NCBI GenBank assembly: GCA_029891385.1
Contig: CM057228.1
Span: forward strand, 59,589,783 to 59,653,782
Direction of reading: 5' to 3'
DNA length: 64,000 nt
Source of the DNA: Erythroxylum novogranatense
Lineage: Eukaryota > Streptophyta > Magnoliopsida > Malpighiales > Erythroxylaceae
Part shown: positions 1 to 64,000 of the stretch, piece by piece
Layout of the letters: every line of letters begins with the position of its first letter
Position numbering within the stretch: the stretch's first letter is position 1
Translations under genes and position numbers: made by a program
The notes under the pieces: generated by a model
The model's database searches: none
What the model was told of the DNA's origin: nothing
What the model saw: the letters and a program-made list of their open reading frames with translations, nothing else

Positions 1-807
1 CCTCTACGTTTGTTGGTGGAGTTACTCCCTGTGATGGACACAGCCTCAGGGCTTCTCTAATACTCTTGTCAACGACTCTATATTTCCTTTGAAATATAAG
101 GCGGTCGTATATAAGGTGGGCGTACACTCGCCTTGTGTATCGCACCAATAAAATCACAATAACGTGTATGAGCTTGCCTCTCCCGTAGTCTATGTATAAT
201 GGCATCGATACCAGAATCTTAGAAAAAATTTTAAATAAGAAGAAAAAAATTTAAACTACTATAATGTAATAATATTTATTTAATTAGTGTATATAAATCA
301 GTATAAATGTATAAATCAATATAAAGAGAAAATAAATATTTATGGTACCTCAAACTCCTGAAAGTAAAATCCCTTTGTCGCATAAGAGATATTCTTCCAC
401 ACATAACCTTTAGGATTAATCCTTTCTTTAAATTTAGAAGTCATATTTCTAAAAGACGGTCTATATGAAACGAACCTAATATAAAATTTTATTTTATACA
501 ATGAAAAAAGTGATAAACCTATAACTTAATTAAAAACAAATAGTGATTAATGTGATTTCACTTATAGATTATTGACAATTGTTATATACTTTCTTCCATC
601 AGGCCCCTCAGCTCCAGGATGGCAGATGTCTCCTCCATTCGATAAAGCGGTATTGGATGATATATGAGTTAAGGATGGGGATGGTGAAGCATGACAAGCA
701 GTAGGTGATGCCTCATCTGTAACTGTAGGCCCTATAAGGGAAGGAGGTGAGTCAGTGTGAGTTGCAGATTGTGATGATCGACCTTCACAGTAAGTACCTC
801 CAAACAT
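1..807 (-). pseudogene. TnpA-like (Transposase_24 family) remnant of decayed CACTA
   Basis: Read on the minus strand, the start of this gene (807 to 562) begins MFGG and continues with a Ser/Thr/Pro-rich segment ending in GRKYITIVNN, parallel to the TnpA-like gene at 31734 onward. Bases 480-340 correspond to its second exon and 220-1 to the third exon, around the conserved motif that reads RARTRYRDFI in the other copy. In-frame stops are present in the third exon. Non-functional; the 3' part lies beyond the window. Confidence 0.7.
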
Positions 808-879
808 GCCTTTAAAAGTGACAGATGCATTTATAAAAGTGACATCTTCCTAAAATGCTTCACTTTCAATTCTATGCTC

Positions 880-3800
880 TCTTTTTCTATGTGATTGAAA
901 AAAACCTCTAAGTTTAACTTTTCAAACACCATCCAATCTGTCTTTTCTCGTCGTAAGCTTGGAAAGGGGACATAACATGCCTGTTTCATTTGCATTGCCA
1001 ACATAAAAAGTTCAAATTGTCTTAATCTTCTTAGGTAGTTGATTTCAACTAGACTGTATCAACTATGCACTTTTGTTCCAACATTTGGATTCGGTTCATA
1101 CTAGTCACATTTAAATATCACACATCGCTTAATTGGTAAAGCAAGGTACTCAACTTCAAGTATTTCAATAATTTTACCATAGTAATCCATCAATTCTCCC
1201 TCTACGGCAACTTCATTGTTTATTGCTACCATGCTATGCCCATGATATTCTGTATGGTATTTGTATCCATTCACGAAATACATCGGATATGATTTAATAG
1301 TTTGCAGATGTCCCTTTGCAAGATCATAAATGAACTTGTTCTCTATTGGATTTTCTAAAGCCTACATAAAAGAAATTATCATACAATTAATGTATAATGT
1401 CATGAGAACACTTAAATATGGTATTGAACTATAAGAATATTTTTAAATGAAAACTTACATAACTCTCGAACCATTAAGGAAAGTGTCTTCCAACTTCTTT
1501 ATTTATATCATCCTGTGTGATGTCCAGTATTATCTCGAGTAACAATACCTCGTATAATCTGAATACATTATTATGTATTTCACTAATGAACAATATAGAA
1601 ATTTAAAGGAAGAAATAATCATGTTCAACTTACTGCAAGAAAGGTAAAATCTCTTGACAGTTCAATAAAATGTATCCATTTGCAGCCTCAATTTCTTCCT
1701 CTATTAACATTCTTCTTATTGGGCATCCATATGTTTGTCTAGGATATGTGAAAATGGATAAGTTACCACCAGCATCACTCGTTCCTCCCCCATCATCATT
1801 ACGAGGAACTTTTCTTTCTCTTGTGTGAATATACGACTCAAAATAATGTCCACAAAATGTACTAGCTTCCTCTACTAAATAAGCATTACATATCGATCTT
1901 TCAACTCTGGCCTTGTTTTTCAGATTTTTTTCAAGGGATGCAAATAACTATATTGGAGAAAATGGTTATTACAATTTTGTAGTAAAAACATAGTAATATG
2001 GTTATTGCAATAATGCTTGTTGACTTACCTCTCAAATGGATACATCCATCGATATTGAACTAGTCTGGCTAGTTTTGCCTCGTGTGTTAAATGCACAAGT
2101 AGATGCTCCATGCAGTCAAAGAAGTTTGGAGGAAAAATCCCTTCTAACTTGCACAAAATTACTTAATTTTCCATTTCAGCTAACTTGAATTCAGATCATG
2201 TTAAACTTTTGAAAAACATATTTAATTCTATTATTACTTCCCAAACCTTATTTGGTAGCAACTCCCGAAATGCAATTGAAATTAGCCTTTACATAAACAT
2301 ATGACAATCATAACTTTTCATTCCAAATAGTTTGTACTTCCTCAGGTCCACATATCTAGCCAAGTTTGAAACAAAACCATCAGGATATTTTAGACTTTTC
2401 AACCATTCACATAAAAGCTCCTTCTATTTTTTGTACAAAGCTCCTTCTATTTACCGATTCGAAGATCTTTATGTAAATCATTCCTTCTATAAAAAATTAC
2501 AAATCAGCTCGTGATTTTTCATTGTCTTTCTTCCTCCCTTTAATGTTCATAATGGTATCGAACAAGTTATCAAAAATGTTTTTCTTAATATGCATCACAT
2601 CTAGATTATAATGTATCAAATTCGTTTTCCAATATGGAAAATCCTAAAATATGCTTCATTTTCTCCAACTAAAGTTTTGTATAATGTTTGTATTAACTTT
2701 ATTGGCTTCAAATTTTGTTACTTTCAGCAAGTCTAATTCCTCAATCTCTTACAAAATCTCTTCACCAACTTTTAGAGGAGGAGGACATGTTTTTACCATC
2801 CTATTCTTAATGAACTTATGTTTATTGCCCCTAAAAGGATGATCTTGAGGAAGAAATTTCCTATGATTGTCAAACCAACATATTTTGCCCTTGTTTGGAA
2901 GATAAAACGCATCAGAATCATTGTCACGATAAGGACAAGCCAATTTTTCAGCTGTGTTCCATCTAGATAACATGGCAAATATTGGAAAATCATTAACGGT
3001 CCACATCAAAGCTACCCTCAATACAAAATTTTGCTTCAGAGAAATATCATATGTTTGAACACCACATTCTGAAAGATGCTGTAATTCAGATATCAATGGT
3101 TGTAGGAAAACATCAATTTTATGCTTCAAATTTATAGGCCCTAGCACAATCACTACCAAGAACATATATGCCTCTTTCATACACATCGAAGGAGACAAAT
3201 TATAAGGAGTAACTATGATTGGCCATGATGAATATTGCTGCTCGGATTGACCAAAAGGTTAGAATCCATCTGTAGATAATCCCAACCTAATATTTCAACA
3301 TTCAACTGCAAAATCTAGATGGGTGTCATTGAAATGTTTCAATGTCAGTGCATCTGATGGATGACTCTTTACTCCATCTTCATCTTCATGTTCAGCACGC
3401 TGTCTCATGTGAGATGCAGTAACACAAAAAGCATAAAGTCTTTGAAGTCTTGGAGTTAGCGGGAAATAATACATCCTTCAATGGTATTAATTTTTATTTC
3501 ATTGAACGCTTTATAGACTTAAACCTATATTGACCATAAAATTTGCACTCTTCTAAGTCCACATCATCTCCCCAATATAACATACATCCCAATTTGCAAC
3601 AACCAGCCTTTTCAATAAGCAAACTAAGACCCCCTAATAAGTTTCTTCATATTGTAAAAACTGTCAACTATTGTATGATCACCAAGTAATGAATCATTAT
3701 ACCATTCAATAATTTTATCAAAACTATAGTCCGAAATATGCCCTTTAGACTTTATGTTCAATATTCAAGCAATTGAATACAATTTGGTCATTGTCTCGTA

Positions 3801-4251
3801 ATTTGGCCACAATTCTCGATCAGTTGACTGTAGTAAGTTAAAAAAACAATTTTGCTTATGGGTTAGGTTCTCCTTCAACATTATAAATCGTTGACATGTA
3901 TGGATTTTCAGTTTCGTCCATATAATTTGTTGTAAACCCAATTTCCCCTTCATGCTCATTTAGGTTGACAGATGATTATGATTGATTAACCCCTTGAGGT
4001 GCAACAAATGCTAGGTTCCACATGTCGTGTCCACTAGAAATAATTGCGAACAAACCCTTTTCTTAGCAAATATCCATTAACTTCATCAATAGTAAGGAAG
4101 CATTTATGTTTTCACTTTTTACATGAACATCTGATCTTTAGCCCACCCATATATGCAGGTTGAGAACATACATAATGAATAAAAGCTTGAACTCTCTCAA
4201 CAAATTCAAGATTAATGAAACCATCAACGGTTAATCATCTACACATCCAAG
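880..4251 (-). pseudogene. TNP2-type CACTA transposase remnant
   Basis: The Transpos_assoc-like N-terminus can be read from about 4250 leftward (a degraded cysteine-rich stretch near 4140). The TNP2 (Transposase_21) core survives best at 3198-2749, including MCMKEAY, QTYDISLKQNF, ALMWTVNDFP and WFDNHRKFLP. The DUF4216-like domain is visible at 1283-900 (YFVNGYKYHT, GELMDYYGKI, YVPFPSLRR). Many stops and frameshifts separate the pieces. The end of the gene is fused by deletion to the start of the TnpA-like gene near 810-850. Confidence 0.75.
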
Positions 4252-5099
4252 ATCTATCCCAAAAACTCTTTTCTAGAAAAATGTTAATTTAAAATAGTGA
4301 ATCCATAGTTAGTATCATTCATGTTAGCAAAAGATTTCAAAACATCTAAGATAAGACATGTGAATCAAGATCACAAGCTCTCGTTGTGACTCCTACACTT
4401 CTCATATTTTTCCTCGAAAAGCCTCACAGTTACTAGGGATCACAAGTTATAGGATAAGGTTTATGGGTTGAGATCTAAAATATTTGTAAAGTTAAGATCG
4501 AACATATATGTTTGTAATCATATACGTTAGAAGATAACTAATGTTAAAAATCCTACATTAAATATATACTAGTGTCAAATATAATAAGTATTCATAAAAA
4601 TATGAATACTTATTTTAATAAATTGTTTTAACATATGCAATTTTAAAAAGATATGTGTAAAAATTTGCACATGAAAAGTAAAGAGATATTAATTCAATGA
4701 TAAATCGAAGTTTATAACACAATCAACTTTCATATCGTGCAGGACATTTCAATTAAAAATGCAAGAAGTTCATATGGGAAGTTCAAACTATAAACAAACA
4801 CCCAAATAAAGATAAGTTGAAAAAAACATAGTAAAAAACAAAATCATTAACCTCAACCGACACATAAAAGGATCTTCTAAAGTACGTGAAGGAAGATGAT
4901 GATGATCGACCTAGAATGAGAAATATAGTAACTGACACAAATGTCATTCACCATGTGAGGAAAATCATTGTTGACATCCATAGTTATAAGGATATGAACA
5001 TCATTTGAATACTTGCTAAAGCTTCTCTTCAATCTCCTTCAAAATATTAACGCTGCTAACAACTGAATTCTTACAACCAATTCCCAAAAATGTTCACAT

Positions 5100-5880
5100 T
5101 TTATGAAGCGGGATATATTAAATCAATTGCTCGTTTAGCTGGTAAATTTTTTACTTTCATCATAATTAATGATAATTTTAGTAGATTTACTATGGTCTTA
5201 TGCTTACCAAACAAAGATGAAGGCTACAGGGTGTTTATCAAATTTATGAAAAGGGTATAAAATGAAAATAAACATTTTGTTTCTTTAATTAGGAGGGACT
5301 ATAGTAGGGAATTTAATGTGAGGATTTAATAGGGCATTTAATAGGAAGAAATTACAATTGAAGAATCTATGCATGTCTTTTGTATGAAAGATTTTGAAGA
5401 GATGAGATAGGTATACATAAAGATCTAAAGTCATTAGCCTTTCTTGTAATTAAAAGTGATCACCAACAAATCAATCACGAATATATTATTGAACTAGGTG
5501 AGGGAAACAAGAAGGATGAGAAACTACCACAAGATTGGAAATTTAAAGAAAGTCATCATCCAAATCAAATTTCACATGATGTTTATTAAGGGGTAATCAC
5601 TAGACCTCAACTTAAAGATTTTTATCATATTACCTTAATTTATTAAATTGAATCTAAGACAATAAAAGAGGCCCTTAATGACGAAAGTTTGTTTCTTGTT
5701 ATAAATGAGGAGTTTAATCAATTGGACTCCAGATCAAGAAAATGAAGGAAGGTATGTTTATAAATGAAGAAAATTACACTAAAGAATTATTCAACTACTT
5801 CAAAATGGACCAAGCCAAACCAAAAAATTAAGGACACCTGTTAGAAAGAATCAACCAGCTTCATCTTCTAATTAATACAA
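5100..5880 (+). mobile_element. Ty1-copia polyprotein remnant
   Basis: With stops, the plus strand reads an integrase-like segment near 5140-5270 (NDNFSRFTMV, NKDE, FIKFMKRV), then the region between integrase and RT near 5580-5710 (VITRPQL, KEALNDE) and finally the RT region near 5740-5810 (MKEGMFI, NYTKELFNYF). Most of pol between these blocks is missing. No LTRs were recognised. It lies inside the decayed CACTA element. Confidence 0.7.
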
Positions 5881-5914
5881 TCACAACAAAGAAGAGGCAT
5901 TTTAACAAACACCT

Positions 5915-8025
5915 TGTTGGATCGGAAAACGAAAGCATGTTATATTTGGAGAATCGGTAGATTTCAAAACTTTTAGAAATCATATTTGCAGCGGAAGTAA
6001 TATATCCAAATCAACATGCCAATCCATACATGATATGGTATAAGGATAATAATAAACATAAACAAGATAAAGAGTATTACCTACTCCTTTGCTACAGCTT
6101 TAATTCCTCGCTGTGGTATCCTCTCCTTCTTCTTGTATCCAAAGCCTTTACTTTTGAATCCTTTCCTTTGTCAATCTATCTTCTCCTTGTTGTTGTATCC
6201 TCAACCAACTTGATTTACCACTTGTTCTTCTTGGACAACTTGATCAACAAGATCTTTTGGTGGGAAAGGAGAAGAAATGTTTGGAGGAGATTTTTCTTAG
6301 AAGAAAATGAACCAAAATGAGACTCTTCTCTTGCTAATTTCGGTTCACTCATGCATGAAAGTAGAGAGAGAGTTAAACCGTGCAAGAACACCTTCTTACA
6401 CACTTAATTTTCAATTATGCATGAAAAGAAGAAGAGAATAGCATCCAATGCATCACTTCTTACTTTAATCAAACATAAAGAAGCCAATAAATTAGACTCT
6501 TCTAATTTATTTTAAGATGACTATATGAAAAAGCCAATCACCTAATATTGATATGCCAATTTCGGTTTTGGAAGATGGAAGAAGGAAGATGGTCCATCTA
6601 ATGTACATCTTTCTTCTTTAATCCAATGAATGCTAATAGGTTACACGCTAACATTAAAAGATAACCATTAAACCATTTAATGGTAAGTTCATAACTCCAT
6701 TTAATGATGATAAACCATAATAAACACCATCTTTGTTTAGCATTTAAATGTTAAATGTGCAGCTGCACATTCAACCCTAATAAAACCAAAAATGCTACTC
6801 CTTTCTTTAAAAAATTTGTTTTAATATAATTAATCTAATCAATTACATTAAACCAAAGTCTAGCCCATTTCTAAATATACATTTGGGCTTCTAATTAACC
6901 ATTAATTAAAGCAAGCCCAATATTCATTTATGGGACTTTAAAATCTCCATTTATATTTCTTACTTAGCTTGACAACCTTCCTAGAAGCCAAGTGAGGAAT
7001 CTTATTAGACTTTGATAATTCAGGCTCTAATAAGCGTAGAATTAATTTAATCTCATTAGAATTAATTCTAGCTTATTAACTAAATGACATTCCACTAAAG
7101 ACAATTAGTTGAACTCTTGAATTATTAAATATTATGAGAATACATATTTTATGTCCAATTGCAAACCCTATTTAGAACCTTATTATAGCTATCCGCACAA
7201 CAAAGAGTAAAATTATCATTTTGCCTTTATGTTGGTTTTTCCTTCTAGATCTCCCATTTTACTTTATATGGTGATTAACACACAAGATCTCATCTTGGTG
7301 TTAAGACTTGATGGGTAGCTAGTCCATCAAACTACTGGCGCCAGTTTAATCACCAAATCTCCTTAAAACATCTAGAGGTGATGATATCATTATAAACTCT
7401 TTATTTGAGTGAATGTTCCCTGATACATGTTTCAATTAATAATTCCAGCATGCAGACACTAGATTAATACTCTGTAAAAATCCATTTCAAACATATCAAG
7501 AATTATAATAAAACACATACGAGTTCACCACTCATCAAGATTATGTTTCATAATAAACAAATGCTTAAGTTGTATGTTTTAAGATTAAAGTAACGATCCA
7601 CTTTATTCTTGAAAACACATTTGATTCCAAATTCATTTAATAGTGCCATTATCGATAGTATACTACTATCATGATATGAAACTCATAATTCCCTTTAAGT
7701 AAACTCCTTTACTTATATGGAGATAAATCGCAACACTACGGTCTAAACCATAATCAAACGACCAACTTGATTATTCAATTGTGAATCAATTAATTTAGAT
7801 TCTTATAATATACATATTTCCCATACATCTCTATGTATATGTATGTTACTTACAAAAGAATCTTGGTACCTTTTGACTAGATATTTAATGCTAACACAAA
7901 TAAAACCAAACTCTTTTGTTTCATTAATAATAAATATTTTCATTACTAAACTGTAACTGGAAGAAAATTAAGTTACATGTAAATACACTTGCTTTCCAAG
8001 GCACTATACTTACATAACTCCAACA
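5915..8025. mobile_element. Solo LTR, 2.1 kb
   Basis: The segment starts TGTTGGATC and ends ACTCCAACA, the inverted TG...CA termini expected of an LTR. It is flanked by CACCT (5910-5914) and TACCT (8026-8030), a 5-bp target duplication with one mismatch. No gag or pol is visible, and the composition (AT-rich, short polypyrimidine stretches) suits an LTR, probably read on the minus strand. Family not identified. Confidence 0.65.
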
Positions 8026-8667
8026 TACCTAATATGCATCAAACAATCTTTGCAACATCACAACCAAATTTCAAAACTCAACCTTCTAACACTAACATTT
8101 CAACCTTAATTCTTCTTACCCATTCACAAATTACTCAAACACACCATACAAATCAAATAAACAAACAAAATTACTGAATAGAAAACTTAAACCATTTGCA
8201 CTATACCTCACAAAAATGCAACGGCCATGGGAGAAGAGGACGAGCTTCTGATGCTGAGCACAATACCGACAATAGACCAAAAAGCAAAGGAAGAACCTAC
8301 CAGAGGAGTGGAGATGACGTGGGAAGGAGGAGAAAAAAATCGAAGTAGACCCGATAGTAGGAGGGAGAGCAACTGCGGGTTTGTTTTAACCAGAACAAAA
8401 TGATGTCATTTGGTGTTAAACTAAACGACATCGTTTGGTGTTAAACTAAATGAATTTGTCTTGTTTAAGTTAATAACATTCAAATGCAAGGAGACGACGA
8501 CATATTGGCTTAAAATTTAACGACGGAATTCCCATCTTAGTTGCCAATGGTATTGTTCCATCGCTAAATTAAATTTTCTCGACGCATTTTTCAACAGACA
8601 AGTGAATACCCTTGGTAATTTACAATGATTTGTTTACCATCATTATTTTTCCATCACCATTTCATTA

Positions 8668-8680
8668 TTTTCTTGTAGTG
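8668..8680 (-). repeat. CACTA terminal inverted repeat (right end of decayed element)
   Basis: Reading inward on the minus strand, the first bases are CACTACAAGAAAA, identical over 13 bases to both ends of the element at 24576-34175. Confidence 0.8.
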
Positions 8681-10079
8681 TCCTAGTTGTAGGCAAAAAC
8701 AGTGATGGATTAAAAAAAAAGATATCGTCGACGTGTGAGGCTGTCAGTTTCTAAACGTTAGATGCAATAGGAGATAGAGAACTAGGCAATTGAATGATAC
8801 AGCTTCTAGCGATGGTTATTGGAGAAGAAAAATCAAGCGACTTGGGTGGTGGCAATTTTTTTAGGAAGCAGTAGCTGTTGTGTCTCACTGACTCTCACAA
8901 GAGGTTCAAACTGTGTGATGGGCCACAATGAAGATGCTTATTGCTTAATCAATTGTAGCTTAGATTCGTAAGTTAAGACTATCAATGTTGGTGGTAATGA
9001 CATTAGCAACAGCGAGACAAGCATGGCGGCAAAATCTTTAGAGTCGACATCATAAGCATTTTTAGCAGCTAAGTTTTACTAGGGTTCCTAGAAAGGGTGA
9101 AGACAGGAGTGTTTGGATATTTGAATTAGTTATCCTAGGTTAAAAATAAGTTATTCCTGTCTTAGGATATGATTGTATTTGTTTAGATATAAGATTAAGT
9201 ATGACTTAGACTAAGGATAACTTGCTTTGTTTAGATTAATGTAATCCTAAAACTAAATAAAGTTACTCAAGTATGGAATAATGAATTCCTAACATAATTA
9301 ATTTTCAAATAGAATTTAAAAGAGTTTTAAATTTCTAAATAAATTCCAAAATTAAATCAATTATTTTTCTTAATGTGATTAAAATTAATGATTACATTGA
9401 TTTCTAATTTAAATTTTAGAAAAGTTCTCTATAATTAAAGCTACTTATATTTCAGTTAGATTAGAACTAACTATTTAGACTCCTTAAGATTATGAAAAGT
9501 ATTTTCTTAAGTAATTAATAAAATATTTTAATGAAAATTATTTATTTTAATTTAATTAATATAAATTAAATTTTTATTTATTTAGAGAATTACTACTCTA
9601 TTTTTAGAAATTATTTCTTTATTTATAAATAATAAGTTTCTTTTTAAAAATTAAAGAATTTATAAAAATATAGTGGTCAATGTATAGTATAAACAAAACT
9701 AAGTGACTAAGTAGCCACTCTCAAGATAAAAAACAAAAGGATTGGCTTTAACTAGTTTACATAGCAATGAGTGCACATATAGCTAGTTGGTTACATCAAT
9801 TTCAAAGGCTCCATCTCTTTGCCAACTTTATATTGAGATTGCTTTGTCCATGTTTTACAAAAGCACTTATTTTAGTAGGTAGAAGAATTCTCTAGAAAAT
9901 GAGTTGTTTCTCTATAGGACTATCTCTATGCAGTCATCTATTGCTTTTCTTCCATATATAGTTTTAAATTATAACTCCAAAGTAGCACTTTAACAATTTA
10001 GTGTCATCTTTAATTCTAAATTTTATTTTGGAGGCCTAAAGTATGATTCCTATCTAGTTATTAACTGAGCAATATACAC
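8681..10079. other. AT-rich intergenic sequence, no gene recognised
   Basis: No open frame resembling a known protein. From about 9100 onward the sequence is very AT-rich. No repeat boundary could be fixed. Confidence 0.5.
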
Positions 10080-13000
10080 CAAATAGGCTAATTAATTTGC
10101 TTTATATGAACTGAGTATATATGTAGCCAAAGAAGAGATGATTTAGAATTTCATTCACATCCTTGTAGATTTCACACGTTAAATTAGAGACACTGAATTT
10201 TAATGAGTCCCTAGTTTCCTACCTTCCTAAAGCTATATCTTAGAGGATAAAGGAGTGTGTAAGAAATATAGCTAAGCCTTAAAATAGGTTATGTCAAGGT
10301 TATATTGAGGGATTACATGCTTCCAGTAGCATTATCTTTTGTGATTTAAGAGTGAACTTTAATAATTTATTTGTTGTTTATTGAATGGTATTAAGTGTTC
10401 AAGAGTTGATTGAGTATTTAGGTATATTAGTAGGGAACTCATTCATTTTTCTATTAGAGTGAAAAGGATAGTGACATGTGTTTCCCATGATTAAATCATT
10501 GACCTTGGTTTCTAGAGGGATTAGAGACCTTACGGTTCCATATAGTGCAATTTTATAAATGGAACCTAAATGATGCCAATGATCATACTAGAAAACTATA
10601 TCTTTACCATTACCAATTTTGTTCCTTATAAAAGGTTACTACTAGTTCCTTCTTTGAAGAATTTGTTGCAAGATCAAAGACATTTTTGATTGAATTGGAA
10701 TGTCCCAAATGTTCTTGCCCTTAATATAATATGTATGTTTCTACCTTGCACAGTTTCAAGTATCTTTTGGCTAATAAAGTATTTCTCAATATCCTCATGA
10801 ATGTTATTCCAAGACCCCTAAAATTTTTAGGTTTTGTAGTTTATGTGACCTTGGGAGCTTTTTTGTATGAGCTAGATCCACTTTATAGGAAGTCCCTTAG
10901 CTTCTTGTCAATTTCTTTCATAATTCCCTTTGTAAGGGCCAAATGTGACCACCAATAAAATGGGAGGATTTTAAAAAAAGAGATGTCTAATTGCAATCTT
11001 CCACCATAGCTTAGGAATTTGTTAGATGAATTGTTAAGCCTTTTATTTATGGATTCTAGGGGAGAATGACAATAAAAAAGGATAGCCTTTTTTTCATATA
11101 TAGGCATACCTAAGTATTTGAAAGACAATCCAGTTAGCTTGAAACCTTTATATGTGATAACAATGGAGATTTAAGGATCTAAGCCAATTAAGGAGATGAA
11201 AAAGCTTTTGCTAGGGTTATAACACAATCTAGAAAGAGCCTTGAAATGATCCAGTAAGTGTATGAGTATATTTATAGATTACAGGGAGTTTCCACAAAGA
11301 ACTAGGAGCTTATATGTAAAAGAAAACTGAAAAATCTTTTGTTTAGAACAATTATGATGATATATGAACCTTGCCTCCTTGGAAATGTTAACTCTAGTCA
11401 ATTTGTTGAAGACATTTATTTAGATGGAAAAGAGGAGAAGGGAGAATGAGTCACCTCGCATAGGCTCTCCATTGATAATGACATCGTAAGAAATAGTTGT
11501 TAAATAAGCCTATATCTAATGAAAAATGTTTCTAAGGAAACCTAGGGCAAGTAAAGTTTCAATTATAAAATTCCATCTTATAGAATCAAATGTTTTGGTA
11601 AAGTCAATATTGATAGATATGCTACTAATTATTTTTTGACTTCCATAACCTTTGAACAACTCTTAAGTTAAAAAATTGATATTTACAATGGATCTTCCAT
11701 GGATGAAGGCACTTTGGGTCACCTGCTTCAGTTGCTCCCTCATTATATTGGCTAACAATTTAGAGATGATTTTGTATAACATATTATAGTAGGATATAGG
11801 TCTAAATTCATTGAGTGTTTAAAGTAAAGGGAATTCATAACCAAAAATATATAAGGCTTATTTAGTTAAGTGAGCATTCTAACACTTTGGAAGAATTTTT
11901 TAATAGAATCAGTATCTAAATCACCTATGAAGCTCCACGTTAACTCAAAGAATATAAAGTTAAAACTATGAGTTTGATTTCTTCTTTACTAACTAATTTA
12001 ATGAGTTTTAAGTGATTCAATTAAGGAATAAAACTAGTCAAATAGCTTATAGATTCTTGTGTGAGAGGAGAAATTCTATTTCTAATTCCTAAGAAGTTTC
12101 TAAAGTAAATGGAAGCCAAGGTTTGCAACTCAACCTATGAATGAATTAGGTTGCCCTAATTGTATAGAAGTGAGATGATCATGTTTTTATTCATTCGCAT
12201 TGGATTGAGTTGTAATAGAATTTAGTATTCCTCTTCTTTATTTATATCTCAATTATGAATCTATAGCTATAAGAGACTTAAAATAGCTCTCAATCTTTTT
12301 TTCCACTTGTTTGATGTAAGGATCACCTAGATTGGAAGCTTGCTCTCATAAAAAAATAAGAGAATCCAAAGAGACATTTTTAATAACTTGAATTGGCTCG
12401 ATGCCATTCTTATTGTACTTTTTTAATTATGTTTTGATAGCTTTTAGAGTCTAAATGCATCTATAACCCTTTGAACATGTTTGAGTGATTACTAAGCCCT
12501 TTAAAATAGTTTATGTAAATCTTGAAACTCCTACCATAGAATTAAGGAATATAAATGGTGTCTTCCTCTTGTTGTATGTGATAACATCCTTGATAATGAT
12601 AAGTGAGTGATTAAAGACTAGAGGAATTCCAAAGTTAGAAAAGATTTAGGGGTAATTAGCTAAGCAAAGAGAATTAAGTAACAATGTGTTCCTTTTTTAT
12701 AGTGGCCAACTCCCAGACTGATTATTATTCCAAGTGTATATATAACCAATGTAGTTAAGATTTGTGAGCCCTAAGTCTCTAGTTAGAGCTTGTAGCTGAC
12801 CACACTTAAGTTTAGTTGATGCATTGGTATGCCCATATTACTATAAGATAAGAAACTAGTGACCAAGGTGAGTGATAAGTGTAAATTGCATCATGTTTTA
12901 AGGCTTAGTTTAATATGTATTTAATTATTAATTCAATTGTTTGGTATATGTTTAGGTTAGAATTGTGTTAGTTTGTTAATTATTCGTGTTTAAGTGTTTT

Positions 13001-13129
13001 TATGGGTTATTACAAGTCTTTGAGCTTAAATATTATGTTTTTAAGGTACCATGATGTGTTTGTTAGTATTTCATGGTCAAAATCGAAGAACGGAAAAATT
13101 TCAGAGATATTCAAGCTAAAACAATAGCC

Positions 13130-13293
13130 TACGATCATGGCACAACAAGCCATGATCGTGACAAAAGTACCAGAGTTAGCCCACAATCATGGCCCATATA
13201 CCATGATCGTGACAAAAGCCTAGGACATGACCCACAATCGTGACTTGCATGTCACGATCGTGACAGAAGGCTCAAATGTAGCCCACGATCGTG
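13130..13293. repeat. Array of seven CACGATCGTG-type palindromes
   Basis: Copies start at 13130, 13151, 13182, 13202, 13233, 13253 and 13284. The spacings are 21, 31, 20, 31, 20 and 31 bases. Two copies are the perfect palindrome; the others carry one or two transitions. The sequence between copies is not conserved to the same degree. Confidence 0.85.
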
Positions 13294-13400
13294 GCCTACA
13301 TCAGGCAAACATGTAGACACCTAAAAATATTAAGTTTTGAGGGATTTTTTGGACCTTTTGGATCCCAAAAAAACCTTAGGGCTGTTCAGAACACAAAAGG

Positions 13401-13412
13401 ATATTTAAATAA
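13401..13412 (+). promoter_or_regulatory. Candidate TATA box of the gypsy-type LTR
   Basis: ATATTTAAATAA lies 108 bases after the last palindrome of the array, in the orientation of the LTR. A transcription start is inferred, not shown. Confidence 0.4.
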
Positions 13413-16400
13413 CAAGAAAAGGAGGAAGAAAGAGCTTTTGACATTAACCACCTTGAAGAAACCATAGAGAGAATTCATCGAGAGATTGAGAAAGAGAAGA
13501 AGGAAAAGTGAAGTGGAGAAGAAGACGACTTGACGTACTTCTCGGGTCAGGAGGTTTCTCGACGTCACCACCTCCCATCCTCCATTTCAATTGTATTTCA
13601 TATTTATTTCAGTTTTATCCTTGTATAGAATTGGATTGAATAGTTGATGATAGGATCTAAATGTTAAGGATGTTCTAAACTCATCTTTTGGAGTTTTATA
13701 CTTGATTTAATGAAATCTTATTGTTTTATGTTTATTAGTTTTATTGTGAATAAATTATGTGGTTTCATAATTCAATAATAAACTAAGAGGGTGTATCGAA
13801 TGAAAAAATAATTAAATTGGGCTAATGAGAGTTAGGTGATTTAATAAAACAAGAATTAAATTAAATCAATAATTGTGTGAAGAGAGATCTTGCATAGGTT
13901 TTCAATAGTTTATTTGACAACCTCAAATCTAATTAGGGTTTTAGATAGATTGTTAATAAAGAGATTGCAATTTCCATAATCTAATTTAGGTTTATAATTT
14001 AGAATAATGGTTATAACTGGAGAGAGAGTAATCAACCCTAGGATTGTCAATAACCAACAATCTAGATAATTCATTATCAATTAGATTAGCGTTAAGGATA
14101 GGTAAAATTCCCTTTTTCTTAATTGATAATTCCCTTAGGTTGATTCTTAGGTGTGTGATGCAATTGCTAAACTATTAATATTTTCGCAATTGATTATTAA
14201 TTTGATTTTATTTGAATTTTCATTTTGGTTTCATTATATTTTGAATTTCTATGACTTATTTTGGCCTTAGATTTTAGGATTAGGTTGTCCCTTCTCGTGG
14301 GATCTACACCTTAGGTACTACACAAATGAACTGTGCGATTGCAAATTATTGAGGGTATTTATTAAAACTTACACACATCAAACATCTCGTTCAATGAGTT
14401 GAAGGATGCTCCTAATTTTATTATATATCACTGTAATGATTCTCTGGAATTCCCAATTGAAAGAGTATATTGTACTAAGAATTATAAAAGAATGGTCTAT
14501 TAGCCTTATTAAATTCACAATGTATAAATTGAGTAGAGCATTGCCAGCTATTTATCTTAAAGTATTATGGATCAAATGTGGCCATAATATAGTGATAATC
14601 ATGGTTGAATAAGATGGTCCAAGCTTTGTTTATAAACCATAAGCAGCTTTTTAGATGATCTTAGTTTTTGTTCTTTACTAAACCAATAAAATGAGGTTTA
14701 TTAAGGCCTATAAGGTCCTTAATAGCTAGTTGTTTATTGAGGTTATTTAAGCCTCTAATATTCTAGACCATTATATCCATCAATGTGAGGATTGCGAGTT
14801 GACCCTAGATCATTTGGAATTTGTGGGACGTTATCTAGCAGGGAGGCCAACACTACAGTCGAGTTACTAATATCAGTTATAGTAACTATAGTTTATACAA
14901 CACTTTTCCATTGATTTGTTTCTCCCTTAAATCTTTTTGTTTCCAATTGTTCTAAGCAGTTCTTTAGAAATTTCATTAATAAAGTTGTTATTTATCTAAT
15001 TTAGTTTTTTTGTTAAATAACTCAAGATCAATCAAATTTAAATGAGATCCTAACCCATTAGAGAGATTAATCTTTCTTAATAGTAATAAGGGCTATTATT
15101 TGAATAAAATAATAGAAGTAACCAAATATATGATTAAAATTCTAATCTTATTTTATCATCATGACATATAACTATTCATTTGCTTTTATATTATGCTATG
15201 AGTATAAATTATTTTGGTTAGTATTGTTGACATTAAGAGTTAGTCAACCAAATTTCTTGTACATAGGATTAGGTTTAAGAAGAGTTCTCAAAGTTATAAA
15301 GAAAATTTGAATATCTATTACGTAATAGTTCTATTAATCTCTACTAAGGATTTGGTGACAACATTTTATAAATATGTCCATATAATATATATAACAAAAT
15401 GTAATGACATTTTGAGTTAACTAATATCTTATAAACTTTGATGACAATATGCAAGATGTATGTCAACATCATGAAAGCATGATGCAAAAGGTATGAAATA
15501 GAGCTAAAAGATAGTGTACCTTCATGGAATCATTCCACTCAACTGAGCCTAATAAAAGTATAAACATTGACTATAATTGAGGACATAGACTCAAATACGA
15601 TAATAGTTATCATAAAAATTTGATTACATTGTTTTGCAGATATATGATACAATAGAGACTATATGTATGTCTAACTTATACTTTTGAATATTTGATACTA
15701 AATTTGGATTTAACATTATTATAATATTCAAGGTATAATAAGAAATTTATTGTTATGTAAAAGTATAAGTTTAAACAAATAGTTTGTATCAGTTAGATCA
15801 AAGAGATACTTATGTTTAACATAAGTGGAAATAATACAAAGTTATATAATTGAGACTATCCTTATATGTCATGATGGTTAAGTCATAAAATTCTATATCA
15901 AAATATATGTATCGTTTTGATTATGAAATGTATCATATTGAAGGATACCAAATCAACCTTTGGTACAAGGATGATGATGGTATTAAGTTGTTAAATTATA
16001 TTTATATGTATATAATGTGTTAGATATAATAAAATTATAAAATAATATTTGTATTCTATATTTAATGATGACTTTATATGATAAAGTCATACATTTAAAT
16101 GAAATATTGATCTGAAGTTTTATGATAAAGTCATTACTAAATATCTACATGTTTAAATTTTAGTAGAAATTAAGTCTAGAATGCTAAATCACTTTGATAA
16201 CATTGATATGGTAAGGTATAAATTTTTGACTATCCACAAGAATGAGATTTTCGGTGATTACCTTCTAAATAATTCTATAAAGTATGGATTTGTATAAGGA
16301 GATAAATGCAATATGGGATATTGTATAATACAATATTTATTTCCTCTACAGTTATACCTAGTAAATCAACCTACTTTCAAAAGTTCCAATTAAACCAAAT

Positions 16401-17352
16401 AGCAAGATTTCATATTAGATATGAAATGGTAACACTTTAAAAGAGTCAAATTTAATGATTTATGGATATGGTGCTTATTCAAAGCTTATATTATCCAATA
16501 AGTTTAAATAAAGGTTAAGAGATATCTGAACCATTAGATATAATCTTACATATCCATTAAGAAACATGTTTATTACAATGGATACTTATAAGAGAATGGT
16601 TTTCAAGATAAGTTGTGGGAGTAAGAAAAATTTTTAAAGCTTTAAATCTCATAAAAATACATCTAATTGAAACTAGTGCTTTGCCAATACGTTTGATGTA
16701 TAACTAAAAGGTTACAAGAGTTGAAAGATTTAATTTCATGATGAACTCAACGATTTTGTTTTGGAGATGATTATCAATTTAATATGTCTACAAGAAGGTT
16801 AATAGGAGTATAATTTTTCTCATTAATAGGAGTACGTAGAAACATACCGCTTCATAGAGAATAAAATTCATATTTTCATTTATTGGATATATGATAGTCT
16901 AAAACAACTTTTACTAGATATAAAATGTAACAAATTAATTTTGATAATTACATCTATTGTGATAGATATAGAAGTTGTTTACCTATTATAAGTCCAAGTA
17001 CAAAGATAATATACTAAAGGTGTTTAGTATTTAAGATATCGATACTTATGATGTATTAAATATATTTGTTATTTTATATATTAATATTTAAGTTCAAGTT
17101 TATATGGATATTAACTTTAGCAATAAACCTAGATAAGGAAAATTTTACTTGGAACAATTTATTTTGAGAATGAAAATGTTCCATTGTAGCATTGATTGCT
17201 AATTAATCCATAATACATTTTTCATTTAGAGGAAATGATTAATGGATCAAGAAGTTAATTGAAAAAACTTAGTATATTTTCTTGCATTATTCATAAAGTA
17301 ATTTGTTGTGGAATATTAGAACTATTAAGCATGCGAAAGAAGATAAGGTCTA

Positions 17353-17523
17353 ATTAAAGTTTAACTAAAATATCATTTTATTTTAATTAAATTACTAATA
17401 GATCAAAAACTATTATAAATAGGCTTAGGCTAATAAATTCAATTAAAGTTTAATTGAAATTAGACTTTTATTTTAATTTAATTACTAAAAGATTAAAAAC
17501 TTGTTATAAATAGACTTAGGCTT
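17353..17523 (+). repeat. Tandem duplication of a TATA-containing segment
   Basis: Two copies of about 80 bases (17353-17431 and 17443-17523) share TTAAAGTTTAA, TTTTATTTTAATT and the TATA-like TTATAAATAG followed by CTTAGGCT. Downstream (17540-17700) is a stretch related to 35530-35660. Probably the promoter part of a decayed LTR. Confidence 0.6.
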
Positions 17524-18589
17524 CAAAAGAGTTAACACTTCTTTTATAGCCCTCTCTACAACAGTTGTAGAATTCTCTCAATATTTTATATGGATGTTGT
17601 TAGATGTTAGACAATTGTACAACTACGATAATTGAGATAAGCTGATTCCTAGATATAGTTTGAGGGAAATAATTAGAAAAGAGTCAAAGGGCAACATATT
17701 TTAAAGTGTCTAATCTTTTGAGATTTCTTTTAATTCAATGCCTAAGCTTTTAAAATTATTAATTAAGTGACCAACTTTTTATAATTTTAATAACTCAGTT
17801 TACAATTTTAATTCTATTAGTATTTTGCTTTTTTGACTAAAAAAGTATATTTTGCCCATGGCATCCATAGGGATAATTAATTACTTACTAGTTATCCACA
17901 TGGAATAAAACACCTAACTAATATGTGAAAAAGGTTATGAGCTAGGTGTTTTAATCCACGTGAATGAATATTTAACAATTAATTTTCTATGTAAACGCCT
18001 ATATGTTATGGATCAAAAAAAATATGTTAGTCAAATTAACAAAATACTATCATAATTAACATTTTGAACCGAGCTATTAAGGTTACAAAACATTGATTAC
18101 TTAATTGAAAATTTAAAAACTTGGGCACTGAATTGGAGAAATCTCATGAAGTTGAGCACTTCAAAATTTGTTATCACAAGAATCAAAATTTATGATAAGG
18201 TACAAATTATGATTCAATTTTTTAATACGTTAATCATGTTATATAATTTAAATGATCTTGTCTTTCGAAAAATTAAACAAAAAACTTTAATTATAATTTC
18301 ATTACACATCAAATCAGATCTAATCTTGATTTCCTAACAAAATCTGCCTTTGAAGTGCTGAGGAAGCAAATAAGATTGGATTGACTCTTGTAAGGACCAC
18401 AATATATTTCAATTTTCTTCTTTTGTATTGTTAAATATGAGTCTGTCCAAAGACTTAAATTGTCTACTTAAGGATTATACATGAGAACAACAACAACAAT
18501 AATAGTAATATTTTAATAGAAATCTCAATGAGCGAAGGATTTGAAGAAATCCGAAGTACAAACCTTACTCCTAATTAATAAAGAGATTG

Positions 18590-18900
18590 TTTTCAATAGA
18601 CCCACATAAAATAAAAATACATATAATAAAATAAAAGTTAAAAATACATATTAATATAAATATTAATAATAATAAGAGCAAAAACTAAAACTAAAATTAA
18701 AAATTGACATAAAAGATAATAATAAAATAAATACATACATACATACAAATACAAATAGAAATAGAAATATACCTAATAAAATAAATAATACAATAAATAT
18801 AGAACAAGTTAACAAATAAAATTAAAGTTGAAATAATTAAATAAATACACAAATAAGAAAGAGGACAAATAAATAAATAAAACAAACAAGTTATTACAAG
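18590..18900. repeat. A-rich low-complexity tract
   Basis: Runs of AATAAA, ACATACATAC and AAATAGAAATAG type simple sequence with almost no G or C. No gene. Confidence 0.7.
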
Positions 18901-19264
18901 AAAATGTTTAGACCAGATACAAAATTGTTTAGAATAAATAATTAATAGAGTAATACTATATATTAAATGTTTAGGCTAAGCACAAGATACAAGACTCAAA
19001 GGAAATTGAGAAATTTTTATGCACGATTGAATTTAGCAATCTTCAAGAAAAGATTCAAATGGAGAAATTAAAAGTATTAATTTCCTATTAAACAAACTTA
19101 AAGTCTATTTTGTAAGAAAAAATTTAAATTGTAAGCTTTGATATATGCATGTATATTAATCGTGTAACAAAAAAATGCAATTTATGTATCAAATATATAA
19201 TCTATTAGCATGTTTATTAGGTCTCACTTTAATGTATTTCATTCAGTTTTCAACATTTAGCATA

Positions 19265-20710
19265 ATTATATTTTGAAGAGCGGAAGGGTACTAGGGCTGA
19301 ATGAGATACCTATAGAGATATGGAAGAGAATAGGTATCGAAGTTATTGATTGGCTAGTCAAGCGTTTTAGTATGATCCTTAAGTCAGTCAGAATATCGGA
19401 TGAATGGAAAATGAGTAAGTTAATTCCTTTATATATGGCCAAAGGGAACATTCAAAATTGTCACAACTATAGAGAAATAAAACTACTTAATCACATCATG
19501 AAGTTACGGGAGAAGGGAATTGAGAAGGGAGTCAGAAAAATGGCTTTTATATCGACCAACCAATTTGGCTTTATGATAGAGAGGTCCACAACAGAAGCAT
19601 TACATCTCCTTCGAAGATTAAAATATTACAGGGAATGAAATGGAATATGCATATGGTTTTTGTCGATTTAGAGAAGGCATATGATAGGGTTCTTAGGAAA
19701 ATCTTGTGAAGGTGTTTGGGAGCTAAGTGAGTTCCTATGTCACATATACGAGTGATTAGAGATATGTATAAAAAGGCAATGACTAATGTACGATGATAAG
19801 AGGAGACACTAAGAATTTTTCTATTGGTATTAGACTACACAAGGCTCAGGATTAAGCCTTTTTCTACTTGCAGTAGTAACCGATGAGCTTACCAAGCATT
19901 TCAAGGAGATGTGCCTTAGTACATGTTATTTGTTGATGATATTGTCTTGGTGGATTAGACAAGGGAATGGGTCAATGTCAAGCTAGAATGTTGGAGGGAA
20001 CAGTAGATTCGAAAAGTTTTAAAATGAGTAGGACTAAGACTGAGTACTTAGAATGTAATTTTTCAGTACATCAGGTAGTTAATGATGTGGACGTAAAAAT
20101 TAAATTTGAAGATGTACCACAGAAAGAGTGTTTTAAGTACCTAGGGTTAATCATCCAGAGCAATGTAGAGATCAATGGCAATATAATCTATCTAATCAGA
20201 TCAAGGTGATCCAAATGGCGAAGTGCAGAGGAGTCTTATGTGACAAGAAGATCTCCCTCAAGCTTAAAGGTAAATTTTACTGAATGGCGATTCGACCAAC
20301 TATGTTATATGGGGCAAAGTGTTAACCCACCAAATGCATACATAACACTAAGCTTTTGGTGACAGAGACAAGGATGCTCTAGTGGATTTGTGACATTACA
20401 AGAAGAGATAAGATTTGGAATCGTTTAGTAAGAGACAAATTACAAGTGGCTGGTGTTAATGACAAGTTGCATGAGACAAGACTTAGTTGGTTCGAACATA
20501 TAAAAATGAGACACCGTGATACTCCACTGAGATAGTGCAAGAAAATAACTCTAAGAAACTGCAAGAAGAAAAGAGGAAGGTCTAAAAAGAACTTGAGAGA
20601 AGTGTTCAAGAATGATCTGGTAGGGTTAGATCTTACCAAAGACTTGGCCCATAATAAGAAACTTTGACATATTAAGATACAGGTTGTACCTTATTCTTTA
20701 AAGAGAGCAT
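19265..20710 (+). mobile_element. RTE-type LINE reverse-transcriptase remnant
   Basis: An open stretch at 19273-19638 reads LNEIPIEIWKRIG, SKLIPLYMAKGNIQNCHNY and STNQFGFMIERST, the N-terminal RT blocks of plant RTE-like LINEs. The next block, MVFVDLEKAYDRV, is at 19652-19690. FVDDIVLVD follows near 19930, then KTEYLEC and ECFKYLGLIIQ at 20040-20160, and the C-terminal TMLYGAKC and LSWFEHIKMRHRDTPL near 20300-20530. Stops and frameshifts break it into at least four pieces. No 5' end or target duplication was identified. Confidence 0.8.
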
Positions 20711-21529
20711 AAACAGTCTTATAGGTTTTATAAAGCTAGATACTGTGAATCTCTTGTGTCATATTTAGCTCTTAGGAAGCCTCATGTAATTGTTCAGTCT
20801 CTAGCTATCTAGTTGTTACTCGTGGAAAAGTCGTTGTCTGCTATTATTTGGCTTTTCAGCTCAAGTTTATATGAACAGTTTTAGCTACTAAGGAGCTCTT
20901 TGTCTTCGTCACCATACAAGAGTGTAACTTTGGCAATTTCTCATCTATTAGTAGTCACTTATCGATTGTGTTTTTCACTATTATTATCTTAGTATTATGT
21001 ATTTAGGTATTTATTTAGTTTAATTTTAATAGCATTATTTGTTTATTTTATGTATTTCCTTATTTTAGTTTTCTCTCTATCAATGGTCCATTTAGACATG
21101 GTTTCTTTACTAATTAAGGATAAAGTTTTATACTACTAGATCTCTTGAGATATATCGGTTTTGAAAATTTATTATTATTATTAAAATTTTATTTTTTATA
21201 TATATATTTTTTAGATATAGATCCACCAAAAATAACCTAAAAGATGCGTAATAATAGACGTTTCGTACCTTATGCTTGTGCTTGTGCTTGTGCTTGATTT
21301 GAAGTAATTGTTGACTATGACAACAATGATGTTTTAAGGTCAAAGAAATTCAGAACTGGGGAGTGGCGCAACTTGTGGCAAACTTGAAATATATAGCCAA
21401 CATGTGCCCATTTTTCGTGTCGTTGGCAGCTCAATATAATAGGAGGCAGGTCTTTCTCAGCGAACCGATTGGAACTGTCTTAGTCCAACTTGTAACAGAG
21501 TCGGAGAGAGAGAGAGAGAGAGAGAGGAA
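20711..21529 (+). promoter_or_regulatory. Upstream region and 5' leader of the oxidase gene
   Basis: Only 0.8 kb separates the LINE remnant from the oxidase ATG. A (GA)n run at 21503-21527 directly precedes the start codon and would lie in the 5' leader; GA runs are common in plant leaders and core promoters. TATA-like runs lie at about 21198-21207 and 21391. The true start site cannot be chosen by eye. Confidence 0.4.
21503..21527 (+). repeat. (GA)n microsatellite in the 5' leader of the oxidase gene
   Basis: About twelve GA units end three bases before the ATG. Such runs are length-polymorphic and may bind plant GAGA-binding (BBR/BPC) factors; that role is inferred. Confidence 0.8.
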
Positions 21530-22765
21530 ATGGAGTATTCTTGTGGTGAGGAATTTGATGTAATAGTTGTGGGTGCAGGCATTATGGGCAGCTCCACCGC
21601 TTACCAATTGGCAAAAAGAGGCCAAAACACTCTCCTACTTGAACAGTTTGATTTTCTGCATCACTGTGGCTCATCTCACGGAGAATCCCGAACCTTACGT
21701 GCAACGTATCGCCAAGACTACTACGGTACTATGGTCCTAGAGTCCTCACAGCTCTGGGAGAAAGCCGAGAATGAAATTGGTTTCAAGGTCTATTTCAAGG
21801 GCCACCATTTCGATATGGGCCCAGTCGACGACAGGAGTCTCTCTGCCATTATCTCCAGCTGTGGCAAGAACTCCATTCCCTATCGTGTTCTCAACCACCG
21901 CGAAGTGGCTGAGCAATTTTCCGGAAGGATAGACATACCGGATAACTGGATCGGAGTGCGAACCGAGCTTGGTGGGATAATAAAGCCGACAAAAGCAGTG
22001 TCGATGTTTCAAACATTGGCAATTCAGAATGGTGCAGTTCTAAGAGACCACATGGAAGTGAAAAACATAGTCAAGGACAAGGACAAAGGAGGGATATGGG
22101 TGTTCACGGTCAACGGAGAAAAGTTTTGGGCTAAAAAATGTGTGGTGACCGCTGGGGCTTGGACGAGTAGATTAATTAAAAAGTTTAGTGGGATTGAACT
22201 GCCCATTGAACCCTTGGAGACCATGGTGTGTTACTGGAGAATCAAAGAAGGGAAGGAGAAGGAATTCACCCTTGGCGGTGGTTTTCCAACATTTGCCAGC
22301 TATGGTGAGCCACGTGTATACGGGACGCCAGCGTTTGAGTTTCCAGGGTTGATAAAGATCGCCGTGCATGGTGGCCAGCTGTGTGACCCAGATAATAGGC
22401 CGTGGGGTCCAGGAGTTTCATTGAGTTTGGTGAAGGAATGGATTGGGAGAACACTTATGGGTCAGGTTGATTGTGAAAGACCAGTTGCGACTCAATTGTG
22501 CATGTACTCTGTGACGCCGGACGAGGACTTTGTGATCGATTTTGTGGGTGGTGAATTTGGGAAGGATGTAGTGGTCGGCGGTGGGTTTTCAGGTCATGGG
22601 TTCAAGATGGGTCCAGTGGTTGGAAGAATATTGGCTGACCTGGCACTTGAAGGAGAAGCGAAGGGGGTTGAGCTCAAGCACTTTGGGATACGGAGGTTTG
22701 AAGATAGCCCGGGAGGGAACGTCAAGGATTTTGGTGATGAGCTCGGTAATCTGAAATTAAACTAG
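21530..22765 (+). CDS. SOX: Sarcosine/L-pipecolate oxidase, intronless
   Basis: A 411-residue FAD-dependent amine oxidase of the monomeric sarcosine oxidase family, close to Arabidopsis At2g24580 in length and wording. The family oxidises sarcosine to glycine, formaldehyde and H2O2. The plant enzyme is also known to act on L-pipecolate in lysine catabolism and is peroxisomal. Visible are the dinucleotide-binding GAGIMG (15-20) with the acidic Glu38, the SSHGESR motif (48-54) and Lys276 in LIKIAVHGG, which matches the O2-activating lysine. Also visible are Cys324 in QLCMYS, the likely covalent flavin site, and the C-terminal GGGFSGHGFKMGP (350-362). The start has a purine at -3 and G at +4. 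The frame is uninterrupted. The C-terminus (LKLN) is not a standard SKL-type peroxisomal signal, which is odd for this enzyme. This is the only clearly intact host gene in the window. Confidence 0.95.
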   Translation: MEYSCGEEFDVIVVGAGIMGSSTAYQLAKRGQNTLLLEQFDFLHHCGSSHGESRTLRATYRQDYYGTMVLESSQLWEKAENEIGFKVYFKGHHFDMGPVDDRSLSAIISSCGKNSIPYRVLNHREVAEQFSGRIDIPDNWIGVRTELGGIIKPTKAVSMFQTLAIQNGAVLRDHMEVKNIVKDKDKGGIWVFTVNGEKFWAKKCVVTAGAWTSRLIKKFSGIELPIEPLETMVCYWRIKEGKEKEFTLGGGFPTFASYGEPRVYGTPAFEFPGLIKIAVHGGQLCDPDNRPWGPGVSLSLVKEWIGRTLMGQVDCERPVATQLCMYSVTPDEDFVIDFVGGEFGKDVVVGGGFSGHGFKMGPVVGRILADLALEGEAKGVELKHFGIRRFEDSPGGNVKDFGDELGNLKLN

Positions 22766-22823
22766 CATTCCGTTCCATTCCATTACTTTGCTTGATGTCA
22801 GTGTAATGAATTGGATTGGCAAA

Positions 22824-22829
22824 AATAAA
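22824..22829 (+). terminator. Candidate polyadenylation signal of the oxidase gene
   Basis: AATAAA lies 59 bases after the stop codon, in an A-rich stretch. Plant signals are loose, so this is only a candidate. Confidence 0.45.
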
Positions 22830-24575
22830 AAATGATGCTGTTTGAATTGGTTTTGCAATCTAAGCAAAATTTGTTTTGTAAACCAAAAACTGTTAGGAAC
22901 CCCCAGCCCCAGGATAACTAATAAACCATCAATGTAGGAAACCGGAAGCAGGGCTCGCCAATATTGGCTGTGAAGCCTAAAAACTGATGAATTAGTATTT
23001 ATCCAATTTTAGTTCCAATCATCACCAAATCACATACAATTATGTTACATTACCCTTTGAGGTGAGGTCTTAAATTCACACAAACAAATGCATAATGTGG
23101 TGCCCAACAAACAGAATGTATACAAAAGCAACTATAAGATTTCAACAACACTCATCACATGTTTATTTAATATATGTCCCAAACTTTTTCAAAAACTATC
23201 GATTTAACAAAATTCCATTCAACTCAATTTGGGATTCTCCATTGAAATTAGAATTTTTATCCTACAGACGTTCTTATAACATCAAGTGACACAGATAATA
23301 TGCAAAAACAAAAAATTAATTAACCTAAATAGCTCTAAGTGACATATACCACCAACATTATTTGTATGAAAAGTACCTACGAACCCATTCTTGTCATAAA
23401 ATTCAGTTGTATTGTAAAGAGATCTCTCACAATATTGTCAAAATCTAGCTTGAATTCTATTTATTTCAGCTTTTATTTCTCTCGTTAATATCTTTTGTTT
23501 TTTCTTTTTTCTGTGAAAAATGATGCCTAAATCAAAAATTATTTTTTCAAACAAAGAATCATAGACAACGACAAGACGATGAGAATAGTTCAGCTAGCTG
23601 ATATCATTTTCACGTGTCTTCGTAAGAGTTATTGAAAATTCTCGTAAATTTTCCTAATGAATACAATTTGATATCTTATCAAAGCTTATAATCGAAATAC
23701 TAAATAGTGAATGGTGGTGACACAAACTAAACTTGCAACATTCTTTCACATTTTTTTTTTTTTAAAATCTGAGTTCGACGTCGACTCCTATGGTAATGAT
23801 ATGAATTGCATAAAATTCTCTTATCCTCTTTAATAATCTCAACCCAATATTTATATCAAAAGTTACCGAATATGATAAACTATTATGTTGTTTAACCAAA
23901 ATTTTTCTTCTTTCTTAAGTGTTATCAGCATAACTAATCAATCGTACACCATCTAAGAATTTGGTATCACCCTCCAACTCAATCAAAGAACATTAGAAGT
24001 ACCCCTAACGTTTAAAATTCTATTAAATCATAAATATCACAAACTTATGGAGTCTCACATTCTCTCCCCCTTAACGTAATTTTTATCCTAAAACTTAACC
24101 AACTAAAATTTCCAAAGGATGTTACCTGATAGTCTAAATATCAGTCACTTATCTTGTCCTCTTCGACATTTATAAGAGAATAGAGCGTGATTTTAAAATC
24201 AAATCTTACAAGATAAACTAAATCATAATAATGGCCCATTTATTCCACCCCACTCGTCTCACCTTATGATAGTATCATATTCGCGACAACCATTTCAATC
24301 GGGCTGAAGAAAACCACAAGCTAAAAAATTGATTAGTAATTTTTCTATAAAGCAAAATCTCTAATAGTACACTGTTAGACTGGGATGACCAGAGCGGAGA
24401 ATGGTGATGTAAGTAAAATACACATATACTTTACTATATTTTATATTTAAAAAACCTTGGTAACTGAGAAAATATTGCCTTATGAATGAATTTTGTTAAG
24501 AATTTAGTTGTGTAAGCAAAATTAGTAATAAATCTTAATATTAGCAAAAACATAGTCTTGATCATAACTATTTGC
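22830..24575. other. Intergenic, AT-rich, no gene recognised
   Basis: No recognisable coding sequence. A CT/CCCCC-rich stretch near 24060-24072 may be LTR-derived, but no element ends were found. Confidence 0.45.
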
Positions 24576-25130
24576 CACTACAAGAAAATCGTCATATAGC
24601 GATGGAAATATACCGACGGACCATATAGAGTCGGTATATTGCGACGGAATAACAAATCCGTCGGTTAAAGGAAGGTTATTTGCGACGGTCCCGAAATCCG
24701 TTGCCAAAGATAGAGGGAAAGTTTGGCGGGGACTTTTAGCGACGGGAAACTGCCGATGGAGATAATTCCGTCTGTAAATAGGGACGAAATAATAGTTTCG
24801 GTCGGTGATCCTCTCGGGTAGAATTAGTTCCTCGACGATAAAAAAGTCGTCGCTATATTAAAGAAGGAATTTTCCGACGGTCAGCAAATCCATTGCCAAG
24901 GGTGGAGGGAAAATTACCCTGCAACGGAAATATGCCGATGAAAAATATTCTGTCTGTAAACAGGGACGGAATTAAAATTCGGTCGGAACAATTGGATGGA
25001 GGGAATTTCACCGACGGAATAATTCCGTCGGTATATTTCAAAACGGCGTCGGTATATTAGGTTAACTAGCTATTTCATCGACGGTTTATTTTAATTATAG
25101 CGACGGATAATTTCCGTCGTTAAAAAAGAA
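24576..25130 (+). repeat. Left terminal and subterminal repeat region of CACTA
   Basis: After the terminal CACTACAAGAAAA, the motif CGACGG or its complement CCGTCG recurs many times in both orientations, for example in ACCGACGGA, TCCGTCGGT and GCGACGG. In En/Spm elements such motifs are TnpA binding sites; that role is inferred here. Confidence 0.85.
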
Positions 25131-27122
25131 TTAAATCCCTGCGCAACCGTCTTCCTTCTCTCCTTCCCCGACTTATCTCCTCCTCTTTCTCTCTTCTCCT
25201 CCGGTGACGTTGGGCGATTCTCCTTCTTTTTCAGTCTTCTCCGGCGACGTTGCGACGTTCTCCCTCCCTCTTCTCCGGCGACGTGCTTCTCCCTCTCTTC
25301 TCTGGACAAACCAAAGTTAAGGATGAGATTTGTGGGTTGCGGTGGATTTTGTATATTTTGAACTGATTTAATTCATATGATTTGTGGTTTTAGTTTTGAT
25401 TTGTGTTGTGTGATTGTTGTGGATGTATTGAATGGAAATAATTTTAAGATTTGTGTGTAGATAGGGTTGAGATGGTTTTGACCTTAAGGTGTTTGATGAA
25501 ATGCGTTAACTGGATTACATATGCGTTAACCTGGATTACTGATTTAATTCATACTAGTATTGTAGTATGGAATTACATATGTTAGGCAAGTATTTGCTAT
25601 CCAAATTTAAATATGTTAGGAATTAAATATTTTATTAACCTCGATTAAATATTATATTCACTGGATTAAATATAATATTCATCAATCAATATGTTAGGCA
25701 AGTATTTGCTATCCAAATTTGATTTTTACATTTATGAAATAAAGTTTTAAATTGTAAATTGTGAGTTATTATAAATAGAAAATAGACTCCCAATTATTAT
25801 AAATTGTGGTAATTGAACCAAAAGAAATTGTATATTGTAGATGCAATTTTAGTTGTACTCCTCAATTTAAAATCCAACTAACTTTGTTATGAACAATCTA
25901 TAAGGTTTAAATTAATATTCATATTGAGGACCAAATAGACCCAAAATTAAATAGACATATAATGAAAATGAAGTGCAACCAAAATGTAGTGTTAATTAAT
26001 TATATGAGAAAACTATATGACTAATTTTAATACTTTTCATTAATTAGTATTTAATTTCTTTATATCATTAAATTTTAAAATATATTTCTATTTACCATAT
26101 ATATATATATATAATTCTCATATTCTAATTACTTAAAATAAATTAATAAATATGTAAAACATATATAAAAGAAAAGTTTACACACAGACACACACGAGTA
26201 ACACGACTCTTCTTGTGAGAATAAGCAGTCATTTTCATATATTTTCCCCTTTAGTTATGATTTGTATAACACGTCATGAAAAAACAAAACGTCTTGTATG
26301 TGTCAAACATTTGGTTTTGTTTTTCATTCTTAATATTGTTAATTGATTATTGTGATAAAAGTAGAAAATATTTTTATATTTCTTATTTAATTAAAATTTT
26401 AAATATTGATACTTAATCAATCTTTATTTAAAATATGGAAAAGTGTAAATTAATTATTGTTTTTAATCATACAATATTAATCTTCTTATTTTTGTTTAAT
26501 AGTTTATTAAATTTATCAATTAATGATTTTCCTTATTATAATAGAAAGATATAACATTGTTGTGTCTTAGATGTTGTATTTAAAGGATAAACTTAAAGAA
26601 AGAATCAAGTACAATTGAAGAGTGTAAATTAAAGGCAATTCAAATCAAGTAGACGAAGATCATAAAATTATAAAATAATTCAATATATAACAATCATTTT
26701 ATAATCTTATATTAGCCATTTCAATAAATTTGAGTTCAATCATTGCATGAGAAATGCTACGACGCCTCAATATGCTAAGACACAAGTTTATTTTGTTTGT
26801 TGTAGGAACCGTATTGTCCCAGCTTTTATACTTTCGAGGAAGCGTTAAGATAAGCCTACGTGTATTGAAATGATCGACAACTATACTTTTTCTTTAATCG
26901 TGGTTACTTTAAGCATATATTTGTTAATATTAGTTGACGTTATCAGAACATTTTGTATGGTTGTGAATTGCTTTGAGATTATTAATGTTTAATTCTTGAT
27001 AAGTAACATGATATCGACATACCTTGTTATATGTGTCATATATACATGAATTATCTTGACAATTGATTTACTTGTTAAAATTAATGTGATCTCAATTATG
27101 AATTTGTCGGGATAGATATTGG
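25131..27122 (+). other. 5' leader and probable leader intron of the CACTA transposase gene
   Basis: 25140-25310 is C/T- and GC-rich, unlike its surroundings, and holds three copies of CTCCGGYGACGT (about 25199, 25239 and 25273). It is probably the promoter/5' UTR. It is followed by 1.8 kb of AT-rich, stop-filled sequence that looks like an intron or spacer before the first transposase codons. The exact splice sites were not identified. Confidence 0.45.
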
Positions 27123-30100
27123 ATGTATAGACGATTATCCCCTGATGGCTTTATTAATCCTGAATTCGTGCATGGAGTTGATAGTTTTATTCATTATGCA
27201 TGCTCTCAACGTGCATATATGGATGGACAAAAGATCAGATGTCCATGTAGCAAGTGCAAGCACAAATGTTTTCTTACTCTTGATGAAGTTAAGTTGCATT
27301 TGCTGCGAAAAGGGTTTGTGCCTAATTATTTTGAGTGGACACAACATGGCGAACCGTTAATTTGTAGCACCTCAAGGGGGAATGAACCACAAATGTATGT
27401 CAACGTAAATGAGTATGAAGGGGAGGTTGAAAGTAGAGGGAATTTTGTTCATGGAACAGAAAACGCGTACAGACAAATGGTATTTGATGGGGTCGGTTGT
27501 ACCTTTGAGACAAATACGGTAAATGTTGAAGAAGAACCAAATGCAGAAGCACGGAAATTTTTTGACTTACTTCAAGCTGCTGACCGAGAATTGTGGCCCG
27601 GTTGTCAGAAAATGATGCAATTGTCTTCAATTGCGCGAATTTTGAACGTAAAGAGTGAAGGACACATATCGGATCATAGCTTTGATAACATTCTGGAGTG
27701 GTATACGGAATCACTACCCGCTGATCATTCAATGGTTGACAGTTTTTACAATATGAAGAAACTGATTCGGAGTCTTGGGTTGCCAGTGAAAAAAATTGAT
27801 TACTGTCGGTTGGGATGTATGTTGTACTGGGGAGATGATGTGAACTTAGATGAGTGCAAATTTTGTGATCAATCGAGGTTTAAGCCACGAAAGCGTGCAA
27901 TGAAACAGAAATTAGTTCCATGAAAGCGGATGTATTATTTCCCGCTAACTCCGAGACTGCAGAGACTTTATGCATCTGATGTGACTGCATGTCATATGAG
28001 ATGGCATGCTGAACACGATCAGGAAGATGGAGTAATGATGCGTCATCCATCAGATGCACTGGCATGGAAGCATTTCAATGACACCCATCAGCACTTTGCA
28101 GTTGAAAGTCGGAATGTGCGGTTGGGATTGTCGACTGATGGATTCCAACCTTTGGTCAATCCGGCAGCAATATTCATCTTGGCGGTGATAATTACTCCTT
28201 ATAATTTGCCTCCGTGGATGTGTATGAAAGAGGCTTACATGTTTCTTCGGTTATTGTGCCAGACCAACAAATCCCAAGCAAAAATAGATGTTTACTTACA
28301 ACCCCTGATATTAGAATTGCAAGATCTATGGAAACTGGTGTGCAAACATATGATGTATCTTTGAAACAGAATTTTGTCATGCGAGCAGCTTTAATGTGGA
28401 CGATAAGTGACTTCCCGGCTTTGGCCATGTTATCTGGTTGGAGCACAGCTGGGAAGTTGGCTTGCCCTCATTGCGGTAATGATTCAGATGCGTTTTATCT
28501 TCCATCCGGTGGCAAAATTAGTTGGTTTGACAATCACAGAAAATTCCTTCCTCCTGATCATCCGTTTAGGCGCAATAAATATAAGTTCATGAAAAATAGG
28601 ACAGTCAACAAACCAGCTCCACCTCTGAAATGTGGTTTTGAGATTTTGCAAGAGATTGAGGCATTGGGCTTGCTTAAAGTAACTGAATTTGAAGCCGATG
28701 AAGTTAATCGAACCATCAGCCAGAACTTTGGTTGGCGAAAATGAAGCATATTTTGGGATTTACCATATTGGAAAACAAATATGGTACGACATAATCTGGA
28801 CGTGATGCATATTGAGAAAAACATGTTTGACAACTTGTTCAATGCGATCATGAACATTGAAGGGAAGACAAAAGACAATGCCAAATCCAGAGCCGATTTG
28901 GAACTGCTCTGTAGAAGACATGAGTTACATAAAGATGTTCGTACCGGTAAATATAAAGATGTTCGTACCGGTAAATATCCGAAAGCATGTTACACTTTGG
29001 ACAAGCAACAGAAGGAGCGTTTGTGTGAATGGTTGAAAGGACTCAAGTTTCCTGATGGTTATGTTTCAAACCTGTCTAGGTGTGTAGATATGAGAAAGTA
29101 CAAATTATTTGGGATGAAAAGTCATGATTGTCATGTTTTTATGCAAAGGCTAATTCCAATTGCCTTTCGCGAGTTGCTACCTTCTAAGGTATGGGAACCA
29201 TTAACGGAGTTGAGCTTGTTTTTCAAAAGCTTAACATCATCTGAAATCAATTTAGATGAAATGGAAAAACTAGAGAATGAAATTGCAGTTATTTTGTGCA
29301 AGTTAGAAGGGATTTTTCCTTCAAGCTTATTTGAATGCATGGAGCATCTATCGGTGCATTTACCATACGAAGCAAAACTTGCCGGTCCAGTCCAATATCG
29401 ATGGATGTATCCATTTGAGAGGTAACGCCTGTACTATCATATCGTTACTCATTTGTACATCTTGTGTGTACCGAACCTTGTAATAACCATATGCTTTATG
29501 ATAGGTATTTACATCATCTAAAAAAAATGTCAAAAACAAAGCTAGAGTTGAGGGCTCCATATGTAATGCTTATTTAGTTGAGGAAGCTAGTACGTTTTGT
29601 GGACATTATTTTGAGCCTCATGTACGTACAAGGGCGAAACAAGTTCCTCGTAACGATGATGGGGGAGGAACAAGTGGTGCGGATGGGAACTTGTCAATTT
29701 TTACATATCCAGGACGGACATCTGGACGTGCAGCAAGACGAATGCTAACAGAGGAGGAAATTGATGCTGCACATGGGTACATTTTATTGAACTATCGGAG
29801 GTTCTTCCATTTAAATGCGCTGTTACAACTGGTATGGTCAATTGCAGGTATTATTGTGTTGAACGTTTCTGATTGGTGTCATGTCATATGCAGCTTATAT
29901 GAGGCATTGTTGCACGAGGTAATGCCTGGTATCACACAGGAAGACATGAATAACGAAGTTGGAAAACAATTCCCTCGATGGTTCGCACGATATGTAAGTT
30001 GTAACTTTAAACTATTCCTATTGTTACCCACCATGCATGTTAACATGTTTCGATGACATTGTACCCTTTCCTTTGCTACTTCCTGTTACATAGGTTGAGG

Positions 30101-30807
30101 AAAATCCAATACATAACAAGTTCATTTCTGATCTTGCGAAGGGACCTCTGCGAACTGTTAACTCATATCCGGTGTATTTCGTGAATGGATATAAATACCA
30201 TACAGAGTCGCATGGACATACCATGTCAAGTATGAATAGTGGGGTTTCGATACAGGGAGAATTGATGGACTATTATGGGAAAATAATTGAAATACTTGAA
30301 GTTGAGTACCTGCGTTGCCGGTTAAGCGTACGCGTGATATTTAAATGTGAGTGGTATGACCCGACACCAAACGTTGGAACAAAAGTGCATAACCGCTACA
30401 ATGTCGTTGAAATCAACTTCCGTAGACGGTTGAGACAATTTGAACCATTCATCTTGGCTATGCAAGCAAGACAAGTGTGTTATGTCCCTTTTCCAAGCTT
30501 ACGACGTGATAAGGCGGATTGGTTGGCGGTGTGCAAAGTTAAACCTAGGGGAGTGTTTGAATCCCATACAAACGTAGAGGAGAGAAATGACAGTGAAGCG
30601 TTTCAAGAAGACGTGGCTTCTATTCATGATACAATAACGTGTGACGACACAGAACCTTTGCACGATCCTTCTAACGCTTATGTTGATATTTCATCTGCAG
30701 AGTCCGACGAGGGTAACAATGGATCTGAACAAGAGGAAGAGTTTGATTCTTATTCTTCCGACGAGGAAGATGATTGTAATTTACATTTAAGTTCTGATAG
30801 CAATTAA
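27123..30807 (+). pseudogene. TNP2-type CACTA transposase (TNPD-like), broken by two stops and a frameshift
   Basis: Domains in order: Transpos_assoc N-terminus (27123-27350, MYRRLSPDGF and a CPCSKC motif), TNP2/Transposase_21 core (27540-28900), DUF4218-like region (about 28980-29425) and DUF4216-like region (30160-30540, YFVNGYKYHT, YVPFPSLRR). The C-terminal tail is acidic. A TGA at 27921-27923 falls between LVP and KRMYYFPL, and a second TGA at 28742-28744 between WRK and SIFWDLPYW; both look like CGA-to-TGA changes. A one-base loss near 28330 shifts the frame between LQDLWK and TGVQTYDV. Likely introns are at about 29424-29503 (GT after FER) and about 29994-30093. The first Met used here is preceded in frame by DRYW, so the original start codon may lie upstream or be lost. 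In the family this protein catalyses cut-and-paste transposition in the nucleus. Confidence 0.88.
28931..28978 (+). repeat. 24-bp perfect tandem duplication inside the transposase
   Basis: 28931-28954 and 28955-28978 are identical and encode KDVRTGKY twice, in frame. It lies between the TNP2 core and the DUF4218-like part, where the family normally has one copy of this spacer. Confidence 0.9.
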
Positions 30808-30881
30808 TATATCTTTGTAATAGACTATTTACTGTACCAAATACAGTATTCCTTTTAATAATTGGAATTCTTATTCAAGGG

Positions 30882-31498
30882 ATGTCGATGTGGCGAATGG
30901 TTCCCGACGGTAATAATTCTTTCCGTTGGGAGGAATGTGGAACATTTGTCCCATCTCAGGGAATAACCATTGCAGGAAACAGTGTTGTGGAAAGCACTCC
31001 AATTCGTTTGCCATCCATGACCGATCTTCTACTTGAAGGTGTTTGCTATGATTATTACGTCTGTGTTCTTATTCTGTACATCTTATGTCCTTATGTTAAG
31101 TGCCCATAACATAATAGTAATTTGATGGATTTAACTTCATGTTCCTCAAAGTGTCCTGTATTCTCAACGAAGAAATAAGTGTCGATAGAGGCCAGAGCTA
31201 TGACACTACGACATATGATCGAACTGACAAATCAGTTGTTGTTCCCTCTTGTAGTAGTTCATCCGGACAATTCGTCCTCTGTACCAAGAGCGGCGAAACA
31301 TTTAATATTTCCTCACGAAGTATGGCTATAGCTAAAACGTTATTGACAGAAAGTGTCCAAAGGCGTTCACCTGGTGGGAGAAGTCTAACTGTTTCCCGAG
31401 CTTCGTTTGAACGTGCCAGGACGCTGCTCGGAAATCCAGAACTGGGTGACTCATTTACTTATACGGACTCTCATGTCACATGGAATCCGACGGAATAA
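30882..31498 (+). CDS. Captured BRCA2 fragment: plant BRCA2 N-terminus, intron and two BRC-like repeats
   Basis: Exon 1 (30882-31038) begins MSMWRMVPDG, continues with SFRWEECG and ends with RLPSMTDLLLEG, the pattern of the plant BRCA2 N-terminus (MSTWQ...FRWEV...LPSMADLLLQG in Arabidopsis). A 113-base intron (31039-31151) starts GTGTTTG and ends CTCAAAG. Splicing keeps the frame (phase 1) into exon 2 (31152-31498), for a product of 167 residues ending in WNPTE and a TAA stop. Exon 2 carries FVLCTKSGETFNISSRSMA followed by IAKTLLTE, a BRC-type repeat. It then has GGRSLTVS and RARTLLGNPELG, matching the Arabidopsis BRC segment with GGKSLSVS and RARNLLGDPELG. Host BRCA2 loads RAD51 in homologous recombination. 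The RAD51-contacting FxxA is FVLC in the first repeat and lacks F and A in the second. The fragment lies 75 bases after the transposase stop and 235 before the TnpA-like gene, in the same orientation. Expression is unknown. Confidence 0.85.
31039..31151 (+). other. Retained BRCA2-type intron within the captured fragment
   Basis: GT at 31039, AG at 31150-31151, AT-rich throughout, 113 bases. The split falls within the codon after LLLE, at the point corresponding to LLLQG in plant BRCA2. Retention of an intron points to capture from genomic DNA rather than from a spliced RNA. Confidence 0.75.
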
Positions 31499-31733
31499 TT
31501 TACTCATGCATTACATAATTCAACAAAGTTGAAAAGATGTTTGTTGTTGTATATGTTTCAAACTGGTTAACATGGTCATAATTATATAATTATGGACGTT
31601 GATTTGTTGTTGTTAACTTGTATGTTAACTTTCAATGACATTGCCTTATATGTAAATCACTTCATTAAACGATTGCTTTTAAGCTTGTTATATTTGTACA
31701 GAATTCGATAAATTTTCTATTTCATTCATTAAT

Positions 31734-33573
31734 ATGGGACCTAAGAGACCATGTGAGGTTATGCGGCCGAGGTTTAGAGGGATGTTTGGCGGGCAGCCGT
31801 GTGAAGGTGGATCGTCACGGTCTGGGACTCGCACTGACTCACCTCCTCCTCCTACACATCCTCCCGTTGCAGATGAGCCATCACCTGCTGCTACTAATGC
31901 TACACCATCCCCTACGCCAACTCATTTATCATCCAATACCACAATAGGGGATGGGGGACATGCCCAACAACCTGGATCTGTAGGAGATGATGGGCGAAAG
32001 TATATCACTTACATCAATAACCAGTAAGTAATATGATAGGATTACGCACTGTTTCTAGCCTTTCTATTTTCGGTCTATTTGTACACTACACTGACTTCTT
32101 GTTTTAGGTTCGTACCATCTGGAATGGTTTTCAGGCAGATGACCTCCACTTTTAAGGAAAGGATTGAACCCGATGGATATACGTGGAAGAATATCACCGC
32201 AAAGAACGTAAACAATTATATTTTCATGAGTTCGAGGTACAATAATTATTTCTGTTATTTATTTAATATATATATATATATAGTGTCATGATTAATATAT
32301 ATATAGTTTGACGTTAACTAACATTTTGTTTTGTTCTTTAATCAGAAAGCATTTTTCTGGGACGCTACTTTGGATGGGAGCATTTACAAATTCTGGGAGA
32401 GGCGTGCTCGTACACGTTATCGCGACTTCATTAGCGCGATAAACAAGGCTGGTTCACGACCCCGCTTTATTTCGGAAGATATTTGGAGTCATTGGCTAGC
32501 ATATTGGGCATCACCTGCAGCAATGTCCATCTCAAGACGTAACTCGGCCAACATACGTGGTGACATAGGTCAACAAAGTCTTCCCGTACATACGGGTGGC
32601 TCAATAACTCACCAAGAGCATGCAGACAAACTTGTAAGTATCTACAGTTTACACTAATTTTTTCGATAGTTAGCTTCGTTGTATTATGCATAATGATAAT
32701 GGTCTACCTATCTGCTGCCACTTATATATGACAGTGTTGACTTATTTTCATTGTCCAACTAGAGGCGAATATCAAACAACTTCACATCTAACGTTTTAGT
32801 CTTTCTCATGTAGGAGAAGTCATTGGGAACGAAGCTTACCCCCCTTCAGTTATTTCTGCATACTCACACGAAGAAGCATGACGGTGTAACCTTCATCAAC
32901 AACCGCTGTCGAGAGCTGAATGTATGTCCACTTATTGCTTTTTTTTATTTCTACATACTGCTCCTTTCCTTCGTCTTTATGTTAACTTCACATACCTGAT
33001 AGGACCAATTACAACAAACACTAGAGCGGCAATCGCAGGAGGAACAACCTATAGACGTGTCTCAGACGTATTTTGAGGCTGTGGGTGGTAGGGATCGCCG
33101 TGGCAGAATATTTGGTCTAGGTTCGTATGGGAACACATGTTATTCCCAATCTTCCATGTCCAAGACAAAGAAGATCCACTAGGCCATCGAACAACAATGA
33201 AGTCATCGAGCTCTGGGCAACAGTACAAACATTAATGGACAAGATTGCTCATTTGGAAGAGAGGCAGACAGAGCGGGAGGAACAACGACTGAGGGAGCAG
33301 ACAGAGTGGGAGGAACAACGGCTGAGGGAGCAGACAGAGCGGGAGGAACAACAGATGAGGGAGCAGGAGCAACGAATCAGGGACCAGATGGAGCTACGAA
33401 TGAGAGAGCAGATGGCGAAGATGAGAGAAGAGATTATGCAGATGGCTCAGCTGCAACCACCGTCCGAACAATCGAAGGCAAGTTCTCCAAAGGACCACCA
33501 ACGACCACCACAACTTTATATTTTCATACTCATGATTTTAAGGTACAATCAAAACAATTTTTGTTTACTTTGA
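31734..33573 (+). CDS. TnpA-like gene (Transposase_24 family) of the CACTA element
   Basis: Several exons can be assembled from GT-AG borders. Exon 1 starts MGPKRPCEVMRPRF, has a Pro/Ser/Thr-rich stretch and ends GRKYITYINN near 32023. Exon 2 spans about 32108-32236 (FVPSGMVFRQM, PDGYTWKNI). Exon 3 spans about 32346-32633 (KAFFWDATLDG, RARTRYRDFI, PRFISEDIWSHWLAYW). Exon 4 is about 32815-32920 (TKLTPLQLFLHTHTKK). Exon 5 starts near 33003 and runs into a highly charged coiled coil at 33217-33450 (EREEQRLREQ repeats). The frame changes between CYSQSSMSK and the coiled coil near 33150-33200, so either another small intron or a frameshift is present. In En/Spm the equivalent protein binds subterminal repeats and aids transposition; this is inferred from family and position. 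Confidence 0.75.
33275..33366 (+). repeat. 33-bp tandem repeat in the TnpA coiled coil
   Basis: Nearly identical 33-base units encode variants of EEQRLREQTER; two full and one partial copy. They extend a glutamate/arginine coiled coil likely to mediate multimerisation. Confidence 0.75.
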
Positions 33574-33754
33574 TATGTTTTTATCCAATTGTATTCCAAT
33601 TGACATTGTTTAATATTATTTGATGTACTGGTTGATGTGTGGATTTCAAATAATGTACAACCAATTAATTGTCATTATACAAATCTTTGATGTACTGGTT
33701 GATGTGTGGATGGCCAATTAAATATGCACCCAATGGGGTTTCACCCCTTTTTTG

Positions 33755-34175
33755 TACCGACAGAATGAGACATTTCGTCGGTGAATATTTTCCGACGGAA
33801 TGAGACAAACCGTCGGAACCTAATCTGGACTAAATTTGGAGACGTCCGACATTCCGTCGTTAAAGATATAACTTACTTCGGAATATTTGCGACGGTTAAT
33901 CCGTTCCTAAAATATACCGACAGGAATATTCCGTCGGTGACGTGTGACATTCACCGACGTCATCTACCGTTGCAATTTGACAACAACGGATCATATTCCG
34001 TCGATTACCCGTTGAAAAAAAGCGATGGAATATTTCCATCGGGAAGCTATAACGACCGCAATTTTAATGACGCTTCCTTCATTCGTCGTGTTCCATCGGC
34101 AAATAAAATTGCCGACTGAACTATCAATTTCTCCGACGGAATATTCCGTCGGAGAAAGTCATTTTTCTTGTAGTG
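33755..34175 (+). repeat. Right subterminal and terminal repeat region of CACTA
   Basis: Many copies of CCGACGGA, TTCCGTCGG and related motifs in both orientations, ending in TTTTCTTGTAGTG. It mirrors the left end. Confidence 0.85.
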
Positions 34176-36880
34176 TGCTATCCTATATTCTTTTAGAAGA
34201 CCCAAGATTGAAACAAGATCATATATATAGGTGGATAAAGGTTATGTCATACAGAGCTGAAGAAATAGAAGAAAGCATGACAATGTTGGTTTGTGACTTA
34301 TAGTCAATCGGTTTAGTTGTGGTTTAGTGTCAATTATTTAAAGGAATTTCTTATCCTATACATATTTAGATCTATATGATAAATTCCATAGGATAATTTT
34401 ACATTGTAAATAAAATTATAATTATGATATTCATATTGCATCGATGTATTATCCCTAATTTGTTTCCAGTCCTTATTCTATTAAGACTGGATATTAATAA
34501 AACGTAAAAAGGCTAGCATATGTTATGTTTTTCCTATAAAAGAATTAGTCGATCTTGTAAACTAAAGTATGGAGATAATTATTGTGAGTGCTTGTTAGAG
34601 AACAAGTTCATTGAATAGACCCAATATGAGAAGTTCATTGGAACATTACTTATATGTTTATGTAAATTCTCGTTGTGATGATTGTATAAGTGATCTTTTG
34701 ACTTGAGGTATCTAAAGTTATCTTATATAGAAATTGCTATATTTTAATACTACTTATAACCTATTTAATCATGCGTCATTCAGTTAATAGTCATTCGATA
34801 TAACATGAACTAAATGGAAGTAGTAGACACATCAAGATATGATTCATCACCTTAAAGTAATTAGGGAGAATCTTTTGCTTTTCTTGATTAGTATTTATTC
34901 GAAAAATCATTGACCAAGGTCTGATACTTTTCAAATAGTTTACAATTATCATTAATTGAATCAATAGATAATGACAAAAACTAATATGATTGGACTCAAA
35001 GTAAAGTGACATTAATTTCATCCTTTATCTCTATTATAAAACATTGTATAATGAAATTATCGAATTAAGTTGGAAAATGCACAAAATATTAGTCTAATTC
35101 AAAATCACTTTGACATTCCTAAATATTTAGGTAGTCATGATTTGTTGCTAGATTCTAATCTTGATTTATAATTATAAATTGTTTAATTGGATAATTAAAG
35201 ATACATTAAAAGAATTTTAATTTATCTAATTCTAATTATTAATGAGAATCATAACTTATAATCATTCTCAATATATTTGGGAACCTAATACATCTCACAT
35301 AAAGAATGAGATGAAAAGAACAAAGATATTTTAATCAAGTCTTGATTAGACTTGATTGTAAAGTTTGAGAAACTTTGTCTAAACATGAGATATTTAATAA
35401 ATAAGAATCAATATGAGATATTCGATCTTATTTGGGCATAATTGATATTTAATTAGAATTATTTGTAATTTTAATTAAAGTTTCATTGAAATTAAAATTT
35501 AATTTCAATTAAATTACTAATGAAGCTAGTAGTTCTTACTTAACCCTCTCTGTAAGAGTTGCAAAGTTCTCTCAACCTATTCTGTCAATAACGTTAGAGG
35601 TTGAATACTTGTGCAGCTACGGTATTTGAGGTAAATCAATTTTAGAAACAGTTTGAGAGATAGGAGAAGATAAGGATCAAGCTTTGAAATAAGTACGAAT
35701 TATAATTCATGCTTTATTATAATTTATTTGTTAATCATTTTATATAATTAAAGTGATCTTGGTTTTTGAGAAACTAAACTACAAAAAGTTACATAATTGT
35801 TCTGCTACTGTTGGGATCAAATCTTGTTCCAATTTCCCAACACAAAGATAAAGTGGATCTGCACTTGTTTCTTTTTTAAATATTAAAGTTTAAAATAGTA
35901 TGAAACATAGCTAAATACAAGAGCATGTCAGTGCTTAAGTCCATTTGTGGCATAGATATAGTGAAGAACATAATGAAGATGATAGGAGTGTAGGTGCCTG
36001 TATAACTCCTCTAAGGGATCAACAATCTATTCACTTTTGTATTACTACCAAATGGTAGGTAAACTTACCTTAGATTGTAAGTAATAGTACAATAAATGAG
36101 AAAAAAAGACAACTATTGCCACAAATGGTAGGGTTGTGACTAATAAGAGGCTCTTAGGAAACTAATAGTACATTTCAATATAAATAGAGGAGGGCAGATT
36201 ATGAATTATAGATTATATCTTGATGATAACTTTAAGGATTCAAAAGTGGGGTGCTTATGACATCCAACATAGGAGGTGGTATTAAATCTTCTAAGATGGA
36301 AGTCCTTATAATCTTATCAAAACTAACACTAATCAATTTTCTAGATAGTTATATTTTTCCTATATATTTCTCTTAAGCCTAAAATGAAATTATTACTGGA
36401 CCAATCTAAATTGTGACAAAAGATATACATATAAATCATCCTCTTATGTTTCATAGGACTACCCATACTAAGAAAAGGCCCAAATTTTAGGTGAAGGAAA
36501 ATATAACAAGTGCTATAATAAAATTGAAAGTAGAAATAAAATAAGAAGGAAATACATCCACCCTTTTCTACATTATAAAAAAGCCATAAAGAAAGTGTTG
36601 GTGGATATAGATGTTTGGTGTAGCAGATCGAGATACACTTGTGAAAATTCCTCTTGGCCTTGAATAGGATTGTATAGAGTTCATATTCTTATCATGGTAA
36701 AGCAAAAAGATTGTAAAGGCTTCTTTTAGTCCATGAAAGAAGATATTATATGGAGATTTCATCTTCATCTATTGAAGGAAGAAGATAGTGAATTCCAAGT
36801 GGAGTTTGGATAGTAAACATAGTTCAAAGGTTATGTTGTTGAAACACTATAAATTAATTTAGGCTTTTTTCTTACCCTTT
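34176..36880. other. AT-rich region with LTR debris, no gene recognised
   Basis: 35450-35840 looks like the 3' part of a decayed LTR. It shares CCCTCTCT, a run like TTGCAAAGTTCTCTCAA and a GTGCAGCTACGG-type stretch with 17540-17640, and it ends TTTCCCAACA at about 35841. The remaining sequence shows no coding potential that could be supported. Confidence 0.45.
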
Positions 36881-36910
36881 AATAATAATAATAATAACAA
36901 TAACAATAAC

Positions 36911-36982
<72 letters not shown>
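36881..36982 (+). repeat. (AAT)n microsatellite with AAC interruptions
   Basis: About 34 trinucleotide units. The first third is interrupted by AAC units; the rest is uninterrupted AAT. Confidence 0.95.
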
Positions 36983-38214
36983 TTGTTATTATCTTGCATG
37001 ATTATTGTTATTATCTTGCATGAATTTTCCACTACCATTCTTGATTGGTTTAAACTTAAGGTCTAATATTGAATTAACCATAAGTGCATGATGTAGCTGT
37101 AGTTAGTACCAACAAGTACGGTTCGATCTCAAAAAGATAATGATTATTAGTAATTAACTTTCTCGTGTTATCTAGCATAAGGATTGATTTTGGTTTTAAT
37201 AAAGAAAATAAACACTTAAATAATTAAAATAAAGTAGGAAACAATAGATACAGTGGAAATTACTTAGAAAACAATCAATATAAAAAAATAGTGTCTAGTT
37301 AAGGAATCACCTTAAAACCACTAGATAATTAGCCTTTTATCATGTGATAATTTTATTGACTATTAGACCATGGAAATTCCTATCATATGCTACTAGGATT
37401 ATTAACCGAATTACTTAGGTTAAAGATTTTAAGATTGCTTTATCAATCTAGAAGATTTATGTCAACCTAACTTCAACTTATCTTCAGGTTTGGAATTAAC
37501 TCCTTTCAACTACGGTAGATTTATTTATACATAGGATTTCTCAATCTATATGTTATGAAGTTAGATTATGAAATAAAATTCTAAATCTATTAGAACATAT
37601 ATTAACATGTAACTGAATCATAATAGATCAATCAAAACAATTGCATTAAATAAAAGAATAAAACATATTATAACATTAACTAGGTTCTTCACACCTAAGA
37701 ACTAAAGATATTTGGTTACACATGATAGAAAACAAAATCAAACATAAATAGGAAAATACATATAGGAAATAAAGAGTTCATAACTATAAATCTTCTTTTC
37801 TTTTCTATCGAATATTTTTGGAAGAGTGAGGTTTGATGTTCTAATATATTAAATCTTTTGATGATTTCTTTGTGTTTTTCACTTATTTGGATCAATATTG
37901 CCCATTATGAATGATCTCCATATCTGGAATCCTTTGAATATCTACCCCCTTTATTTACCTATGCTCACTTCATTTTATAGTAATTTTTACAATTTTTGGT
38001 AGATATAAAGTCTAATACACGATCATGTATTAGATTGTTTATATACCAAAATCTCTAGAATTTGCAATTCTATATAGCCTGAGAGAAGTACATAGGCTCA
38101 GACATAGCTGTGTATCCCTTCTTTAACTCAAATATCTATTTTATTCCATGTTATCATTCGAATTCCTCTCCTTTTAGTCTATGAAGCCAATTATAACCTA
38201 TAAATGCACTTGAA
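36983..38214. other. AT-rich sequence, possibly gypsy LTR debris
   Basis: The segment near 37090-37150, read on the minus strand, has a GAGATCGAACCG stretch followed by a TACT-rich part. This resembles the end of Tat/Athila LTRs. No termini or coding regions were found. Confidence 0.3.
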
Positions 38215-38970
38215 ACAAATTATGTGAAATGGTTAGGACTCAATCATAATTCAGAGAAGAGTTGCTTCTATACTTTGGAGGATGTGAGAAACTTTGTAGA
38301 AATTAAAAGCATCACTGGACTTAATCACCGTTCAATTCCTTTTCGTTAACTGGGAGTTCCAATTTTGAATTCAAATATAAAGTTTAGTGATGACTTACCT
38401 ATTATAAAAGAAATGAAGTCTAGAGTGATGGCATGGCAGAATGGATTCCTTTCTTATGCAACTCGGCTTACATTCATCATCTCAGTGCTTACTAGTCTCC
38501 ATCTATAACGGGTGCTCATATTGCTCGAAACAAAATTAAAGAGTTGGATCAAATAATGAAATCCTTCCTCTAATTGGGACATGTAGGTAACTCGATGAAT
38601 GTGCGAGTCAAATGGTGTGAGGTTACGAAGCATAAAAAGAATGGTGGTCGTATAATTATCTCAATCTCTAATATGCAGCAAGTTCTAATGTGTAAGAGGT
38701 TGTGGAGACTATAAACGGATCAAAATGCATTATGGAAAAAGTGGATTCACGAATTCTACTTGAAGAGAGATAACTTTTGGTAGGTTGAATATTCAAGGAA
38801 AGGATCTTGGATACTAAAAGAAATGATGAAGTTACGTGAATTTACTTATCCTCACATCAAACACTTTATCATCAATGGAGAGAAGACTTAGGTATGGTTT
38901 GATAATTATTTAGAAATCGTCTCCTTGCTTTTGCTACTAATTTTTGAAGTCTTCAAAATCAGATGCCATT
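38215..38970 (+). mobile_element. L1-type LINE reverse-transcriptase 3' remnant
   Basis: With stops, the plus strand reads GLNHNSEKSCF, LGVPILNSNIKFSDD, MAWQNGFLSYATRLTFI, WCEVTKHKKNGGRIII and LWKKWIHEFYLKRDNFW. These are the C-terminal RT and linker blocks of plant L1-like elements. The upstream RT and the endonuclease are not visible. It resembles the minus-strand LINE at 10080-14830 in type, but not closely enough to call it the same family. Confidence 0.75.
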
Positions 38971-39679
38971 AAACCTTAAGGTTTCTTCATTGATTATCAG
39001 ACCCGGTTGTGTTTTTTTTAATGTTTCCTTTTTTCCCTCCTTCCTCTTTCCTCTTTCTCCTTTTCTTTAGGTTTTCTTTTTTTCATATAAAAATTGAAAG
39101 AAGCTACATCAACCTTAGAATTTGTTGACAAGACAAAATGACATTTTAATGATTATAACCAATCCACATATATACACACCCTATACTTATACTTTTGTGC
39201 ATCCACAATTATCAACAATTAATAAATGTTCCAATAGCTTTAAGGCTTGGGTAGGACATTTGGTTAGGTTTAAAGCATGTAATGTGGTTAACATAAAAAG
39301 AAAGGCTAATAAAGCTTAAGGGGGCTTAACAAAGGAAAAATTCATATCAATGGCTAGGCTATTTGGCGGATGTAGCTTGTAAAAATAAGAATGCTATATC
39401 GTTTATATGTTAATGCATATGATAAAAATGTAGTCTTGAATAGAATATCAAAACAAAGCTAGGATATACATGTCATGAAATTTACACGTAAGCAAAAGAC
39501 ATTGAGACTGATATGGATTTGTCAGTCTATAAAGGCTTAAAATCTCACTGGTTTGTGTCTACCAATAGTCACTACTCTTTAAAAGTTAATGTATATTGAA
39601 CAATCACAAAAGTAAAAGTATATGTTAACTTTCCATGGATTCTTTTAGGCAATTCACTCTCTAATCATAACTATATAGT
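38971..39679. other. Intergenic sequence, no gene recognised
   Basis: A pyrimidine-rich tract at about 39008-39085 is the only notable structure. Confidence 0.4.
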
Positions 39680-40958
39680 TCTAGAAGCAATATAAAAATG
39701 AGAAAATGTATAATCGAAAATACCAAAGATGTACGAAAATACCTTGTTTTCGTAAATAGGTTGCTTCTTTTCGGTTTCCAAGACACTGCAAAATGCGAAT
39801 GCCCTCTACCGGTATCCACACGAGCATGCACGATCCGGGCTGCGGCTGTGGTGTGCTAGCACGTCCTGAAACTCTTTCGAATGCCGCACGATTTTTCTCT
39901 CGGATGGCGGCTAGGGTTTCTTGACAATAGAGTCTCATCTACCTAATAAGACCTAAGCTTCTCTACTTATAGAGAAACCCTAATCCCATTTAGGCCCCAA
40001 TAAGTTTCGGCCCATTATATCTTATATAATAAGAGCTCGACAACTTAATTCAATCTAGCCCAATAAATATATATAAATATATTTATTCAACACCTAATAA
40101 ATTAGGCCCAAGAGAATAAGCCCAGATCACATAACTCTTTGTGTGCGACCCTGTAGACTCATTTGATGTTGGCAATGGGCTTGATCACACTTCAAGGCCC
40201 ATAAGTCATAAGCGGCCTCTAGCAAGACATTATGACTACCCAAATCAAATGAGGATAAATAATCCGATTTAACCTGTAACTATGGTTATAAGCTCAGTCC
40301 TTTTGTAACATGATATCAAGATTAATCACAAGGCATGGTACATGTCAACCTTTGATTAATCATAGTTTCTTGATCCCCAAGTTGACTGATTATAACAAAT
40401 GACATTTGATGACTCTTCATCAATTCATTTGAGCACGCCATGCATTTCTTCACCACACTTGTCAAGAGGCCCAAATGATATCTCTCTCATTTAAGAGAGG
40501 TACAAATCCCATCTACGTCATTCACATCCCTCTGCATGATTCATTTAGTGTCCAACATAAGACTATTTTTATTGGTTAAAATAACTTAGTCTAATATCAA
40601 AACACTAAATTCCTCATGTAGGGAACCATGATGACTTCAGGTCAAAGGACTAAAGTCAAACCATATAAAGAATCACTAATGACATGAAACCATGTAGTAT
40701 TCTTTATGTGGGTCGGTCCAAAATATGTTCTCTAACATATATTGTTGGACCAATGGTGGTTGACAAATTAAATCCCTTTATGTTTTGATAATAATAAAAT
40801 ATCTAGAAATAGTTAAGAAATTATTTCAGGTATTATTCAATGAAAGGATTGAGCAAATCAAGATGAGCAAGTGTCTAATCAATAAGGAATCAAGTTGGGA
40901 GTTATCTTCTAAGTAAAAATGGCATAAAGCTTAAGGATTATAAAGGATTTGGTAATAC

Positions 40959-41183
40959 AAGTCGACTTACATCAAGTTCTGAATATAACAAGTTAACTAG
41001 AGCAGTACAAGTCGACTTATATATGAAGATGTATTAAGACAAGTCACCTTATAGCACACAAGTCGACTTATCGAAGACAAAAAGTCGACTTATACAGCAC
41101 AAGTCGACTTATTGGAGAGCGGAGTTACAATTTTTACATAAATGGTTGAAACAAGTCGACTTATTCATTCGACAAGTCGACTT
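40959..41183. repeat. AAGTCGACTT palindrome array, 5' LTR
   Basis: Perfect copies start at 40959, 41009, 41060, 41082, 41101, 41153 and 41174; a degenerate copy (AAGTCACCTT) starts at 41041. The spacings are 50, 32, 19, 22, 19, 52 and 21 bases. Most copies sit in a wider ACAAGTCGACTTAT context. Confidence 0.95.
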
Positions 41184-41305
41184 ATGTATGCACAGATTCA
41201 ACTCCAATGGTCCAATTTGCTAAAAATGGAATGGAGATCATCAAGGAACGGCTATATCCAATTAAGCAACGGCTAGAAGAGCTCCAACAGCTATATTTCT
41301 TCAAG

Positions 41306-41313
41306 TATAAATA
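41306..41313 (+). promoter_or_regulatory. TATA box of the SIRE-type LTR
   Basis: TATAAATA followed by GAGG, 123 bases after the last palindrome. The 3' LTR has the same box at 49372-49379. Confidence 0.7.
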
Positions 41314-41798
41314 GAGGATGATGGAAGAAGAGTAGATACAAGTTCTACAAGTTCAAATACTCTTATACTACTTCAAATTGCTCACTATTGCTCTTATTTT
41401 GTTACAAGTTGTATTGAGCATTTGTTCTTCAATCTTTGTATTGCTTTGTTACAATTTGAGTGACGAGTGAAAAGGTCACGTGAGGTAGGATTTGTGTCGG
41501 AAGACAAATCGAGTGTAAAAGGTTACTTGAGCCGGAATTCAAGTGGCGTTGTAAAAAGTTCACACTCAACTACAAAGTGTGCAATAAAGTGGTTGGCAAA
41601 ATCCTAAGTGGGAGCTTAGGTAGAGGACGTAGGTCTTAGCACCGAACCTCTATAAAAACAAGTGTTTGATCTTCTTCCTACACTTTTCAATTAAGTTTAT
41701 CTAAATTGTTTTGTGTGTTTTAACTTCTGATTTTCTTGTAGAAATTTTCAAAGAATTTTTAAGATCTATTCAACCCCCCCTTCTAGATCACTTATAAT

Positions 41799-41810
41799 TG
41801 GTATCAGAGC
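41799..41810 (+). other. Primer-binding site (initiator tRNA-Met type)
   Basis: TGGTATCAGAGC, two bases after the end of the 5' LTR. Confidence 0.9.
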
Positions 41811-41823
41811 AGAAGTATCTGGG

Positions 41824-43516
41824 ATGGCACACAACAACCTAGCGGAAGAAGGTAACACTAATAACTGTCCTCCCTTGTTTAATGGCTCTAACTATTCATC
41901 ATGGAAAAATCCTATGAAGTATCATATTATAAGCGCGGGAGTTGAATACTAGAAGATCATTATCTTCGAACTTCAAGCCCCTCTAAAAGAAAATGGTGAG
42001 TTGAAAACAGAGCTGGAGTATGATGATAACGATTGGAGGCAAGCGTACATCAACTCCAAAGCTATGAAGCTGATATATTATGCATTAACGGTTGAGGAAA
42101 GAAACTGGGTAAATTCTTGCACCACTGTTAAGGAAATGTGGGAGAGACTTTGAGTTACTCATGAAGGGACAAATCAAGTCAGGGAGACAAAAATCAACAT
42201 GCTTCTTCACGACTACGAGATGTTCATCATGAAGGAAGGTGAGTCAATTTCTACAATGCTTGACCATTTTGCAGAAATCATAAGTGGATAGGCAACCTGG
42301 GAAAGCACATGACGGATAGCGAGAAAGTGAAGAAGATTCTTCGTTCACTGCCGAAGGAATGGGATTCTCAAGTCACCGCAATTATGGAGTCAAAGGATCT
42401 CAACCATCTGGAATTCAACGCTTTGGTGGGATCACTCATCAACTATGAGATTATTCTCAAATCCAGAGGAGGTAGAGGTAAGCCTAAAAAATCTATTGCT
42501 TTTAAAGCTAACACTTCTTTTGTTGATGAAAGTGATGAGGAATTAGATGAAGACGAGGAAGACGAAGAAATTGCTATGTACGCTAGAAATTTAAGGAAGT
42601 TCAAGGGACTTCTCAAAAACGAAGGAAAGAATTAAATGGCAAAAAACAGGTTGAAAGGAAGAGGTTTGGCGAGGAAAGAAAATCAAAAGGCTATGACGAA
42701 AAGAAAGGCAACGAAGAATGTTGGAGATGTGGAAAACGGGGACATCTCGCAAGAGAATGCAAAAGCTCATCATCAACATCAAACTTTCAGAAAAATGATA
42801 AATACGAAAAAGGTAAAAGGAAAACTAGCCTGGTGGCAACTTGGAGTGATGAAGATGATACATATCAAAGTGATGATGAAAACAACCTGGCACTTATGGC
42901 AAAAAGTGATGATGAAAATGAGGTAAATTTCAATGACCAAGATTTAAGAGATTCTTTTGATGCTTTGCAAGCTGATTTTGAAGAAGCCATTGAGATTAAC
43001 AAAAAATTAAGAAAGAAAATACGTGAATTGGTTGCTGAAAATAGTGCCTTACATGAAACGATTGATGATTTAGATAGTCCGAAAGAAGATCATTCTGCAT
43101 GTCTTATTGAAAAAGAAAATCTTATTTATGAGCTTAATAGACTTAGAAAAGAATTTTCATATGTGGTTGAAAAATTCGCAAATGGAAACGAACAGTTTGA
43201 AAAATTGCTATCGCTACAAAGATATTCCATTTCTAAACATGGATTAGGTTATGATCCTTTTGATAGAGATTGCTCTTTAATTTCCAAATTTACTAAGGAT
43301 GGAAAAATCGCTCAATGTGCTAGATGTTTGAAAGATGGTCATATAGAAATTGCCTGCAAGAGTATTAGAAGATGTGTTAAGGTTAAGAAAATTTGGGTTA
43401 TTAAAGGCACAACACCACCAAATGTGGTTTATATGGCTAACCAAAATGGACCCAAAATGGCTTGGGTACTTATAAGAAGAAAGAACGTTGATATTGTAGG
43501 TACAAGCAAGGGATGA
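41824..43516 (+). pseudogene. gag of the SIRE-type element, with stops and a frameshift
   Basis: Begins ATG GCA CAC at 41824. The capsid-like region includes PLFNGSNYSSWK and RSLPKEWDSQVTAI. Stops fall at about 41951, 42152 and 42288, and a frame change near 42630 separates capsid from the zinc knuckle. The knuckle (42719-42760) reads CWRCGKRGHLAREC, a CCHC box. A long acidic and coiled-coil region follows (DDENNLALM, EAIEINKKLRKKIREL), typical of SIRE gag. A second cysteine pair (CARCLKDGH) lies near 43315. The protein would form the particle that packages element RNA. Confidence 0.85.
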
Positions 43517-46500
43517 AAGGCCGTCAAGCACTTGGTACATCGATAGCGGATGTTCGAGACACATGAGTGGGGACAAGAACCTTTTTGTGGAAATCAAACC
43601 AAAAAATCAAGGTTATGTCACCTTCGGAGACAACAATAAAGGTAAGGTCATTGGAATTGGTAAAGTGGGTAAGGAACCTTTGCCAACCATTGACAATGTT
43701 TTGCTAGTTGATGGGTTGAAACATAACCTGCTAAGTGTGTCTCAACTTTGTGATATGAATGATATTGTATCATTTGAATCATCACATTGCCTAGTTAAGA
43801 AGGATGATCATGTTGCCTTTATTGGTTTGAGACATGGGAACACATACATTGTTGATTTGCATGATGATAGTTCATTCAATGAAAAATGCCTGGTGACACT
43901 AGAAGAAAATGCATTTTATGGCATAAAAATTAGGACATGCACCATTGCCTTTAATTTCTAAGCTCTCAAAGAATGACATTGTAAGAGGTTTGCCTAAGAT
44001 TAAATTTGTTAAAGATCATTTGTGTGAGTCCTGTTTGAAAGGCAAACATGTTAGAGAATCTTTCAAACCAAAGAAAGAAATTTGCACATCTAGAATTCTT
44101 GAACTTGTGCATATGGATTTGATTGGACCTTCTAGGCATGCTAGTCTTAGTGGAAAATTATATGTACTTGTGATTGTAGATGATTTCTCTAGATTTACTT
44201 GGGTAAGATTTCTTGCAAATAAAAATGATGCCGTTAATGAATTTACCAAGTGGTGTAGATTGGTTCAAAATGAGAAAAATTTGTCTATCATTGCAATTAG
44301 AATCGATCATGGAGGAGAATTCGAATGTGAACCTTTCGAAAATCTTTGTGACAAATACGAAATGGAACATAATTTCTTGACACCAAGGACTCCGCAACAA
44401 AATGGTGTAGTAGAAAAGAAAAATCGTTCACTTGAAGAAATGAGCAGGACTATGCTAAATGAGTACAATCTTCCTAAATCATTTTGGGCAGAGGCAGTCA
44501 ACACCGCTTGCTACGTCATCACCCGGGTGCACTTATTAAGAGACAAAAATAAGACACCTTACGAGCTATGGAAAGGTAAGAAACCTAATATCTCTTATTT
44601 TCATCCTTTTGGTTGTAAAGTTTTTATTCATAATAATGGAAAGAGCAATTTAGGAAAATTCTACTCTAAATCCGATATTGGTGTGTTTATTGGTTATTCT
44701 CAAACTAGTAAGGCTTTTAGAGTTTATAATAATAGGACTAAATGTGTTGAAGAAAGTATTCATGTCAAATTTGATGAAATAATTTCACCCCGAGAAAGGT
44801 TTGTTTTGATGATGATGCGGGAAGTTCGGGTAATAAAGTTGAAGAAATTGAATCCAAGATTGAGGAATTGAAGCTAGACGAAGAAAACATGTACCCGACA
44901 TTAAATCATGGGCAAAAGCAAAGAATCATCCTATGGAGCAAGTCATTGGAGATTTAAATGTTGGTGTAAGAACTAGGAGAAATATCTATGAGAATATGAG
45001 TAATTCAGCTTTCATTTCGTTGGTAGAACCCAAGAATATAGAAGAAGCACTTAAAGATGAAAACTGGCTTTTAGCTATGCAAGAGGAGCTTAATCAGTTC
45101 AAGCGAAATGATGTATGGGATTTGGTAGCTCCACCAAAGGACAAAACCATCATTGGAGTCAAATGGGTAAATCGGATAAAGTATGATGAGAATGGTGAAG
45201 CGGTTAAAAATAAATCAAGGTTAGTGGCTCAAGGATTTTATCAAGAAGAAGGTCTTGATTACAATGAGACATATGCTCCTTTGGCTCGTTTGGAGGCAAT
45301 TAGGCTACTATGTGCATTTGCGTCTCATAAAAAGGATCAAATTAAATCAAATGGACGTCAAGAGCGCATTTCTAAATGGGTATATTCAAGAGGAAGTCTA
45401 TGTCAAACAACCACCAGGATTTGAAGATCATGAGCATCCGGATTATGTCTACAAACTCAAGAAGGCACTTTATGGACTAAAGCAAGCACCTAGAGCATGG
45501 TATGAGAGGTTAAGTACTTTTCTAACTCAACATGGATATGTTCGTGGTAAGATAGATAATACTTTGTTTATTAAACATGTTGGTAATGATATGCTTATTT
45601 GTCAAATTTATGTTGATGACATTGTGTTTGGTGCCACTAATGAATTTTTGTGCAAAGAATTTAGTGATTTAATGCAAGGTGAGTTTGAAATGAGTATGAT
45701 GGGAGAACTCAAGTTCTTTCTTGGATTGCAAATCAAGCAACACAAAAATGGCATTTTCATCCACCAATCGAAGTATACCAAGGAACTTCTCAAGAAGTTT
45801 AAAATGGATGGATGCAAAGTGGCAGCAACACCAATGGTGACAAATCTGGTCTTGGAAAAACATGAAAATGAAGAAGACGTTGATCAAAAACTCTATAGAG
45901 GTATGATCGGCTCTCTTTTGTATTTAACTGCTTCTAGACCTGATATAATGTTTGCCATATGTCTTTGTGCTAGATTTCAATCTTGTCATAAGATTTCTCA
46001 TTTGAGTGCTTGTAAAAGAATTTTTAGATATTTGAGTAGAACTATTAGTCATGGTTTATGGTATCCTAGTTGTGATTCATTTGATTTGTATGCTTATAGT
46101 GATGCTGATCATGGTGGCTGTAAAGTTGATAGGAAAAGCACTAGTGGCTTGTGCCATTTCTTAGGATCATCTTTGATATCTTGGGCTAGTAAAAAGCAAG
46201 TTAGTGTAGCCATTTCCACTACTGAATCTGAATATGTAGCAACTGGGAGTGCTTGTGTCCAAGTTCTTTGGATTAAACATCAATTGCTTGATTATGGTGT
46301 TGTGGTTAAAAATATTCCTATTTATTGTGATAATACCAGTGCAATTTGTTTGAGTAAAAATCCTATATTGCATAGTAGAACAAAGCATATAGAAATTAGA
46401 CATCATTTTATCCGTGATCATTGTTTAAAAGGTGACATTTGCTTAAAGCATGTATCAACTAGTGATCAATTGGCTGACATTTTTACTAAACCTCTTAAGG

Positions 46501-46562
46501 AAGATGTGTTTGTGAACATTAAATTAAGATTAGGCATGTTTGATTTAAATTCATTTGGTTGA
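43517..46562 (+). pseudogene. pol of the SIRE-type element (PR-INT-RT-RNase H), frameshifted
   Basis: Protease: WYIDSGCSRHMSG at about 43533-43570. The GAG-pre-integrase region runs to 43950, where a frameshift breaks the LWH...GHA motif. The integrase (43945-44871) keeps the zinc-binding CESCLKGK and the catalytic Asp, Asp and Glu in HMDLIGP, RIDHGGEF and NGVVEKKNR. RT starts near 44990 (NIEEALKDENW). A frameshift near 45335 separates the first RT part from QMDVKSAFLNG. The YVDD catalytic motif is at about 45608-45619. RNase H includes YSDADHGGC, STTESEY and HIEIRHHFI and ends LADIFTKPL near 46492. The stop is at 46560-46562. Confidence 0.92.
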
Positions 46563-46715
46563 ATTTATGTCTGGCTATATTCATATATCAAATGGTCAAA
46601 ATTTGAGGCATTTGTGCAATCACATCCAAAGATACATTCATCGTGTTGCTTACTTGGGCTGATTTAAGTGAATTATTCGGAGTTTTGGACACACTTTTAT
46701 GTCTGGACCATCAGC

Positions 46716-46843
46716 AAGTCGACTTATGAGGAAATCAGTGTTTTGGGAAAGCAGAAAATTTGGAAAATAAGTCGACTTAAATGGATCGACAAGTCGACTT
46801 ATTAAGGTCGATAAGTCGACTTATTCAAGGAACAAGTCGACTT
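46716..46843. repeat. Internal AAGTCGACTT palindrome array upstream of the third ORF
   Basis: Perfect copies start at 46716, 46769, 46791, 46813 and 46834, with spacings of 53, 22, 22 and 21. The motif is the same as in the LTRs although the surrounding sequence differs. It lies between the pol stop and the third ORF. Confidence 0.95.
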
Positions 46844-46859
46844 GTGCCTGGACGGAGCC

Positions 46860-46867
46860 TTTAAAAA
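46860..46867 (+). promoter_or_regulatory. Candidate internal TATA-like box before the third ORF
   Basis: TTTAAAAA lies 17 bases after the last internal palindrome and is followed by a pyrimidine-rich leader up to the ATG at 47103. The promoter role is inferred. Confidence 0.35.
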
Positions 46868-47102
46868 CCTTTCTTCTTCTTCTTCTCCGCAGACCCTCTC
46901 TCACTAAAACCCTACCCCTCTTCTCTCACAACTCGACTTATCTTGCTCAATCTCTTCAAATCTCCCTTACCCATCCATTTTCGACCTCCATCTACTCTAA
47001 ACCCACTCATTTTATCTCCAAATCAACCCTCTTTTTCGAAAACCCCTTTCTTAAAACCCTAACCCTAACCTCACTAATTTTCCTCCTCTCTCTAAATCTT
47101 CC

Positions 47103-48404
47103 ATGGCTCCGGAAAAGCTTCTCGTAAAGGGAAAGAAACGGCTCAACCTCACGATCCCCACGTTCCTCAAAGACCACGGGTTCGGGGGTCTTCTTCAAGG
47201 GGAGATGCGACAAGGAGGAAGAAGCTATTGAACCCAGATTTATTTCGAGGGATGCTCAAACATTGTATTACAAGGTAATTAAAGATGAAGTTTTGATTCC
47301 CTCCATGAGATTTGATTGGGTTGAGCTAGATAGCAGTGAGTTCTCGGATGTGTTTTTTGAAATCGTTAATCTTGGGTTAAGAGATTTTTTGGGTTTTCAA
47401 GATGATATATATGAAGAGGCAGTAAAGGAATTTTATGCTAATTTGGTTGTGATTAGGAGTAATGTTGAGGATGGAGTTACCTTGTCCTCTAAAATTAACG
47501 GGAAAGCATTCTATCTTTGTGAATCAGATTTGTGTACCATGTTTAATTAGGAGGAGTTAGGCCTAGAGCCTCTTTTACTAATTTTGAAAATTTGAGAAAT
47601 GTTGAGGGTGACACTGATGAGGAAGCCGAAGAGAATTTCGGCTATACTGAGGAAAAAGGGGCTGATTTGTTAGTTCGGTTATGTTCCGACCATTCCCCTC
47701 CATTTGAGGCAATAGATTTGCCTTTGAATTATCGGTTACTGCATTATGCAATAAATAGGGTCGTGTACCTAAAGAAAGCCAGTAATAATCAAATCACTTC
47801 ACTGGATAAGGAGATTCTGTGGCATATGGAGGAAGGACGGAAACTAAACTATCCGAGCTTGATTATTCAGATGATGAGGAAAAAGGCAAGCTTATTACGT
47901 GGACAGATGAAAGGGAAACTAGTCCGACATAAAGGAATGTCGTATGCCGCACTGATTACCCATATCTCTCAGGTTAGAAGATGCACACTGGATTCATATG
48001 TGAGTTTTCCTTATCCTCAGAGTTGGAGATTCACGCCTTACAACCTAAGGAGCATGAAGCTGGTGAGGGCAGTTGAAAGAGGTTGGGTCTATTCCTATCA
48101 CGTTGAGAAGCTTGGGTTGACTTTGGTGGGTGAGCAGGTTCCTTCGAGAAAACGATCTAGGACAACAGATCGTCCAAGTAGCTCACGACCTAGTAATGTT
48201 GGAAGAAGTGAGGCATCCCAGGCTGATTTTCAGGAAATTCGGGATCAGTTGGATGAGATAAATGAGCGACATGATGATGAACAAGACACTCTGATTAGAC
48301 TGGAAAGAAAAATTGATGAACAACGTAGCATACTTACCCGCTTGGAGAAGAGCATTAAGAAGATTTTTGATAAGCTAGGGTGTAGGCACGATGATTCTTC
48401 ATGA
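47103..48404 (+). pseudogene. Third (env-position) ORF of the SIRE-type element
   Basis: A likely start at 47103 (MAPEK) opens a basic, Arg/Ser-rich N-terminus. Frame changes occur near 47120 and 47250. Then 47263-47550 reads MYYKVIKDEVL, FYANLVVIRS and INGKAFYL, and 47592-48404 gives 270 residues ending in a predicted coiled coil (DEINERHDDEQDTLIRLERK). The domain with the FYANL-type motif resembles the putative plant transposon protein domain found in extra ORFs of several plant retroelements. A TAG at 47548-47550 separates the two blocks. No signal peptide or membrane segment is evident, so an envelope function is not supported by the sequence. Confidence 0.65.
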
Positions 48405-48591
48405 TGTGTATTGCATTATGCTTTGACCAACATTTCGACTTATGTTTGTTTGCTTTATGTTGTTTTCTGTGTTTTATGTGTTTGTTGGGTTGACATTTTC
48501 TTTTAATGAATATCATTTGTGTTTGATGTTATGTTTGGTGTTACATTTCATTAATCTTCATTTGTTTTTTTAATTAATTTTTGATTATGAC

Positions 48592-48806
48592 AAAAAGGGG
48601 GAGTAAGATTGAAATTGCTATTTGATTAAGGGGGAGTGAACATTTCATTGATTTGCAATTTTATTGAATTATATTCCAATCATTGATTTATGAATTAAGG
48701 GGGAGTTAACCTAACCAATCAAGACAAGAGAAACCTCGATCAAATTTTATGTCTTTCAATTTTCTTGTCAATTTCTAAATATTTTGTCATTATCAAAAAA
48801 GGGAAG
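48592..48806 (+). promoter_or_regulatory. Multiple polypurine tracts before the 3' LTR
   Basis: AAAAAGGGGGAG (48594), AAGGGGGAG (48628) and AAGGGGGAG (48697) precede the terminal AAAAAAGGGAAG (48795), which lies just before the LTR at 48809. Repeated tracts are a known trait of SIRE elements. The one next to the LTR should prime plus-strand synthesis; the others may be extra initiation sites. Confidence 0.7.
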
Positions 48807-48808
48807 AT

Positions 48809-49864
48809 TGTTGGACCAATGGTGGTTGACAAATTAAATCCCTTTATGTTTTGATAATAATAAAATATCTAGAAATAGTTAAGAAATTATTTTAGGTATT
48901 ATTCAATGAAGGGATTGAGCAAATCAAGATGAGCAAGTGTCTAATCAATGAGGAATCAAGTTGGGAGTTATCTTCTAAGCAAAAATGGCATAAAGCTTAA
49001 GGATTATAAAGGATTTGGTAATACAAGTCGACTTACATCAAGGTCTGAATATAACAATTTAACTAGAGCAGTACAAGTCGACTTATATATGAAGATGTAT
49101 TAAGACAAGTCGCCTTATAGCACACAAGTCGACTTATCGAAGACAACAAGTCGACTTATACAACACAAGTCGACTTATTGGAGAGCGAAGTTACAATTTT
49201 TACGTAAATGGTTGAAACAAGTCGACTTATTCATTCGACAAGTCGACTTATGGATGCACAGATTCAGCTCCAACGGTCCAATTTGCTAAAAATGGAATGG
49301 AGATCATCAAGGAACGGCTATATCCAATTAAGCAACGGCTAGAAGAGCTCCAACAGCTATATTTCTTTAAGTATAAATAGAGGATGATGGAAGAAGAGTA
49401 GATACAAGTTCTACAAGTTCAAATACTCTTATACTACTTCAAATTGCTCACTATTGCTCTTATTTTGTTACAAATTGTATTGAGCATTTGTTCTTCAATC
49501 TTTGTATTGTTTTGTTACAATTTGAGTGACGAGTGAAAAGGTCACGTGAGGTAGGATTTGTGCCAGAAGACAAATCGAGTGTAAAAGGTTACTTGAGCCG
49601 GAATTCAAGTGGCGTTGTAAAAAGTTCACACTCAACTACAAAGTGTGCAATAAAGTGGTTAGCAAAATCCTAAGTGGGAGCTTAGGTAGAGGACGTAGGT
49701 CTTAGCACCGAACCTCTATAAAAACAAGTGTTTGATCTTCTTCCCTACACTTTTCAATTAAGTTTATCTAAATTGTTTTTGTGTGTTTTAACTTCTGATT
49801 TTCTTGTAGAAATTTTCAAAGAATTTTTAAGATCTATTCAACCCCCCCTTCTAGATCACTTACA
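48809..49864 (+). repeat. 3' LTR of the SIRE-type element
   Basis: Near-identical to 40743-41796. Starts TGTTGGACC and ends TTACA. It holds the same palindrome array (perfect copies start at 49025, 49075, 49126, 49148, 49167, 49219 and 49240; one degenerate copy at 49107) and the same TATA box (49372-49379). Confidence 0.93.
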
Positions 49865-50191
49865 TATATCTATGTTTCTGATTTGATATCTCATATCCAT
49901 GAACAGTAAAACGTGATCATCAATCAAAACACAAACTAGTCTTAATTCATTATTATTCCACCAATAATGATCGAACAGGGACTGTCTAGAATAGTGTTAT
50001 AACGCTTATAGTTTTACTATCAAGTCACATATTTGATGACATAAGTCTAATACCATTCATAGAATGTAAATCACATTACATAAACGAAATACATGCATAA
50101 ATGAAAGGAATACCTCATAATATATATTAACAAGTCATAATGTTAATACATGAATCACAAAATTCCATTAGCCTAGGGCACATTACTAACA

Positions 50192-52700
50192 TCAACTTGC
50201 CCTTCCGATCAAATCTCAGAACACCTCTCCACGGAGACACTCGGAGGAACACTCTATCACCCACATCATACTCCATCTCTCTCCGATGTTGATCCACATA
50301 GCTCTTCTGTCTATCCTGAGCCGCCTTGATGCGACTCCGAATAAGCTTTATCTTATCCACTGTGTCCTGGATCAGTTCGGGACCCTCGAGCATCCTCATA
50401 ACCTCTTCATCCCAATAAAGAGGCGACCTACACTGCCTCCCATACAGAGCCTCACAAGGAGCCAATCCAATACTACTCTGATACTGATTGTTGTAAGCAA
50501 ACTCAATCAGAGTCAGATACTGATCCCATGCTCCTCTGAACTCCAACACACAAGGTCGCAACATATCCTCGACCGTCTTAATCGTCCTCTCACTCTGCCC
50601 ATCAGTCTGAGGATGAAAAGTCATACTGAAACTCAATTTGGTACCCATAGCAGACTGCAAACTCTTCCGAAACCTCGAAGTAAACCTGGGATCCTTGTCT
50701 AAGACTATAGACACTGGAACCCCATGCAGTCTCACTATCTTTGACACATACTTCTGGGCCAACTGATCGAGAGTACCACTCTCCTTCACTGGCAAGAAGT
50801 GAGCCGATTTTTTCAATCGGTCCACTATGACCCAGATCGCATCATGCTGCCTCGGTGTCCTAGGCAATCCCATCACAAAATCCATAGTGATTCGCTCCCA
50901 TTTCCATTCTGGGATGGGCAACGAATGCAGCTTCCCAACTGGAGCCTGATGCTCCGCCTTAAGCTGCTGACATATCAGACATTTAGAAACAAACTCCGTT
51001 ACCTGCCTCTTCATGCCAGACCACCAGAAATGCTGCTTCAGAGTGTTATACATCTTGATTGTACCAGGATGCATAGCATAGGCAGCCAAATGCGCTTCCT
51101 CCAAAATCTCACGCCTCAAATCATTAGTATCTGGAACACACAGTCTCTAACCTAACCACAATGTCCTGTCTCTCAACTCAAAATCAGAACCCAAATCAGA
51201 CTGCACTCTCTCAATCAGTCTCACCAAAACCGGGTCTTGATCCTGAACTCGTCTGATCCTGTCATGCAACATTGGCCTAATCCTCAAAATAGCCATCAAA
51301 GCTCCATCCTGCTCCAAATCTAACTGCACATTCAGAACTCTCAACTGAACTAAACATGGCAACCTCGAAACCTGAATCTGAGCTGCACTGGCATGAGATC
51401 TCCCACTCAATGCATCTGCCACCACATTGGCTTTCCCAGGGTGATACTCAATGGTGCAATCATAGTCCTTAAGCAGCTCAATCCATCTCCTATGTCTGAG
51501 ATTCAACTCCCTCTGACTTAACAAATACCTCAGACTCTTATGATCAGTGAAGATCTGGAACGTCTCACCATACAAATAATGTCTCCAGATCTTCAAACCA
51601 AACACCATAGCAGCCAACTCCAAATCATGCATCGGATAATTCATCTCGTGAGACCTCAACTGTCTCGAAGCATAGGCAATCACCCTGCCATGCTGCATCA
51701 GGACACAGCCTAAACCATGCTGAGAAGCATCACTAAAGACCTCGAAACCTCCAGTCCCTGACGACAAAGCTAACACTGGTGCAGTGGTCAACCAATGTTT
51801 CAGCTCCTCGAAACTCTGTTGACACTCCTCAGTCCATCTGAAGGCCACACTCTTCCTCAGAAGTTGTGTCAAAGGGGTGGAGATCAATGAAAACCCCTCA
51901 ACAAACCTCCGGTAATAGCCGACCAATCCTAAGAAGCTCCGCAGCTCTGACACATTCTTAGGAACCTCCCAACTCATCACTGCCTCAACCTTGTGAGTGT
52001 CCACCTGAATACCCTCACCAGACACAACATGCCCCAAAAACACAATCTCATCTAGCCAAAATTCATACTTACTGAATTTGGCGAACAACTGTTTATCTCT
52101 TATAAGCTGCAACACAATCCTTAGATGCTCCGCATGCTCTTGTCTATCCCTCGAATACACCAAGATATCATCAATAAACACAATAATAAACTGATCAAGG
52201 TAGGGCTGAAAAATCTTATTCATCAAAGCCATGAAGGCTACCGGGGCATTGGTCATCCCAAACGGCATCACTAAGAACTCGAAATGTCCATACCTACTCC
52301 TGAAAGCACTCTTAGGCACATCGGCCTCTGCTATCCTCAACTGATAATACCCCGATCTCAGATCCAACTTAGTAAACACCCGAGCTCCCTGCAACTGATC
52401 AAATAAGTCATTGATCCTAGGCAGTGGATACTTATTCTTTACTGTCACCCGATTCAACTACCTGTAATCGATGCACAACCTCAAAGTCCCATCCTTCTTC
52501 TTCACAAATAACACTGGAGCACCCCATGGCGAAACACTCGGCCTAATGAATCCCTTATCCAACAACTCCTGAAGCTGAGCCTTCACTCCCTCGCCCATTG
52601 TGCCATCCTATACGGAGGTATCGATATAGGAGCGGTACCCGGAACGAGGTCAATCGAGAACTCCGTCTCCCGATCCGGCGGCAAACCCGGTAACTCATCG
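50192..52700 (-). pseudogene. gypsy pol: RT, RNase H and integrase (3' end missing)
   Basis: RT begins at [10 protein letters not shown] (52700) and includes [32 protein letters not shown], the catalytic IDDILVYS and [11 protein letters not shown]. RNase H shows [22 protein letters not shown] and TDHKSL. Integrase has an H-H-C-C finger (HLAAYAMH...CLICQQ) and catalytic Asp/Asp/Glu in TMDFVMGLP, DKDPRFTS and DGQSERTIKT. Defects are a TAG after LCIDYR (about 52457), a TAG after TLWLG (about 51148) and a frame change near 52610. The frame is cut just after GRKGKL-type residues, where the chromodomain part should follow. Confidence 0.9.
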
Positions 52701-55372
52701 TGTTGGGACCCGATCCAGAAATCGGATCCCAACTGGAAAAGCAGAATGGAAAACAGAATCGAATGGAAACAGAAATTTTGCATCGAAATTTCGAATCAGA
52801 AAACAAAGCATAAGAATCGAAGCGAAGCGCATACTCGAAGCAATTGCAAATCAGAATTGAATACCAAATCGACAGAAATTAATAGAATCGAATCATAAGG
52901 CGGGGATAAACGAAATAATCAATTAAACTGAAACATATCGGACATCCGAGAATAATAATCAAAGAAAACAATCGAATGAACATAATTGCATTGGAAACCC
53001 TAAGACGTACCATTCCGAAATCCGGTATAAATTTTTTTTCTTTCTTATTCCTTGTCTTTTCTTTCTTAATCACTTTATTTCATTACATACAAAATCATCA
53101 TATGCTTGAATACTCATACAAATCCCAAATCGCAGTCAAATCATAATAAATTTCTTAACATTAATACCAATCTCATAAATCCATCTTTCATACATCTAAA
53201 TTTTATTTTTCTTCTTTTTCAATTTATTTTCTAACAAAATTCAAAAGATAACGATCGCATTTATCCTATCCCAAAAATTCCTGCAAAGCCAAAATACACT
53301 TCTAATATCACAAAATCTAGAATCATCGGACTCTCCCGTCCGGAATCCAAACACCAGCAACAAACACAATCTTAGTTCTAAACACTTCAATCAAATTCCC
53401 ATATCAATTAACAATATATTTTCCCAAAATCATACACAATTTCATACACAATTTCCAAAATTATTTACAATTACAGATTTTAAATCCGTACATCAACCTC
53501 TTCATTCTTTTGCATTAACCCAATATACACAATTACATACAAACTTCATAAATCACAAACCCAAGTCTTTATCCATGTTTCTAAACCAAAAATTCATAAA
53601 AATCTTAAAGCTCAAAATTTCCTCTTACCTCATTTCTCCTCCAATTTTCGAATTTCTTGGCTCATGAAGATGCTCTCTTCATTCTCCATCCATTTCCTTC
53701 TTGAAAAAATCCCAAAAGCCTTAAGAATCAAGTAGAAAAATGGAAATTTACCTTTCTCCCTCTTCTTTTCTCCATAACCGAATTCTTCTACATCTTTCTT
53801 CTTCTTCTTATTTCTCTTCTCCTTTATTCTCATTTCCAGCCTAAATCGTGGCTTTATAATGCTTCAAACGACACCTCACCATGTGTTTAAAGCCATGTCA
53901 TTTAAAATGTGATAAAAGACCAAAATGCCCCTAACATGTTACTTTATGTCACGCCTACTTGCGGGTTGATTCGCACTATCAATTTGAAGGAATTTGTCAA
54001 AACTTCCTTCTAGAGAAATGTTCCTGTCAATCATACGAATCCAATGCCACCAACCGCGCTCAATTCGGATTAGAAACGAAGAAGTTATAGCTGAAATACT
54101 ATTGGACCTTCACAAAATCTGAGACTGAACATTAACATAACTTCAGTCCAGAAATTAACAATCTTAGGGATGAATTCAAATTTCAATCCCTTCACAAGAG
54201 TTGTAGCCCTATATCTTAAATTTATTTTCCCTTAAGAATCAACTTAATCAGAGTTGTACAGCTCCCGAAAATCGCAAAATACTGAACTATGTTCAGAAAA
54301 TTATCCAACTTATAACCTATAACCAAATCTCTTACTTTGGTTCAATCAATCTCTTTCCATTTAATCTCCTAAAAATCATAATTCTTCAAGAAAATGAAAT
54401 TAATCATCTTAGGAACCAACGTTTTGAGAATCAAATCAATCGGAAGTCGGACGAAGGAATTATAAGCAAAATATTACGAAAGGGATCGGATAAAGAAACG
54501 AAGTAACGGAACTTCAAAACCAAACTTTTCAAAAATCATATCTCTCGATCCCGAACTCAGAATTTGACAAATTTGCTGTCAATAAAAAGATCAAAGGAAG
54601 CTCTACAACTTCCCTGAAGTACTGAAAATCAAATTAGGTCTCGAAAAAGGTCAAAACCTCAATAAAAGATTCTGTCCAAAACAGCTTTTCCTAAACGACT
54701 TCTAATTTTTAATCGCTCATAACTCCTAGCCTCGATATCCAAAAATTGCAAACTTTATATCAATGGAAAGATAAAAACATTATCTAAAACTTTCATGAAG
54801 ATGACGTACTCTAATTCAAACTAAATCCATACGATGAGTGGCATCGAAGCATAGAATACACAAATCTAGTCTTAATAGCATTTTCAAAACAAAGCATATC
54901 TTCAGAAAATCATATCTTTCAATCCCGACATCGAAAAATAGCAAACTTTATGTCCACAAAAAGCTCTCGACAGAGGCTACAATGTTCATGTTGATCACTT
55001 TCTCGAATTTTGCCTAAATCAAAAAGTCAACTTTTTCTCAAAAGTCAAACTTCGTTTAACTTTGACTGATCATAACTCTCACTCCCGATATCGGAAAATA
55101 TCAAACTTTATGGCTACAGAAAGCTCTTGACATAGCTACAAGTTTCCAGAAGATCATTTTCTCAAATTCTCCCAAAATCAAAAAGTCAACTCTCAAGTCA
55201 AACTTTCTAAATTCTTCAAATTTTCACACTTTTTGTTTTTAATTCTTGCTATTTAACTTCATTTCAATCAACTCATCCACTTGAACTTTTATAAACCATA
55301 CCAATCTCCACAATTATCAAATACATCAACATCCAATAATGCTTTTCTCATAAGTTTCTTTAAAGCATACAT

Positions 55373-55404
<32 letters not shown>

Positions 55405-55462
55405 ACACTTATTTTATATCATTTCTTATTTCTAAATTCCACTTAAAAATCGGGGTCCAACA
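52701..55462 (-). repeat. Left (3') long LTR of the non-autonomous element, 2.76 kb
   Basis: Matches 56137-57018 and 60307-62198 across its whole length with scattered substitutions and indels. An AT microsatellite at about 55379-55403 is longer than the counterpart at 62128-62141. Confidence 0.9.
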
Positions 55463-56136
55463 TTTCTCCCCCTCTTAAAAGAATTTCGTCCTCGAAATTC
55501 AAACGTAGTCATCAAGTAACACATCTTTCTCATAATAGTCAAATCACTTTCTTATCAATTTCTTATTCTTAACTTAATCACTATTTTTCACTTCTCATTT
55601 ATATCAGAACACTATTGTCTCAAATAGAATATTTCTTAACACATTTTCATAAGTCAATAGTCATCAAAATTCATCATAAAATTTTAATCACAATGTCTTA
55701 ATCTCAAACCTAAAGTCAATCATAATCCTTAACCTTAATCAAATAATCACTCTTCTTATCTAATTTCCTCATCATATATGTATCTCAATCTTTTTACACT
55801 ATTTCACATCTTGTATCTCACACTAACCATATCATATCAAATCACTATATTCATAATTCATTATTTCTTCAGATATGGACACAAGTCAATGGTCCATTTC
55901 ATAAGGAACCCTGATACGGTTCAATCATCATTTAGCAACTAGTCATTCTTTCATCTTTACGGAAGTATAGTCTATATCAATTTCTCCCAATTTATCACGA
56001 AATTCAAATCTTAAGTTCATTAGCACACACCTAAAATCAATCAAAGTTCTTAACCTCACTCAGACAATCACTAAATTCATTCTTCATAACCATATTGCCC
56101 AAGTATGATCATAATACTGGGCTCTGATATCATAAA
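55463..56136 (-). other. Short interior of the non-autonomous element (PBS and PPT only)
   Basis: On the minus strand the primer-binding site TGATATCAGAGCCC lies within about 10 bases of the right LTR, and a polypurine tract (TTAAGAGGGGGAGAA) ends at the left LTR. Between them are about 600 AT-rich bases with no recognisable gag or pol. The stretch GACGAAATTC next to the tract resembles the extreme 3' end of chromovirus pol. Confidence 0.75.
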
Positions 56137-57018
56137 TATTGGGACCCGATCCGAAAACCGGATCCCAACCGGAAAAGCAGAACGGAAAAAAGAATCGAAT
56201 GGAAACGGAAATTTCGCATCGAAATTTCGAATAAGAAAACAAAGCATAAGAATCGAAGCGAAGCGCATACTCGAAGCAAATGCAAATCAGAATCGAATAC
56301 CAAATCGACAGAAATCAATAGAATTGAATCATAAGGCGGGGATAAACGAAATAATCAATTAAACTGAAACATATCCGACATCCAAGAACAATAATCAAAG
56401 AAAACGATCGAATGAACATAATCGCGTTGGAAACCCTAAGACGTACCATTCCGAAATCCGGTATAAATTTTTTTTTTCTTATTCCTTTTCTTTTCTTTCT
56501 TAATCACTTTATTTCATTACATACAAAATCATCATATGCATGAATACTCATACAAATCCCAAATCGCACTCAAATCATAATAAACTTCTTAACATTAATA
56601 CCAATCTCATAAATCCATCTTTCATACATCTAAATTTTATTTTTCTTCTTTTTCAATTTATTTTCTAACGAAAATTAAAAAGATAACATTTGCATTTATC
56701 CTATCCCAAAAATTCCTGCAAAGCCAAAATACACTTCTAATATCACAAAATCCAGAATCATCGGACTCTCCCGTCCGGAATCCAAACACCAGCAACAAAC
56801 GCAATCTTAGTTCTAAACACTTCAATCAAATTCCCATATCAATTAACAATATATTTTCCTAAAATCATACACAATTTCATATACAATTTCCAAAATTATT
56901 TACAATTATAGATTTTAAATCTGTACATCAACCTCTTCATTCTTTTGCATCAACCCAATATACACAATTACATACAAACTTCATAAATCACAAACCCAAG
57001 TCCTTATCCATGTTTCTA

Positions 57019-57165
57019 TGTTGGATCCGGGACCCAACTGCTTATAACTTAACACTTTTGCTCTTGCTCTGATACCACAGTTGTTGGATCCGGGACCCAA
57101 CTGCTTATAACTTAACACTCTTATTCTTGCTATGATACTACAAGATGTCGGACCCCGCTTCCGGA
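57019..57165 (-). repeat. Duplicated LTR terminus with primer-site-like motif
   Basis: 57019-57081 and 57082-57143 share TTGGATCCGGGACCCAACTG and GCTTATAACTTAACACT. The first ends in CTCTGATACCAC, the complement of GTGGTATCAGAG; the second has a degraded version (CTATGATACTAC). A third, partial terminus starts GTCGGACCCCGC at about 57147. Confidence 0.8.
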
Positions 57166-57670
57166 GCCCAACTTCAGTATTCCTGAAACCTTGCGCTTAT
57201 TACATTGCAGTGCTATTTTCTGTTGCTCCATAAAAGTGATGAGCGCACACTACCTAAACATCGTAATCACATATTGACTTGTTCATATCAAATATATCTT
57301 AAAGCCTCACGTTCGTATAGAGGCAAGAATCACCTTAATCGGAGTTATATAACTCAAGATACACTCCAAAAACCTAAAAGAGTTCACACCTAAAACATGC
57401 TCTCTTAACCGGCCTCTCATTTCCTTTAATGTTAACTTCTTCAATTTAACTCCAAATGATACCAATTTTTGTATAAAGAAAGATATATGTCTTATAAATC
57501 CAATGGTTTAAGCCTCACCTCAATTGGAGGTCAGATGAGGGATTTATACCCAAAACAATAGACCATGCTCACTTCCAAAATCAAATTGAGACGCTTTTGG
57601 CGCGATTGCCATAACCTTTTAGCTAGATGTCGGATTGTGTTCGTTTTTTCACCATTTGAAAGTAGACATC

Positions 57671-57678
57671 TATATATA
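57671..57678 (-). promoter_or_regulatory. Candidate TATA box of the nested solo LTR
   Basis: TATATATA lies 71 bases downstream (minus-strand sense) of the palindrome array. Confidence 0.4.
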
Positions 57679-57749
57679 CAACTCTCATGAAGACTACAAA
57701 ACGAGATTCGGCTTCTAACATTGTCCAATTTGCACTTTTTCCCGTAGCT

Positions 57750-57929
57750 GTCCGTTAAACGGACAGCCATGTCCGTTTAACGGACACATTCGGGTGGATG
57801 GGTACCAAATGCTTTGGAAATGTCCGTTAAACGGACATGCAAGTACGTTTAACGGACATGAGCAGGCGAAGGGGTGTTTTAGCACCTGTGGCTGTCTGTT
57901 TATCGGACATTCGTGTCCGTTTAACGGAC
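57750..57929. repeat. Array of six GTCCGTTTAACGGAC palindromes with exact 72-bp period
   Basis: Copies start at 57750, 57771, 57822, 57843, 57894 and 57915. The spacings are 21, 51, 21, 51 and 21, so the array is three pairs repeated every 72 bases. The spacers between pairs are not alike. The 57843 and 57894 copies carry one or two substitutions in one arm. Confidence 0.95.
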
Positions 57930-60900
57930 ACGCCTCTCTTCAAAACTCAAACCCTCTCCCCTTCTATGCAACTTCAAACCACTTGACACTAGCATCTTTC
58001 AAAACTCATAACTTCTTAATCCTAACTCCAACATGTGCATACTATACCTCTATGGAAAGATAACAAGCTTCTCTACAACTCTCATGAAGGATGCAAATGT
58101 TAATTTCATCATTAATCAAGGCAAAAAGCCACTCAAAGGACACTGCTCATTAAAGACCAATGTAACAGTAACATAGCTAAATGAATAGTGACTGAATGTG
58201 TTCTTCACCTCATAACTTTTTAAACCTAAGTCCAAATGAGACAAATGATACACCCTTAGAAAGTTCTGAACTTCTACTACAATCTTCACGAAGACTTCCC
58301 AATCTAAATCAAGCCCTAAGAGGGTCTAAAACTGAAGCGAAGTTCTGTCAAATTTTAGGAAAATTTGACAGTACTTCTCTTGAAAATGCAACTAACCAAA
58401 CTTCAATCCTAGCTTCACCACCTGCATAAAACTCAATATCCAACCTCATTCAACATAACTCAATCCCAAAAGCATCTCCAAAAGCAATTCAAGGCAACAA
58501 CCACACTCTTAGCATTCTAACCATATCCAAACTATACAATGATGCAATTGTTTCAAAACATACATGGATTTCACAAAATACATTAAAACTTAACATTCTT
58601 GCTTTCATATGAAAAATATGAGTTATTACAAGGCTTTAGAGGCATTTTAAGCCACTTGCATCCAAAATCCAAAATACAACTTGCTAAAGTAAACTTGCCC
58701 AAATTGCATCTAAAGCATTGATTTACAAAAGCTATCTTGAAAATACAAAATCATCATTTCTGGAGTAATGCCTTTAAGCTCGGTGGTCGATCTCGTGCTC
58801 CTCACCTGGAGATGGGACGGGATTCGGAGGGGGTGAGCTTACGCTCGTGGGTAACATGTGTATATTTATGCAAATAAGCTGAATCTATTCATTATTCATA
58901 CTGTTAGCAAATCTCTCATCAAACAATCATGCAACTTTGCATTTCATAAATTCATCAAGCTAAAAGCATAACTTTCATGATTCATGCATCTATCATTCTT
59001 GCAAATACATGCTAACACATAAGCACATAGCTGATGGTAAAATAAGTCCACAATAACTGACGAACTACACAAGTGTAGTCATATGCTGAAGAGTCCAAAA
59101 AGGAACATCCTATGCCACAATTGGGCAGGCGGGTGAAGTTTATACTGGTCAACGTGCACGTGACTTTGCTGGGTGGACTTAAGTACCCATATAACACAAA
59201 TTCATGCATTAAAATCTGGACTGTTCTTGTCCGTTGGCTGATTTCTGAAATTGGATTTTTCATGCATCCAAATAGCTGATTCTTGAAAATTGTATTTCAT
59301 GCTTAAATTACCTTTCATGATTTCTTTAATATTCATGCTCATTCAATTCATGAACTTGTCAAGCAAAAGCAAGAAATGTCATATACTAATCAAACTCTCA
59401 CATAATGGCAATCATAAATCAATTAATACACAACCAAAGCTCAATCAATGCTCAACCCAAGGTAATTGAAAAGCATTAATTTCCTTAGTTGAGATAGTAT
59501 TTAGAACTTACTAACATAAAGATAAAAATGAAACCCACCTTATAACTTGCTTAACCCTTGCTTAGGAGTGCTCTTCTCCTTGCTCTTCTCCTCTCTCTTG
59601 CTCTACTTCAAGAGAAATAAAAACCCATTTCAACATAACTTTAATTAAAATTCTACATAACCTCTTTCATGAAATTAACTTTAAAATCACTAAACCCACT
59701 TCATTTCTAAGCTTTCTACACCAAAACCCAACTAAAATCTAACACTTGAAATCATAACTTACCTTGGTTCTTGACTCAACTAAGGAGTTTCTTGGTTCAA
59801 AAGTGTAGCTTAGCTCCTCCTCTACACTTTTCCTTCTTGGACTTTCTTCAAACTCTCACTTGAACTCTTGGAAAGTCAAGACCTAGCCAAGCTTCTTTCT
59901 TTTTCTTTTTCTCCTTTCTCCTTCCACTACTTCTCCTTCTCTTTTCCTCTAAATTTTCGTAACCTACCTCTCTTCTTCTCCTACTCACTTATTTCCTCCT
60001 CCTTTTATACTTCTCACTAACTCACTTAAACACAAAAGCCTAAAGCCCAACTCTCTTCCTCTTCTTTCCTTCCTTCTTATTTCCTCTTTAAACTACTCAA
60101 GCCCATTATCCTTTAAGCCCATCTTATCTTTCTTTTCCTACCTCATTAAGGCCCAACTAACATATTTAATTTCATTAACTCACCACCTAACTCTTTAATG
60201 CTATCACATATTAATTAATACCAACTCAATTAATGCTAACTTAACTTACTCAATTAGTCTAATCATGCTTAATTTTTTTAAAAAAAATTTTGGGGCTAAC
60301 ATTCTAAACCAAAAATTCATAAAAATCTTAAAGCTCAAAATTTCCTCTTACCTCATTTCTCCTCCAATTTTCGAATTTCTTGGCTCATGAAGATGCTCTC
60401 TTCATTCTCCATCCATTTCCTTCTTGAAAAAAATCCCAAAAGCCTTAAGAATCAAGTAGAAAAATGGAAACTTACCTTTCTCCCTCTTCTTTTCTCCATA
60501 ACCGAATTCTTCTACATCTTTCTTCTTCTTCTTATTTCTCTTCTCCTTTATTCTCATTTCCAGCCTAAATCGTGCCCTTATAATGCTTCAAACGACACCT
60601 CACCATATGTTTAAAGCCATGTCATTTAAAATGTGATAAAAAGACCAAAATGCCCCTAACATGTTACTTTATGTCATGTCTACTTGCGGGTTGATTCACA
60701 CTATCAATTTGAAGGAATTTGTCAAAACTTCCTTCTAGAGAAATGTTCCTCTCAATCATACAAATCCAACGCCATCAACTGCGCTCAATTCGGATTAGAA
60801 ATGAAGAAGTTATAGCCAAAATACTATCAGACCTTCACAAAATCCGAGACTGAACATTAACATAACTTCAGTCCAGAAATTAACAATCTTAGGGATGAAT

Positions 60901-62198
60901 TTAAATTTCGATCCCTTCACAAGATTTGTAGCCCTATATCGTAAATTTATTTTCCCTTAAGAATCAACTCAATCGGAGTTGTACAGCTCCCGAAAATCGC
61001 AAAATACTGAACCATGTTCAGAAAATTATCCAACTTATAACCTATAACCAAATCTCTTACTTTGGTTCAATCAATTTCTTTCCATTTAATCTCCTAAAAA
61101 TCATAATTCTTCAAGAAAATGAAATTAATCGTCTTAGTAATCCAACGCTTCGAGAATCAAATCAATCGGATGTCGGACGAAGGAATTATAAGCAAAAGAT
61201 TACGAAAGGGATCGGATAAAGAAACGAAGTAACGAAACTTCAAAACCAAACTTTTCAAAAATCATATCTCTCGATCCCGAACTCAGAATTTGACAAATTT
61301 GGTATCAATAAAAAGATCAAAGGAAGCTCTACAACTTCCCTGAAGTACTCAAAATCAAATTTGGTCTCGAAAAAGGTGAAAACCTCAATCAAAGATTCTG
61401 TCCAAAACAGCTTTTCCTAAACGACTTCCAATTTTTAATCGCTCATAATTCCTAGCCTCGATATCCAAAAATTGAAAACTTCATATCAATGGAAAGATAA
61501 AAATATCATCTAAAACTTTCATGAAGATCACGTACTCTAATTCAAACTAAATCCATACAACGAGTGGCCTCGAAGCATATAATACACAAATCTATTCTTA
61601 ATAACATTTTCAAAACAAAGCATATCTTCAGAAAATCATATCTTTCAATCTCGACATCAAAAAATAGTAAACTTTATGTCCACAAAAAACTCTCGACAGA
61701 GGCTACAATGTTCATGTTGATCACTTTCTCGAATTTTGCCTAAATAAAAAAGTCAACTTTTTCCTCAAAAAGTCAAACTTCAAGTGAACTTTGACTGATC
61801 ATAACTCTCACTCCCGATATCGAAAAATATCAAACTTTATGGCTACAGAAAGCTCTTGACAAAGCTACAAGTTTTCAGAAGATCATTTTCTCAAATTCTC
61901 CAAAAATTAAAAAGTCAACTCTCAAGTCAAACATTTTATCTCCAAAAGTCAAACTTTCTAAATTCTTCAAATTTTCACACTTTTTTTTAATTCTTGCTAT
62001 TTAACTTCATTTCAATCAACTCATCTACTTGAACTTTTATAAACCATACCAATCTTCACAATTATCAAATACATCAACATCCAATAATGCTTTTCTCATA
62101 AGTTTCCTTAAAGCATACATACAACATATATATATATATAACACTTATTTTATATCATTTCTTATTTTTAAATTCTACTTAAAAATCGGGGTCCAACA

Positions 62199-62570
62199 CA
62201 TCAGGAAACACATCGGAAATTCCCTAACTACGGGAGCATCCTGCAACCTCTACTCAGCTCTAGAATCCACAACATGAGCCAGATAGGCCTCACAACCACC
62301 CTGCATCAACCTCAAAGCACTCATGAACGAGATCATCCTGGCTGGCACTGCTTGATTAACTCCTCGAAAAATAGCTTTAGGCTGACCAGGAGACTCCAAC
62401 ACGACCTCCTTGGTAAAGCAGTCTATGAAGGCCCTCGCATGCGATAAGCACCCATTCCCAAAATCAAATCGATCTCCGGCGGGCAAACAATCAGTTCGCA
62501 CATAATCAGAAGCACCCCACCCGACGAGACCCGAACTCGACATCAATAAAGTGATATCCGAGCCCGTGAC
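62199..62570 (-). pseudogene. gypsy pol: protease-region fragment
   Basis: Reads YVRTDCLPAGDRFDFGNGCL, FTKEVVLESPGQP, GGCEAYLAHVVD and APVVREFPMCF on the minus strand. It links directly to [10 protein letters not shown] at 52700 once the nested element is removed. A stop after VDSRAE and substitutions near the catalytic region mark decay. Confidence 0.75.
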
Positions 62571-64000
62571 CCGCGAGGGTGGCGATTAGAACAATCACTA
62601 CCTTTTAAAACTCGATATGACATTTTTCTTTTCTTTAAAACAGTTGAGCGTGAAAACAATAATGATTTGGCCCAATTATAACAAAACATTTGCAATTACA
62701 AAACAATTTCTATTATAAACCAATTTCAGTTATACCATACAAGTACACATAAATCAAAAGGGGCCCACTAAAGCAATTCACTACTCTAATGCAGATGTGA
62801 CGACACTGATCCCGACCCGATACACGCTTTGCTAGCGGTAGACATACTCCGTGTGTCTAACGGGGTACTCTTCACTTCCTGAAAAATAGATGCAATGTTG
62901 GGTGAGTTTGCGAACTCAGTGAGAAACCATCATCGATGGTTCACCCAACTCATGCATTCACAATTCATATACACACTGAATCACATATTCACACTTTCAT
63001 ATATTCACATGCATTCAGTTTCACTTTCACACAGTTCACTTTAGATAATTTACATATGCAGTATGCATGTGACACTTTCATTTCATTTCATTGTTGTGAC
63101 CGAGCGCAATCGTAAATCGAAATCGAAATCACATTTTGGCAAGTAGGAGGCCCTCGGGTATGCACTATCGCCCACTCGCATTAGGGATAGGAGAGCCCAC
63201 TGGTATGCACTAATCCTTTCACATAATAGACCCCACACCCCACCCATAGGTGTTTGCGAGTTTTATCATGCGGCGTGTGTTCATGGGTTTTACCATGGCG
63301 CCCTCAAATATCTGATGGCGTCTCGGTCAACAACTATCATTATCGATCATTTAATTATGCATGAGTGCATATGTCATTCACATTTCACGGTCATATCTCA
63401 TTTCTTTCACTAACACTTATACAATTCGATTCACTATTGCATTTATGCACATTTATTCACATTTTGCACTTCCATATCTCAATCCAATATTTCAACACCC
63501 ATGGTTCAAATCAATCAAAACAGATCACACATATCCATCCGTATTCCACATGGCATATGTACACAAATGTAACACATATAGGTTGAGAAACCAACTAGGT
63601 TACTCACCGCACTTCCGAAGCTACCGTCTGAAGTCCCAATCGTCCGTGCAATGACGATCCATCGGAACCTCTATATCAAATCAAATAAATCACGATTACC
63701 AATCATGCCAAATTCAATAATCAATAGCAATTTCGATAAATACTATACATGTTATGACATTCCCAATCATATTCTGAATTTCTCAATATGATCACTCTCA
63801 CTCTAATTCGTAAGTTCTCAATGCCATAATTCAATTCCTTATTCTAAGGTCACATTCCAATTCGCTACCACTCAATTTCGATAATCATCAAATTCAATTC
63901 CTATTCTCTCAAATGCCATTTTGATCCATAACCAATCCAAATTAGATCCCAAAATTCTCCAATTCAAAAACCTCAAATTCATTTTCGGAAAGCATCCACC
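62571..64000. other. Probable LTR sequence of a further retroelement, no gene
   Basis: Non-coding. The stretch with GCAAGTAGGAGGCCCTCGGG, followed by GGTATGCACTA repeated around 63155-63210, and the ATGCAATGTTGGGTGAGTTT stretch near 62890 resemble minus-strand chromovirus LTRs. The element continues beyond the window and its border near 62570 was not fixed. Confidence 0.4.

Follow-up and report, generated by a model that had tools for sequence, protein, structure and literature searches.

Does a stretch of BRCA2 inside a plant transposon belong to the element as a gene, or is it carried along as a fragment? The question is raised by the window, a stretch of 64,000 nucleotides from Erythroxylum novogranatense, where a 167-codon, two-exon ORF sits between TnpD and TnpA within a 9.6-kb CACTA element (Table 1).

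The element and its additional reading frame

With CACTA terminal inverted repeats, a 3-bp target-site duplication and subterminal repeats, the window copy belongs to the CACTA (En/Spm) type. In the Pfam search the TnpD-like gene matched Transpos_assoc, Transposase_21 (E 9.7e-30), DUF4218 and DUF4216, and the TnpA-like gene matched Transposase_24 (E 1.9e-8). TnpD of this copy is interrupted by two stop codons in frame, whose last bases are 27923 and 28744, and by frame changes between about 28140 and 28350, so that the copy is not autonomous. An open single-exon gene for an FAD-dependent oxidoreductase (Pfam DAO), which we take to be sarcosine/pipecolate oxidase-like, is located 1.8 kb 5' of the element at 21443-22765 (plus strand). 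Retrotransposon ORFs were recognised by eye at 42264-46562 (Ty1-copia-like, plus strand) and at 50127-52457 (Ty3-gypsy-like, minus strand).

Table 1. Positions of the CACTA features in the window
Feature	Position	Strand	Basis or remark
Related CACTA copy 2, family B	6-4324	-	about 1.1 kb deleted; TnpD part 76% identical in nucleotides to that of the element
Target-site duplication TGC	24573-24575; second copy 34176-34178		
CACTA element, 9600 bp	24576-34175	+	terminal repeats CACTACAAGAAAA / TTTTTCTTGTAGTG and target-site duplication
5' subterminal region	24576-25130		10 TTCCGTCGG-like motifs (at most 1 mismatch)
TnpD-like transposase gene	27102-30807	+	Pfam; broken in the window copy
ORF exon 1	30882-31038	+	residues 1-52 and first base of codon 53; MS.W..PDG..FRWE block, LPSMTDLLLE
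ORF intron 1 (GT-AG)	31039-31151	+	phase 1; position of host BRCA2 intron 1
ORF exon 2, through stop codon	31152-31498	+	corresponds to exons 2 and 3 of subtype 2, fused
BRC3-derived segment, approximate limits	31253-31354	+	LCTK at the FxxA position; LLTE kept
BRC4-derived segment, approximate limits	31355-31456	+	RRSP at the FxxA position; GGRSLTVS..RARTLLGNPELG
TnpA-like gene (Transposase_24), several exons, approximate limits	31734-33573	+	Pfam
3' subterminal region	33750-34175		13 TTCCGTCGG-like motifs (at most 1 mismatch)

Compared with the host BRCA2, the ORF consists of the N-terminal block, a part of BRC1, a fused BRC3-BRC4 and a tail that is absent from the host gene. The BRC numbers follow the Arabidopsis numbering. 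The ORF stops after the BRC4-derived segment, so that the OB-fold/DSS1-binding domain is absent, and Pfam gave no match on the ORF. The coordinates, the strand, the 31038/31152 splice junction and the 167-residue reading were all as the earlier note had described them. Its placement of the ORF between both transposition genes and inside the terminal repeats was borne out by the Pfam matches of the flanking TnpD and TnpA, the CACTA repeats at the ends and the 3-bp duplication.

The reverse complement of exon 1 (30876-30962, minus strand) encodes an exon-1-like peptide (tblastn E 4e-4), which makes this part a rough palindrome. The palindrome was also found, weaker or similar, in both copies of family B described below (E 0.002 and 2e-4).

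An origin of the ORF ends from subterminal motifs was considered as well. Three TTCCGTCGG-like motifs are present in the ORF region (at 30904, 30921 and 31487) and none in the rest of the element interior; more than one was found in none of 1201 other 617-bp segments, and three were reached in 2 of 3000 dinucleotide shuffles. The motif at the stop codon (31487) equals 25011-25024 over 14 nt. When the codons were shuffled synonymously, two motifs appeared in exon 1 in 28 of 5000 cases and at least one in exon 2 in 1250 of 5000, and the ORF tail at the stop codon has its homologue in the group-3 copy C3 (see below). On the grounds of the synonymous shuffles and the tail homology, this origin was rejected.

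Descent from BRCA2 and spread within the CACTA lineage

The genome (1.30 Gb, 267 contigs) was searched with the PF00634 profile, which pointed to three places, one of them (C8) being the host BRCA2 gene. This gene (also found as L003, L010 and L011) has an exon 1 with MSTWQIVSDAGNEFRWE...LPSMTDLLLE, BRC repeats and an OB1-like ORF. The 415-aa BRC ORF of the host matched Pfam BRCA2 with 3.2e-19, three BRC stretches being recognised, and the ORF near it matched BRCA-2_OB1 with 7e-4, under the model cut-off. The transposon ORF is collinear with the host gene. The amino-acid identity is 46% for exon 1 (tblastn E 5e-10) and 36% for the BRC4 part at residues 79-158 (E 9e-7), and intron 1 agrees in codon position and phase. 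Since the host gene of the same genome matches collinearly and shares introns with the ORF, the comparison shows that the ORF originated from the first part of the host BRCA2 gene, taken up as genomic sequence with introns.

Neither the whole 167 residues nor a 69-residue piece matched PF00634, and 36-residue pieces reached at best 12.5 bits (E 0.1) against a cut-off of 20.3 bits. No homologue of the 167 residues was found in the protein set (33 candidates; 833 with an X-padded query), the PDB or the viral contigs. An Arabidopsis BRCA2 sequence was matched with E 6e-10, which serves as a lead only. The idea of the earlier note, a BRCA2 piece captured by a CACTA element, is supported by the resembling host gene in the same genome. 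The segments that it had read as BRC-type repeats are degenerate, without FxxA and below the Pfam cut-off, and the BRCA2 repeat model that it had proposed as a query gave no match to the whole ORF.

A 26-mer pattern of the ORF, present in 55 of 56 aligned copies, occurred 234 times in the genome when up to two mismatches were allowed; the reversed control occurred 0 times. The genome search with the 167 residues gave 2563 first-look candidates, 150 of which were scored, with 210 matches. The first 81 matches listed were near-full over exon 2, and 45 of them had no stop; of the 30 best matches to exon 2, 13 contained stops. Of the 30 best loci (L012 being the window copy), 29 have a TnpD piece upstream, 28 have a TnpA piece downstream and 27 have both. 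The ORF is fully intact in half (15) of the 30 copies with the best scores. In a set of 50 copies (the window copy and L013-L061), 25 were intact at the start, the splice sites, the frame and the stop; this fraction is biased upward because 17 of the 20 copies added from ranks 31-63 had no stop in the genome search. Judged from these copies, the BRCA2-derived ORF is an inherited, high-copy third gene of the CACTA lineage, beyond a one-off capture. Other elements with the same insert, which the earlier note had suggested looking for, are numerous, as the 26-mer count and the flanked copies indicate. The alternative it had named, a standard CACTA ORF unrelated to BRCA2, was correct in its first half and wrong in its second.

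Six copies (L062-L067), termed subtype 2, contain an extra stretch between the BRC1-derived and the BRC3-derived parts. When joined, the three exons of L062 encode an intact protein of 184 residues; intron 2 of this copy begins with GTATGC and has phase 1 as in the host. L065 follows the same three-exon model with one stop, and in the other four the motif anchors were matched incompletely. By this comparison, the subtype of the window is the product of an in-frame deletion that took out intron 2 and adjacent coding sequence.

The window also contains a copy of a second, related family. The deletion in this copy 2 runs from the end of TnpD across the site of the BRCA2-derived gene into the start of TnpA. 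When the TnpD of copy 2 was searched for, 1311 candidates were obtained; the 40 that were scored matched at 85-87%, copy 2 itself excepted. In two (L076 and L077) of the 40 copies listed, the 1.4 kb that follow the TnpD match were checked. The BRCA2-derived gene is present at this place in each of them, with parts of its three exons, and is decayed: L076 has lost the start codon and has one stop, and L077 has three stops. The start of TnpA was found beyond the gene in L077; the L076 stretch was without a TnpA match. Copy 2 was ruled out as an empty site, as its deletion removes both flanks and L076 and L077 have the gene. The synonymous divergence between families A and B was 0.47 for the ORF (window and L077) and 0.56 for TnpD (window and copy 2), values close enough to fit a joint descent since before the family split. 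Because both family-B copies that were read carry the gene, its capture would predate the split, and most simply the gene was acquired before the two CACTA families separated.

Group 3 (C6 and C3; loci L005, L008 and L068-L075; 468 candidates, 40 scored) is an old high-copy repeat with a truncated, decayed BRCA2 and the same BRC3-BRC4 fusion. The tail ..SFT..T.S..TWNP is present in the ORF and C3 and partly in C6, and is missing from the aligned host region. Eight group-3 loci and C3 had at least one stop each within the parts seen (L075 partial). In the flanks of about 1.5 kb of the eight loci no TnpD or TnpA pieces were detected, apart from a weak reverse-strand match at L070 (E 0.008). Close to C3, TnpD pieces of another CACTA are present on the opposite strand, and C3 lies near another CACTA end; the C6 copy adjoins GCTACGTTTT-type motifs. 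Either the CACTA lineage captured a pre-truncated BRCA2 repeat, or group 3 derives from the CACTA lineage.

Selective constraint and possible function

Pairwise dN/dS was calculated by the Nei-Gojobori method, with shifted frames (given in brackets) as comparison. Between family A (56 copies) and family B (2 copies) dN/dS was 0.55 (0.86 and 0.82), and pN/pS of the window and L077 was 0.60 with a bootstrap range of 0.43-0.86. Within subtype 1 it was 0.62 for all pairs (0.83 and 0.70) and 0.53 for intact against intact copies (0.86 and 0.80), and between subtypes 1 and 2 it was 0.65 (0.99 and 0.84). The six subtype-2 copies among themselves gave 0.81 (0.96 and 0.65), which is no clear difference. 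Exon 1 of the ORF showed 0.61 (0.90 and 0.76) and exon 2 0.55 (0.82 and 0.67), where pN in exon 2 is lowered since the copies were selected by ORF similarity. For the C-terminal part of TnpD we obtained 0.43 (0.80 and 0.92). A TnpA exon, included for comparison with a gene of the element, gave 0.69 (0.55 and 0.68) and hence no constraint by this test; a genuine element gene can therefore appear unconstrained here. The LPSM..DLLL block (11 codons, among the best host matches) had within-family pN/pS values of 2.4 and 1.3, and the BRC-derived parts 0.50-0.78. Between the window copy and the host BRCA2, 99 codons gave a dN/dS of 0.24 (shifted 1.7-1.8), dS being close to saturation; pN was 0.31 and pS 0.67, and the bootstrap of pN/pS was 0.33-0.61. 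Constraint acting on the host gene accounts for part of this low dN/dS. Taken together, the values suggest moderate constraint on the BRCA2-derived gene, weaker than that on TnpD, with shifted frames that are themselves mostly below 1.

BRC repeats contain the modules FxxA and phi-phi-x-[E/D], as described in passages of PMC12412785. FxxA was absent from every motif type listed, which covered 55 of 56 copies for the BRC3-derived and 54 of 56 for the BRC4-derived segment. At the BRC3-derived position most copies have LCTK, and L065, L066 and family B have FHTK. The BRC4-derived position is mostly xxSP in family A, and family B is without FxxA before GG/EG. The BRC3-derived segment has kept phi-phi-x-E (LL[RTIG]E or LFRE) in 56 of 56 copies; for the BRC4-derived segment, the motif types listed, which cover 54 of 56 copies, are without phi-phi-x-[E/D].

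For cut-and-paste transposons, copy gain is commonly ascribed to the way in which the host repairs the excision gap. We lean towards the reading that a third CACTA gene from the host BRCA2, present in two families, is expressed as an accessory protein that benefits the element via repair. The ORF may yield a protein of 167-184 residues useful to the element, whose N-terminal block and remaining phi-phi-x-E module would engage the homologous-repair machinery at excision gaps. Repair could then be biased to refilling of the donor site with a gain in copies, or the ends could be protected. That this accessory factor acts on excision-gap repair is a guess. We consider it rather unlikely that a transposon-domesticated mini-BRCA2 without FxxA steers excision-gap repair to donor refilling and has been maintained by selection for this effect from before the family split onwards.

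The BRCA2 fragment might instead be a passive passenger, captured a single time by an active ancestor of the element and then copied along irrespective of its coding capacity. Capture of gene fragments by CACTA elements is common according to passages in PMC8978399 and PMC8195511, and the stops in the best exon-2 matches, the 25 of 50 broken copies and some equivocal constraint tests are in line with it. The frame of the window, however, is intact despite the large divergence from the host (part of which arose on the host branch), whereas under neutral drift the probability of no stop would be 0.02 with 0.2 substitutions per site and 0.004 with 0.3. The dN/dS between the families also argues against the passenger, as does the contrast to group 3 with its stop in every locus read, and we regard this explanation as possible but doubtful. 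A decoy that binds RAD51/DMC1 and inhibits homologous recombination of the host, which the earlier note had mentioned as speculation, could draw on the BRC3- and BRC4-derived segments and the conserved phi-phi-x-E. Human BRC4 peptide in excess can disassemble RAD51 filaments, as cited in PMC12412785. In the same source, moss BRC3 does not bind RAD51, likely from loss of the Gly beside FxxA, and binding was partly regained when the Gly was restored. Because both BRC-derived segments, family-B copies included, lost FxxA, the main RAD51 anchor, the idea is weakened and a simple decoy is very unlikely. An epigenetic camouflage, in which silencing of the element would be costly since small RNAs would also strike the host BRCA2, has been proposed for captured fragments in CACTA in PMC8978399. 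The longest exact match to the first 1.1 kb of the host BRCA2 was 9 nt for the ORF region of the window and 18 nt for the 56 copies. As siRNAs have 21-24 nt and these matches fall below that length, camouflage is highly improbable.

Comparison with known systems

Captured pieces in CACTA elements are usually seen as short-lived passengers; here a piece of a recombination gene became a fixed, moderately constrained third gene in hundreds of copies. A transposon gene derived from BRCA2, a possible theft of a repair tool, would allow a direct test of whether transposons manipulate repair choice. With plant BRCA2, represented by the host gene and by Arabidopsis BRCA2A/B, the ORF has the N-terminal block, LPSM.DLLL, BRC remnants and the positions and phases of introns in common. 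It differs in that the OB-fold part is missing, BRC3 and BRC4 are fused, FxxA is lost and the tail is foreign to the host.

Gene capture by CACTA elements is already well known (PMC8978399, PMC8195511, PMC13317346 and PMC1947982). Among the open-licence PMC papers listed by the literature searches, no earlier report of a BRCA2-derived CACTA gene was found; the passages of PMC8483783 in which both search words occur use them in separate contexts. Pack-CACTA, Tgm-Express1 and Tpn1 are likewise CACTA elements with host gene fragments gained at the DNA level, and are described (PMC8195511, PMC13317346 and PMC1947982) as mostly non-autonomous, with unrelated sequences between common ends. Whereas Pack-CACTA is defined by having no transposase genes, TnpD and TnpA remain here, as their pieces on both sides of the ORF in 27 of the 30 top-ranking copies indicate, and a single fragment is an established gene of both families, under moderate constraint. 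BRCA2 of moss (PpBRCA2) and Drosophila is also short and, in the account of PMC12412785, has BRC repeats and an N-terminal region but lacks a canonical DBD. These are host genes with a conserved FxxA, whereas the ORF described here is transposon-borne and without FxxA. The CACTA elements of Chenopodium have likewise gained coding additions, as extra domains or captured fragments, in the passages of PMC8978399 that describe them. Their captured fragments lie 5' of ORF1, whereas in Erythroxylum a piece of a DNA-repair gene is placed between TnpD and TnpA.
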